In this document: piece by piece, positions 1 through 46,983 of the stretch | Numbering within the stretch: the first letter of the stretch is position 1 | Layout of the letters: every line of letters starts with the position of its first letter | Assembly: GCA_001001345.1 (NCBI GenBank) | Contig: LCKI01000004.1 | Span: 1 to 46,983 of the forward strand | Source: Parcubacteria group bacterium GW2011_GWC1_45_14 | Lineage (GTDB): Bacteria > Patescibacteriota > Minisyncoccia > Moranbacterales > GWC2-37-73 | Direction of reading: 5' to 3' | Length of the DNA stretch: 46,983 nt | Notes under the pieces: generated by a model | The model's database searches: none | What the model saw: the letters and a program-made list of their open reading frames with translations, nothing else | What the model was told of the DNA's origin: nothing | Program-made: the position numbers and the translations under genes

Positions 1-164
<164 letters not shown>

Positions 165-178
165 TTATTCTTTAATCT

Positions 179-499
179 TTAAAATAATATCTCGAATGAT
201 TCTTTTTCCCCAATTTTCCTGTTTTCAATATGAAATACGTTATTCGCATGGTCATACAACAAGCCTACAAATTCTTCGGCTAAGCAATGATGGACAGTGC
301 CATTTTCAGCCTCGTGCACTATTTCAAACCTGCTTCCTGTTTTATTTTTACCGGTATACAAAAAACAATGATGGAGCTCGTGCTCTATTTCACCGTTTCT
401 CAAAAAATGATGCATGTGGTGGACCAAATAAACCCTTGCCAAGCGGTCATCATTTTTCTCCTGATATTCTTCTGGTGTATGAGACTCTGCTTCAACCAT
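179..499 (-). CDS. Small hypothetical protein, His/Glu-rich
   Basis: About 106 aa and not recognised. I start it at the ATG at 499 (MVEAESHTPEEYQ) rather than at the ORF-track start at 574, because the upstream codons are read through the terminator hairpin at 536-559. The protein is soluble and unusually rich in His, Glu and Asn (VYLVHHMHHFLR, ELHHCFLYTGKN, GTVHHCLAEEF), with no signal peptide or membrane segment. Alternating hydrophobic patterns suggest a small beta-rich fold. It ends 17 bp before the trpS start on the same strand, so it probably heads a trpS transcription unit. No clear SD precedes it. It could be a small nucleotide- or metal-binding protein, but nothing proves that. Confidence 0.6.
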   Translation of the reverse strand: MVEAESHTPEEYQEKNDDRLARVYLVHHMHHFLRNGEIEHELHHCFLYTGKNKTGSRFEIVHEAENGTVHHCLAEEFVGLLYDHANNVFHIENRKIGEKESFEILF

Positions 500-535
500 G
501 CTTAAATGATAGCAATTTATAACTTTTTGCACAAC

Positions 536-559
536 AAAACCGCCCTCTCGGGCGGTTTT
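536..559 (-). terminator. Intrinsic terminator downstream of RNase J
   Basis: A perfect 10-bp stem (AAAACCGCCC / GGGCGGTTTT) closes a 4-nt loop. It sits downstream of the minus-strand RNase J gene and upstream of the 179-499 gene. The A/T flanks would let it work in both directions. Confidence 0.8.
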
Positions 560-569
560 GCATTTTATT

Positions 570-621
570 GTCATCCTGAACTTGATTCAGGATCTGGATT
601 CCGGGTCAAGCCCGGAATGAC
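570..621. repeat. Dispersed palindromic GTCATCC...GGAATGAC repeat, copy 1
   Basis: The unit begins GTCATCCTGA and ends CCCGGAATGAC, with internal short inverted repeats (CCGGGTCAAGCCCGG). A longer relative at 42038-42108 shares the TCTGGATTCCGG.TCAAG.CCGG..TGAC half. Repeats of this kind occur in intergenic DNA of many bacteria. It lies between the RNase J stop and the terminator. Confidence 0.75.
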
Positions 622-633
622 AAAGAGCGCCTA

Positions 634-2481
634 TTAGACTTCAATCACCACAGGCAATACCATTGGACGGCGCTCTGTTTTCGTGAACAGAAACGACCCC
701 ACGGCTTCACGGATGTTGTTTTTGACATAATCCCAATTAACAGGGATATCCGCGGAAGTTTTTTCCTTGACCACCTTCTCCACCACGCGCTTGGTCGCAT
801 TGACCAGGTCGAAGTTTTCTTTGACAAAGATGAATCCTCGCGATGTGACTTGCGGCGTTCCCACGATTTTCTTGGTCTTGCTGTCGATGATCACGACGAT
901 CGTGAACATGCCGTCCTTGGCCAAAAGCTGGCGGTCGCGAAGCACGACTTCCCCCACGTCTCCCACGCCGAGTCCGTCGACCATGACGTAACTCGTGTCG
1001 ACTTTATGCGGCAAAAGAGTGGCTTTTCCACCGCTTATCTCGAGTTGGTGTCCGTTGTCCAAAACGAAAATATTCTCTTTTTTGATTCCCACCTTCTCGC
1101 CCAGCTTGGCGGCTTCCTTGAGCATATAGTGATTGCCATATACCGGAAGGAAAACGTCCGGTTGCACCTGTTTGAGGAAATCCTGGATATCGAAAACGTT
1201 GCTATGTCCTCCGGCATGGACATCCAGAATGTCACCGTGGATCACGTTGTCGCATTTCCTGTAGAGATCGTCTTTGAGCCTTTGGATGGTCCGTTCGTTT
1301 CCGGGAATGACCGAGGACGAAAAGATGATCGTGTCCTTCTTTTGGATCTTGACGAAACGGTGCTCGTCATTGACGATCCTCGAAAGCACGGCGTTCCCTT
1401 CTCCCTGGGCTCCGGTACAGACGACGACGACTTTTTCCCTCGCATATTTGCTGATGTCCTGCACCGAAATCAAGGTGTTCTTATGCGCCTTGATATAGCC
1501 GAGTTCCTTGGCGATTTCGACGTTCATCTTCATACTGTATCCGTCCAGCGCCACTTTCTTGCCGATGGATTCCGCATGTTCGATTATCTTCCCGATCCTT
1601 CTGACCTGCGAAGAAAAAGTTCCAATGATCACCAATCCTTGGGCGGAAACGACCAGATTTTCCAAATTTCTGTGCATATCCGCTTCCGTCTTATGGGAAG
1701 GTTCCGACGTTATGGCCCCGAGACTTTCCAACATCAATATCTTAGGGGAAGGCAACTTCGAAAGATGCTCGTATGTCACCGGCTTGTGATCGGTCGGATT
1801 CTTATCCATGGTCCAATCGCCGGGATGGATCACTGTCCCGTCCGGCGTCCTGACGATGACTCCGACCGCGTCCATAATGGAATGCTCCACCTCGAAGAAT
1901 TCTATTTGGAATTTTCCCAACCTCAGTTTGTCCGATACCGAATTTATTCTCGTGGTCTTGAGTCTCTGGGCGGAATTCTTCTCGAAGTCCTCCATTTTCT
2001 TTTTAATGAGGGCCAAAGTGAAATCGCGTCCTACGATAAGAGGATAGTTCAAGTCCCTCAAAAGAAGCGGGGCAGCCCCAATGTGGTCAAGATGACCATG
2101 ACTGAAAACCACTCCCCTGACGTCCTTCTCCCTGCCCTTGAGGCAGCTGATGTTAGGGATGATATAGTCGATTCCCGGCATATCCTCTTCTGGAAACATC
2201 ATTCCCATATCCAAGATGATAATGTCACCGTCATATTCGAACAATGTCATATTCCTTCCCACCTCTTCGTTTCCTCCCAGTGGAGTTATGCGAAGATGCT
2301 TGCTCCTGGGATTTTCCTGCGAAGCACTCTTGGAATTGAATCTCTTTTTCCCACCGGAAAGGGTGCTTCCCGGCGTGCCCTTATGGGCGCGATGTTTTCC
2401 GTCTTGCCTGCGCGGCTTGTTGTCATGCGCTGATTGGCCTTTTTTCGCGGCTTGGCCGCTTTCATGTTTTTTCTCTATCAT
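634..2481 (-). CDS. rnj: Ribonuclease J (metallo-beta-lactamase RNase)
   Basis: 5'-3' exo/endoribonuclease of the beta-CASP metallo-beta-lactamase family, acting in mRNA decay and rRNA processing. The 615-residue protein starts with about 60 basic, low-complexity residues (many K, R, H, S, G) that bacilli enzymes lack but many CPR versions carry. The catalytic core then starts at LRITPLGGNEEVGRN. The zinc motif HGHLDH is at about residues 128-133, a second ligand region is HPGDWTMD, and the beta-CASP part includes GTFSSQ, VVVCTGAQGE and SSSVIPGNE. The late histidine region HAGGH and the C-terminal domain (GLGVGDVG onward) are present. The ATG at 2481 follows an AT-rich leader without an obvious SD. 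Transcription should end at the hairpin at 536-559. Confidence 0.95.
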   Translation of the reverse strand: MIEKKHESGQAAKKGQSAHDNKPRRQDGKHRAHKGTPGSTLSGGKKRFNSKSASQENPRSKHLRITPLGGNEEVGRNMTLFEYDGDIIILDMGMMFPEEDMPGIDYIIPNISCLKGREKDVRGVVFSHGHLDHIGAAPLLLRDLNYPLIVGRDFTLALIKKKMEDFEKNSAQRLKTTRINSVSDKLRLGKFQIEFFEVEHSIMDAVGVIVRTPDGTVIHPGDWTMDKNPTDHKPVTYEHLSKLPSPKILMLESLGAITSEPSHKTEADMHRNLENLVVSAQGLVIIGTFSSQVRRIGKIIEHAESIGKKVALDGYSMKMNVEIAKELGYIKAHKNTLISVQDISKYAREKVVVVCTGAQGEGNAVLSRIVNDEHRFVKIQKKDTIIFSSSVIPGNERTIQRLKDDLYRKCDNVIHGDILDVHAGGHSNVFDIQDFLKQVQPDVFLPVYGNHYMLKEAAKLGEKVGIKKENIFVLDNGHQLEISGGKATLLPHKVDTSYVMVDGLGVGDVGEVVLRDRQLLAKDGMFTIVVIIDSKTKKIVGTPQVTSRGFIFVKENFDLVNATKRVVEKVVKEKTSADIPVNWDYVKNNIREAVGSFLFTKTERRPMVLPVVIEV

Positions 2482-2616
2482 ATTTTTTTATTAACTGAAG
2501 TAATCTTTCACAAATGTTTAATTGTTAGTGTTGTGAAAACCTACCCTTATAATTCTTATTTCTACTGGTTATGGATTATTTTTTCGGTATTGATCTGCTT
2601 ATACTGGTCACATTTC

Positions 2617-2684
2617 AAGGAGGGTTTATGTGGCAGGACTCATTCTTCATCCTACGGGCCGGACAATGCGCCGCAGCAGGATAA
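2617..2684 (+). CDS. Tiny ORF with strong SD, possible gene relic
   Basis: AAGGAGGG at 2617-2624 lies 4 nt before an ATG at 2628 that opens an 18-codon ORF (MWQDSFFILRAGQCAAAG, stop at 2682-2684). A TATACT box lies about 17 bp upstream of the SD, without a good -35. The SD resembles those of the unknown plus-strand genes at 33.7-38.6 kb, so this may be the truncated start of such a gene. It could equally be chance. Confidence 0.22.
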
Positions 2685-2731
2685 CATGGTTCACCCTCAA
2701 TGGACTGAAGGTATGAAGCAAATAATTTCGA

Positions 2732-2748
2732 TGTGCCGAAGAGAGGAC
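2732..2748 (-). repeat. Direct repeat of tRNA-Leu 3' end (att-like)
   Basis: The 17-mer TGTGCCGAAGAGAGGAC is identical to 2874-2890, the 3' terminus of tRNA-Leu. It lies about 142 bp downstream in the tRNA's orientation. This geometry is typical of tRNA 3'-end attachment sites, but no integrase is nearby. Confidence 0.7.
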
Positions 2749-2780
2749 GCCTCACTGCTCGCCCCAAGGGCTGCGCCTTC

Positions 2781-2840
2781 AAACCCCTCGGTTTGAATAA
2801 TTCCGCCACGGGGAAAATCCTTTTCCCCGACCCCCTTTGG
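2781..2840. repeat. Two-hairpin dispersed repeat, copy 1
   Basis: Two small hairpins (AAACC-loop-GGTTT and GGGGAAAA-loop-TTTTCCCC) are separated by GAATAATTCCGCCAC and followed by GACCCCCTTT. It aligns end to end with 17497-17555, where both stems are kept by paired base changes. Confidence 0.75.
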
Positions 2841-2875
2841 TTCTCGTCCTCACTTTTTCTTTTAAGAAATGGCTG

Positions 2876-2959
2876 TGCCGAAGAGAGGACTCGAACCTCC
2901 ACAGGATTGCTCCCACATGCACCTGAAGCATGCGTGTATACCAATTTCACCACTTCGGC
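2876..2959 (-). tRNA. tRNA-Leu (anticodon CAG)
   Basis: On the minus strand the 84-nt sequence begins GCCGAAGTGGTG and ends CTTCGGCA, giving a full 7-bp acceptor stem and discriminator A. The anticodon stem CATGC/GCATG encloses the loop TTCAGGT, giving anticodon CAG. A long variable arm (class II tRNA) and a GGTTCGAGTCC T-arm are present. The CCA tail is not encoded, since CAG follows the discriminator. A hairpin at 2967-2989 (GGATTTTCC/GGAAAATCC) lies just upstream of the 5' end. Confidence 0.95.
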
Positions 2960-3208
2960 TTTAAGTGGATTTTCCTTTGGGGAAAATCCGCAAGAAACGC
3001 TCTTTGCCAGCAAAAGACAAGATTCCTAACTAACCTTTAATACGAAATAAGGCTCCAAGAAATTTCCCGAAAAAGGGAAATTCAAGTTAAAAAGACTGTT
3101 TTTGCCGACAAAAAAGAAGTAAAATAGCTTAAATAAAGCAAATCTAAGCGAAGTTTTATCCTATATACCTATTATACACCCAAACGGTAAATTTGTCCAG
3201 GGGCCGGA

Positions 3209-4591
3209 TCACTTGCTCCTGCCATAAACGTCGTCATATCTGACTATGTCATCTTCTTCGAGATAATCTCCGGTCTGCACTTCGATGATCTCCAGTTCCT
3301 CCTTGCCTGGATTGGAAAGTCGGTGTTTGGCTCCGATCGGCACGTATGTGCTTTCGTTCTCCTTCAGGACAAGCTCCTTGTCCCCGTTTATGGCTCCGGC
3401 GATTCCCTTCACCACGACCCAGTGCTCAGCCCTTCTATTGTGCGATTGGAGGGACAACGTAGCTCCCGGATAAACAGTGATTTTCTTTACCTTATGATTC
3501 TTTTCATCGACTAAGACCTCGTATTTTCCCCAAGGCCTATATCCCATCACGCTATGATCAACCTCTTTATAGTCGTTCTCTTTCAGATAACTCACAGCCT
3601 TTTTTACGTCCTCACTTTTGCCTCTTTTTTGAATCAAAATAGCGTCGTTGTTTTCCACCACGATCAAATCCTCGACTCCAAGGGCCGTTATGAGTTTTCC
3701 GGAAGAGGAGTGCAAAAAGACATTCTCGGAATCTATCTGTACATGCCGTTTCTGCTGATTTCCATTTCCGTTGATGATGTCCGCCAGGGCGTCGAAAGAG
3801 CCTATGTCGCTCCAGCCGAAATCACCCTCGAAAACGACCACTCTCTTGGACTTTTCCGAAATCGCGACGTCGACCGCCACGGACTGCATCCCATCAAAAG
3901 ACCCCACGAACTCATCATATTTCCCGGAATAAGCCGAAAACAATTCAGGCGCATATTTTTCAAGTTCCTCGGAAAATGTTTTCTCATTAAAAATATACAT
4001 GCCGCTGTTCCAGACATATTCCCCGGTTTCCAGGTACTTCTCGGCAGTTGCCTTGTCGGGCTTTTCCTTGAATTCCAGCACCTTGAAATAAGGACTGCTT
4101 TTCTCCCCTTTCCTGATATAGCCGTATCCGGTTTCCGGGGCAGTCGGAGTTATCCCAAGAGTGCCTATGTTGTCCCCCGTGTTGGCAAGCGCGGTTTTTA
4201 CCAACTCCGCATAAGCGTCGATCTTTCCAATGTAGTGATCCGAAGGAAGTATGATTACCGGATCATCTTCGCTAACCCCCTCCTTTTCAACGAGATATTT
4301 CAGGGCCAAAGCGATCGCAGGAGCGGTGTTCAATGAAACTGGCTCCATGATGATCTGTTCTTTTCTGACTTCAGGGTATATTTCCTTGATCTGATTGAAC
4401 ACGTTGAAATAACCGTCGTAGTTGGTTACGAGATAGATATTTTTCGCCGGCATCACCTTTTCCATTCTCAGAAAAGTTTCCTGGAGGAGGGATTTGTCGC
4501 TATAGAGTTTGAGGAATTGTTTGGGATAGGTTTTCCGAGAAAGAGGCCAGAGCCTGGTTCCTGATCCTCCGCACAAAATGACTGAATACAT
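3209..4591 (-). CDS. manC: Mannose-1-phosphate guanylyltransferase / mannose-6-phosphate isomerase (type II)
   Basis: Bifunctional enzyme making GDP-mannose for surface polysaccharide. The 460-residue length is normal for type II PMI-GMP proteins. The N-terminal nucleotidyltransferase signature ILCGGSGTRLWPLSRKTYPKQF is at residues 5-26, followed by IILPSDHYI and FVEKP-like EFKEKPD. The C-terminal cupin isomerase domain starts at about GYRPWGKYEVL and contains PGATLSLQSHNRRAEHW with the metal-binding histidines, then YVPIGAKHRLSNPG. A near-consensus promoter lies at 4662-4690 and no SD precedes the ATG. It is divergent from a SIS-domain sugar isomerase gene, which suggests joint control of hexose-phosphate flow to glycans. 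Confidence 0.95.
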   Translation of the reverse strand: MYSVILCGGSGTRLWPLSRKTYPKQFLKLYSDKSLLQETFLRMEKVMPAKNIYLVTNYDGYFNVFNQIKEIYPEVRKEQIIMEPVSLNTAPAIALALKYLVEKEGVSEDDPVIILPSDHYIGKIDAYAELVKTALANTGDNIGTLGITPTAPETGYGYIRKGEKSSPYFKVLEFKEKPDKATAEKYLETGEYVWNSGMYIFNEKTFSEELEKYAPELFSAYSGKYDEFVGSFDGMQSVAVDVAISEKSKRVVVFEGDFGWSDIGSFDALADIINGNGNQQKRHVQIDSENVFLHSSSGKLITALGVEDLIVVENNDAILIQKRGKSEDVKKAVSYLKENDYKEVDHSVMGYRPWGKYEVLVDEKNHKVKKITVYPGATLSLQSHNRRAEHWVVVKGIAGAINGDKELVLKENESTYVPIGAKHRLSNPGKEELEIIEVQTGDYLEEDDIVRYDDVYGRSK

Positions 4592-4661
4592 AGTTTTAGG
4601 TTTTAGAGTTTAGGTTCTGGGGTTTAGGCCAAAAGCCATTCCCAGCTGAACATCTTTCGAC

Positions 4662-4690
4662 ATTATAGCCGAAAAGACGCTCCCTGTCTA
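4662..4690 (-). promoter_or_regulatory. manC promoter
   Basis: Minus-strand TAGACA, 17-bp spacer, TATAAT. The -10 is perfect and the -35 is one base from consensus. The transcript would begin about 65 nt upstream of the manC ATG, and the leader contains tandem TTTAGG-like words (4600-4640). Confidence 0.8.
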
Positions 4691-4758
4691 ATGTTTTTCT
4701 TACCCAAAATAGGGCTTTTATGGTAATATTAAGGCGTAAATAGTAACATCGAAACGAT

Positions 4759-5673
4759 ATGGAAATAATGAGCATAAGCGAAAATGCCATAAAAGCCCTG
4801 GATTTTTTCTCGGAAAATAAACCTCCAAAGCTGGACTTGGACGGATTTTCACTTCCGTTCGTCGTGGGAAGCGTAAACGCTTTCAATACCGGCAAGATCC
4901 TCTTCTCAGACAAAGCGGCGGTCTTTGCCGACGAGAGCAATTTCAAGACCGTCATAAAATCATATTCCCCAATCATAGAAAAGGGATTGATTAAAAAAGC
5001 CATCGTAATCTCTGCCTCAGGGGAAAAGGACTCCGTCTGGGAAGTGGAATTGGCGAAAGAATACGGCCTTGAAACGACGCTCCTTACATGTAATGCGGAT
5101 TCCTCCGCCGCCAGAATAGCCGATAAAGTCGTCGTCTACCGAAAGATAGCGGAACCGTACAGTTATAATATGTCGACATATCTGGGCATGATGCTTTCCG
5201 TGACGCGAGAGGATCCGAAAAAAATAAAAGGGGTGATCGAAAATTTGGAGTTCCCGAAAAATTTTTCCGAATATGAAAGTTTCGCGTTTGTACTCCCTGA
5301 CCGTTTTGTGAACGTCTGCCCGATGATCGAAACGAAAGAGCACGAGCTTTTCGGCGGACACGTTTCCATCCGCGCCTTTTCACAAGGACATGCCAGGCAC
5401 GCCAAATTCATAGTGCGCTCCGAAAAGGATCTCGTGATTACGATCAACGGGGAAAACGAATATTTCGGCCACCCCGACCACCGATGGAATATCAGCGTTC
5501 CGGAGGACTTGAGCTTCGGAGCCATGATGGCGATCAGTTATTACATCTGCGGGAGGATACAGGAAGCCAGACCCCCTTATTTCACCGAAAGCATCGACAA
5601 TTACTGCAAAGACTACGGCCCGAAAGCCTACGGCAAGGATACGCCTTTCGAAACGATCGTGCCGGGAAATTAG
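4759..5673 (+). CDS. SIS-domain sugar isomerase-like protein
   Basis: About 304 aa. It resembles the C-terminal half of bifunctional phosphoglucose/phosphomannose isomerases and other SIS proteins: VISASGEKDSVWEVELAKEYGLETTLLT matches the SIS phosphosugar-binding strand-loop-helix, followed by ADKVVVYR and an EPYSYNMSTYLGMML helix. The C-terminal half (CPMIETKEHELFGGH, GENEYFGHPDHRWN) is not a motif I can name. It has no membrane segment. A start at 4768 (MSISENA) is also possible. It is divergent from manC, supporting a role in mannose/fructose phosphate interconversion, although the exact substrate is inferred. It converges on the solute-binding protein gene, with a terminator between them. 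Confidence 0.7.
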   Translation: MEIMSISENAIKALDFFSENKPPKLDLDGFSLPFVVGSVNAFNTGKILFSDKAAVFADESNFKTVIKSYSPIIEKGLIKKAIVISASGEKDSVWEVELAKEYGLETTLLTCNADSSAARIADKVVVYRKIAEPYSYNMSTYLGMMLSVTREDPKKIKGVIENLEFPKNFSEYESFAFVLPDRFVNVCPMIETKEHELFGGHVSIRAFSQGHARHAKFIVRSEKDLVITINGENEYFGHPDHRWNISVPEDLSFGAMMAISYYICGRIQEARPPYFTESIDNYCKDYGPKAYGKDTPFETIVPGN

Positions 5674-5798
5674 CTCTACGAATTACGAATTTTACGAAAG
5701 TACGAATAATAAAAAATCCCCTAAATTTAAATTCGGGGATTTTTTATTGGGAGGATTTTACCCTGTTCGTAGATTCGTAAAATTCGTAATTCGTAGAG
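5674..5798. repeat. Inverted TACGAAT-word repeat around a terminator, copy 1
   Basis: The left arm (5674-5698) and right arm (5774-5798) are a perfect 25-bp inverted repeat, each built from tandem copies of a TACGAAT-like heptamer. The central spacer carries the terminator at 5711-5745. It fills the gap between convergent genes. A relative is at 35916-36011. Confidence 0.85.
5711..5745. terminator. Bidirectional terminator between convergent genes
   Basis: Perfect 11-bp stem AAAAAATCCCC / GGGGATTTTTT with an A-run on one side and a T-run on the other. It should stop transcripts from both the SIS-protein gene (+) and the solute-binding protein gene (-). Confidence 0.9.
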
Positions 5799-5804
5799 AA
5801 TTTC

Positions 5805-7487
5805 CTATTTCCACACCCTGCTCGTCTTGATATACCATTTACTGATGTCCGCAAACCTCCAGGACGGAGCGTTTATGTTGACCACTTCGTTTCCTTTTAC
5901 CGCCTTACTTATCGGATAGAGATAATATTGGCTGTATAGAAAAATGGCAGGATTCTTCTCTTTGATAATGTCACTGAATTGCCTGTAGCTCTCGGCTCGT
6001 TTGTTATCATCGGTTTCCTGTCTGATGGACTCCAAAAGCGTGTCCGCATCCTTGTTGTCGAAAAGGGCGAGATTGAGTCCCGGGTCGCGCTTGTTGGAGG
6101 AATGCCAAAAGGAATAAAGATCGGGATTGAAGCTCAATGCCTGTCCGAACAAAAGACTTGGGTATTCGCGGGTCCTGATATAATTTTGCTGGAAATCGGA
6201 AACCGACAATACTTTTATGTCGACTTTAGCTCCGATCTCACCCCACTGCCTTTTGAGAAGTTCGGCATTTTCCATGAGCTCCGGCCAATCGGTCGTCACT
6301 ATTTCGAATTCAAATCTGTTTCCGTCCTTTTCCCTGACACCGCTCTCATTGTTAAGAGACCATCCTGCTCCATCCAAAATCCTTCTGGCCTCCTCTGGAT
6401 TATAAGCATAATCACCGCTCATATCAGTATGACCATTCATTTGCGGGAAAAGCGGCGAATACAAAGGGATCCCCTTTCCGCCCAGCACGGTATCGACTAT
6501 CTCCTGCCTATTCACGCTTATAGCGAGAGCTTTTCTCACTTCGTCATAAGCCAAGGCGACGCTTTTCGTCTGATTGATGAAAAGAGCGAAATACCTCGGA
6601 ATCACCAACTCCTTGACCTGGATGTTCTTGGAAGAGCTGACGTCCCCGAGTTTTTCCGGAGAAACATCGCTTATACCGGCCACCTCTTTCTTTTTGAAAG
6701 CGCTTATGAGTGCGCTGTCATCCGGATAAAAATTGAAGTTGATCCTTGAGATATATGGCGCTCCCCCGTGGTAACCTTTGAAAGCCGACAGTTTGTATGT
6801 GATGATATTCCCGTTTGAATCCTTCTGGAAATCGGCGAACATATATGGTCCTGATCCGATAGGTCTTAGGTTTTTTTCCGCCAAGGCGAAACGTTCAGCG
6901 GGAATGTCCTGCCAAATGTGTTTCGGCAAAATTCCCACGGTCAAATTCTCCAGAAAACCGAAGTATGGATTTTTCAATTCGAATTTGATGGAGCTCTCGT
7001 CAACTTGGCTCACGGTCACCCCTTGCCAGTTCTGCCTAAGCGGGCTCTTGTATGTCGGGTCCTTGAGTATATTGAAAGTAAAAACGACGTCTTCGATATC
7101 GAGATTCTGTCCGTCATGCCATTTCGCGTCCTTCCTGATATAAACGGTGTACACCTTCTTGTCTTCGGAAACCTCATATCTCTCAGCCAAATCGTTTCTT
7201 ATTTTTCCCTCCTTGTCATAACCGAAAAGACCGCTGTAAACGAGGGCCACCAAATCAGCGTCGGAATCGCTGGTTTGGGAAAGCAAAGGGTTTACATAGA
7301 TAGGTTGCCCCACCATGCCTTCCGCATATTCACCCCCCAGCTTGGGGATCGGCACCGTGAAACCGAAATACACATGCTTCAACCAGAATACGGATGAAGC
7401 CATTATGATTAAAACAAAAAAAGACACCACGAGTTTTTCTCTAAAACTCAGTACTTTGCTCACGGCAAGCCAATTTCCAGGAAGCAA
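5805..7487 (-). CDS. Extracellular solute-binding protein, family 5 (peptide/oligopeptide type)
   Basis: About 560 aa. An N-terminal membrane anchor (LVVSFFVLIIMASSVFWL, about residues 19-36) is followed by a periplasmic-binding fold of the DppA/OppA type: GGEYAEGMVGQPIYVNPLL, then KIRNDLAERYEVSEDKKVYTVYIRKDAKWHDGQ, then VEDVVFTFNIL-like IEDVVFTFNIL and KNPYFGFLENL. It probably captures peptides at the cell surface, a plausible need in an auxotrophic CPR cell. No lipobox is seen, so the uncleaved TM would hold it. No permease or ATPase lies next to it. The start is uncertain: the track uses a TTG at 7487, and codons upstream stay open to near the secG stop. It follows secG by about 46 bp. Confidence 0.88.
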   Translation of the reverse strand: MLPGNWLAVSKVLSFREKLVVSFFVLIIMASSVFWLKHVYFGFTVPIPKLGGEYAEGMVGQPIYVNPLLSQTSDSDADLVALVYSGLFGYDKEGKIRNDLAERYEVSEDKKVYTVYIRKDAKWHDGQNLDIEDVVFTFNILKDPTYKSPLRQNWQGVTVSQVDESSIKFELKNPYFGFLENLTVGILPKHIWQDIPAERFALAEKNLRPIGSGPYMFADFQKDSNGNIITYKLSAFKGYHGGAPYISRINFNFYPDDSALISAFKKKEVAGISDVSPEKLGDVSSSKNIQVKELVIPRYFALFINQTKSVALAYDEVRKALAISVNRQEIVDTVLGGKGIPLYSPLFPQMNGHTDMSGDYAYNPEEARRILDGAGWSLNNESGVREKDGNRFEFEIVTTDWPELMENAELLKRQWGEIGAKVDIKVLSVSDFQQNYIRTREYPSLLFGQALSFNPDLYSFWHSSNKRDPGLNLALFDNKDADTLLESIRQETDDNKRAESYRQFSDIIKEKNPAIFLYSQYYLYPISKAVKGNEVVNINAPSWRFADISKWYIKTSRVWK

Positions 7488-7533
7488 TAATTTGAACTTA
7501 TCCTTGGTACTAATAGCATTTGAAATTAGCTGA

Positions 7534-7755
7534 TTAACTTCCGATCACTTTGACACTGGCGATGGATAGCGCGATAAAAGCTACAGCCAGGGCGATCGAT
7601 CCATGGAAGAGAAATTTTTCAATCCCCCTTTTCGTGTAATAACCCCCGAAATCCCCTCCGAAGGCGGCACTCAGGCCGCTTCCCCTGTTTTGGAGCAGGA
7701 TCGAGATGGTGAGAAGTATGGCTACGACTAGTTGCGATATGATGATGAATTTCAT
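7534..7755 (-). CDS. secG: Protein translocase subunit SecG
   Basis: Small inner-membrane partner of SecY/SecE that assists preprotein translocation. The 73-residue protein has the family layout: TM1 (FIIISQLVVAILLTISILLQ), the conserved loop NRGSGLSAAFGG, then TM2 (FHGSIALAVAFIALSIASVKV). Length and topology are typical. It lies directly upstream of the solute-binding protein on the same strand. A promoter at 7801-7828 and a TATAAT just before the start suggest its own transcription start. Confidence 0.93.
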   Translation of the reverse strand: MKFIIISQLVVAILLTISILLQNRGSGLSAAFGGDFGGYYTKRGIEKFLFHGSIALAVAFIALSIASVKVIGS

Positions 7756-7800
7756 TTTTTCTTGTTTTGCCTATTATATCCGGCCTTTGCTGCAAGCTTT

Positions 7801-7828
7801 AATTTAGCAAATGGCGGACGAAAGTCAA
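7801..7828 (-). promoter_or_regulatory. Putative secG promoter
   Basis: Minus-strand TTGACT, 16-bp spacer, TAAATT. A second perfect TATAAT (7773-7778) lies closer to the ATG but lacks a good -35, so two starts are possible. Confidence 0.5.
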
Positions 7829-7924
7829 GCGAAAAGGGCGCCGATGACTCCCTTGTGGGAAACTTTTTCCCGATCCGCATATCCCAATCCTACACCAAAA
7901 ACATATCCGAATCAAGGTGAAAAA

Positions 7925-8869
7925 TCAGCTAAGATCTTCTATTTTTTTCTTAAATTCGTCGAACACTTTAGGACCCTTCAGTTCAGGCAAAAAGACCAGC
8001 GCTTCATCGGAAGCCTGGATGAGGCTTCCCTCTTGATGGGTTTTCGGGTTTCGCATTATTTTCCTTTTTTCCAATTTCCTCAGGATGTCCTCCAAAAAAG
8101 AAGCTCCCAATAGCGCCTCCCCGACCGATCTGACGCTTTTAGAAAAGAAACTGTCCTGGACCATATTGACCGGATTTATTTCCGAGGGCATGTAATTGGG
8201 CTTTATGGCGCTTATCCACCTGTTCTGGAGTTGGAATTTGCGGAAAACTTCAAAGCCGAAAACAGGCTGCATGAAAAAATATTCATTCGCGCTGTAGAGG
8301 TCCTTGGTCGAGATCTCCAGACTGCTGTCGGTAATGAAATAATTCAGGCACACCCTGTCCTGAATCTTTTTCCCATATCTTCTCTTCCCTATGAAATGGG
8401 AAACCAGTGTCACCAGTGTCCTGCCCATCCAGATATGCCCAGATCCAAGCACTACCAACAAATCCCAATCGCTCTTGGGCCTGGCGCTCTTCATGGCTAG
8501 TCTCCCCGTGATGCCTACCATCCTGACAAAAGGAACGAACCTTAAAAGCGAGATTACAGATCTCAGTCTCTTTGCCTTGGAAAAAGAAATTTTCACGCTC
8601 TCAATTCTTTTGCTGACTAAATCCTTTTTTCCTTTGAGAAAATAGAATCCGTTATATTCCTCTACGAACCTGATAAGGGGATCCTGTTTGAGTTCATGGA
8701 GAATCTGATGGAGACTGGCTTCCCCGTGACTGCTCTTTTCATAATAGTCGGACCGCATAAGATATTTCCATATCTCAAAGGAAGTCAGCGGATAGGAAAA
8801 AACGTCGTAATAAGCGACGGTAGCCAGGATATTTTTTGAAATTTCTTTCGAATTCCTCAACGCTTTCAT
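7925..8869 (-). CDS. Nucleotidyltransferase-fold protein, function unknown
   Basis: 314 aa. The central motif GITGRLAMKSARPKSDWDLLVVL (about residues 118-140) has the G-[ST]-x(9+)-D-x-D layout of the pol-beta/MNT nucleotidyltransferase superfamily, preceded by a helical, winged-helix-like N-terminus (residues 10-80: AYYDVFSYPLTSFEIWKYL). No membrane segment is evident. Proteins with this layout are common unknowns in CPR genomes, and the target of nucleotidyl transfer cannot be told. Its ATG shares an A with the TAA of the AI-2E gene upstream (TAATG), so translation is coupled and the two genes are in one operon. Confidence 0.7.
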   Translation of the reverse strand: MKALRNSKEISKNILATVAYYDVFSYPLTSFEIWKYLMRSDYYEKSSHGEASLHQILHELKQDPLIRFVEEYNGFYFLKGKKDLVSKRIESVKISFSKAKRLRSVISLLRFVPFVRMVGITGRLAMKSARPKSDWDLLVVLGSGHIWMGRTLVTLVSHFIGKRRYGKKIQDRVCLNYFITDSSLEISTKDLYSANEYFFMQPVFGFEVFRKFQLQNRWISAIKPNYMPSEINPVNMVQDSFFSKSVRSVGEALLGASFLEDILRKLEKRKIMRNPKTHQEGSLIQASDEALVFLPELKGPKVFDEFKKKIEDLS

Positions 8870-9900
8870 TATTCTTGTGTTTCCTTTTTGTCTATTATAT
8901 CCCCGATGAAAATACCTACCGCCGTGGCCAGGGGAATGGCCAGAATGGTCCCCATGACGCCCCCTAGTTTTGCTCCTATCAAGAGCACCAGGATCACGGC
9001 TACCGGGTTGAGCCCCACAGCCTTTTTCATGATCTGAGGAACCAGGATATGGTTTTCAATCTGCTGGATAATTATGAAGGATCCCAGGACTATCAAACCG
9101 ACTACCGGCGAAATCAAAAATCCCAAGAGGGTCGCGATCGTCGCCGAGATTATCGGCCCTATATATGGAATGACTTCCAAGAGTCCCGCGACGAGAGCTA
9201 TCAAGAGAGCGAACGGCACATTGAATGCGGAAAGTACGGCGAAACTCATAGCGAACACCGCCAGCATCAAAATAAACTGCCCGAAAACCCAACGACCGAT
9301 TTTATTATGGATCCTGTCGAAAAATGACAAGACGTACTCCTGATGATCCCTGGGGGTTATGGTCATAATGAACCTCTTCATCCCCTCTTCTTTGACCAAC
9401 ATATAAAAAGTCAGCGAAAGTACGACTATGACAGATACGAAGAAATTGACCACTCCGACCGTTCGCGAAAAAAGCTGTTCGGAGGATTGGAAGGCATTGG
9501 AGAACATATCCCTGATAAAACTTTCAGCATTGAATTGGAGGCCGTGCGAGGCCGCATAGGATTCTATGCCTAGGAAAAGTTGGTTGGTCCTTTCAGCGTA
9601 TTGCGGAATCTTCTCGTTGAAATCCTGGAATTGTCCGACCAATGGAGGAATCAGAAAGGAAATGGCGGTTCCGATCAGAGCGATGGCCGCTATGTATATC
9701 ATAAAGGTCCCCAATGGCCTAGGGATCTTCTTTTTTTTCATCCAATCCACCAATGGGTCGAGCGTGGCCGTCAGGATAACTGAAATGAAAAATAACGCCA
9801 AAATATCCCGCACGAAATACAAAAGCCATAAAGCCAGTACGATAAAAATCGTTCTGACCACGATACCGGTGGATATTTCAATGGGCCTTCTTTCTATCAT
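8869..9900 (-). CDS. AI-2E family transporter (PerM-like), copy 1
   Basis: About 343 aa multi-pass membrane protein. The early IVVRTIFIVLALWLLYFV helix, ALFFISVILTATLDPLVDWM, the long extracytoplasmic segment after LIPPLVGQF, and the C-terminal LLEVIPYIGPIISATIATLLG and QIENHILVPQIMKKAVGLNPV are hallmarks of this family. Members export signals, ions or organic molecules, and the substrate is unknown here. I prefer the ATG at 9900 (MIERRPIEIS) to the track's TTG at 9909. It overlaps the next gene by one base and follows the broken M16 peptidase by 35 bp. A second family member is at 30084-31142. Confidence 0.9.
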   Translation of the reverse strand: MIERRPIEISTGIVVRTIFIVLALWLLYFVRDILALFFISVILTATLDPLVDWMKKKKIPRPLGTFMIYIAAIALIGTAISFLIPPLVGQFQDFNEKIPQYAERTNQLFLGIESYAASHGLQFNAESFIRDMFSNAFQSSEQLFSRTVGVVNFFVSVIVVLSLTFYMLVKEEGMKRFIMTITPRDHQEYVLSFFDRIHNKIGRWVFGQFILMLAVFAMSFAVLSAFNVPFALLIALVAGLLEVIPYIGPIISATIATLLGFLISPVVGLIVLGSFIIIQQIENHILVPQIMKKAVGLNPVAVILVLLIGAKLGGVMGTILAIPLATAVGIFIGDIIDKKETQE

Positions 9901-9935
9901 ATTTTTCAAAATTAAGCTTTGCGTCTATGGGGATC

Positions 9936-10253
9936 CTATATCTTCAACATCTTCTCCAATTCCTTCGCGTTCTTGTGCGGACCGATGACAGCCAGGTTCA
10001 ATTTGGAATCATGGAAAACATCCCTCGCGACCCTCAAAATGTCCTCGGTCGTTATCTTGTCGATTTTTTCAAATATGTCTTCCAGCGTCATTATCTTTTC
10101 TTTGCTAACTTCCTGTTCGACGAAAAACATCGCAACCTCGTCCGATGCCTCGAATCCCATCACGCTCTTTCCCTTGATATAATCCTTGGCTTTTTGAAGT
10201 TCTTTTTCCCCCACTTTTTCCGTGGCGATTTTCCCGTATTGTTCCAGGATCAA
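9936..10253 (-). pseudogene. M16 peptidase, C-terminal fragment
   Basis: 105 codons matching the tail of M16 zinc peptidases: LILEQYGKI, then VGEKELQKAKDYIKGKSVMGFE, FFVEQEVSKEKIMTLEDIFEKID and KLNLAVIGPH. The frame opens at a TTG (10251-10253) that overlaps the TGA of the N-terminal fragment (TTGA). The roughly 20 residues that normally link the two parts are absent. It could be a coupled second subunit, but loss by deletion plus frameshift is simpler. Confidence 0.75.
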
Positions 10254-11143
10254 TCCTGATACATATCGGCGCTGGTGCGGACGTAATAGGCAAGCCCCCT
10301 TCTTTCACGGACCTCGATGAAAAGACGACTGCTCATGTTAGCCCCCAGGATGGTCGCCAAAAGTCCCAAGGCGAAACGGTCCGGATGGCTTTGATGATAG
10401 GCCCTGGTCCCCACGATTAACTGGGTCTGGTCGGTCTTTTTGTACTTAATTTTAAGCTGGGGTTTTTTCTGAGCTTCCTTCACTGTCTTTAGGGCCGGCT
10501 TTTTCCCATCCCGCATTCCGTCGAAATATTCCTTGACCTTGGTGATGACCTTTTCTTCGTTCATCTTTCCAGCCACACACACCACGGTGTCGCTGGCCAA
10601 ATAAAACTTGTCCATGAACTTCACGAAGTCCTTTCTCGAAAAAGCGGCTACGGTTTTTTTGTATCCAGTAATCTCCCTACCCAACGTAGTTTTTTCATAT
10701 AGGAGGTTTTCAAACTCATCCCCGATCGTCCGCATTGGCATATCCTCATACATACTGATCTCCTGGATTATAGTGCCTTTTTCCCTTTCGATTTCTTCCT
10801 TGTCCAATTTCGAATTCAAATACATATCCGAAACCACGTCCAGAGCTTTTTCGAAATGCTTGGCATCCACCTTGGCGTAATACCCAGTTTTGTCTTTGCC
10901 CGTAAAAGCGTTGAATTCTCCTCCGATGGAATCCAGTTCTTCGGAAATCACGAGCGTGTTCGGTCTTTTCTCCGTACCCTTGAAAAGCATATGTTCGATG
11001 AAATGGGAAAGTCCCGCTTCCCTTTCGCTTTCATATCTGGAACCCACTCCCACCATGACGGTGACGGTGACGGTCTTGGTTCCCTTCATAGGAATGGTCA
11101 TGATTCGAAGGCCGTTTTTTAACGTCGTTTTCTTGTAACTCAT
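10250..11143 (-). pseudogene. M16 family zinc peptidase, N-terminal fragment (split gene)
   Basis: 297 aa carrying the whole catalytic half of a processing-peptidase/insulinase-like protein. The inverted zinc motif HFIEH is in GLSHFIEHMLFKGTEKR (about residues 46-50), with the downstream glutamate in EREKGTIIQEI. The inactive-domain start (SRLFIEVRERRGLAYYVRTSADMYQD) then ends at a TGA. Normal single-chain members are about 410-430 aa, while the two pieces together give about 400 and lack the stretch after MYQD. The active site is intact, so a split but working enzyme is not excluded. The coding frame continues in the overlapping fragment at 9936-10253. Confidence 0.8.
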
Positions 11144-11230
11144 ATCTGATTTTCTAAAATTATTTTCTTATTATCAAATGAAGCGAGGGAAATGGAGACT
11201 TGTTTTCATTTCCCTGCCTACCGGCAGGTA

Positions 11231-11278
11231 GCCGAGCGAGTGCGGATGACAAATTAGCCAATACCGATTTATTTATTC
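11231..11278 (-). repeat. Dispersed repeat R3, copy 1 (at NIF3 stop)
   Basis: On the minus strand it reads GAATAAATAAATCGGTATTG...CTCGGC and aligns over about 48 bp with 37536-37582 on the plus strand (roughly three quarters identical). It overlaps the last codons of the NIF3 gene. A small hairpin, TACCTGCCGGTAGG, follows. Confidence 0.65.
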
Positions 11279-12234
11279 CTGCTGATGCGGATAAGTCCAG
11301 AGCATGGCACTATTTCGATCCCTTTTTTCTCGAGCTCGTCCAGGAAAAGGTTCATACCGATGGAGTCCGAAGATATGTGCCCGGCGATCACCACATTGAT
11401 ATTGGCCTTTTCAGCCTCCTGCTTATACTCCTCTTTCTGATGCATCGAGATTATCGTCCCGATTCCGGCCTGCGCCATCTTTTCATACATTTCTTTGCTC
11501 CCCGATGTGCCGCCAGTAATTTCAGTAAAGACTATTCTGCCCGTCCTGTTTTCCTCGGAACCTACGAAAATCGCAGGACCCGCTCCCATTTTGGCAGCCT
11601 CTTTATATTCGGGGATTTCCAGAAGAGACTTGATTATGTCGCCAACGTATTCCGGCTTGTCATCATTGATTTTCTTTTCCACGAATCTGGCCACCAAATT
11701 ATCCGCAGGCGTATGCACGTTCAAAAAATTCATCCCTAAGATCCTGGCTGAATCCACAACTTTATAGTGATTTTCCGGACTCAATCCCCTGTTGACCTCG
11801 CCGATCCTTTTTTTCATCAAAGCTTCGGCGACGTTGACAGGCACGCCGACCTGCGACAAGATATCCACCTGCAAATCCATTACTTCTCCCAAATCAGCCA
11901 GCGCTTTACCATCAGGATGATGCCCGATAACGGCATCGATGGGATTCTTCGGGTTATGGTTAGAATGATACCTGGCGATCATCATCTCCGCGCTGTCGAT
12001 ATCGACTCCGGCCAGCACTTTTTTGATTTCCTTGGATCCCCCATCGAAGTGGATCCTGCTGTCCATATACGGATTTTCCAGTCTTTCCGTATCGAAAATT
12101 TCCTTTTCCTCTTTGGAAAGTTTTTCATATTTTTCCTTTATCCTCTCAAGCTTCTTTTCGATCTGCTCTTTAGATCTGAAATCGGATTCCTTTCCCATTT
12201 TTATCGCTAATTCGAAAATCTCCAGTGTTGTCAT
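11269..12234 (-). CDS. NIF3-like protein (NGG1p-interacting factor 3 family)
   Basis: 321 aa. The NIF3/YbgI fold is a dinuclear-metal protein family often labelled GTP cyclohydrolase 1 type 2, with uncertain biochemical role. An N-terminal charged helical extension (residues 1-60) is followed by the core: VLAGVDIDS, AVIGHHPDGKAL (metal ligands), FLNVHTPADN, GTSGSKEMYEKMAQAG and the C-terminal AGHISSDSIGMNLFLDELE. All expected His/Asp/Glu-bearing motifs are visible. There is no SD before the ATG at 12234. A MITE-like element separates it from the upstream U32 peptidase gene. Confidence 0.85.
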   Translation of the reverse strand: MTTLEIFELAIKMGKESDFRSKEQIEKKLERIKEKYEKLSKEEKEIFDTERLENPYMDSRIHFDGGSKEIKKVLAGVDIDSAEMMIARYHSNHNPKNPIDAVIGHHPDGKALADLGEVMDLQVDILSQVGVPVNVAEALMKKRIGEVNRGLSPENHYKVVDSARILGMNFLNVHTPADNLVARFVEKKINDDKPEYVGDIIKSLLEIPEYKEAAKMGAGPAIFVGSEENRTGRIVFTEITGGTSGSKEMYEKMAQAGIGTIISMHQKEEYKQEAEKANINVVIAGHISSDSIGMNLFLDELEKKGIEIVPCSGLIRISRNK

Positions 12235-12248
12235 ATTTTTGTCTCGAT

Positions 12249-12380
12249 TAGGACTTACGCGCTTTTTTTCTTAAAATTTCTGACAAATATTGTTTTTTGC
12301 GCACTGCCGGCCGACCCGAGAGGGAAAGGCAAGCAAAAAAAGAATATTTGTCAGAAATTTAATCAAACGCGCAACTTCTA
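12249..12380. mobile_element. MITE-like palindromic element, copy 1 (132 bp)
   Basis: It starts TAGGACTTACGCG and ends CGCGCAACTTCTA, so the ends are imperfect inverted repeats beginning and ending in TA. Inside is a perfect 18-bp inverted repeat (AAATTTCTGACAAATATT) around a core GCACTGCCGGCCGACCC. The same element is at 27447-27580. No transposase is encoded, so it would be a non-autonomous element. It could also terminate the U32 transcript. Confidence 0.7.
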
Positions 12381-12418
12381 TCAAATTATTAATATATTCC
12401 CATTATAACACCGTACTC

Positions 12419-13717
12419 TCAATTAACCACTTTTCTCAAAAGAGACATCGGTTCGAGAACCTCCTTGTTTTTTTTGCCTAGTTTACCGAGCCGCAATCGG
12501 AAAAGTTTCTGTTGTCCTCCATGGGCGGAAGCGATTTCTTTCCCGTCTTCATCGAGAATCTTCTCGATGGAAATTTTCAATATGCCCTTTCTGCCGATTA
12601 CTTCCAAAGAATCCGATGGGTAAATCGCGTTGTGTACCCCGATAAGGATACTATCGTTTTCCACTCCTTTTATTTCCCCCACGAACTGGAAGTCGGCTTT
12701 CACATGCGACTGGGAAAAATTGTGCTCCGGTTCATTGCCAAGTAGGAATCCTTCCGTATACCCCCTATTCACCAGCGAGTCCAGTTCTTTTAATTCTTTT
12801 TTAACCACCTTGGCTATTTCTTTTTTTGGAAGATTTTTCCCGACCGCATCCAAAACGGATCGGTATGCCCTCACGACCGACGCCACATAAAAAACGCTTT
12901 TGTTTCTGCCCTCGATTTTGAAAGACATCACGCCTGCTTCGCGAAGTTCGCCCAAGTGATTGAGCAGGTTCAAATCCTTGCTGTTGAAAAAATATGTCCC
13001 ATGATCATCCTCTTCCAATTCTATTTCGTGTTCACCCCTTACGTCTTCCAATGACATGGTCAGCACTTCCTTGCTTTGTTTTTCGGATTTCTTATATCCC
13101 CACCTGCAAGGCTGGGAACAATCCCCCAGATTCGCGCTCTTGCCGCTCATCCACTTCGAAAGGATGCATCGCCCGGAATAACTCATACACATAGCTCCGT
13201 GCACGAAATACTCCAATTCCAATTTCGGAACCTTCCGGTGGATTTCCTTGATATCCTCAAGCGTGACCTCGCGGGCCAACACCACCCTCTTCACGCCAAG
13301 ATCATACCAGAACTTGGCGGAGCGCCAATTCGTGGTGTTAGCTTGGGTGCTAAGATGGATGTCGACTCCGGGAAGGTGCTTTTTCACCAGACTCAAAATC
13401 CCCAAATCGGAAACGATCACGCCGTCCACTCCGATCTTTTTCAGGAATTTCAGATGCTTTTCTATTTTGGCGAGATGGTAATTATGGGCGTAGATATTAA
13501 GCGTCACGAAAATCTTTTTTCCTCTTTCGTGCACATAAGCCGCAGCCTCCTTGAAATCCGCTTCGGAAAAAGCGTTCACGCGGGCGCGCATGGAAACATC
13601 CGGGATCCCGCAATATACCGCATCCGCCCCGTAATGGATGGCATATTTCAACTTTTCCAAACTTCCCGCCGGCGCGAGGAGCTCAATATCATTTTTTGTC
13701 TTTTTCATAGTTTTCAT
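12419..13717 (-). CDS. U32 family peptidase / tRNA hydroxylation protein-like
   Basis: 432 aa. N-terminal ELLAPAGSLEKLKYAIHYGADAVYCG and the U32 signature EYFVHGAMCMSYSGRCILS (about residues 176-194) are clear, followed by CSQPCRWGYK cysteines and FNSKDLNLL, SFKIEGRNKS. Family members such as TrhP/YegQ and RlhA act in tRNA or rRNA hydroxylation and others in collagen degradation; the RNA-modifying role is more likely here. The C-terminal beta domain (about residues 345-415) is present. A second ATG nine bases downstream is also possible. The MITE-like hairpin lies just downstream. Confidence 0.9.
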   Translation of the reverse strand: MKTMKKTKNDIELLAPAGSLEKLKYAIHYGADAVYCGIPDVSMRARVNAFSEADFKEAAAYVHERGKKIFVTLNIYAHNYHLAKIEKHLKFLKKIGVDGVIVSDLGILSLVKKHLPGVDIHLSTQANTTNWRSAKFWYDLGVKRVVLAREVTLEDIKEIHRKVPKLELEYFVHGAMCMSYSGRCILSKWMSGKSANLGDCSQPCRWGYKKSEKQSKEVLTMSLEDVRGEHEIELEEDDHGTYFFNSKDLNLLNHLGELREAGVMSFKIEGRNKSVFYVASVVRAYRSVLDAVGKNLPKKEIAKVVKKELKELDSLVNRGYTEGFLLGNEPEHNFSQSHVKADFQFVGEIKGVENDSILIGVHNAIYPSDSLEVIGRKGILKISIEKILDEDGKEIASAHGGQQKLFRLRLGKLGKKNKEVLEPMSLLRKVVN

Positions 13718-13833
13718 ATCTTATAATCTCTTCCACTTATTTTTCGGGGCTTTGGCGGACAGGCTGAATTTAAAATCGCACTAACTTGCCGTATGCTCCA
13801 ATATACCCTGTCGGGAGTCTCAGGTCAACAAAA

Positions 13834-13855
13834 AAATGCCCCTTGCGGAGCATTT
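13834..13855 (-). terminator. Terminator of the receiver-protein gene
   Basis: Minus-strand stem AAATGC-CC / GG-GCATTT with one internal mismatch, followed by a run of seven T. It begins 12 bp after the stop of the response regulator. Confidence 0.85.
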
Positions 13856-13866
13856 CGTTTCAGGCT

Positions 13867-14271
13867 TTATATGATTTTTTTCGCAGGCGGGGCGATGATC
13901 TTATGGATGATCTCGACCAGTTCGGAAGGGGTGTGGTGGGATTTTACGAAGTATTCATTGGCACCCAGACCCAAGGCTTCCCTTTTATCGTCCGCGTTGT
14001 CCAAATTCGTGGAGACGATTATCGGAATATTCCTAAATTTTTCGTCCTTTTTAATCTTTTCCAATGTCTCAAAGCCGTCCATTACCGGCATTACTATGTC
14101 CAAAAGGATAAGATCGACGACACCTCCTTTTTTCTCCAACCATTCGAAGGCCTCACTTCCATTCTTAGCCTGAAGAACGGTATATCCTTTTCCCGTGAGG
14201 GCCACAAAATACATCTCCCTTATGTCCGCCTCGTCTTCAGCGATGAGGACGACTTGCTTGTCATTTTCCAT
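13867..14271 (-). CDS. Stand-alone response regulator receiver (CheY-like)
   Basis: About 134 aa, a single receiver domain with no output domain. The acidic pair is in VLIAEDEADIRE, the phospho-acceptor Asp in LILLDIVMPVMDG, the conserved Ser/Thr in IIVSTNL and the Lys in EYFVKSHHTP. I chose the ATG at 14271 (MENDKQVVLIAED) rather than 14307 because the extra 12 residues are not receiver-like. No histidine kinase is adjacent. The only kinase in the window is at 18310-19656, so a partnership is conceivable but unproven. It has its own terminator and appears monocistronic. Confidence 0.92.
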   Translation of the reverse strand: MENDKQVVLIAEDEADIREMYFVALTGKGYTVLQAKNGSEAFEWLEKKGGVVDLILLDIVMPVMDGFETLEKIKKDEKFRNIPIIVSTNLDNADDKREALGLGANEYFVKSHHTPSELVEIIHKIIAPPAKKII

Positions 14272-14414
14272 TTTTATTTTTTCCGCGAATTGCGAAAGTG
14301 CTCGCATTTTTCACGGCGTATCATTATTTTTAAGTCTCTCCTGATTCACTCAGTACACATCAATTTTAACAACATTTTTCAGGAAACGCAATAAGTGGGC
14401 CAGCGGACCGCCCC

Positions 14415-14443
14415 TTGAATTTTTAGAAAAAAGCTGCTATCAT
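14415..14443 (+). promoter_or_regulatory. smpB promoter
   Basis: TTGAAT, 17-bp spacer, TATCAT, ending 35 bp before the smpB ATG. Confidence 0.75.
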
Positions 14444-14478
14444 TTATCTTTCCCATGTTTATGTGATAAAATCGAGTT

Positions 14479-14925
14479 ATGGCAACTATAGCGATCAATA
14501 AAAGAGCGACTTTCGATTACGAAATCTTGGAAAAATACGAGGCTGGCTTGATGCTGACCGGAGCAGAGGTTAAATCTATAAAAACAGGAAGAATAAGCCT
14601 TAAGGAGAGCTTTGTGACCATCAAGGGGAGCGAGCTGTATCTCACCAATGCCAATATCCCGAAATATTCCTTCGCTGGGGAGCTCCAATCATACGAGCCA
14701 ACCCGACCCAGGAAGCTGCTCGTTAGAAAATCTGAAATCAAGTCTTTAATAGGAAAAGCGCGCACTCAAGGCTTGACATTGATACCTCTTCGTGTGTATA
14801 CTAAGAAGCGACTTATAAAGTTGGAATTCGCTCTGGCGCAAGGAAAAAAAGCCTTTGATAAGCGCTCAGATATAGCGAAAAGGGATGCCAAGAGAAAAAT
14901 AGAAAGGGCGCTCAAAAAAAGGTAG
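14479..14925 (+). CDS. smpB: SsrA-binding protein SmpB
   Basis: tmRNA partner that brings SsrA to stalled ribosomes for trans-translation. The 148 residues match the family: NKRATFDYEILEKYEAGLMLTGAEVKSIK at the start, GRISLKESFV, LYLTNANI, RKLLVRKSEI, GLTLIPLRVYTKKRLIKLEFALAQGKK, and the basic C-terminal tail KRDAKRKIERALKKR. The gene lies immediately upstream of the tmRNA gene, so the two parts of the rescue system sit together. No SD is visible before the ATG. Confidence 0.97.
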   Translation: MATIAINKRATFDYEILEKYEAGLMLTGAEVKSIKTGRISLKESFVTIKGSELYLTNANIPKYSFAGELQSYEPTRPRKLLVRKSEIKSLIGKARTQGLTLIPLRVYTKKRLIKLEFALAQGKKAFDKRSDIAKRDAKRKIERALKKR

Positions 14926-15019
14926 GTCCGGAAGGAAACTGCCAAAATTTACGTATTATAAAGACAGTATGGAATTGACGCTCCCCGCCCGAAACCCTTC
15001 ATGACAAGCGTTGCGGGCG

Positions 15020-15417
15020 GGGGTTGTCTAGTTTCGACAGGTTGCTCATTGAAAAATTCGCAAGCCGATCATTATGGTTACATCGTAAAACCATCCATAA
15101 AGATACATAACTGCAAACATCGTATCAAAAGTAAAAGGAGCGTTTGCGCAAGCATTCTCAACTTCTTTTGCGCCAGTTTTGGCCTAAATCGCCGAAGCCA
15201 TTAGACTGCCGACTTCCTATAGGCAGAGCCTAGTGTCAATCATAGGAATCGCACGAATCGTTTTCCCTGCATGATCCGTGTCAAATTGCGCCAGGGACAG
15301 CTCGCTAAGGTTTTGTCAGTTTTACACTTATCGGGTCTGCAAAAAACAAACCGACTACGCTTGTAGAGAATTTTTTTGTGACATCTCTGGACATGGGTGC
15401 AATTCCCATCAACTCCA
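15020..15417 (+). ncRNA. ssrA: Transfer-messenger RNA (tmRNA)
   Basis: The 5' end GGGGTTGTCTAGTTTCGACAG and 3' end CCCATCAACTCC-A form the tRNA-like domain with a 7-bp acceptor stem (one G-U pair). The T-arm GGGTGCAATTCCC and the SmpB-side D-loop TTTCGACAGG are present. CCA is not encoded, as CCG follows. The message region is best read from GCA at 15113 to TAA at 15185-15187, giving a 24-residue tag that begins ANIVSKVKG and ends SFAPVLA. It is a one-piece, non-permuted tmRNA of about 398 nt. A 9-bp GC stem between the leader (14983-14991) and 15014-15022 overlaps the mature 5' end. Confidence 0.93.
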
Positions 15418-15454
15418 CCGCGTAAAATCATGAGCTTTGCGAATGATTTGTAGC

Positions 15455-15491
15455 GCCCCGTGATGATTGCCCTGCAATCATTTTACGGGGC
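15455..15491 (+). promoter_or_regulatory. Strong hairpin between tmRNA and infC
   Basis: GCCCCGT/ACGGGGC closes an inner ATGATTG/CAATCAT stem, 38 nt after the tmRNA 3' end and about 110 nt before infC. It lacks a T-run, so an RNA-processing or translational-control element is as likely as a terminator. It also makes the track's infC start at 15460 unlikely. Confidence 0.55.
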
Positions 15492-15600
15492 ACAACATAA
15501 AATAAATGTGTCGCTCATGATCACGCGGCACAGCATTTTTATAAAAATAACTCCGACCTGCTTTCTTAATCAAACGGAGAAGGCAGCGAGGCACAAAGCC

Positions 15601-16161
15601 ATAAGAAAGAGATTCAGATTCAAACCGAAGCCGACGGCGGCTGCCCAGCAGTTCCGCACGAACGAATCCATTAGGATTCCCAAGGTCATGGTCATCGACG
15701 AAAACGGGGTGCAACTCGGAGAGATGTACACGTCCGAAGCGCTTAGCATGGCCAGGGAACGAGAACTGGATTTGGTGGAGGTTTCGCCGAAAGCCCAGCC
15801 TCCCGTCTGTCGCATAATGGATTATGGAAAACAGCAGTATAAGCAATCCAAGCAGCAGCGACTCGCCAAGGCCAAGCAGAAGACCGTTGAAACCAAGGGC
15901 GTGCGAATGGGACTGAGAACCGACGCGCACGATCTGGACAACAAGAAAAACCAGATTGAAAAATTCCTCAGGAAAGGCAACAAGGTGAAGATAGACATCA
16001 TACTGAAAGGGAGGGAAAAAGCCCACCAGGACCTGGCCAGGGATAATATGAAAAAATTCCTGACACTGATAGAGACACCCTACAAGATCGAAGAAGACAT
16101 CAAGCGATTTCCTGGAGGATTCAATGTGATAATCGCCCCAATCCAGGAAACACAGGAATAA
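15601..16161 (+). CDS. infC: Translation initiation factor IF-3
   Basis: Binds the 30S subunit, checks start-codon pairing and keeps subunits apart. Both domains are clear: N-terminal RTNESIRIPKVMVIDENGVQLGEM and LDLVEVSPKAQPPVCRIMDYGKQQYKQ, then the C-terminal KGVRMGLRTDAHDLDNKKNQIEKFLRKGNKVKIDIILKGREKAH and FPGGFNVIIAP. The only start that fits the family N-terminus is an ATA at 15601 (I/M-RKRFRFKP), 9 nt after GAGG; no ATG, GTG or TTG lies near it, and upstream ATG/GTG codons would add a tail encoded by a hairpin. A rare start is a known feature of infC, which autoregulates by codon discrimination. It heads infC-rpmI-rplT. Confidence 0.93.
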   Translation: MRKRFRFKPKPTAAAQQFRTNESIRIPKVMVIDENGVQLGEMYTSEALSMARERELDLVEVSPKAQPPVCRIMDYGKQQYKQSKQQRLAKAKQKTVETKGVRMGLRTDAHDLDNKKNQIEKFLRKGNKVKIDIILKGREKAHQDLARDNMKKFLTLIETPYKIEEDIKRFPGGFNVIIAPIQETQE

Positions 16162-16192
16162 AAACATTTTCATAATTTATAACTCAAACAGT

Positions 16193-16399
16193 ATGCCGAA
16201 GATGAAGACTAAGAAGTCAGTTTCAAAAAAATTCAAGATAACGAAAAACAAGAAGGTCCTGCGAAGGTCGACCGGACAGAACCATTACAACTCGAAAGAG
16301 AGCGGAGACGTGACCAGATCGAAAAAGAAGGACCAGAGGCTTTTCAAGGGAGACGAGAAGAATGTCATCAAGGCCCTGCCCTACCAGATAAACAAGTAA
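16193..16399 (+). CDS. rpmI: Large ribosomal subunit protein bL35
   Basis: 68 aa, basic, with the family start MPKMKTKKSVSKKFKITKNKKVLRR and the middle motif QNHYNSKES. It lies 31 bp after infC and 75 bp before rplT, the classic conserved order. The sequence before the ATG has no SD. Confidence 0.95.
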   Translation: MPKMKTKKSVSKKFKITKNKKVLRRSTGQNHYNSKESGDVTRSKKKDQRLFKGDEKNVIKALPYQINK

Positions 16400-16474
16400 T
16401 TTCAATAAATTTAAACAGGTAAATTGCAGGCAGCATATTCCTCGACAATTTAAACGGTTTAAGGATTCAATATT

Positions 16475-16819
16475 ATGGCGAGAGTGAAAAGAGGCGTGAT
16501 GGCCTCCAAGAGAAGAAAGAACGTTTTAAAAATGGCAAAAGGATTCAAATGGAGAAGGAAGTCCACTTTCCGAGCAGCCAAGGAAGCCCTCCTCAAAGCT
16601 GGAAAATACGCCCACAGAGACAGGAGAGCCAAGAAGAGAACGAACAGGAGGCTTTGGATTATCAGACTCAACAATGCCGTGAGACTGCTTGATCTGACTT
16701 ACAGCAAATTCATCAATATACTTAAGGACAAAAAGATCGAAATCGACAGAAAAGTGCTTTCCCAGATGGCCGCTGAAAATCCTGAAGTATTCCAGAAATT
16801 GGTAGAGAAGGTCAAATAA
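16475..16819 (+). CDS. rplT: Large ribosomal subunit protein bL20
   Basis: 114 aa, typical length. The basic N-terminal extension MARVKRGVMASKRRKNVLKMAKGFKWRRK and the RDRRAKKRTNRRLWIIRLNNAVRLLDLTYSKFINILKD core are diagnostic. bL20 is needed for early 50S assembly and in many bacteria represses the infC operon. It is the last gene of the infC-rpmI-rplT operon and is followed at once by a terminator. Confidence 0.97.
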   Translation: MARVKRGVMASKRRKNVLKMAKGFKWRRKSTFRAAKEALLKAGKYAHRDRRAKKRTNRRLWIIRLNNAVRLLDLTYSKFINILKDKKIEIDRKVLSQMAAENPEVFQKLVEKVK

Positions 16820-16837
16820 AAAAACTTTCTTTCCTTG

Positions 16838-16867
16838 AAAAAATCCCGCTGCTTGGCGGGATTTTTG
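16838..16867 (+). terminator. Terminator of the infC-rpmI-rplT operon
   Basis: Stem AAATCCCGC / GCGGGATTT with a 6-nt loop followed by a T-run, 20 bp after the rplT stop. Convergent VanZ transcription may also stop here. Confidence 0.92.
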
Positions 16868-16897
16868 TTATGACCAAAAAATGATATGTGCGCGGAA

Positions 16898-17305
16898 TCA
16901 GATATGCGTTCCTAGTTTTTTCCTTTTTCCGTGCTCGACGGCCCAGAATATTCCCGTCCCAAGAAGTATTCCAAGGAGGTCTATCAATATATCACTCACC
17001 TTCCCGCTCCGGCCGAAGACGAAAAGTTGGTGAACCTCATCAGAAACCGCATATATGAAAGACGCGAAAATAGCCCAGTAATAACAATGATTGTCCTCAT
17101 CCTTGTGGTATATCCAAAAAACCCTTGTCCAAAGGATCGCCAATACCGCGTATTCGAAAATATGCGCGGCTTTTCTTTCCAGAAAAAACCAGAGGTCGTA
17201 CCCCGCCTCCCCGCTTCCCGGCATGGCTGATAAGGAGAAAATCGTGAGACTCCAGATAAGGAGCGGCAAGAAATAAAAAAATATCTTGTTAACCAGCAGT
17301 AACAT
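16898..17305 (-). CDS. VanZ-like membrane protein
   Basis: 135 aa with four predicted TM segments: IFFYFLPLLIWSLTIFSLS, FEYAVLAILWTRVFWIY, HCYYWAIFASFIYAVSDE and ILIDLLGILLGTGIFWAV. Conserved VanZ points are the ERKAAHIFEYAVL helix and SDEVHQLFVFGRSGKVSDILIDLLG. The family is named after a teicoplanin-resistance accessory gene, but most members have unknown roles. Its start lies one base after the stop of a 34-aa ORF (17307-17411), so the two are probably coupled. Confidence 0.88.
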   Translation of the reverse strand: MLLLVNKIFFYFLPLLIWSLTIFSLSAMPGSGEAGYDLWFFLERKAAHIFEYAVLAILWTRVFWIYHKDEDNHCYYWAIFASFIYAVSDEVHQLFVFGRSGKVSDILIDLLGILLGTGIFWAVEHGKRKKLGTHI

Positions 17306-17306
17306 A

Positions 17307-17411
17307 TCATTTTTTCCTGTTAACGAATTCCCTCGTCAATCTGGAAAAAGCCACGAAGGGCAACCAGATCCATAAGGTTTTTTTGAGAAATTTTTCAATT
17401 ATATCATTCAT
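17307..17411 (-). CDS. Small 34-aa membrane-type protein coupled to VanZ
   Basis: This ORF is too short for the track. It reads MNDIIEKFLKKTLWIWLPF and continues through VAFSRLTREF to a basic end, NRKK. That gives an amphipathic N-terminal helix, a short hydrophobic WIWLPFVAF core and a positively charged tail, typical of a small membrane protein. Its TGA lies one base before the VanZ ATG (TGATATG). I base the call on sequence character and tight coupling, not on a known family. Confidence 0.55.
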   Translation of the reverse strand: MNDIIEKFLKKTLWIWLPFVAFSRLTREFVNRKK

Positions 17412-17496
17412 AATTTTTTCCGCTTATATAAATTGCTTTTTAATATTACGCCAGATGCAGGTTTACGCAATGGATCGTCGCACCTTCGTGCTCCTT

Positions 17497-17555
17497 GAAA
17501 CCTCGCGGTTTCAATACTTCCACCACGGGAAAACTCCCGTTTTCCCGACCCCTTT
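17497..17555. repeat. Two-hairpin dispersed repeat, copy 2
   Basis: Stems GAAACC-TCGC-GGTTTC and GGGAAAAC-TCCC-GTTTTCCC are separated by AATACTTCCACCAC and followed by GACCCCTTT. It aligns with 2781-2840. The stem bases differ between copies in a compensatory way. It lies 11 bp after the HAD gene's stop. Confidence 0.75.
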
Positions 17556-17565
17556 CCCATCAAAG

Positions 17566-18276
17566 CTACAGTGGGACGCTGCACATTGATACCTCATACA
17601 CCACGTCTTTTTTCTCCACCACTATCCTCCATCCTTTTTTCTGAGCGACTTCCTTGAGATTCTCATTGGGATTGAAAGCTATCGGATATTCCACCAGATC
17701 CAGGAAGCTGGCATCCGATTCCGTGTCGCCTATTCCATATGAACCCTCCAGCGTCAAGTTGTTTTCCTTCGCGTATCTTTTCACAACGTCGCCTTTGTTC
17801 TTAATAGGCTCGGCCTCATATCCCCCGGTGTACACATCCCCGTTCGTTTCATAAATGCTCCCAAAAACTTTGTCGAAATTCAAATGTTTCTTGTTGTACT
17901 CCTCGACGATTTCAATAGGGGAACCGGAAATGGCAATAATGTGATATCCCTCCCTTTTAAGTTTCCTGATCAGGTCCTCCGCGAAAATATAAGTCCTGTC
18001 CTTATGGAACGATATGACCATCTCGCTGGCCCTGACAACGTCCTCCCTTTTGCATCCCTTGATATGCTTTTCAAAGAGATCCACCAATCCGAGCCTGTAC
18101 GATTCATATGTCCCCTTGTGCTCGAGCCAATTGGTATAGAGAAGCACTATCTGATCCCTGACTTTTCTTGGAAATACGTTTATCCAGGAGAGTTCATTGA
18201 TGAGTTCGAAATGCAAATTCTTACGGAATATCGTCCCGTCTATATCAAAAACCGCCAGTTTTTTTTGTTCAGTCAT
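17566..18276 (-). CDS. HAD-superfamily phosphatase (subfamily IB, SerB-like)
   Basis: 236 aa. Motif I is VFDIDGTIFRK (nucleophile and acid Asp), motif II is IIAISGSPIEIVEEY, the motif III lysine lies around PIKNKGDVVKRYAKE, and motif IV is YGIGDTESDASFL. A helical cap occupies about residues 20-95. This layout matches the IB group that includes phosphoserine phosphatase and lipid-phosphate phosphatases, and the substrate cannot be read from sequence. An AAAAGGAG SD lies 5 nt before the ATG. It follows the histidine kinase gene by 33 bp and may belong to its operon. Confidence 0.9.
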   Translation of the reverse strand: MTEQKKLAVFDIDGTIFRKNLHFELINELSWINVFPRKVRDQIVLLYTNWLEHKGTYESYRLGLVDLFEKHIKGCKREDVVRASEMVISFHKDRTYIFAEDLIRKLKREGYHIIAISGSPIEIVEEYNKKHLNFDKVFGSIYETNGDVYTGGYEAEPIKNKGDVVKRYAKENNLTLEGSYGIGDTESDASFLDLVEYPIAFNPNENLKEVAQKKGWRIVVEKKDVVYEVSMCSVPL

Positions 18277-18309
18277 GATGCTCCTTTTTATTTACTTCTT
18301 ATATTGGCA

Positions 18310-19656
18310 TTATACCTTTTTCAACTTCAAAGTGAAATGGGATCCGACACCTTCGATGCTCTCGACCGTAAGGTCCCCTCCTATCTTCAAGGCTATCTCC
18401 CTTGAAATCCAAAGCCCCAAACCGGTGCCTGAAATTTTTGAAGTCTCCGCGCTTTTTATTCTATAAAATTTAGAGAAGAGATTTTTCATATTTTCGGCCG
18501 ACATGCCCATTCCTGTGTCAGCCACAGTTACGTACGCGAATTTACTATCCTGCTTGCTTTTTATCTCCACTTTTCCGGAAGGAGTGTATTTTATAGCGTT
18601 ACTTAAGAGATTTACCAGCACCTGCTTGACTCTCTCAGGATCGGCACTGACGACTAGCGCATCTTCCGCTCCATTGATGAGCTCCAGATTTTTCTGTTGC
18701 GCCGTTATCTTCATCTCATCGGCGATACCTTTTATTATGGCACTCAGTTCAATATTCTCCAGATTGATAGGCATCCTATTTTGTTCCAACCTGGAAACCT
18801 CCAGAAGGTCCTCAACCAGATCCCGAAGCCGGGTCGCGGATATATCCATGTTCTCAAGGTAACGGCGCTGGTTCCTTATTTCCTCCGAATCAGGCTTCCC
18901 CAGCAAATTGTTATCAAGCAGGCTTATATATCCCTTGATAGCAGTCAACGGACTTTTCAACTCATGGCTGGCCATGGAAATAAAGTCGTCTTTCATCTTA
19001 TCTATCTCTTCCAACTTCGTCGCTTTGAGTTCGTACTTAAAAAGTCTGGCATGATTCATCACCAGCAGAAGAACGATTACCAAAGAGGCTATGGCGACGA
19101 AATACACCCTGTCTATGATCCCCTGCACGAATTTGTCATGCTCGGACAAAGACAGCCGGAAAAGAGCTATTCCTTTTTTATTCCCTTCATCATCCCTGAT
19201 CACGTCGCCGATATTCCAGAACCGCCCTTGGCCGTCATGATCCAAAAAAGCTATCGCTTCCCCCTTGCTCCATAAAATAGCATACAGCGTATTTTGATTC
19301 TCGATATTTGCACTATCCCCGGTCATGGCGACAATTGAAAATTCCCCACCACCTTCTCCGGGTTTCAATATGGCGATATCTTTTATTTCGGAATCCTGGC
19401 TTTTTATAGCCTCTATCTTTGACTGGAGATATTCATCGTCCTCCATAAGATCAGCACCAAAGACCCTTAGAACATTCTCAGCCAAGAGCGCTTTGCTTTG
19501 AAGGAGCTTGTCCGTAGAACTTTCGAACTTCCTCAAGGAATAATAACTGTTGAAAAATATTATCGCAGTCACAGCGACGATCAAAACAAAAGAGTACAAA
19601 ATCGTCGGATTTTTTCTGATGAAACCTATTCCCCTGCTAATCAAATCCTTTATCAT
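18310..19656 (-). CDS. Membrane sensor histidine kinase
   Basis: 448 aa. Two TM helices (about residues 18-37 and 184-200) enclose an extracytoplasmic sensor domain of about 145 aa that resembles a PAS/Cache-like fold ([29 protein letters not shown]). A short linker leads to the HisKA H-box [19 protein letters not shown] (His at about 231), then the N-box [10 protein letters not shown]1 VADTGMGM, F-box LFSKFYR and G2 GTGLGLWIS. All ATPase boxes are intact. Its ATG overlaps the stop of the TSP3-repeat surface protein (ATGA), so the two are translated together. No response regulator follows. Confidence 0.95.
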
Positions 19657-21155
19657 ACGGCGTGTTTATGATTAATTATTCCCACTACAGCCAACGCTAT
19701 GCTTAAAAATATCACCACCGCAAGGAAGGAGAAAATCATGAAATTGTTTTTGGATTTTTGCACGGGCGACTGGTTCTTGATCACCTCCTGCGCTTGAACG
19801 CCGGATATGACCGTTGCCGCTTCAGCCGTTTTGACGAACCTCAGCGGTTCGCTTTTGCCGGCTATTTTACCGGTGCTGTCGGTTACTGCCACGTATGCTT
19901 CATGCTCTCCATCCTCCAGTTGCTTGTCCAATTCATATATCCAATTTCCGTCGGCATCAGTCTTCACGGTCACCACGATAGGATCACTGAAAATATATAT
20001 CGTCACAAAAGAGTTCGGGAGGCCCTTTCCACTAAGCGACAACGCCTTGTTTCCCGTATCCTTTTGGGCCAATTCGACGTTGCTTATGAAATATTCCTTT
20101 TTTATTTCACCTTTTTCTCTTGGATCTTCGAAAACGATCTTGTCGCTTCCATCTCCCGCTGAAAACTTAAGCGGATCGAAACCCTTTCCGATCTCATCCC
20201 CGTCAGAAAATCCATCCTTGTCCGTATCAGGATTTTTGGGATCAGTTCCTAGGCGGACTTCTTCGCCGTCAGAAATTCCGTCTTTGTCGGTATCAGCGGA
20301 TTCCGGATTCGTTCCCAGGTAAATTTCCCTTTCTTTACTCAGTCCGTCGCCATCCAGATCTTCCCTTAGGCTATAATCATAGGAGGGCTGGACAGCTGGA
20401 GCGGTTACATCGGAAGTTGCGACTTGAGTATCGTTGTTTTTATACCCAGCATCAGTCGTATTTTCAATTGGAACTGAAGACGTGGCGCCATTGTCGGTCG
20501 TCGAGGTGCCCTCCTGCCGCAATGCGGCAGGAAAAATATCCAAATAATAATCTGAACCGCTTTTATATTTCCCATCCCAACCGATTGTCACTTCGGCTAC
20601 GAAATAATACCTGCCGTTCAAGGATTCCGACAAGGTGTCGACATAAAAATCACATGTTCCCAGAGACTGTTTGCAGCCTTGGAAAACACCTATACTTTTG
20701 GATCCGGAAGATCCGTCCTTGCTGACAAATAATTCGGCAGCATTCGCATTCGGAGAATAAACGCTTACATACATATAATTCGCCGTTATCTTCGAGCCGC
20801 TCGATGGAAAGCTTATTTTCACTGTCTTATCAATATCTTCGTATTGGGTTGGAGCCGTCTGGGTCGCCATTTTCGCGCCGCACTGCACCGGATTAAATCC
20901 GGAAACGTAACAACTCCATTTCCATCCATCGGTCGTACTGGTGAATCCCGTCGCCATCCCGCTTAAACAGAGAGCATCACTGCTGGGAGCGACGGCAAGA
21001 ACGCCCCCATTGTCCTTTCCGCACTCCGGAGGAGCTGATATCGTAGCGCTATTCGTAAGGGTCTCGGCCAAAAGCTGACCTGCCAAAAGAAAACTGGCTA
21101 TTCCCAAAAATCCCATGCCAATTAAAAATAACGCGTGACGTTTTAAAGTGTTCAT
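19653..21155 (-). CDS. Surface protein with Ca-binding TSP3 repeats, membrane anchored
   Basis: 500 aa. An N-terminal signal/TM (about residues 8-30, ending AGQLLAETL) leads to an exported region with Cys pairs (ECGKDN, ALCLSGM, WSCYVSG, VQCGA). A beta-sandwich-like domain follows (about 100-220). Three thrombospondin-type-3/calcium motifs then lie at about 265-330 ([34 protein letters not shown]). After that comes a bacterial Ig-like domain ([18 protein letters not shown] ... [11 protein letters not shown]) and a C-terminal TM ([22 protein letters not shown]). Both ends are thus membrane-linked. It is translationally coupled to the downstream histidine kinase, which suggests a surface sensor or ligand partner; that role is an inference. 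Confidence 0.75.
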
Positions 21156-21181
21156 TTTTTATTTTTTTAAAAAAATCCCTT

Positions 21182-21667
21182 TTATTTAATCTTACCGCAT
21201 ATTTCATAAGCGACAACTCCGAACGCCACCGAAACATTCAGAGATTTCTTCTTTCCTCTCATGGGAATTTCAACAATGGCGTCGCATTTTTTCAAAATCC
21301 GTTTGTCTATTCCCTTAGGCTCGTTGCCGACAATCAGCGCCACGTCGGATTGCGGGACAAACCTTCCATAATCGATACTTTCTTCATCCTGCTCAAGCGC
21401 TACTATTTTCACACCTTCCTTTTTTAATTTTTCCAATAATTTTCCGATTGAAACAGCTTTCTCCCATTCGACATTTTTTTCCGCTCCCAGAGCCGTCTTA
21501 GCGATCATTTTCTGCGCGTCCGTGAGATAAGGGGCGTTTTCCTTGGCCGGAGAAGGAGAATAGCCGGTGAGATAAATCTTTGCCGCCCCTACGCCGTCTG
21601 CGGTGCGGAATATCGAGCCTATATTGTGCGCGCTTCTTATGTTGTGAGCTATGACGATGAGTTTCAT
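21182..21667 (-). CDS. SpoU/TrmH-family RNA 2'-O-ribose methyltransferase
   Basis: 161 aa SPOUT-class enzyme. Motif 1 HNIRSAHNIGSIFRTADGVGA is at the start, motif 2 is ALIVGNEPKGIDKRILKKCD, and motif 3, which forms the SAM-binding knot, is VEIPMRGKKKSLNVSVAFGVVAYEI. The length matches the short single-domain members that methylate tRNA (TrmL/TrmH-like), but the target nucleotide is not determinable. It lies 26 bp upstream of the TSP3-repeat protein on the same strand. Confidence 0.92.
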   Translation of the reverse strand: MKLIVIAHNIRSAHNIGSIFRTADGVGAAKIYLTGYSPSPAKENAPYLTDAQKMIAKTALGAEKNVEWEKAVSIGKLLEKLKKEGVKIVALEQDEESIDYGRFVPQSDVALIVGNEPKGIDKRILKKCDAIVEIPMRGKKKSLNVSVAFGVVAYEICGKIK

Positions 21668-21693
21668 TATCAGTTACTAATTATCAATTATCA

Positions 21694-21786
21694 GGCTCGC
21701 GCGTTTGACTGAAGAAGACGATGAGTATTTGCGCTTCGGCGCATAGAGGCTCGTCGGAATCTGAAGGCAAATGCGCGAGTCTTCAG
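21694..21786. repeat. Palindromic intergenic element
   Basis: Outer arms GGCTCGCGCGTTTG and CAAATGCGCGAGTC are nearly complementary, an inner hairpin is TTTGCGC-TTCG-GCGCATA, and CTGAAGA/TCTTCAG adds a third arm. It fills the gap between the L,D-transpeptidase and the methyltransferase. It resembles no other element in the window in sequence. Confidence 0.5.
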
Positions 21787-21808
21787 AATTACGACATCCT
21801 TCTTGCCG

Positions 21809-22924
21809 TCACTTATGAATAATCACGGGGGTCCCTATTTCAGCCCAATCATATATCTTTCCGGCTGAACCGGTTCCGAGCCTCACGCATCCGTGTGAAA
21901 CGGGAATTCCCAAATGGTTCGCTCCTTCCTTATACCCTCCTGGCCATTCCGGGAGCTCATGGATACCATATTCTCCAGAAGGGGTTATCGCCATCCAATA
22001 AGGCATAAACAAGCTGTATTTTTTTGACCAAGGCTTGAGAGCCTTGTTCTCAATCTTGAAAGATCCCTCTGGGGTGTCCATTCCTGCTTTTCCCGAGGAA
22101 ATCAAATAGGTTTCCACAATCTTTCCATTTTCAAAAATAACCATGACCTGACTCTTGAGATTTATATCTATATATCTCCCCTCTGCGATCCTTGGCTCCG
22201 TATAGTTTTTCGCCTGGGAAAGCCTGACCGTGATGTCCTTGTCCCAATTTTTCAATTCCTCCGGCTTGGTTTCAAAATATGATTCGAATGTTTTTTCATA
22301 ATCCTCCTCTGGAGAATTCTCATGTTTTACATATATTTTCACGTCGTATCGCTTCCCCTTCTGAAGATTCCCTTTCGACAATATCTTCACGCTGGTTTTC
22401 TGCTCATTCAATTGAGAAACGAACTCCCCCATCGGATCGATTACAAATTTCACATTGAAACCGTCCAGAGGTCTGTCAAAATTCACGGAAATAGGATCTT
22501 CTATATCGATAAGCACGTTTTTTTCTCCTTCTGAAGGGACAATGGAAACCACCTCCGGATAACCCTCGGTTTGAAAATCGACGCTTCCACGAAAACCGAT
22601 CCCGAAAATATTACGCCCATTGTTTATATTCAAAGAATATTTGGTGTCCCGTTTCCAGTTTCCATTGGGAACAAGGGCAAAGGAATCATTCCCATCGGAC
22701 CACCTCAGGGAAAAATCTTTCGCAGGCTCCATTTTTAAGGACTCTTCCACGCTTCCAGGGGAAACTCTTCCGGAAAAATTAAATGTTATTTCTTCGTCCA
22801 GCTTCACATTTTCATTTTTGGAAAGCGAAACCTTTGTTTCCAAAAACTCCGTATTGCTTTTGACGTAATTGAATATTCCAAATAGCCCCAATCCCGAAAA
22901 AAGGACCATCAAAAAAATCTCCAT
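21809..22924 (-). CDS. L,D-transpeptidase (YkuD) with Ig-like N-terminal domains
   Basis: Cross-links peptidoglycan stems or attaches proteins to the wall, outside the membrane. I prefer the ATG at 22924 (MEIFLMVLFSGLGLFGIF), preceded by AAGAGG at good spacing, over the GTG at 22960. An N-terminal TM anchor is followed by two SbsA/Big_5-like Ig domains (KNENVKLDEEITFNFSGRVSPGSVEESL; VLIDIEDPISVNFDRPL), then the YkuD domain from ARYIDINLKSQ-like GRYIDINLKSQ to the end. The catalytic motif HLGIPVSHGCVRLGTGSAG contains His and Cys, and MPYWMAI and GIHEL are conserved. Length from this start is about 371 aa. Confidence 0.93.
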   Translation of the reverse strand: MEIFLMVLFSGLGLFGIFNYVKSNTEFLETKVSLSKNENVKLDEEITFNFSGRVSPGSVEESLKMEPAKDFSLRWSDGNDSFALVPNGNWKRDTKYSLNINNGRNIFGIGFRGSVDFQTEGYPEVVSIVPSEGEKNVLIDIEDPISVNFDRPLDGFNVKFVIDPMGEFVSQLNEQKTSVKILSKGNLQKGKRYDVKIYVKHENSPEEDYEKTFESYFETKPEELKNWDKDITVRLSQAKNYTEPRIAEGRYIDINLKSQVMVIFENGKIVETYLISSGKAGMDTPEGSFKIENKALKPWSKKYSLFMPYWMAITPSGEYGIHELPEWPGGYKEGANHLGIPVSHGCVRLGTGSAGKIYDWAEIGTPVIIHK

Positions 22925-22978
22925 GCAAACCCTCTTAATATGCTGCGCTGAATACTCCACCGTAATTAGAAACCTTCC

Positions 22979-23989
22979 TTAGTTATATAGGATTTTGGCT
23001 TGATCCCAGACTTCCGGATGATCTTGGGTGGCTTTTAGCCAATACCACCATTCCACTCCCCATACGTAGATATCCGTTATGCCGGTTTTTCTGGCGTATT
23101 CAATGTTGTCCTTGAGCTTGGAGGCGTTCATGGATTCAAACTGCCTTTTCAAGGGAAATCCAGTCGTCCATCCTTCTATCCATGGCTCTCCCTGAAGTTC
23201 TATTACCGAAACGTTCTTTTGGCCGACCAGCGTCCCGACCATCGCTTTTTTTATCTTGAAAAAATTAGGCCCGAGAGGATATTTCCAAAAACCGTATTTT
23301 TCAGTGAAAACTTCCCGATACATGGTAGTTCCGAAATGATCACCCCTTTTGGCTGCCCGAAGCCAGATACTCAGCTCCCCGCTATCGGTAAGCATGATAC
23401 CTTTCTCAGGATCAATTCTCCTGACCATCTCAATTTCCTTGTCTAAAAGTTCCACGTCCAAGGGAGGACAAATGCCGAATCCCAAAAAAGGCTCGTTTTC
23501 AACCTGCCAGATGGAAATGGCGGGATGATCCTTGTATCTGAAAACCGTGGTCTCCACGAAACTCAGCAATTTTTCCTTTCTCTTGGCATCATCTTCCTTG
23601 GCCCACTGCGGTATATGGCATTCCGGCCAACGTGGAACCTTTTGCCCAACAGCCAGAACTATTTCAGCATTCCTTTTGCCAGCTTCGTCCAATTGCCAGT
23701 CCAACTCGGAAAAATCATATTGTCCTTCGGTTTTTTCCACCAAATCCCAATAAGCGGCGATGCGGATCTTTTTCACTCCCAAATCATCCATGGTTGCCAA
23801 ATAGGCCTCCTTCCAATCAAGGCCGATATCCTGCGCATAGCGCGAAGAAAAGGTCACTCCCAAATTAGCCTCCTGCTCGGGAAGAGCGACGGGAAGATTG
23901 AAATAGGCGAATATGCAAAGCGCCAAAGTGGTCAATCCGGCGAATAATAACGCGAGTGTCTTTACGACACGCCTCAGAACATTTTTCAT
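22979..23989 (-). CDS. Membrane-anchored glycoside hydrolase (clan GH-A, cellulase-like)
   Basis: 336 aa. An N-terminal TM (TLALLFAGLTTLALCIFAYF, about residues 11-30) precedes a TIM-barrel domain. The pattern LGVTFSSRYAQDIGLDWKEAY, IRIAAYWDLVEKTEGQYDFSELDWQLDEA and SIWQVENEPFLGFG places the acid/base Glu in the NEP motif, and VSVIELQGEPWIEG provides the likely nucleophile Glu. This two-Glu layout is that of clan GH-A enzymes such as GH5. The exact family and polysaccharide are unknown. The C-terminal ITDIYVWGVEWWYWLK closes the barrel. It lies 54 bp upstream of the L,D-transpeptidase start chosen here, consistent with a cell-wall or glycan role. Confidence 0.82.
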   Translation of the reverse strand: MKNVLRRVVKTLALLFAGLTTLALCIFAYFNLPVALPEQEANLGVTFSSRYAQDIGLDWKEAYLATMDDLGVKKIRIAAYWDLVEKTEGQYDFSELDWQLDEAGKRNAEIVLAVGQKVPRWPECHIPQWAKEDDAKRKEKLLSFVETTVFRYKDHPAISIWQVENEPFLGFGICPPLDVELLDKEIEMVRRIDPEKGIMLTDSGELSIWLRAAKRGDHFGTTMYREVFTEKYGFWKYPLGPNFFKIKKAMVGTLVGQKNVSVIELQGEPWIEGWTTGFPLKRQFESMNASKLKDNIEYARKTGITDIYVWGVEWWYWLKATQDHPEVWDQAKILYN

Positions 23990-24011
23990 AAATGAAATTT
24001 AAAATAATAAA

Positions 24012-24998
24012 TTAGGACGTCAAATAAAAAAATCCGGGACTATTGACCGAAAGCATCCAAAGGCCGACGCCTATGAACACTATCGCTAAAAATTTCTGCA
24101 TCCAATCGCTGAATTTTAATTTTTCCCGATAAATATGATGATGCCAAACAGAAAGCATCGAAACCAGAACCAAAACGAAAACGAATTGGATGCTTCCGAC
24201 GGCATTGACCGCTGAAACTGAGCCTCTGGAAATAGCCAGCACGATCAAAAACGACCCCGTGCCTGCCATTATCTTATTGGCCGTAAAAAGAGCTCCGGTA
24301 GAAGCGACCCTTCCCCTGGAGGATCCGCTCTGATCAAATGATTTCATTATTTGCTTTCGAAATACCGGGAAAAGCAAAAGACTCATGCCGGCCAAGAAGA
24401 ATCCGATCCTGTTCCACACGAAACCGTTAATAAAACCAGTTCCGTTGAAGACTTCCTTGAGAAGACCCAGGGATACGGCCTGGGAGACTCCTGATATTAC
24501 AGAATATCTGAAGCCCTTGAAAAGTTTCATATTATGAATAGGCAGATCAAAGGATATCAAAAAACCCCCGGAGGCCAAGATAAGTACCGCCACCACGCCC
24601 ATAACTCCCAACCTTTCATCTAAAAAAAGAAAGGCATAGACGACGGAAACCAGCGGGATGATCGTTCCGACCAAGGGTGCTACCCTGGAGATCTCATTTT
24701 CTTGGACCGCCCTATATAAAGCCAAAAGGCCGTAGATAAAAAATATCCCGGAAAAAATAGCATATGCGACTATACGTGTCCCCGGAAAAGAAAATCCGAA
24801 AGGGATGAAAGCTAGCGCGAACAAACTGAAAACGGAAACGTAAAAAGCATATACAGCCGGTTTGGAGATGCGCGAATGCAACAGATATTTATCCAGCACC
24901 GCAACCACTGCGATCAAAAGATATCCTCCGACTGCGATGGAGAGCCAATCAAAAGAAAGAAAAAAAATACTTATATCAGAAATGGAAAAAAGAGACAT
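24012..24998 (-). CDS. EamA/DMT-family transporter
   Basis: 328 aa with about ten TM helices in two EamA halves. The first half ends in the pattern ENEISRVAPLVGTIIPLVSVVYAFLFLDERLGVMGVVAVLILASGGFLI. The second carries FTANKIMAGTGSFLIVLAISRGSVSAVNAVGSIQFVFVLVLVSML, with the second-repeat signature altered. Such proteins export metabolites, and the substrate is unknown. The ATG at 24998 begins immediately at a hydrophobic helix. Confidence 0.88.
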   Translation of the reverse strand: MSLFSISDISIFFLSFDWLSIAVGGYLLIAVVAVLDKYLLHSRISKPAVYAFYVSVFSLFALAFIPFGFSFPGTRIVAYAIFSGIFFIYGLLALYRAVQENEISRVAPLVGTIIPLVSVVYAFLFLDERLGVMGVVAVLILASGGFLISFDLPIHNMKLFKGFRYSVISGVSQAVSLGLLKEVFNGTGFINGFVWNRIGFFLAGMSLLLFPVFRKQIMKSFDQSGSSRGRVASTGALFTANKIMAGTGSFLIVLAISRGSVSAVNAVGSIQFVFVLVLVSMLSVWHHHIYREKLKFSDWMQKFLAIVFIGVGLWMLSVNSPGFFYLTS

Positions 24999-25067
24999 TT
25001 TTGTTTTTGTTTATATGTGTTTCGCGTATCCGCGACTATGCCTATTTTACCCTAATTCGGGAATTTA

Positions 25068-25109
25068 AAAAAGTCCCTCCCAAGCCTATTCGGCTTAAAA
25101 GGGACTTTT
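25068..25109 (-). terminator. Terminator of lysozyme-like gene 1
   Basis: AAAAGTCCC / GGGACTTTT stem with an inner AAGCC/GGCTT hairpin and a T-run on the minus strand, 20 bp after the stop at 25129. Confidence 0.88.
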
Positions 25110-25128
25110 AGGAAATTTCAATCGCCCA

Positions 25129-25860
25129 TTAGGCATCCGTCTTCACTATCTTATCGAAATAAAAACTGACATCATTGATCCATTTATTGGCAGCCGCCTG
25201 TCCTCCGGTCGCGGCGCAGTTCGAGCCGCATTTCCAAACTACCATCTTGGAGGGGGTCGTGAGGTTTTTTCCTACTAGCGTTTCCAGTCTCTTCCCGATG
25301 ACCTCCACGGCCTCTTCGGGAGAAGCGAAACATCCATGTCCCATGGCAAGACCTTTTTTTCCTGCTCCTTTATATCCCCAATAATTGAAACAATCCTGTC
25401 CATTCAGTGTAGGTACCCTTTTTCCCCAATTGCTTTCCTTTTTGGCTATACCCACAATAAAAGCTGCGACCGTCTTGTCTTTCTTGGCTATATAAGGAAC
25501 CATCTCCTTTATCGGATAATCTCCGACCATCCTATATAATTCCTTTTCCAGTTCGCTTTCCTTGGGCAAGAAAATACCCTTGGGCTTTTCCAGCTTAACA
25601 CTCGGGGTATATTTGGGATCCTGCCCGCCCACCAGCTTAAAGCTTCCGAAGTCTACGGAAATGATTATTTCGGACTTCCTGTCCACGACGCTCTCCCCAT
25701 TGGCCTGCGCGTAAAAGGAGGGTTGGGAATACACGAGGCCGGCGACAGCCGCTATGGCCGAAATCGCTACCGCGAATGGTAGATTTTTCCTATTTATAAT
25801 TTTCTTTATGTGCGACTTGATCTTCAAAAACAATTCCACGATTTGCGGAAATTTACCCAT
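25129..25860 (-). CDS. Membrane-anchored lysozyme-like (glucosaminidase-type) protein 1
   Basis: 243 aa. An N-terminal TM (NLPFAVAISAIAAVAGLVYSQ, about residues 26-46) leads to an extracellular domain of about 120 aa: MVPYIAKKDKTVAAFIVGIAKKESNWGKRVP, then DCFNYWGYKGAG, SPEEAVEVIGKRLETLVG and WKCGSNCAATGGQAAANKWINDV. The ESNWGK...NYWGYKG layout matches peptidoglycan glucosaminidase/lysozyme-like folds, with Glu in KKESNWG as the likely catalytic residue. Four conserved Cys suggest disulfides. It has a close paralogue at 27660-28721. A promoter lies at 25986-26015 and a terminator at 25068-25109. It is probably a wall-cleaving enzyme. Confidence 0.75.
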   Translation of the reverse strand: MGKFPQIVELFLKIKSHIKKIINRKNLPFAVAISAIAAVAGLVYSQPSFYAQANGESVVDRKSEIIISVDFGSFKLVGGQDPKYTPSVKLEKPKGIFLPKESELEKELYRMVGDYPIKEMVPYIAKKDKTVAAFIVGIAKKESNWGKRVPTLNGQDCFNYWGYKGAGKKGLAMGHGCFASPEEAVEVIGKRLETLVGKNLTTPSKMVVWKCGSNCAATGGQAAANKWINDVSFYFDKIVKTDA

Positions 25861-25985
25861 AATTTGATGCTACTGATTATAACTGCCTTGCGGCGTCACA
25901 CCCCTTTTTTCGCGGACTTTTTAATACAACACCTCCGCTCTTTTATTCCCTCTTTTCCCTCTCTCTTTTCAAGCACGCAAGATCC

Positions 25986-26015
25986 ATCCTAGCACAAAAG
26001 CTACTCGACAGTCAA
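25986..26015 (-). promoter_or_regulatory. Promoter of lysozyme-like gene 1
   Basis: Minus-strand TTGACT, 18-bp spacer, TAGGAT, leaving a leader of roughly 120 nt before the ATG. Confidence 0.6.
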
Positions 26016-26061
26016 GCAACAATCCTTATTTTAGGCTAAAACAAGCCATTTTATAAAATAA

Positions 26062-26087
26062 AAATACCTATCTGAATAGGTATTTCC
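26062..26087. repeat. Cassette-flanking repeat, left copy
   Basis: AAATACCTATCTGAATAGGT followed by ATTTCC is itself a hairpin, and it is an imperfect inverted copy of 27413-27439. The two bracket the protease/AbrB cassette. Confidence 0.5.
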
Positions 26088-26121
26088 TTTCCTGTCTCCT
26101 TTTTCGCCTTTTTTATGATTT

Positions 26122-26155
26122 TGTACATAATGCTACGGTCGTAGGATTATGTACA
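26122..26155. repeat. Palindrome A (TGTACATAAT type)
   Basis: 34-bp palindrome, TGTACATAAT...ATTATGTACA around CTACG/CGTAG, 15 of 16 pairs. It shares its layout with palindromes at 26179-26206 and 27355-27386, which keep pairing despite base changes. Confidence 0.75.
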
Positions 26156-26178
26156 TTTTTATAACACACAACTTTTTA

Positions 26179-26206
26179 ACATTAACTTATGGCCGTGAGA
26201 TAATGT
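26179..26206. repeat. Palindrome B (weaker relative of A)
   Basis: ACATTA...TAATGT ends around CTTATGGCCGTGAG, 11 of 14 pairs plus wobble pairs. It lies 24 bp from palindrome A. Confidence 0.55.
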
Positions 26207-26389
26207 GCAATTAAGATTTATTGAAAAAGTGCATCCTGAGCCTTTCTTCATTGTCGATTTTCAGCATCGCTCTTCTTCAACCATCAATATGGAATTTTTC
26301 GGCTTATTCTGTGATTTCTTTTACAATTGAATGTCGCGTAACAAGAACAGAGCCTAGTTCTACTCCCCCTTTTTTTGGAACCAATTAAT

Positions 26390-27064
26390 CTAATTTAAAA
26401 GGCGGATACCGCTTAATTCCAGAATTTCCTTTGGGGATGAATTGACCAACTTAACCGAATCCGCGTTCTGATTATTTTCTTTTACTTTCTGAATTATGAA
26501 TCTTCCAATTTTATATCCCAGCATGGCAGGCTTTCCTTTACCTCCATACAGCCATGAATCATCAGCTCTTTCCTTATTCCACATCACTTCTTTGATTTTC
26601 CCGAGCCAACCTCCGATCTCACTGAAATCAACATCATTTTTCCGTAATATATGCGCTGAAGGATATTGCTCCGCAGCAAAAGAATCAGCCAGGCCCTCTG
26701 AAATTATCGAGCCGATAAGTATGTGCTCTTCGCCTTCAGGCAACTCACCTACGTATCCTCGGCACACATGGTGCATTTCGTGATAAATAATATAGATAAG
26801 CTGTTCTATGATTTTTTTGCGCCTATTATCCGATTCTCTCAGCCCATCAGGATTAATCGATATCTCAATCAATCCGCATGCTTTCGCAAAAGCGCTTATG
26901 TCTCCTTTTGTCCGAGGACTGATAACAAAAGTCAGCTTTTCCTGCTTAAATGGCAAAATGGTGGCAATTTTTTCCGCATGCTCACTTATTATTCTTGCGA
27001 GAAACTCCTCCTCTTTCTTGGAAAAGGATCCTGCTGGAGATGAAAATACACTTTCTATTTCCAT
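26390..27064 (-). CDS. Predicted Zn-dependent protease, DUF2268-like
   Basis: 224 aa, soluble. The HExxH motif is in IYIIYHEMHHVCRGYVG (about residues 93-97), followed by a second helix, ISEGLADSFAAEQ, with the expected downstream Glu. These two helices match the DUF2268 family of predicted zinc proteases. The C-terminal LGYKIGRFIIQKVKENN also fits that family. The gene is visibly more AT-rich than its neighbours. It lies 100 bp downstream of an AbrB-like regulator start region and the pair sits between two lysozyme-like paralogues, bracketed by inverted repeats, which suggests an acquired cassette. Confidence 0.75.
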   Translation of the reverse strand: MEIESVFSSPAGSFSKKEEEFLARIISEHAEKIATILPFKQEKLTFVISPRTKGDISAFAKACGLIEISINPDGLRESDNRRKKIIEQLIYIIYHEMHHVCRGYVGELPEGEEHILIGSIISEGLADSFAAEQYPSAHILRKNDVDFSEIGGWLGKIKEVMWNKERADDSWLYGGKGKPAMLGYKIGRFIIQKVKENNQNADSVKLVNSSPKEILELSGIRLLN

Positions 27065-27164
27065 AAACTTGCTCGGGAAATTTAATGATTACAAGGTTAT
27101 AGACAATTTTCCGACATATGGCAGATTTTCGTGTCCCTCCCTCTGATTTTCATTCAAGAATCTC

Positions 27165-27341
27165 TTACTTTTTCCAGTCCTTTACTAAAACTCCTCCCCG
27201 AACCCTTTTGACAACAACTTTCTGTTTTTCCCGCCAACCTAACTCACGGACGATTTCAATTGGCAGGGTCAGTCCGATGCTTTTGTCGCCGATGCGGCTG
27301 AGTTTCCTGATATTTTTATCTTCGGATTTTCTTATTGCCAT
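27165..27341 (-). CDS. AbrB/SpoVT-family DNA-binding protein
   Basis: 58 aa from the ATG at 27341 (MAIRKSEDKNIRK). The core IRKLSRIGDKSIGLTLPIEIVRELGWREKQKVVVKRVRGGVLVKDW is a swapped-hairpin AbrB/MazE domain, with the usual KSxGLTLP..I...LGW pattern. The track start at 27368 would read through palindrome C and is less likely. Such proteins are transition-state regulators or antitoxins. The palindrome 14 bp upstream of the ATG is a good candidate for its own operator. The downstream neighbour is the protease-like gene, which may be its regulated partner. Confidence 0.8.
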   Translation of the reverse strand: MAIRKSEDKNIRKLSRIGDKSIGLTLPIEIVRELGWREKQKVVVKRVRGGVLVKDWKK

Positions 27342-27354
27342 ACGATCATATTTC

Positions 27355-27386
27355 GCACATAATCCCACGACCGTGAGTTGATGTGC
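27355..27386. promoter_or_regulatory. Palindrome C, candidate operator of the AbrB-like gene
   Basis: 32 bp, GCACATAATCCCACGACCGT ... ATGTGC, 12 of 15 pairs. It matches palindromes A and B in layout and sits directly before the AbrB-like start. Confidence 0.55.
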
Positions 27387-27412
27387 GATTTTTTTATTAA
27401 CGGTTGTTTGAC

Positions 27413-27439
27413 GGAAATAGGTATTTCAATGGGTATTCG
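27413..27439. repeat. Cassette-flanking repeat, right copy
   Basis: GGAAATAGGTATTTCAATGG followed by GTATTCG, an imperfect inverted copy of 26062-26087. It lies 7 bp from the second MITE-like element. Confidence 0.5.
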
Positions 27440-27446
27440 AATAAGT

Positions 27447-27580
27447 TAGGGCTTGCGTGTTTTGCTTCTTAAAATTTACGATAAAATATCGTTTTTTGCG
27501 CACTGCCGGCCGACCCGGGAGGGAAAGGCAAGCAAAAAATATATATTTTGCCGGAAATTCATTCAAACGCGTAACTCCTA
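27447..27580. mobile_element. MITE-like palindromic element, copy 2 (134 bp)
   Basis: It begins TAGGGCTTGCGTG and ends CGCGTAACTCCTA and has the same core as 12249-12380 (GCACTGCCGGCCGACCC, then GAGGGAAAGGCAAGCAAAAAA). Its inner arms are more decayed than in copy 1. It lies downstream of lysozyme-like gene 2. The 79 bp between it and the stop at 27660 show nothing definite. Confidence 0.7.
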
Positions 27581-27659
27581 TAAATATTTCCGGCATATCT
27601 TGGCCGGGTCCGCTTTGCGATTTTTGCCAAATAGACGAAAACGGGCCGAAACCCATTCT

Positions 27660-28721
27660 TTAGTTCAGTTTTTTGAAATACGTATTCACGTCGCTGATCC
27701 ATTTGTTAGCCGCCGCTTGCCCGCCCGTCACAGCGCAGTTCGAACCGCATTTCCAAATAACCATCTTCTCAGGGGTATCCAATTCTTCTTTTTCAACCAA
27801 TGTCTGGATTCTTTTGGCCACCGTATCCACCGCATCCTTGCGGCTATTGAAGCAGGTATGTCCTCCGGTTCCCATAAGCTTCCTTATCCCGCGATATCCC
27901 CAATAATTATAACAATCCTGGCCTTCAAGCACGGGCACCCTCTTTCCCCAATTGCTTTCTTTTCTAGCTATTCCCACGAGAAAGGCCGCCACGATCCTGT
28001 CCTTTTCCGCGATATAGGGAACCATCTCCTCGATCGGATGCCCTTTGACCATTTCCCGGATCTCCTTCTCCAGCTCGTCCTTTTCGTCCGCTTCAATGTC
28101 CGCAATGAGCTGTTTGGTGTAACTGTCAGCATCCTCCTCGGCAACCCTGGCCTCTGTTGTTCCGGCTATCCTCGGGACATCCCCAATGCTGATTTCATTT
28201 GCGACAGGAACCGCGCTGCGGATATCTCCAGCTGCCGCTCCCTGCCCCAGATAGCGATAAATCATCGTCATGGAAAACATGCCCAGAAGAATCGCCCCTA
28301 CTATCGAAAGGTTCCACAGCCGAACCATGGAAAACTGTCCCAGGATAGTCCTGGAGGTGTCGGCAATGTCATCCTGAAGGGCTGCGTAGCTGCGCCTTAG
28401 GCGCCTGTGCAAAAGATCTGTTCCGGAAGGAGAGTATCGCACATAATCCCTGACTATCCTTGAACTGAGGCAATCCCATTTCCCGGTCTCCCTATCCAGA
28501 CTGAAGCCCTTTTCCATGAGCCTTCTTTCGCGAGGCGTTATATAAAGCCTCGAGTCTTCGGTATAAAAGAAACCTGTCGATCTTCCCTTGGAGAAAAGTA
28601 CGGACTTATTCCTCCTACTCCTTCCCATGAAATCATCAAAATTCTCCGAAAACCCAGGGGCCGGAGAATCTTTTTTTTCATCCTTGTCTATTTTGTTTCT
28701 TTTTATTTTCTTCAGATCCAT
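27660..28721 (-). CDS. Membrane-anchored lysozyme-like (glucosaminidase-type) protein 2
   Basis: 353 aa. A charged cytoplasmic N-terminus of about 130 residues comes first (KKIKRNKIDKDEKKDS; YITPRERRLMEKGF). A single TM follows (LWNLSIVGAILLGMFSMTMIY), then a linker and the same extracellular domain as the paralogue: MVPYIAEKDRIVAAFLVGIARKESNWGKRVP, DCYNYWGYRG, WKCGSNCAVTGGQAAANKWISDV. The C-terminal 120 residues are highly similar to 25129-25860, while the N-terminal parts are unrelated. It is the last gene of a tight cluster with the thiol-redox protein and lgt, so an envelope role is likely. The large cytoplasmic part is unusual for a hydrolase. Confidence 0.75.
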   Translation of the reverse strand: MDLKKIKRNKIDKDEKKDSPAPGFSENFDDFMGRSRRNKSVLFSKGRSTGFFYTEDSRLYITPRERRLMEKGFSLDRETGKWDCLSSRIVRDYVRYSPSGTDLLHRRLRRSYAALQDDIADTSRTILGQFSMVRLWNLSIVGAILLGMFSMTMIYRYLGQGAAAGDIRSAVPVANEISIGDVPRIAGTTEARVAEEDADSYTKQLIADIEADEKDELEKEIREMVKGHPIEEMVPYIAEKDRIVAAFLVGIARKESNWGKRVPVLEGQDCYNYWGYRGIRKLMGTGGHTCFNSRKDAVDTVAKRIQTLVEKEELDTPEKMVIWKCGSNCAVTGGQAAANKWISDVNTYFKKLN

Positions 28722-28737
28722 CTATGGCAGATCCTTA

Positions 28738-29160
28738 TTATTTTATTCCCGCTTCTTTCTTGAAAAAATCCTTCACTTCGATTTCGCCCACATAACATTC
28801 CCCGCCGGCTGCTAAGAAAGGAATTCCAGTTTCCTTCTCGCTCAAACCGCACTCCTTGGCTCTCATATCAAGTTCCCTGGCGTTCTCCGTATTCGGTAGC
28901 ACTTCTTTTTTAGCAAAAACAATCTTCTCGCTTATCTTGTTGTCATCCAAAAATTTTTGCACGCTCAAGCAATGGGAGCACCCCCGGCTATAATAATAAA
29001 CTATCCCCGACTCCTCGCTGCCATCCAATTTTTCCGCCACCGGAGCTTCTATACTGGGAGCACTTTTGAGTCCCCAAAAAACGATTCCAGTGATAACAAT
29101 TGCGACGGTGGCAGCCAGATAATATACCTTTTTATTTTTGTTTTTCATGTTTTTTTTCAA
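28738..29160 (-). CDS. Membrane-anchored thioredoxin/glutaredoxin-like protein
   Basis: 140 aa. An N-terminal anchor (VYYLAATVAIVITGIVFWGL, about residues 12-31) is followed by an exported small redox domain: GIVYYYSRGCSHCLSVQKFLDD with a CSHC (CxxC) active site, then EKIVFAKKEV and a cis-Pro-like TGIPFLAAGGECYVGE. Two further Cys are present. It is shorter than thioredoxin and closer to a glutaredoxin. It probably handles disulfides in exported proteins, such as the adjacent Cys-rich lysozyme-like protein 16 bp downstream. Confidence 0.8.
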   Translation of the reverse strand: MKKNMKNKNKKVYYLAATVAIVITGIVFWGLKSAPSIEAPVAEKLDGSEESGIVYYYSRGCSHCLSVQKFLDDNKISEKIVFAKKEVLPNTENARELDMRAKECGLSEKETGIPFLAAGGECYVGEIEVKDFFKKEAGIK

Positions 29161-29181
29161 AAAATATTATGCGTTATGTTT

Positions 29182-30057
29182 TTATATTATAGCATTTTTC
29201 CTGTTTTTTTGAAAATATAAAAGGGACCCCCCTGCTAACATGCACAGTGAAAGCAGCTGACCAGTGCTAAATATCCCCAAAATTAGTCCGCTCTGCCAAT
29301 CCGGGGACCTGAAATATTCCGACACATACCTGAAAAAAGCATACCCGACAATGTAAACTAAAAAAACCTGGCCATCAAACCTTCCCTTATTCCTGATAAT
29401 CCAAAGGAGTAGGAATAGGACTAAACCCTCCAAAAAAGCTTCGTAGAGTTGGGAGGGATGCCGCAGGAAAAAGTCCTCCCCGAAATACATCCCCAAAAAA
29501 GAATTCGTCTCCCTTCCCCAGAGCTCCCCATTTAAGAAATTACCGATCCTTCCGAAAAAATAAGCTCCCGCAGCCGCCGGAGCGACGAAATCCGCGACTC
29601 TCCAAAAATCCAATTTCCTTATTTTTGAAAAAACATAACCGGAAGCGATCACTCCCAAAAGAGCCCCATGATAACTCAGGCCATAATAGCCGGTGATCCT
29701 CAATCCGTCGCCGGAGACTGCCACGGGTAGAAGCGCCTCCACGGGGTTTTGCAGATAATACGGGAAGTTGTAAAAAAGGATGTAACCCAACCTCCCCCCA
29801 AAAAGCATTCCCCAAAAACCCACCAGTAAAATATCAAGGGTGATTCCCAGTTCTCCGGATTTTTCGGTTTTGGAATTTGAAATTTTGAAGTCTTGCGGGG
29901 CCTCCCCTTTGCCGATCCTCCAGCGCAACAAAAAAAATGCCGTCAGGATTCCAGCCACGTACATGAGTGAATACCATCTGATCGCAAAAGATCCGATCGA
30001 GAAAATGATCGGATCCAGGTACTGAGGAATATGTTGGTAAAAACTAAACATGCTCAT
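29182..30057 (-). CDS. lgt: Prolipoprotein diacylglyceryl transferase
   Basis: Membrane enzyme that adds diacylglycerol to the lipobox Cys of prolipoproteins. Multiple TM helices and the family signature GRIGNFLNGELWGRETNS (Arg-Asn-Glu core) are present, as are IRWYSLMYVAGI at the start, YGLSYHGALLGV and HPSQLYEAFLEGL. I use the ATG at 30057, preceded by GGAAAG; the ATG at 30051 is possible and the track's TTG at 30069 is unlikely. It lies between an AI-2E transporter gene (26 bp upstream) and the redox protein (21 bp downstream). Confidence 0.95.
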   Translation of the reverse strand: MSMFSFYQHIPQYLDPIIFSIGSFAIRWYSLMYVAGILTAFFLLRWRIGKGEAPQDFKISNSKTEKSGELGITLDILLVGFWGMLFGGRLGYILFYNFPYYLQNPVEALLPVAVSGDGLRITGYYGLSYHGALLGVIASGYVFSKIRKLDFWRVADFVAPAAAGAYFFGRIGNFLNGELWGRETNSFLGMYFGEDFFLRHPSQLYEAFLEGLVLFLLLWIIRNKGRFDGQVFLVYIVGYAFFRYVSEYFRSPDWQSGLILGIFSTGQLLSLCMLAGGSLLYFQKNRKNAII

Positions 30058-30083
30058 ACTTTCCACCAAAAATTATGTCCGCA

Positions 30084-31142
30084 TCAAGCGTTGAAATTTC
30101 TAAGTTGTTTCTTGAATTCCACCGCATAAATATCCCAAAGAGAGAGGAACAAGGCTACGATGATCGGGCCCAGGATAAAGCCCAAAAAACCAAAGAGTCC
30201 CACTCCGCCGAGCGTTGCGAAAAACACCATCAAGGGATGCATCTGGGTATCCTTCCCGACTAATGCCGGTCTGAGAAAATTATCAATCAGTGAAATGATG
30301 AAAGTTCCGACCGCCAATATAAATATGCCTTCCCAAGCGTTTCCAAGCAAAAGCATGACTATTCCAACAGGAAGCCAAACGACAAACGCTCCAATAATCG
30401 GAACTATCGACAAAATCATCATAATTATCCCCCACAGCGTAGCGGAAGGAACACCCGCGATAGCGAAAGCTATCCCTCCAATGGCTCCTTGTATAAAAGC
30501 CACGACTAAAGTTCCCTTAATAGTCGCACGGCTGATCGAGATGAATTTTTCCACTAAAAGCTTCTCGTGTTTATCTTTCAATGGACTTAATTTCATTATC
30601 TTTTCCACGACTTTTTTTCCTCCCGTCAGCAGATAATAAAGCGTGAAGAAAACCACAAACGAAATGAACACGAAATGGGCCACGCCTTTATAGGCGCTTT
30701 GCAGGATGCTGATCGAAGCCTGACCTATTTTCTGCACAGAACTTCCCAAGGATTCCCTATTTATCGAATCCAATATGCCGGTAGTCTGGATAAATTGGTT
30801 ATTATTCACATTATCTATGGCGCTGTCTATGAATTGCGTCAACTTTCCGGATTCAAAATTTTTCTCGTATATATCCAATACCTCGTTCGTCACGAGACCC
30901 ACCACCAAGAAAAAAGGTATGACGAAAACCAGAACCGCCATAATCGAAGTCAACAGGGAGCTTATACCCTCCCGCCCGCCGAACTTTTTGAGGAAAAATA
31001 GATAAGGCCTCTTGAATATGATCGCCAAAACCGAAGCTAGGATAATAGCGATCAAAAAGGGTTTGAAAATAAAAAACGTCACCATACTGACCAGCATCAG
31101 AATAATGAAAAAGAAATACACGTTGTAGTTTTTGAGTTCCAT
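30084..31142 (-). CDS. AI-2E family transporter (PerM-like), copy 2
   Basis: 352 aa with about eight TM helices. VTFFIFKPFLIAIILASVLAIIFKRPYLFF at the start, the long soluble segment (about residues 75-150), GTLVVAFIQGAIGGIAFAIAG, ILSIVPIIGAFVVWLPVGI and DNFLRPALVGKDTQMHPLMVFFATLGGVGLFGFLGFILGP at the end are diagnostic. It is only distantly similar to copy 1 (8869-9900). It appears to be the first gene of the envelope cluster, driven by the promoter at 31190-31218. Confidence 0.9.
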   Translation of the reverse strand: MELKNYNVYFFFIILMLVSMVTFFIFKPFLIAIILASVLAIIFKRPYLFFLKKFGGREGISSLLTSIMAVLVFVIPFFLVVGLVTNEVLDIYEKNFESGKLTQFIDSAIDNVNNNQFIQTTGILDSINRESLGSSVQKIGQASISILQSAYKGVAHFVFISFVVFFTLYYLLTGGKKVVEKIMKLSPLKDKHEKLLVEKFISISRATIKGTLVVAFIQGAIGGIAFAIAGVPSATLWGIIMMILSIVPIIGAFVVWLPVGIVMLLLGNAWEGIFILAVGTFIISLIDNFLRPALVGKDTQMHPLMVFFATLGGVGLFGFLGFILGPIIVALFLSLWDIYAVEFKKQLRNFNA

Positions 31143-31189
31143 TTTTTTATCGATGAAAATTTTATAAAAATATAACCTGCGATAGTTGT

Positions 31190-31218
31190 ATTATACAACT
31201 TTTCGAGGCATTCCCCAA
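31190..31218 (-). promoter_or_regulatory. Promoter of the AI-2E/lgt/redox/lysozyme cluster
   Basis: Minus-strand TTGGGG, 17-bp spacer, TATAAT. The -35 overlaps the T-run of the PBP terminator, so terminator and promoter share bases. Confidence 0.75.
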
Positions 31219-31250
31219 AAAAGGACGCATCCTTAAACCGGGATGCGTCC
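31217..31250 (-). terminator. Terminator of the PBP1A gene
   Basis: Perfect 10-bp stem GGACGCATCC / GGATGCGTCC with an 8-nt loop and six T on the minus strand, 32 bp after the PBP stop. Confidence 0.92.
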
Positions 31251-31281
31251 TGACAGGTACCGAGAAAATCTGACCAATCTT

Positions 31282-33357
31282 CTAAAGACCGATTGACTTC
31301 TTATAAGCGTCCCATTCCTTCTTCGACCAACCTTTGGGCCTCTTGTCATTTATGATATTCTTCTTGTGTTTGACCCCGGACGGGAGCGAAGCCTCCAGAA
31401 CATCCTTGTCCGAACCTTTATCTATATTTTTCACCGCCTCTTTGGCGACCGGAGTATAGGCTATAAAGCTTTCTTCCGGAACGCTTTCAAGAGCCTTGAC
31501 CATGAAGCTATGCCAAATAGGAGCGGCCACGAAAACTCCGTCCGCACCTCCCTTCATGGGAGCGTTGTTATTGTTTCCAGTCCAGACTCCGACCGCTAAC
31601 GACGGCACGAACCCTACGGTCCAGGCGTCGCGGAACTCCTGCGTCGTTCCGGTTTTGGCCGCCACCTTTCTTCCCTCGATAAACACCGGGCTTCTTGGTC
31701 CGAAAACTGGGGTCCTGGCGTCGTTGTCGGAAAGAATGGAGCTTACCTTCCTGGCCACTTCTGCGTCGATGACCCTTTTTCCGTTGGCGGGATCATTTGC
31801 ATAATCGATCGTTCCGTCGCTATTAATGACCTTGTTTATCGAGGTCGTTGTCTGCCTCACTCCGTCGTTGGCAAATACCGCATATGCCCCGGTTTCCTTG
31901 AGCAAAGTCACTTCCGCGCCTCCTATAGCCAGGGAAAGTCCGTATCGCTGCCTTTGAGTGAACGTGTCGATGCCCAATCTTTCAGCCATGTTGATGGCGT
32001 TGTCGATGCCCACATAATTGAGAGTTTTCACCGCAGGGATGTTAAGGGACATCGCCAGGGCCTGGCGCATAGAAACGTTTCCCCTGAAAGTCCCGCTGTA
32101 GTTCCTTGGTATGTAATCCCGGCCAGAGCCGTCCGGACCGAAATTCGTCCTGGCATCGGTAATCCTGGTTTCCGGCTGCAAGCCTTTCTCGAAAGCTGTC
32201 GCATAAATTATGGGCTTGATCGAAGATCCCGGTTGCCTGAGGCTCGTCGTCACATTGACCTGCCCGTCGATATCGGTCGCGAAATAATCCTTGCTTCCGA
32301 CCATGGCCAAAATGCTTCCGGTTTTCGGATCGACCGCCACCAGGGCGGCGTTGGATCCTCCGTATTTTTTAACATTGTTATTCACTCCGTCTTCGATTAT
32401 CCGCTCTCCGAGTTTTTGAAGGTCATAATCTAACGTGGTTATCACGTCGAACCCGGCCGCATCAAGGACATCCCTTCCGTATCTTTGCTCTAATTCCTCC
32501 ATCACATAGAAAACGAAATGAGGGGCCTCTATTTTGCTTTTAAAATCCTGCACTTTAGCCAGGGTGTTTTCCTTTTTAGCCTCGAGCGCCTCTTCCTTGG
32601 TTATGAGTCCCAAATCGGCCGCTCTCTGGATTACGGCCTGTTGCCTGAGCAGGAGCTCGCTCCTGTGGCTTCCGTAAGGAGAATAATAGGTCGGAGCCTT
32701 GGGAAGAGCTGCCAAGAGGGCCGCCTCATCCAAGGCCAACTCACCGGCGCTTTTTCCGAAATAGATCTGTGCGGCCTTTTCAGCCCCATAAGCATTAGCT
32801 CCGTAGGGCACAGTATTGAGGTAATAATCCAAAATATCCTGCTTGCTGTTGCTCCTTTCGATCTTTATCGCAATTAGAAGCTCTTTGACCTTTCTCTTGA
32901 TGGTCTTCTCTCTCGTCAGATAGACGTTTCTAGCCAACTGCTGGGTGATTGTCGAGCCTCCCTGGGAGATGTGATCGTTTTGCAAATTGACTTTTAGCGC
33001 CCTGAAGATGGATTTCACATCGAAACCGTTATGGGAATAAAACGCATCGTCTTCCGCGGCGACCGTAACCTTTCTTAAGTTATCAGAAATGCCTTCATGC
33101 GGCACGACTTTCCTATTTTCCTCCCCGTGCATTTCATAAAGGATATGCTGTCCCGTCTTGTCGTATAAAGTGGTTGTCTGCGCCGGACTCCAATTCGCCT
33201 TAAGATCTCCGCTTGGAACGGTCGTAAACAGGAAAAACAAAGCCCCGATAAAGCCTATGGTCAAAATTACCATCGCATCGAATATACCCAACAGGACCTG
33301 CTTGAGCATGAATCCTTTCTTGAATCCGGACCTATTTTTTATTGCCTGATTTGACAT
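31282..33357 (-). CDS. Class A penicillin-binding protein (PBP1A-like)
   Basis: 691 aa bifunctional peptidoglycan synthase. A single TM lies at about residues 25-46. The glycosyltransferase domain has the catalytic Glu in AAEDDAFYSHNGFD (about 102), then GGSTITQQLARN and KRKVKELLIAIKIE. The transpeptidase domain has SSIK (Ser 378 in RQPGSSIKPIIYA), SLN (about 437-439) and KTG (about 568-570, AAKTGTTQEFRDAW). The basic C-terminal tail ends WDAYKKSIGL. All key residues are present, so it should be active. It is monocistronic with its own terminator. No SD precedes the ATG. Confidence 0.96.
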   Translation of the reverse strand: MSNQAIKNRSGFKKGFMLKQVLLGIFDAMVILTIGFIGALFFLFTTVPSGDLKANWSPAQTTTLYDKTGQHILYEMHGEENRKVVPHEGISDNLRKVTVAAEDDAFYSHNGFDVKSIFRALKVNLQNDHISQGGSTITQQLARNVYLTREKTIKRKVKELLIAIKIERSNSKQDILDYYLNTVPYGANAYGAEKAAQIYFGKSAGELALDEAALLAALPKAPTYYSPYGSHRSELLLRQQAVIQRAADLGLITKEEALEAKKENTLAKVQDFKSKIEAPHFVFYVMEELEQRYGRDVLDAAGFDVITTLDYDLQKLGERIIEDGVNNNVKKYGGSNAALVAVDPKTGSILAMVGSKDYFATDIDGQVNVTTSLRQPGSSIKPIIYATAFEKGLQPETRITDARTNFGPDGSGRDYIPRNYSGTFRGNVSMRQALAMSLNIPAVKTLNYVGIDNAINMAERLGIDTFTQRQRYGLSLAIGGAEVTLLKETGAYAVFANDGVRQTTTSINKVINSDGTIDYANDPANGKRVIDAEVARKVSSILSDNDARTPVFGPRSPVFIEGRKVAAKTGTTQEFRDAWTVGFVPSLAVGVWTGNNNNAPMKGGADGVFVAAPIWHSFMVKALESVPEESFIAYTPVAKEAVKNIDKGSDKDVLEASLPSGVKHKKNIINDKRPKGWSKKEWDAYKKSIGL

Positions 33358-33642
33358 GCATTTGGGATATGAACAAAGGGAGTTTGAAAACCCCGCCGTC
33401 TAAAGATCGGGTTTTCTTAAAAATAACTCCTCCCTGACAAAAAATAAAATAAATCGAGGGTTAACTCCTTATGTTTAGTACATCGAAATAGGAGAATTTC
33501 TTGCTTATTCCGGATGAATTTTCGATGAATTTTCAATGCCGGTTTTACATTTTAGCACATATTGCCGAATTGGCCACAAAATCACCCCCTGATCCGCAAT
33601 AAAAGCTTTTTCCGGCACTTCGCCACATTCTCAAGAAAACTC
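33358..33642. other. Structured leader region upstream of PBP1A
   Basis: No gene is seen. A nested stem at 33378-33434 pairs GGGAGTT with AACTCC-T-CCC and, inside it, AAAACCC with GGGTTTT. The rest holds two GATGAATTTTC repeats (near 33511-33533) and AT-rich DNA that may carry the PBP promoter, although I cannot place one. Confidence 0.5.
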
Positions 33643-33671
33643 TTGCATTTTTCCCCATACCGACATATACT
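33643..33671 (+). promoter_or_regulatory. Promoter of plus-strand orphan gene 1
   Basis: TTGCAT, 17-bp spacer, TATACT, giving a leader of about 47 nt before the ATG. Confidence 0.8.
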
Positions 33672-33724
33672 TTCCAAAAATCACACGAGGCGCAAAAACA
33701 TCCCATATCGCAAGGAGGACAAAC

Positions 33725-34033
33725 ATGCTGGAGCTGACAGATTTATTAATCGTGATCGTCTTGGTCGCTACGATGTTCATTGGATCTGTGGGTGGCTGGG
33801 TTGTTTCCCAGGACGCCTACGGTGGCCGTAGGAAAAGATTCTATGCCCAAAAGGAATTCCTTCTGCGCATAGCTTTTTCAACAGTACTTTTTTTTCTCGG
33901 TTTTCTCGCATTGATAGGACTTATCTATCTGGCTACGCCCATCGAGCCGGAGCGCCCTTTCCAAGGCGCAGCCGTGGCCTCAGTCATGGCCATCGCCTCA
34001 ATCATCATGATGTCCTTCAGGAGAGAAAGATAG
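33725..34033 (+). CDS. Orphan gene 1: small membrane protein with strong SD
   Basis: 102 aa, unrecognised. Three hydrophobic segments are seen: DLLIVIVLVATMFIGSVGGWVV (about 6-27), LRIAFSTVLFFLGFLALIGLIYLA (about 47-70) and AAVASVMAIASIIMMSF (about 82-98), separated by a basic loop (GGRRKRFYAQKE). AAGGAGG lies 6 nt before the ATG. It is a single-gene unit with its own promoter (33643-33671) and terminator (34064-34097), on the strand opposite to its neighbours PBP1A and typA. I cannot name a function; it may be a small envelope protein. Confidence 0.8.
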   Translation: MLELTDLLIVIVLVATMFIGSVGGWVVSQDAYGGRRKRFYAQKEFLLRIAFSTVLFFLGFLALIGLIYLATPIEPERPFQGAAVASVMAIASIIMMSFRRER

Positions 34034-34063
34034 AAGGAGAACTCTCCCAAAAAATAAAAAACA

Positions 34064-34097
34064 CCCCTCCGCATTTTTGCGAGAGGGGCGTTTTTTT
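34064..34097 (+). terminator. Terminator of orphan gene 1
   Basis: CCCCTC / GAGGGG stem with an inner CGC/GCG pair set, followed by seven T. It also lies 17 bp after the convergent typA stop. Confidence 0.88.
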
Positions 34098-34113
34098 CTA
34101 TTGAAGATGTCTC

Positions 34114-35904
34114 TTATTTCTTGTTCCGGTGGGCCTTGATCCTATCAGCTTCCTTAAGGAATTGCTTTCGGAGCCTCACGCTCTGCGGCGTGACTTCCAG
34201 ATATTCATCCTCGTTCATTATTTCCAAACCTCTTTCAATCGAAAGCTCGAAAGGAGGCGTAAGCTGGATAGCGTCGTCAGTTCCGGATGAACGCATGTTC
34301 GTAAGCTGTTTTCCTTTGATCGGGTTGACTGACATCTCCTCTCCCTTGGAAACGTTTCCGATCACCATTCCTTCGTAAACTTCGGTGGCCGGAGAGATAT
34401 AAAGCACACCCCTTTCCTGAAGGTTGGCCAAAGAAAATCCGAGCGCCTTTCCGGCGATCATGGAGATCATCGATCCGACTGCGCGCCTCCTGATGTCACC
34501 GACATACGGCTTGAAGCCGATCACGCGAGAAGAAAAAATCCCCTCACCTTTGGTGTCCACCACGAACTGTCCTCGGAATCCCAAGATTCCCCTGGTCGGA
34601 ACTTCGAAGAGGAGCCTGGTCTGGCTTCCATGCACCTGCATATCAGTCATGATACCCTTCCTTTTGCCCATGCTCTCAATGACCGATCCAGCAAGTTCGC
34701 TTGGAACGTCGATAGTCGCTTCCTCAAAAGGTTCGGATTTCACTCCGTCAATGTCCTTGATGATAACTTGCGGCTGGGAAACCTGGATTTCGAAACCTTC
34801 ACGGCGCATGTTCTCCAAAAGAACGGCAACATGGAGCTCCCCTCTTCCATAAACCGTGTAATATTCTGCTGAAGAAAAATCTATCTTGAGACCCACGTTC
34901 ACTTCCAACTCTTTCACCAATCTTTCCCGGATTTGCTTGCTGGTCACTAGCTTTCCTTCGCGTCCAGCGAACGGAGAGTCATTGACCATGAAACGCAAAG
35001 AAATCGTCGGCTCATCGATAGTGATGGCCGGGAGCGCTTCCTGCGCTTCATTCTCGCAAATCGTTTCTCCGATATCTATCTTAGGGAATCCCGCCACCAT
35101 GGCAATGTCCCCAGCATAAGCTTCCTGCACTTCCTCGCGGACTGTTCCTTTGAAAGTATATAGTTTGCTTACCCTCGATTTTTCAATAGTGCCGTCCATT
35201 TTCTTAAGAATGTATGTCTGTCCCATTTTGATAGTTCCCTCATGAATTCTTCCAACCGCCAATCTTCCCAAGAAATTGTCATACCCAAGATTGAAAGGCT
35301 GCATGCGCAATGCTACTTCCTTGTCGGCTTTGGCCGGCTTCACCTTCAAGAGGATCATATCCAAAAGAGGCTCCAAATTGTCGGATTCGTCAGTGAGATG
35401 CTCCTTGGCAATTCCCGCCCTTCCGATCGCATACATCGTCGTGAAATCAAGCTGCTCGTCGCTGGCGCCCAAATCTAAGAAAAGCTCGTACACCTGCTCT
35501 TGCACGAGATCGGGATTGGCGGCCGGTTTGTCAATTTTGTTGATGACCACGATCGGTTTAAGTCCCAGCTCCAAAGATTTTTTCAAAACGAATCTGGTCT
35601 GCGGCATCGGACCTTCCTGCGCGTCCACAATGAGGAGCACGCTGTCGATCGAACGCAAAACGCGCTCAACCTCTGATCCGAAGTCGGCATGTCCCGGCGT
35701 GTCCACGATGTTTATCTTCGTGTCGCGATATATGACGGAAGTGTTCTTGGCATAAATCGTAATGCCTCGCTCCTTTTCAAGGGCGTTATTATCCATCGAG
35801 GTGCTTTCGTCGCTGACCATTCCGGTCTGGCGCATGATCGCGTCCGTGAGTGTGGTTTTTCCATGATCCACGTGGGCGATTATGGCGATATTCCTGATTT
35901 CCAT
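34114..35904 (-). CDS. typA: GTP-binding protein TypA/BipA
   Basis: 596-aa translational GTPase related to EF-G and LepA, acting on ribosome assembly and stress growth. G1 is AHVDHGKTTLTD (about residues 10-21), the switch I region contains KERGITIYAKN, G3 is DTPGHADFG and G4 is NKIDKP. Domain II has NLGYDNFLGRLAVGRIHEG, and the BipA-specific C-terminal part includes GRGELHVAVLLENMRREGFE and the basic tail. Full length. The ATG at 35904 has no SD. The inverted-word repeat at 35916-36011 abuts its start. Confidence 0.97.
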   Translation of the reverse strand: MEIRNIAIIAHVDHGKTTLTDAIMRQTGMVSDESTSMDNNALEKERGITIYAKNTSVIYRDTKINIVDTPGHADFGSEVERVLRSIDSVLLIVDAQEGPMPQTRFVLKKSLELGLKPIVVINKIDKPAANPDLVQEQVYELFLDLGASDEQLDFTTMYAIGRAGIAKEHLTDESDNLEPLLDMILLKVKPAKADKEVALRMQPFNLGYDNFLGRLAVGRIHEGTIKMGQTYILKKMDGTIEKSRVSKLYTFKGTVREEVQEAYAGDIAMVAGFPKIDIGETICENEAQEALPAITIDEPTISLRFMVNDSPFAGREGKLVTSKQIRERLVKELEVNVGLKIDFSSAEYYTVYGRGELHVAVLLENMRREGFEIQVSQPQVIIKDIDGVKSEPFEEATIDVPSELAGSVIESMGKRKGIMTDMQVHGSQTRLLFEVPTRGILGFRGQFVVDTKGEGIFSSRVIGFKPYVGDIRRRAVGSMISMIAGKALGFSLANLQERGVLYISPATEVYEGMVIGNVSKGEEMSVNPIKGKQLTNMRSSGTDDAIQLTPPFELSIERGLEIMNEDEYLEVTPQSVRLRKQFLKEADRIKAHRNKK

Positions 35905-35915
35905 AAATTTATATT

Positions 35916-36011
35916 CTACGAATTACGAATTTTACGAAACTACGAAACGGCATTCTATAATGAAACGGATATCCATAGGATTCGTACATTCGTAAAATTC
36001 GTACTTCGTAG
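35916..36011. repeat. Inverted TACGAAT-word repeat, copy 2
   Basis: CTACGAATTACGAATTTTAC with following GAA words on the left, and the inverted series ending TTCGTAG on the right, pair over 22 of 23 bases and partly beyond. It shares arms with 5674-5798, but the spacer has no terminator. It lies in the typA leader. Confidence 0.8.
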
Positions 36012-36282
36012 TGAAAACAAAAACCGCCCCGAGGGCGAAGCTATCTATAAGCTATAGAAAAGTATATCAGGAATGCTACGGAAAGTCAATAAATTTGCTA
36101 TGCGGCATATTGCACAAAAAAAGTCCCCGCTAAATATTGCACTGCCGGCCATATTTTGATACAATTACCCTATACTAGACCATCGTTCTTTAACCCGGGC
36201 GACCGCTTCCTGCGCCGCAAAAGAAAGGAGCAGATCCGAAAAGGAAGATCGCAGTTAACCCTTGCAAGGAAAGGAGGTCCGC
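36012..36282. other. Upstream region of orphan gene 2
   Basis: Together with 35916-36011 this forms a 378-bp gap between divergent genes. It holds the plus-strand promoter at 36137-36165 and a purine-rich leader with several AAGGAG-like words before the true SD. No gene is evident. A 12-base fragment, GCACTGCCGGCC, matches the MITE core but nothing else of it is present. Confidence 0.6.
36137..36165 (+). promoter_or_regulatory. Promoter of orphan gene 2
   Basis: TTGCAC, 17-bp spacer, TACAAT. The leader would be about 110 nt. Confidence 0.8.
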
Positions 36283-36720
36283 TTGAGAAAAATACTGGCA
36301 ACGTTTTTTTCCGTAGCAATCCTTTTGGCGATCGCGCTTCCCCCTCCGGCCCTGGCGCACCACGAGGAAATGACCGAAAAGGGCGCGGCCATCCAAACTC
36401 AGGCAATCGACGAAGAAGGCAGCTTCCTGGCCATCACCGCCAGCATAACCGCTGCCTGCACCTATGAAAAAGGTGTGTTCGTCTGCACGGCCGAGCGCCC
36501 AAGGAGCGAGGGAATTGCCATCGATTCCTACGCCTATCTCAGGCGCCAAGATTCCGGCAATCTGATCGGAAACTTCGGGAGGGTGAGCAGAGCCGAGCTT
36601 GTATTCGCTTCGGCAAATGGCCTTTCTGGCAAATCGATCGGACCGGCAATCGCCCAACGGAGGATAGGTAGCGGGGACATTGTCCTTGCGCGCACCTTCA
36701 CCGATCCCATCGAAGCCTGA
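36283..36720 (+). CDS. Orphan gene 2: secreted protein with strong SD
   Basis: 145 aa, unrecognised. I start at a TTG at 36283 because AAGGAGG lies 5 nt upstream and the product then has a textbook signal peptide, MRKILATFFSVAILLAIAL followed by PPPALA and cleavage before HHEEMTEK. The track start at 36262 is upstream of the SD. The mature part has two Cys about 10 apart (AACTYEKGVFVCTAERP), compatible with a disulfide, and alternating strands suggesting a small beta domain. Promoter and terminator are its own. It sits between typA and engB on the opposite strand. Confidence 0.78.
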   Translation: MRKILATFFSVAILLAIALPPPALAHHEEMTEKGAAIQTQAIDEEGSFLAITASITAACTYEKGVFVCTAERPRSEGIAIDSYAYLRRQDSGNLIGNFGRVSRAELVFASANGLSGKSIGPAIAQRRIGSGDIVLARTFTDPIEA

Positions 36721-36758
36721 TCAAAAGAAAATCGCCCGATCGCAGGCCCATGTCGAAC

Positions 36759-36796
36759 AAAGACCCCCGGAGGAAAATCTCTCGGGGGTCTTTTAA
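36759..36796. terminator. Terminator between orphan gene 2 and engB
   Basis: Perfect 11-bp stem AAAGACCCCCG / CGGGGGTCTTT, with T-runs usable in both directions for the convergent genes. Confidence 0.9.
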
Positions 36797-36818
36797 ATTC
36801 CATATTCCATTATTCTCG

Positions 36819-37391
36819 TTATCCGAATATTTCTTCCAGGAGTCTTTCTTTTCCCTTACCTGTCTTGGCTGAATAGAAAAATATCTTGTGGTTGGAAAAT
36901 TTTTCCTCAAGAATCTTCGTTGCTTTGGCCGCTTCCTTTTGATTGAGTTTGTCTGCCTTATTGGCGACCACGACAAAGTCATGTCCGCTTTCCACTAAAA
37001 GGTCTGCCATCTCCAGGTCGAATTGTTTCGGTCCCGCCTGAGCGTCGACGATCAAGACTACTTTTTTCAAATTAGCCTCGGACTTTTCGAGATACCACAT
37101 GATCATCTTTCTCATCTTCTCCGCGTGGCTGGCGGAAAGCTTGGCATAGCCGTATCCCGGAAGGTCGACGAAATAAACCTTCTCCTCGATGAGAAAAAAG
37201 TTTATCTCCTTGGTCCGGCCCGGCGTGGAGCTGGATTTGACCAGATTCCTCATCCCGACCAAAGAATTGATCATGGATGATTTCCCCACATTGGACCTGC
37301 CCACGAAAGCGATCTGAGGGATCTCTTCCTGAAGGATAGGGTCCGTGCCGACGATTCCCTTTATGAATTGTGCTGATTTTATCGGTTCCAT
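36819..37391 (-). CDS. engB: Ribosome-biogenesis GTPase EngB/YsxC
   Basis: About 190 aa from the ATG at 37391 (MEPIKSAQFIKG), preferred over the track start at 37418, which adds MAFIVYASF. G1 is GRSNVGKSSMINSLVG, G2 is the STPGRTKEINFF region, G3 is DLPGYGYAK, G4 is NKADKLNQ and G5 is FYSAKTGKGKERL. The protein is needed for 50S subunit assembly. It has family-typical length. It lies between orphan genes 2 and 3 on the opposite strand. Confidence 0.96.
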   Translation of the reverse strand: MEPIKSAQFIKGIVGTDPILQEEIPQIAFVGRSNVGKSSMINSLVGMRNLVKSSSTPGRTKEINFFLIEEKVYFVDLPGYGYAKLSASHAEKMRKMIMWYLEKSEANLKKVVLIVDAQAGPKQFDLEMADLLVESGHDFVVVANKADKLNQKEAAKATKILEEKFSNHKIFFYSAKTGKGKERLLEEIFG

Positions 37392-37480
37392 AAAGGAAGC
37401 ATAGACAATAAAAGCCATATGGGCAAGTAAACTGAAATTCCAATCTCAAAACAGCTATCGGAAATCCACCATGCAAACCC

Positions 37481-37509
37481 TGGACAAATTACAAATTATA
37501 TGCCATAAT
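37481..37509 (+). promoter_or_regulatory. Promoter of orphan genes 3 and 4
   Basis: TGGACA, 17-bp spacer, CATAAT. The leader of about 90 nt contains dispersed repeat R3 (37536-37582). Confidence 0.65.
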
Positions 37510-37535
37510 CATATGAATCTGGAAAATAGCCCTTT

Positions 37536-37582
37536 GAAAAATAAATCAGTATTGACCAATTTTTTATCTGCGCTCGCTTGGC
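37536..37582 (+). repeat. Dispersed repeat R3, copy 2
   Basis: GAAAAATAAATCAGTATTGA and onward to CGCTCGCTTGGC, homologous to the minus-strand copy at 11231-11278. Here it lies inside the leader of orphan gene 3. Confidence 0.65.
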
Positions 37583-37608
37583 AATAAACGACCGAAAGGA
37601 GGTAGGCA

Positions 37609-37944
37609 GTGGACAGAAAATTCAAAAAAGGCGATTGGAAAAAAATGGAGGAGATCAAAGGCGAAGTCGGCCTGATCTTCCAGCCGGCAAAAGGCTCTTG
37701 CCCCAAGGATTTTCTCAATTACGTCATGACGCTTCTGGGGCCGGTGGCGCTCGGAGAAGCGCACCTGTTCGGGGAAAAATCTTTGCCCCTCTGGAGCGAG
37801 CTCCTGGTCAGGGAGATCCATCGCTTCAATGATTCAACCCGGGTGACCGTCGTCGGTTATCTGCAAGATCAACGGACCGTCGAGAAAAAAGGAAATCTTT
37901 ATCAATTTCCCCAAAGAGGAGACCGCCATGGAGCCAGGCGATAA
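37609..37944 (+). CDS. Orphan gene 3: small soluble protein with strong SD
   Basis: 111 aa, unrecognised. It starts at a GTG 6 nt after AAAGGAGGT. A basic N-terminus (MDRKFKKGDWKKMEEIKG) is followed by a mixed region (VGLIFQPAKGSCPKDFLNYV; LPLWSELLVREIHRF; VTVVGYLQDQRTVEKKGNLY), suggesting a compact alpha/beta or beta domain without membrane segments. Its last 17 bases overlap the start of orphan gene 4, so the two are translationally linked. The other overlapping frame, 37578-37832, begins before the SD and is rejected. Confidence 0.72.
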   Translation: MDRKFKKGDWKKMEEIKGEVGLIFQPAKGSCPKDFLNYVMTLLGPVALGEAHLFGEKSLPLWSELLVREIHRFNDSTRVTVVGYLQDQRTVEKKGNLYQFPQRGDRHGARR

Positions 37945-38188
37945 ATGCACCATCGAGCATGCCTCGGGACATGCCAGAAACGCGGTTTTGATACTGCGGG
38001 AAGGGATCCTAACGTCCTACCTGATGTTTTCCCCGGACCAGCAGGACCGCCTCCCCAAAACCCTGCGTCCCGAGGAAGCGTTCAGCATGACATCTCAAAG
38101 GCAGATCGAAATCTGCCAAGTCATGGGCTATGTAGGAAGAATGCTTCTTCCGGAAACAGAAGTGGAACTCTTCAAAATAATCTCCTGA
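37928..38188 (+). CDS. Orphan gene 4: small soluble protein, coupled to orphan 3
   Basis: 86 aa, unrecognised. GAGGAG lies 6 nt before the ATG at 37928, inside the end of orphan gene 3. The sequence MEPGDKCTIEHASGHARNAV leads to a short beta segment (LILREGILTSYLMFS) and a C-terminal helix (QIEICQVMGYVGRMLL). It has two Cys and no signal peptide. A terminator follows at 38213-38242, so genes 3 and 4 form a two-gene operon. Confidence 0.72.
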   Translation: MEPGDKCTIEHASGHARNAVLILREGILTSYLMFSPDQQDRLPKTLRPEEAFSMTSQRQIEICQVMGYVGRMLLPETEVELFKIIS

Positions 38189-38212
38189 AAATGAAAAATT
38201 TCAAAAAGAAAG

Positions 38213-38242
38213 CCCCGGCCCAACGAAGGTCGGGGTTTTTTT
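38213..38242 (+). terminator. Terminator of orphan genes 3-4
   Basis: CCCCGGCC / GGTCGGGG stem (one G-U pair), 7-nt loop and seven T. Confidence 0.9.
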
Positions 38243-38317
38243 ATTTTTCCGGAATTTAATATCCTGACGGATTGTATCAAAAATAAGGATCACCCAATGA
38301 AAAGGAGGTGATGACAA

Positions 38318-38614
38318 ATGTCCAAATACACCAAAGTCAGAGCTCTTTTGAAAATGTCCCGGATAATGGAAAGGCCGCTCATGCCGACGATCGGGCTTGT
38401 CACCATGGACGGAAGATTTTTTTCAATAGTCGAACCGATTCCGGGAACCGTGCGCTTCAGACAGAACGGACATGGGTTGGAAGGGATAGCCTTTGAGGCC
38501 TATGCCGATGGTGGCGGGCTATATGTTTTCGCCATAGGCAGACCTCCCGACTATGATGAGGGTTTCCATTCGATAGCCGTTCCGATCCAGGTCCAATCTC
38601 TTTTAGTTCATTAG
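38318..38614 (+). CDS. Orphan gene 5: small soluble protein with strong SD
   Basis: 98 aa, unrecognised. AAAGGAGGTG lies 9 nt before the ATG at 38318. A basic N-terminal helix (MSKYTKVRALLKMSRIMER) precedes short strands (IGLVTMDGRFFSIVEP; GTVRFRQNGHGLEGIAFEAY; GGGLYVFAIGRPPDYDEG; IAVPIQVQSLLV), consistent with a small beta-barrel-like domain. No TM is seen. The gene is followed by a terminator at 38644-38669. I could not place a clear promoter, so read-through from upstream is possible. Confidence 0.72.
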   Translation: MSKYTKVRALLKMSRIMERPLMPTIGLVTMDGRFFSIVEPIPGTVRFRQNGHGLEGIAFEAYADGGGLYVFAIGRPPDYDEGFHSIAVPIQVQSLLVH

Positions 38615-38643
38615 AGGACAGGCGCTGAAAGAGACTATCGCTT

Positions 38644-38669
38644 AGACAGGCCAAGCCTGTCTTTTTTTG
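38644..38669 (+). terminator. Terminator of orphan gene 5
   Basis: Perfect 8-bp stem AGACAGGC / GCCTGTCT, 3-nt loop and a T-run. It faces the stop of the convergent dehydrogenase gene 18 bp away. Confidence 0.9.
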
Positions 38670-38687
38670 AAAAAATTATGTGCCGCT

Positions 38688-39692
38688 CTAGCTCACTGAA
38701 TATATAGTTCCGCCCTCGGAAAATCCTTTGAGGTTTTCCGCCGTCGCGTTAAGGATCCTTTCCAAAGCTTCCTGCGAATAGAAAGCGATATGCGGAGTGA
38801 AGACGACGTTGTCCCTCTTGAGGATCTGCTCGTTGCGCACCAGTTCGCGGAGCTTGTCATTGTCCTCCTTATAGTAAAGCATCTGTTTTTCATCCAAAAG
38901 AAGTTCCTCACCTTCCAAAACGTCCAGGGCGGCGCCCCCGATATGTCCTTCATCCAACGCGTCGAAAAGAGCGTCCGTATCCACCGCTCCTCCGCGCGCC
39001 GTGTTGATCAAAAGCGCGCCTTTTTTCATCTTCTTTATATTTTCCTTGTTGATAAGATGATGCGTGTTCTTGTTATATGGAACATGAAGCGATACTATGT
39101 CGGAAGTTGAAAGCACTTCGTCCAGGGAAGCATATTCGAAATGCAAAACTTCGGAAAGGAAGTTGTCTGTCTGAACGTCATATGCTTTGACATGCATACC
39201 GAAACCTTTCGCCATGCGGATCACATGCAGGCCAATCTTTCCTGTTCCGATAACTCCGAGCGTCTTATCCTTAAGATCGAATCCCTTAAGTCCTTCGATG
39301 GAAAAATCCCCACTATTGGTGCGGAGGTATGATTTATGGACGTTACGCGAAAGCGCCAAAATAAGGGCGAAGGTATGTTCCGCCACCGTGTTTTCTCCGT
39401 AGTGCGGGACATTGGCCACCCCTATTCCCTTCTCCTTGCAAAACTCCACGTCGATATGGTCGAAACCGGTCGACTGGGTAGCGATGAATTTCAGCTTAGG
39501 CAGTTTCTCAATTATATCCTTTTTCACTTTGGAATAAATAAAGACCGAGATCGCTTCCGCGTCCTTGGCCTTTTCGACGTTTTCCTCGGAAAGCGGTTCC
39601 TCGAAAAATTCCACTTCATGTCCGGCAAGCTCGGCTTTCAAAAATTCCTGCTTCCACTTCTGCACTTCAAATATCGCTATTTTCATTTTCAT
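38688..39692 (-). CDS. D-isomer-specific 2-hydroxyacid dehydrogenase (D-lactate dehydrogenase-like)
   Basis: 334 aa. The NAD-binding motif is TLGVIGTGKIGLHVIRMAKGFGM (about residues 145-167). Catalytic residues lie in LINTARGGAVD (Arg), the Glu region DVLEGEELLL and FTPHIAFYSQEA (His). The N-terminal substrate-binding part has FIATQSTGFDHIDV and NVPHYGENTVAEHTFALIL. This pattern fits D-lactate dehydrogenases, giving NAD+ regeneration in a fermentative cell; related substrates are possible. A second ATG six bases downstream is usable. Confidence 0.92.
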   Translation of the reverse strand: MKMKIAIFEVQKWKQEFLKAELAGHEVEFFEEPLSEENVEKAKDAEAISVFIYSKVKKDIIEKLPKLKFIATQSTGFDHIDVEFCKEKGIGVANVPHYGENTVAEHTFALILALSRNVHKSYLRTNSGDFSIEGLKGFDLKDKTLGVIGTGKIGLHVIRMAKGFGMHVKAYDVQTDNFLSEVLHFEYASLDEVLSTSDIVSLHVPYNKNTHHLINKENIKKMKKGALLINTARGGAVDTDALFDALDEGHIGGAALDVLEGEELLLDEKQMLYYKEDNDKLRELVRNEQILKRDNVVFTPHIAFYSQEALERILNATAENLKGFSEGGTIYSVS

Positions 39693-39706
39693 TATTGTTT
39701 TTATTA

Positions 39707-40264
39707 TTAATGTCTTACAGGTGAAGACGTGCCAGCGGTCGGCCTCGTGCCTCCGAAAGAAGGAGAAATCCCCCCGATTTTGCTTCGCATTCCATGATCG
39801 CTTACCATCGGAATTCTAGCCGGGGAGTTTTGCGTTTGGCCTGAAGAGGTGGCATCGATCGAAGAGCGACTTCCTCTCCTGTCCATTATACCAGAAAGGC
39901 GCGAAGGAGTATTCATGCCCCCGACTCCCCGCTTGTCCGATCCCAGGGGCTGCGCTTGCTTTTTGGGAACTATGAATCTCTTTCCATGCTTTACGAACTC
40001 CTTTCCCATTTCCCTGACGGCCCTGGTCGTTATCTTGTCGTCACCGTTCACCAAGAATTCTCCGAGGGTTTTTTTCAGCGCCTTGTCCATATGCCTGGGA
40101 TCTTTGTTTCTTTTCAAAGCGTCATAAAAAGCCTGGCGCTGGGATTCGTGTTTCAGCGCCTTTTGGGCCGAGCCGAGTTCCATGACTTTTTTCATGGCCC
40201 CGCTATTTCTGGCTTTTGAAGCTTTGAAGTCACTGTTTTTGAAATGGATGTTTATCGATGACAT
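39707..40264 (-). CDS. Hypothetical protein with disordered C-terminus
   Basis: 185 aa, unrecognised. The first 110 residues are basic and helical (MKKVMELGSAQKALKHES; AFYDALKRNKDPRHMDKALKKTLGEFL; ITTRAVREMGKEFVKHGKRFIVP). The rest is a Ser/Gly/Pro/Arg-rich low-complexity tail (GMNTPSRLSG; RRGSRSSIDATSSGQTQ; TRPTAGTSSPVRH). No signal peptide is present. A nucleic-acid-binding or scaffold role is possible but is only a guess. Upstream lies a strong promoter with a leader ORF overlapping a terminator-like hairpin (40276-40364), so expression may be attenuated. Confidence 0.65.
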   Translation of the reverse strand: MSSINIHFKNSDFKASKARNSGAMKKVMELGSAQKALKHESQRQAFYDALKRNKDPRHMDKALKKTLGEFLVNGDDKITTRAVREMGKEFVKHGKRFIVPKKQAQPLGSDKRGVGGMNTPSRLSGIMDRRGSRSSIDATSSGQTQNSPARIPMVSDHGMRSKIGGISPSFGGTRPTAGTSSPVRH

Positions 40265-40275
40265 TTTGTTTTATT

Positions 40276-40329
40276 TTAGCCTTTAAAAAGCAAAAAGGCG
40301 GGGTTTTCACCCGCCTTTCTTATCCTCAT
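40276..40329 (-). CDS. Possible 17-aa leader peptide spanning a hairpin
   Basis: ATG at 40329 lies just where transcription from the promoter at 40336-40364 should begin, so it would be leaderless. It encodes MRIRKAGENPAFLLFKG and stops at 40276-40278. Its codons cover the hairpin at 40294-40318. The arrangement resembles a transcription-attenuation leader. I cannot show that it is translated. Confidence 0.35.
   Translation of the reverse strand: MRIRKAGENPAFLLFKG
40294..40318 (-). terminator. Terminator-like hairpin in the leader of 39707-40264
   Basis: Perfect 9-bp stem AAAGGCGGG / CCCGCCTTT with a T-rich tail on the minus strand. It sits between a promoter and the gene it should serve, so it is a candidate attenuator. 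Confidence 0.7.
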
Positions 40330-40335
40330 ATGTCC

Positions 40336-40364
40336 ATTATAGCACTTTTTTTGCCTTTTGTCCA
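40336..40364 (-). promoter_or_regulatory. Promoter upstream of the leader hairpin
   Basis: Minus-strand TGGACA, 17-bp spacer, TATAAT. Confidence 0.8.
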
Positions 40365-40382
40365 TCTTTTTCGCCCGACAAA

Positions 40383-40412
40383 AAACCCCCGCCGAGGCGA
40401 GGGTCTTTTTAT
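40383..40412 (-). terminator. Terminator of the RRM protein gene
   Basis: Minus-strand GACCC-CGC / GCG-GGGTTTTTT hairpin with one mismatch, 15 bp after the stop. Confidence 0.85.
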
Positions 40413-40426
40413 CGCAAAAGGATACC

Positions 40427-40720
40427 TTAGTATCTCCTGTCTCCACGATCGAAAGATTTTCTTGGTCTTTCTTCAAGTGGTCTAGCTTCGTTTACAGTAA
40501 GGGTTCTTCCTTCGTATTCTTTTCCATGGAACATGTCGATAGCCTTCTGGGCTTCGTCATCAGAGCTCATTTCCACAAATCCGAATCCTTTGGATCTTCC
40601 GCTCATTTTGTCAGTGATGATGTTCGCTGACTCAACTGCTCCGGCCTGAGAGAAAAGATCTTTCAAGGCGTCTTCAGTCGTGGCGTATGGAAGTCCTCCG
40701 ACGTATAGTTTCTTTGCCAT
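40427..40720 (-). CDS. RRM-domain RNA-binding protein
   Basis: 97 aa, a single RNA recognition motif. RNP2 is KLYVGGLPY (residues 4-12) and RNP1 is RSKGFGFVEM (about 42-51), with the usual fold spacing and a short Arg/Gly-rich tail (RPRKSFDRGDRRY). Such glycine-tailed RRM proteins in bacteria are often cold-induced RNA chaperones. The gene has a good promoter at 40831-40859 and a leader of about 100 nt, which would fit post-transcriptional or cold control. It has its own terminator. Confidence 0.95.
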   Translation of the reverse strand: MAKKLYVGGLPYATTEDALKDLFSQAGAVESANIITDKMSGRSKGFGFVEMSSDDEAQKAIDMFHGKEYEGRTLTVNEARPLEERPRKSFDRGDRRY

Positions 40721-40830
40721 TTTTTTCGTCTTATTGTTCTAATTAACTTTGTAAGGCGACCTCGCTTATTCGCCGCTCTTTCTCCCTACAAATGAAGGTG
40801 AAAACTAACGAAACACTTACAAGCACCTTC

Positions 40831-40859
40831 AGAATAGCATATCCCGGCCTCCGGGTCAA
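40831..40859 (-). promoter_or_regulatory. Promoter of the RRM protein gene
   Basis: Minus-strand TTGACC, 17-bp spacer, TATTCT. The untranslated leader is about 100 nt. Confidence 0.75.
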
Positions 40860-40863
40860 TTAC

Positions 40864-41361
40864 CTAGACGGCCTGGGGAGCTGCGCCCGAATCCATACCA
40901 GCGACCTCGCTTTTGTAGCGTTCCGTCACGCTTTTGAGATGATTTTCCGTGCTATACCTCAGGGCCAGCAGCAAAATCTCCAATTCCACGCTGTCACCCT
41001 TGAAAACGTCGAAAAATCTCTTCTCGATCATGGTCTGCTCAATCTTTACTGCGTTCTTCAGCGCATCGACCACGTTTATTTCCTTATTGGCTTCGAATAT
41101 TTGCAATTGGACGCTTTTGTAAAAATCTTCCAACATGTCTTTGTCAAAACGGTGTTCCCCGAACTGAACCGCTCCTTCTTCGACTTTCTTTTTCAGCGTC
41201 TTGACCCATCTGCCATGGCCCAATTCATCCTCGGTTAGCTCATCCCAAAACTTTTTCATGAACGTAAATTTCTCCCCGTAAAGGGCGTAGAGTTCGCTCA
41301 GCTTGTCCTCATTTTTGGCAAGCAGTTCCACGATGTAAAACTGGTACTCCTTTTCATTCAT
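40864..41361 (-). CDS. Helical hypothetical protein, possibly ferritin-like
   Basis: 165 aa, all-helical and acidic. EYQFYIVELLAKNEDKLSELYALYGEKF, then WDELTEDELGHGRWVKTLKKK and, near the end, ALRYSTENHLKSVTERY give two helices with Glu-x-x-His pairs, as seen in rubrerythrin/ferritin-like four-helix proteins. Only two such pairs are clear, so metal binding is uncertain. No TM is seen. A short disordered tail ends the protein. It lies just upstream of the RRM gene's promoter. Confidence 0.6.
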   Translation of the reverse strand: MNEKEYQFYIVELLAKNEDKLSELYALYGEKFTFMKKFWDELTEDELGHGRWVKTLKKKVEEGAVQFGEHRFDKDMLEDFYKSVQLQIFEANKEINVVDALKNAVKIEQTMIEKRFFDVFKGDSVELEILLLALRYSTENHLKSVTERYKSEVAGMDSGAAPQAV

Positions 41362-41451
41362 ATTTTTTATGAAAATAAATTACCCCTTACTTAGATTATA
41401 TTACTTCTGCGCCAAAAAGAAAGCGGTTTTTTCAGTCCCGCCCATTCCCCA

Positions 41452-41862
41452 TTAAGGACGCCAAAGCGTGATGATGATCACCATCGCGATCATCGCGATC
41501 AGATAATATATGACACTGAGAATATAGATCTCGACCCTCTTTTTTTCATACAGAACGCTGCTGATACTGGTGACGGCCACGAAGCCCAACCAGAGCCAGA
41601 AAGCGACTTCTATGGCATTAAGGAGCGACGTTACGCCGGAGAAACTGACGACCAGGGCCATGACATAAGCCATCACCAGGGCACCCAGGAAACTGAAAAA
41701 CATCGCTTTTGCGGCTCCTTTTTTCATGCCGGAAGAATCCCTAGGGTCGATTCCCATCAGCCTCATCCACATATTCCCGAACATCAACGGGGAATACCAA
41801 AGAGACCCGATAATCAGGTTCGCGAGCGCGGCGACCAGGATCGCCCAAAGATTAAGATCCAT
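41452..41862 (-). CDS. DUF1761-like membrane protein
   Basis: 136 aa with four TM helices. NLWAILVAALANLIIGSLWYSPLMFGNMWMRLMGI at the start, KKGAAKAMFFSFLGALVMAYVMALVVSF, EVAFWLWLGFVAVTSISSVLYEKKRVEIY and ILSVIYYLIAMIAMVIIITLW match the DUF1761 layout, including the conserved GxxWYSPxxFGxxWM region. Function is unknown. Apparently monocistronic. Confidence 0.85.
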   Translation of the reverse strand: MDLNLWAILVAALANLIIGSLWYSPLMFGNMWMRLMGIDPRDSSGMKKGAAKAMFFSFLGALVMAYVMALVVSFSGVTSLLNAIEVAFWLWLGFVAVTSISSVLYEKKRVEIYILSVIYYLIAMIAMVIIITLWRP

Positions 41863-41963
41863 AAGTCATTAATTAGAGAAGTTATATGACTTATTACACT
41901 GCGCGATAAGTTTTATTCAATGAAAGCAAGAAAGTGTTATCAAATTTCTAATTTCTAATTTCT

Positions 41964-42177
41964 AATTCACCTAATAAAATTTCAAATGACCAATGCCAAA
42001 TTATTCAGGAATCTAAATTCGGGCATCTCAATCACTTGTCATTCCCGTGAAAACGGGAATCCAGAGCGATGGCAAGGGTTCTGGATTCCGGATCAAGTCC
42101 GGGATGACGCATTAATACCCCCGTCGGCTTGCCGCGGGATAATTCATTTTAGTATTTTAAATTTTATTAGGTGAATT
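41964..42177. repeat. Outer inverted repeat (AATTCACCTAATAAAATTT)
   Basis: A perfect 19-bp inverted repeat, 41964-41982 with 42159-42177, encloses about 175 bp that include a second palindromic repeat. It could be a MITE-like element or a word-array palindrome of the kind at 5674-5798. Confidence 0.75.
42038..42108. repeat. Dispersed GTCATTCC...GGGATGAC repeat, copy 2
   Basis: Begins GTCATTCCCGTGAAAACGGG and ends GTCCGGGATGAC, two hairpins joined by GGCAAGGG. Its right half matches copy 1 at 570-621. Confidence 0.8.
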
Positions 42178-42182
42178 TTGAA

Positions 42183-43436
42183 TTATTTGCCGACTGCCGC
42201 ATTTTCCCCCGCGGTAAAGCCGGTGCTCCAACAAATTTGAAGATTATATCCTCCGGTCGGCCCTTCGATATCCAAAACCTCTCCGGCAAAAAAAAGATTG
42301 TCTATTTTTTTCGAACGCATGGTCTTGGAGTCGACTTCGCGCACAGACACTCCTCCGCTTGTGACCATCGCACGCTCGAATCCCAAGAGAGAATCGACTT
42401 CAATCTCCAAGCCTTTGGAAACTTTCACCAAAGCTTTGCGCTCTTCCCTGCTTATCCTGGAGGCGTGCTTTTCCGCGTCCAACTTGGTGATATGCAAAAG
42501 AAGTTCCCAGAGCTTGGGCGCATAAAAATCCCCCAATGAATTGGCCAACTTCTTAGCTGAGCTTCGAAATTCGTTCTGCAATACCTCGTCCAATTTCTCT
42601 ACCGAAAGTCCGGGTTTGATATCGACAAGGATTTTCACCTCGCCTTTTTCCAAAAGGTCCCCGACGCTCTTGCTGATATTGAGCACTACCGGGCCGCTGA
42701 TCCCGAAATGCGTGAAAATCATATCTCCGATTTGGGAAAACTTCTTTTTTCCGTCCAAATAAACATTAAGCTCCACTCCTCCCAGGCTTATACCCTGGGC
42801 TTTCTCCAGCCAAGAGTTATGCGCCTGGATCGGCACCAAAGCGGGAGAGGGAGATTTGACCGCATGCCCCACTTTTTGAGCCCAATCATATCCCTTGCCT
42901 GTCGAGCCTGTATGCGGATAGGATTTCCCGCCGGTCGCGATGACATAATTTCTCGCAGTAATTTCTCCTCTTTTCAATATTATTTTCGATATCATGTTTC
43001 CCTCAAATTCGATATCGACAACTTCATTTCCAAACAAAGTCGTCACCCCGTTATCATGAAGGTATCTATAGAGAACTTTGATGACATCGGCGGCCTTGTC
43101 GTTGGCCGGGAAAATCTTGCCCGTCTTTTCCGTCTTAAGTTTCAAACCTCGTTTCTCGAAAAAATCCACGATCCTTCGCACGCCGAAAGCGGACAAGGAG
43201 GAAAGAAGGAACTTGCCATTCTTGCCATATTTTTCGATAAGTTTTTGATCGTCAAATTCGGCCTGGGTGATGTTGCACCTGCCGTTTCCCGTCATCGCAA
43301 GCTTCCTGCCGATCTGCTCGTTCTTTTCGACCAGCGCCACGCGAGCTCCTTTTTCCGCGGCCCTTCCAGCAGCCATGACTCCGGCCGGTCCTCCGCCTAT
43401 CACGACGACATCGAATTGAAAATCCCTATGTTCCAT
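42183..43436 (-). CDS. FAD/NAD(P)-dependent oxidoreductase, HI0933/BaiN family
   Basis: About 417 aa from the ATG at 43436 (MEHRDFQFDVVVIGGGPAGV). The dinucleotide-binding motif VVIGGGPAGVMAAGRAAEKGARVALVEKN is at the start, followed by the family signature GRKLAMTGNGRCNIT. The middle contains VIATGGKSYPHTGSTGKGYDWAQKVGH, and the end has TSGGVSVREVDSKTM and LFFAGEVLDIEGPTGGYNLQICWSTGF. The physiological substrate of most members is unknown. No close operon partner is seen. Confidence 0.93.
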   Translation of the reverse strand: MEHRDFQFDVVVIGGGPAGVMAAGRAAEKGARVALVEKNEQIGRKLAMTGNGRCNITQAEFDDQKLIEKYGKNGKFLLSSLSAFGVRRIVDFFEKRGLKLKTEKTGKIFPANDKAADVIKVLYRYLHDNGVTTLFGNEVVDIEFEGNMISKIILKRGEITARNYVIATGGKSYPHTGSTGKGYDWAQKVGHAVKSPSPALVPIQAHNSWLEKAQGISLGGVELNVYLDGKKKFSQIGDMIFTHFGISGPVVLNISKSVGDLLEKGEVKILVDIKPGLSVEKLDEVLQNEFRSSAKKLANSLGDFYAPKLWELLLHITKLDAEKHASRISREERKALVKVSKGLEIEVDSLLGFERAMVTSGGVSVREVDSKTMRSKKIDNLFFAGEVLDIEGPTGGYNLQICWSTGFTAGENAAVGK

Positions 43437-43668
43437 AATGTCCAAAAAAAATTATCTTCTTACACGTCTAGGGATACTACACCAAAAAAGCATTGCTGTC
43501 CAAGACTTACGGCATTTCGCATTTTTAATCCGCACATTGCGCCGCGCGTTTCCGAATTTAAGATTTTTGGCGTTAAAAAGCTTCGTTGCGCAGCGTAGCG
43601 GAGCCAGAAGCTTTAGTCAAAAAGCGCAATAATTCGGACAGCGCAAGCACGTGCGGCGCTTCTTTTGT

Positions 43669-43694
43669 AACTTTTCTTGGCGCCAAGAAAAGTT
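43669..43694. repeat. Perfect 26-bp palindrome (CTTGGCGCCAAG core)
   Basis: AACTTTTCTTGGC followed by its exact reverse complement. Palindromes with this core are widespread in bacteria. No copy was seen elsewhere in the window. Confidence 0.8.
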
Positions 43695-43717
43695 AATTCA
43701 TGTTATTTATAATATAA

Positions 43718-43751
43718 AAGCTAAAATCCGTTCAAAAACGGATTTTAGCTT
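43718..43751 (-). terminator. Minus-strand terminator in the obg upstream gap
   Basis: Perfect 15-bp stem AAGCTAAAATCCGTT / AACGGATTTTAGCTT, 4-nt loop, with a TTTTATATT tail only on the minus strand. It implies a minus-strand transcript from the gap. Confidence 0.75.
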
Positions 43752-43793
43752 CACCCTTTAGCTAGTCCCCCTTCCGGCCCTCGCACCCATATT

Positions 43794-43856
43794 TTAAGCC
43801 CCCAGAATCTTCACCAGTACCAAGACAAAAGTCACTATCATAATTTTTGTCTTCAT
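43794..43856 (-). CDS. Possible 20-aa hydrophobic peptide
   Basis: MKTKIMIVTFVLVLVKILGA followed by TAA. It is a single predicted TM helix with a basic start. AAAGAG lies 3 nt before the ATG, which is close but usable, and a strong terminator follows 42 bp later. The unit resembles a small membrane-peptide gene, such as a type I toxin-like or regulatory peptide, but no homology is claimed. Confidence 0.4.
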   Translation of the reverse strand: MKTKIMIVTFVLVLVKILGA

Positions 43857-43979
43857 ACGCTCTTTGTTTTTAATTTTTTACATGCACAGTTAAATACACT
43901 AAGGAAAATGACTTTATTTCATTTTTTTACCCCAAACCCTTTACATAATAAAAAAAGTATGGCAAGATAAGGATTGCTA

Positions 43980-44125
43980 GGTGACATTGGTCATTAGCAG
44001 TAAGACGAGTCCTTAGTCATAAGCCATATGTTTTCAGAAATAGGTTGCAGGTCACCGTCATTTTATTACGTTAACCTATTACCTGTGACCAATGACTAGA
44101 CCTACGGCCGATGACCAATGTTACC
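43980..44125. repeat. Inverted word array upstream of obg
   Basis: GGTGACATTGGTCAT (43980-43994) pairs with ATGACCAATGTTACC (44111-44125), and the inner ATAGGTTGCAGGTCAC pairs with GTGACC...AACCTAT words. It ends 21 bp before the obg start. Confidence 0.6.
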
Positions 44126-44146
44126 AATGACTTGTATTTCAATATT

Positions 44147-45121
44147 ATGCTCATAGATGACGTAAAAGTTAGAATGACAGCCGGAAAGGGCGGCAAGGGA
44201 GCCGTCAATTTCAACAAGAATCTGATGGAATTGGGACCCACCGGAGGAAGCGGAGGGCATGGAGCCAGCATCTGGGCGGAGGGTATTTCCGATCTTGGAG
44301 CTTTAGGGCAATTCCGTTTCAAGAAAGAATTCCACGCCGAAGACGGACGCGACGGACGTGGACAATTCCGCGACGGTCCTGACGGAGAAGACCTGGTCCT
44401 TCGGATGCCGGTCGGAACAGTCATCCATAATCTGACCAGCGGACAGTCCCAAGAAATCACGAAGGTCGGGGAAAAAATCCTGGTCGCCAAAGGCGGTAAT
44501 GGAGGAAAAGGAAATTTCTTGTTCCGCAGCGCCAAGAACACTTCGCCTGAGCAATACCAAGAGGGCCTTGCTGGTGAAAGTTTCGACGTGCGATTGGAAC
44601 TCAAAATGATCGCCGACGTCGGCTTCGTGGGGCTCCCTAACGTCGGAAAATCCAGCCTGCTCAACGAACTTACCAATGCGCACAGCAAGGTAGCCAACTA
44701 CCGCTTCACGACGCTGGAGCCGAATTTGGGGACATACTACGGCCTCATTTTAGCTGACATCCCGGGACTCATCGAAGGGGCCTCTGAAGGAAAAGGCTTG
44801 GGCCACAAATTCCTCAAACATATTGAGAGAACCAAAGTTTTGTTCCATTTTCTCTCGACCGGATCGGAAGATTTGCTGGCGGATTATGAAACCATCCGAA
44901 AGGAACTCGGCGCGCACAATCCGGAACTGCTGGCAAAACCCGAGCACATCCTGATCAGCAAGACCGATATGGTCACCCCGGAAGAGCTCAAGGAAAAAAT
45001 CAAATCGCTCAAAAAACTGAAAAAGGAAATAACCCCTATCTCCATCCTGGACGAGGAGAGTATGGAGAAGGTGAAGAAAATTTTGAATAAAATCGGGGAT
45101 GAAAAAACGGCCACTAACTGA
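44147..45121 (+). CDS. obg: GTPase Obg/CgtA
   Basis: Essential ribosome-assembly and stress GTPase. From the ATG at 44147 (MLIDDVKVRMTAGKGGKG) it has about 324 aa. The Gly-rich Obg domain includes GGSGGHGASIWA, DGRDGRGQFRDGPDGEDLVLRMPVGTVI and AKGGNGGKGNFLFRS. The G domain has GFVGLPNVGKSSLLNELTNA, FTTLEPNLGTY, DIPGLIEGASEGKGLGHKFLKH and SKTDM (a variant of NKxD). No C-terminal OCT domain is visible. The track start at 44111 lies in the word-array repeat and is rejected. Convergent with the FN3 gene. Confidence 0.96.
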   Translation: MLIDDVKVRMTAGKGGKGAVNFNKNLMELGPTGGSGGHGASIWAEGISDLGALGQFRFKKEFHAEDGRDGRGQFRDGPDGEDLVLRMPVGTVIHNLTSGQSQEITKVGEKILVAKGGNGGKGNFLFRSAKNTSPEQYQEGLAGESFDVRLELKMIADVGFVGLPNVGKSSLLNELTNAHSKVANYRFTTLEPNLGTYYGLILADIPGLIEGASEGKGLGHKFLKHIERTKVLFHFLSTGSEDLLADYETIRKELGAHNPELLAKPEHILISKTDMVTPEELKEKIKSLKKLKKEITPISILDEESMEKVKKILNKIGDEKTATN

Positions 45122-45250
45122 TAAACACGGATTTCAAACGGATTCAGCACGGATCGCGGATAAAAGATTTCCATCAAAAAAACTCCCTTTCGGGAGTTTT
45201 TTTTACAATCCGTGATCAGTGAAGATCCGTCATCAATCCGTGACCATCCG
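45122..45250. repeat. Inverted CGGATT-word array around a terminator
   Basis: The left arm has repeated CACGGATT-like words and the right arm repeated AATCCGTG-like words, with the terminator at 45176-45204 between them. The layout is the same as at 5674-5798 but with a different word. It again fills a gap between convergent genes. Confidence 0.7.
45176..45204. terminator. Bidirectional terminator between obg and FN3 gene
   Basis: AAAACTCCC / GGGAGTTTT stem, 4-nt TTTC loop, A-run and T-run on the two sides. Confidence 0.92.
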
Positions 45251-45251
45251 T

Positions 45252-46982
45252 TTACCGCTGCGCCCATCCGAAGATGTCTTGGAAGTTGTTGACGATGATC
45301 TGGATTATATTCTCTTTCCGCTTCGGGGTGAGGAGGGCGAAGTCTCCGGATTTGGCCTCGTTGCCTGCCGCGTCCACCGAGATGGCGTTGAAGTAATAAA
45401 CCGTTCCCGCTTTGAAGGAAGTGATGACTGCGATATGCGAGGTGGTCATGACGTCCGAGACATTGACTTGGGTTTCCTTTCCGGCCTTTCCTTCCTTATA
45501 CACCAGCTTGGTGTCGGCGCTCTCATCCGTCTTCCAGCTGATGATGGCCTGGACCTTATCGTTCTGAGCCAAGGCGCTGTCCGTTCTGACCTGCTCGATC
45601 TTCGGAGCGTTTTCATCGCTCGAAGTCTTGAAGTTTTGGAAGGTCTCCTCGGTCTCATTTCCATCTTCATCGCGAACCTTGAGTTTGAGTCCGAATTCAG
45701 TTCCCGATTCCAAGTTTTTCAGGACCAGTTCATGCTTGGTGGCGAAGTCCGGCTTTCCTTGGACTCCGGAATTCTCCTCGTCGTCCGCGTCCGTGTATTC
45801 CACCAGAGTGTCGGTCGGCACGTTCGTCGTAAAGGTTATCTTGGCCCCGTGCTCCGTGATCTCGTCGACTTTGAAGCCTGAGATCTTCGGAGGCGACTTT
45901 GGCTCGAAAGTGTTGTCATTGGAAGCGAACAGGTTTCCATTGGCATCTTCCCCTAGGACGCGGAAGTGGTACGTCTGACCGGATTGAAGATCCGAAATGG
46001 TTATCTCATGCTCCTTGGTCTTGGTCTTGCTTTCTTTCGTGTCCCCATAGGCCGTCGTGAGTCCGTATTCGACGACTGAGGTCGTTTCCTCCCCGGTTTC
46101 CCAGGTTATGGTCGCCTGATTCAATGCCTTGGAAAGGACCTTGACCGAGGATAGAGAAGAGGGCTCTTTGGTTGTGAATGAAGACTGCGCCGACTGGGCG
46201 ATGTTTCCCGTGGCATCGGAGGAAATCACCGAGAAGACGTATTTGGACGCCGGTATCAGATCATTGATCGTCACCGTATGCGCCGTAGAATAATTCTCAC
46301 TGCTCGTCAGCACCAAAGAGTCTCCGGCGATCTTATTGAAATCGCTGCCGTCCAAGCTGTACATCACAAGACTGTTCGCCTTCTCGTTCGTGTTCCAGGT
46401 CACGACCGCGCTTTCCCCTTTAAGATCGGAGATCGAGACCGAGCTTATCTCGGGAGCGGTAGAATCCCCGGAAGCGTCGATATCCCCCTGACTGAAAGCT
46501 TTGTCCGACGTTTCGAATTGATCCGCCAGGCTTGCCGGATTCAAATCCTCATCAAGACAAGAGATGGTGTAGTCATACGCCGTGTCCGGATATAGGATAT
46601 CAGTTATGGTGACGGTGTGGTTCTTAGTATAAGATCCGACGGACTCCGGTTTTTCTCCTTCATTCGTCGTGTCTTCCGGCCTCTTGTATGTAATCGAACA
46701 ATTGGCGTTCTGGTCCGTCCTGAATTCGATCACTGCCTTGTCATTGGTCGTCACGTCGTCGGAAACGAGGGTGACGGTCTGGAGCGCTCCGGTGGTGGTA
46801 AAGGTTAGGGAGCTGTCATCTGCATATGAAACGGTTTCATATACGGACGACAGCTCGCTAACCTTCACTACTACCGGAGCACTCTCGACCGTCACGCTCA
46901 TTTCCGACGATGTGACTACCAAGGACAAAGCGGTCATTGAATTCAGGACCGACCAGGCTGCCAAATGCTTCATTGAATACAA
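45252..46982 (-). CDS. Fibronectin type III repeat surface protein (5' end not in window)
   Basis: 576 codons are open to the window edge. From about codon 50 it carries successive FN3 domains, with linkers such as APEISSVSISDLKGESAVVTWNTNEKANSLVMYS, SVKVLSKALNQATITWETGEETTSVVEYG, KISGFKVDEITEHGAKITFTTN and KIEQVRTDSALAQNDKVQAIISWKTDESADTKLVY. It ends in a short basic tail after LLTPKRKENIIQIIV. Similar chains are exported adhesin-like or wall proteins. The first 50 codons are the antisense of a plus-strand FN3 segment (46831-46983), so true coding is only trustworthy from about 46833 leftwards. The terminator is at 45176-45204. Confidence 0.82.
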   Translation of the reverse strand: MYSMKHLAAWSVLNSMTALSLVVTSSEMSVTVESAPVVVKVSELSSVYETVSYADDSSLTFTTTGALQTVTLVSDDVTTNDKAVIEFRTDQNANCSITYKRPEDTTNEGEKPESVGSYTKNHTVTITDILYPDTAYDYTISCLDEDLNPASLADQFETSDKAFSQGDIDASGDSTAPEISSVSISDLKGESAVVTWNTNEKANSLVMYSLDGSDFNKIAGDSLVLTSSENYSTAHTVTINDLIPASKYVFSVISSDATGNIAQSAQSSFTTKEPSSLSSVKVLSKALNQATITWETGEETTSVVEYGLTTAYGDTKESKTKTKEHEITISDLQSGQTYHFRVLGEDANGNLFASNDNTFEPKSPPKISGFKVDEITEHGAKITFTTNVPTDTLVEYTDADDEENSGVQGKPDFATKHELVLKNLESGTEFGLKLKVRDEDGNETEETFQNFKTSSDENAPKIEQVRTDSALAQNDKVQAIISWKTDESADTKLVYKEGKAGKETQVNVSDVMTTSHIAVITSFKAGTVYYFNAISVDAAGNEAKSGDFALLTPKRKENIIQIIVNNFQDIFGWAQR

Positions 46983-46983
46983 A
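46683..46983. repeat. Long diverged palindrome in FN3 coding sequence
   Basis: Centred at 46833 (ATATGAAAC-G-GTTTCATAT). By my count the 150-bp arms match at about 120 positions, and most changes are at third codon positions. The right arm runs off the window, so its full length is unknown. Confidence 0.9.
46831..46983 (+). CDS. Inverted FN3 segment on the plus strand (runs off window)
   Basis: 51 codons read TVSYTDDSSLTFTTTGALST, then VTLISDDVTTKDKAVIEFRT and onward to FIEYK. The minus-strand copy reads VSYADDSSLTFTTTGALQT and so on, and about 42 of 50 residues are the same. No stop is seen before the window edge and no start can be assigned. It may be part of a second FN3 gene, an inverted piece of the same gene, or an assembly misjoin. 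Confidence 0.6.

Follow-up and report, generated by a model that had tools for sequence, protein, structure and literature searches.

The long inverted repeat that closes the window (the whole stretch of DNA analyzed, contig C4, 46,983 nt) is, with a probability of roughly 90%, a chimeric contig end and no genomic feature. Judged from sequence comparison, two homologous copies (paralogs or strain variants) appear to have been joined at a near-palindrome. The position of the repeat at the contig end, together with a colinear gene in a relative, makes an artifact by far the likeliest explanation. A preliminary description of this DNA had offered three causes, one of them a misjoin at the palindrome; the colinear ortholog, the contig-end position, and the break in similarity at the palindromic core all favor it over the other two, an inversion inside a repeat-rich adhesin gene and an invertible segment.

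The terminal inverted repeat and its assembly context

To define the repeat, we used an inverted-repeat search of the window, which returned arms at 46684-46832 and 46834-46982, each 149 nt long and 81% complementary, around a 1-nt center. Their score of 76.5 was the highest in the last 1,500 nt; 200 shuffled versions reached at most 10, and the next-best inverted repeat elsewhere in the window scored 27. Read outward from the center, the arms are identical at 120 of 150 nt and 42 of 50 amino acids, in agreement with the ~80% identity and ~42 shared residues counted earlier. Both encode one 50-residue segment, VSYADDSSLTFTTTGALQTVTL... on the minus strand and VSYTDDSSLTFTTTGALSTVTL... on the plus strand.

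The 30 nucleotide differences between the arms are distributed 5/4/21 over codon positions 1, 2, and 3, with no indels, and 16 of the differing codons are synonymous while 8 are not. This pattern bears out the earlier proposal that both arms evolved as protein-coding sequence, and the third-position bias implies that they diverged over a long period within intact genes.

The repeat makes up the last 300 nt of its contig; position 46983, past which the preliminary description had proposed to look, is the contig terminus. The host assembly (G000) is an 888-kb draft genome of a member of the Moranbacteria (Patescibacteria) in 32 contigs, and the 63 other contig ends of this genome served as the comparison set. 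Several contig-end pairs share exactly 99 nt, which points to the k-1 overlap expected when short reads are assembled with a de Bruijn graph at k = 100. The junction thus lies at a contig terminus in a fragmented short-read assembly.

Other repeats were observed in the window and in this genome. A 79-nt intergenic repeat is present at 12285-12363 and 27484-27562 (86% alike; core, GCGCACTGCCGGCCGACCCGrGAGGGAAAGGCAAGC), and the first copy is flanked by A/T-rich inverted arms. The core has four copies in the genome, all on the plus strand of contigs C3 and C4; it is absent from 19 relatives, and the repeat matched no Rfam family at gathering score. It is possibly a small nonautonomous mobile element or a structured RNA. 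Long inverted repeats at 5674-5798 and 35915-36011 are built of TCTACGAATTACGAATTTTACGAAAsTACGAA and have 32- to 35-nt pieces in common at 91 to 97%; those at 5674-5798 enclose a terminator-like hairpin. The last 99 nt of contig C3 are the exact reverse complement of a stretch ~500 nt upstream (816-914 versus 1402-1500, segment L066), a second fold-back contig end in this assembly and in line with an artifact at the end of C4; the upstream stretch holds a terminator hairpin, and the fold-back end had no match in the sister genome described below. Contig C23 opens with a perfect 32-nt palindrome, GGAGTCCGACTCCGATATCGGAGTCGGACTCC (positions 1 to 32, segment L054).

A giant FN3-repeat gene that is colinear in a sister genome

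The minus-strand frame at 45252-46838, with its stop at 45252, is the 3′ part of a gene for a giant FN3-repeat protein; it is open at the contig end, and the contig lacks its true coding sequence beyond 46838 in the upstream direction. The whole 576-aa frame matches fn3 (PF00041; 62.9 bits, E = 3.4e-17, cut-off of 25 bits) and also PF16656 (95.2 bits), which identifies an FN3 protein. The 50-residue arm alone matched no Pfam family, and its full domain is weakly FN3-like (PF16656, E = 0.0014, below every cut-off). Direct repeats in the last 1.5 kb are at most 18 nt long, so a tandem array of near-identical units was not found there. When the arm segment (query residues 1 to 50) was searched against the genome, it matched just its two copies on C4. 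The minus-strand open reading frame as called begins with ~48 codons (46982 down to 46839) that would be the antisense strand of a different copy; annotation should omit them. An open antisense frame through the plus-strand arm was considered as coding evidence and rejected, as the antisense of the intact gene in the sister genome is open there too.

The preliminary description had suggested comparing the same locus in related genomes. The nearest named relative, "Candidatus Moranbacteria bacterium GW2011_GWE1_49_15" (G001), belongs to the same genus, and on its contig C11 (LCPX01000011.1) the ortholog is a single open frame of 3,022 codons (3,022 aa; 3215-12280, minus strand, segment L025) that is unbroken at the point homologous to the center of the repeat. 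Across that point its protein reads ...YYLKITATDSILSTET|VSYIDDSSLTLTTTGAL..., and the gene is colinear across the junction. The minus-strand arm (46684-46832; VSYADDSS...) belongs genuinely to the 3′ part of the window's FN3 gene, corresponding to residues 2496 to 2545 of the ortholog, and is continuous with a 526-aa C-terminal part that is 82% identical to it. The plus-strand arm (46834-46983; VSYTDDSS...) comprises 150 nt of a second homologous copy, inverted and running to the contig end, and it maps to the identical residues 2496 to 2545. Its agreement with the G001 protein is 45 of 50 residues, that of the minus-strand arm 41 of 50. The arms had been described as paralogous FN3 units facing each other; they do not represent adjacent units of a tandem array but the same unit from two homologous gene copies.

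The flanks of the locus are syntenic. Downstream, and convergent with the FN3 gene, lies an Obg-type GTPase gene that we take from family knowledge to be obgE (44111-45121, plus strand); upstream, on contig C23, lies a gene that we likewise take to be dus. The two match the two flanks of the G001 ortholog at 82% and ~90% amino acid identity, respectively. Contig C23 ends within an open frame (18138-24290) that aligns up to residue 2466 of the G001 protein and stops 27 codons short of the ETVSY (ETV) of the window. Across the proposed link, identity to the G001 protein shows no abrupt change: the final windows of C23 have 60, 52, and 60%, and the opening window of C4 has 61%. The simplest native order is dus, the C23 frame, ~81 nt, the C4 frame, and obgE, with no space for a facing copy. 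Over 863 residues, C23 is only ~40% identical to the G001 ortholog, so the two contigs could carry separate family members in tandem instead of one gene. A tandem pair at the locus would alter the source of the plus-strand arm but would leave the verdict on the join unchanged.

The same C-terminal part is found in other giant FN3 genes of Moranbacteria (G001; bin-329, CAIMIV010000018/28), and the terminal motif KRKENIIQIIVNNFQDIFGWAQR is present in both FN3 genes of G001 (LCPX01000011.1 and, on contig C6, LCPX01000006.1). Genomes commonly carry at least two members of the family, and those lying near one another on one contig (G004, G009, and G011) always share direction. Hits in other genomes lie in continuous open frames, whereas the end of the window has facing copies, for which no counterpart was found in relatives among the matches listed.

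The probable join at the near-palindrome

A base-by-base comparison with the native G001 sequence at this position, GAAACGGTCTC, places the break. Both arms match it through the GAAAC beyond the center; past that point, just 13/49 and 16/49 nt agree, a background level. Each arm thus ceases to resemble the native gene at the far edge of an 11-nt near-palindrome, GAAACGGTTTC, at 46828-46838. This element, of the form GAAACsGTTTC and encoding the conserved ETV, is where we infer the join. The 19-bp palindrome of the preliminary description is indeed present at 46824-46842, but as 9 + 1 + 9 nt with an unpaired central G; its outer 4 + 4 nt follow from the likeness of the arms. Since GAAACsGTTTC is near-identical on both strands, one strand of one copy can continue as the opposite strand of another.

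These observations suggest the following course of events. The minus-strand gene itself is genuine and carries a native near-palindrome at the Glu-Thr-Val codons. At this element, either the assembly or a chimeric read that arose in library preparation or amplification would leave the minus-strand copy, follow the opposite strand of a second, ~80% identical copy for 150 nt, and then stop. In the cell, the gene most likely runs on from C4 across ~81 nt missing from the assembly to join the open frame at the C23 end. Reads would accordingly be expected to fail to support the join. The shared core of 11 nt (19 nt with the outer arms) is shorter than the usual minimum k of ~20, so a pure assembler error does not fully explain it, and a chimeric read may be needed; the chimera may have arisen either in vitro or in the assembler. 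Multiple displacement amplification is known to produce inverted chimeras via short complementarity (PMC1855051): Lasken and Stockwell (2007) found 85% of chimeras to be inverted, with complementarity of up to 21 bp (PMC1855051). The PDSM model likewise describes inverted joins at palindromes during library preparation (PMC10908179). As in those chimeras, two segments are joined here in inverted orientation at a short complementarity or palindrome; in contrast to them, which are reads of one sequence, the join lies at a contig end and its arms come from two diverged copies (PMC1855051, PMC10908179).

The leading alternative is that the head-to-head inverted duplication, or an inversion breakpoint, is real, being present in the organism or in part of its population and produced by palindrome-mediated template switching. 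The arrangement is present in the contig, both arms are coding-like, and template switching at quasi-palindromes is known to occur in vivo. We nevertheless consider this improbable, because the junction sits exactly at the contig end, the same-genus ortholog is colinear, the flanks on C23 and C4 are ordered as in G001, and relatives have no facing copies among the matches listed. It would also require two genes that begin at ETV and lack both a start and the N-terminal ~2,490 residues, although the arms bear the mark of long selection; the join must therefore be much younger than the copies. A more specific form of this alternative, a recent in vivo inverted duplication at the near-palindrome of the gene itself, confined to part of the population and yielding 5′-truncated variants, is somewhat less probable still. 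With the G001 gene colinear and whole, the earlier suggestion of an inversion inside a repeat-rich adhesin gene is not upheld.

Inverted repeats in repeat-rich surface protein genes can serve as substrates for inversion, and an invertible segment that makes an adhesin gene phase variable had also been suggested. Near-identical repeats enclosing a segment are not what is found here: the arms lie 1 nt apart and are 81% alike, a poor substrate at ~80% identity, and the lack of DNA between them excludes an invertible segment in its usual form. The gene is whole in the sister genome, and its neighbor on C4 is obgE and no recombinase, so we regard phase variation as very improbable. Although fold-back reads are common artifacts, the codon-position pattern refutes the idea that one error-bearing sequence was simply folded back on itself, against which the preliminary description had already rightly argued. 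Its probability is negligible, given 30 differences in 150 nt (21 at third positions, none of them indels) and a plus-strand arm that is nearer the G001 protein than the minus-strand arm is, as expected of two separately evolved sequences.

The second copy and its bearing on the FN3 family

If the chimeric contig end is accepted, the plus-strand arm would derive from a second copy of the gene. No remainder of such a copy was found elsewhere in the window's genome. In a family-wide DNA search, the plus-strand arm had full-length matches only in G000 and G001 and otherwise short, weak ones, and a search of viral contigs gave no relative. The C6-type paralog of G001 was tried as the source and rejected, as it is just 49% identical over 47 residues. 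Nor is there a C6-type gene at the matching place in G000, where the ABC-transporter gene on C17 (98% identical) has a different gene directly upstream. In G001, the C6 giant FN3 gene adjoins this ABC-transporter gene, and it is missing beside the G000 counterpart (L115, 1406-1900, versus L026, 1-715); the difference was taken to mean that an entire family member was gained, lost, or moved.

Two FN3 genes of bin-329 (L096 and L097) offer a model for the second copy. They are 80% identical in the arm segment, 96 to 99% identical over the last 320 residues, and ~40% identical upstream. On this pattern, a second copy in the window's genome would resemble the plus-strand arm, and assembly could have collapsed the 3′ end of that copy and that of the window into one; a co-occurring strain would fit as well as the source. 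Family members within one genome (bin-329 L096 and L097; G001 L025 and L026) are far more alike at their C-terminal ends than upstream, pointing to gene conversion or domain transfer in the 3′ region. Giant FN3 genes whose copies agree in the 3′ part but differ farther upstream are liable to break short-read assemblies.

Reading the repeat as a chimeric contig end removes a false lead for phase variation in this gene. It also exposes a trap: the broken ends of giant FN3 genes in Patescibacteria can mimic facing, selected gene copies.
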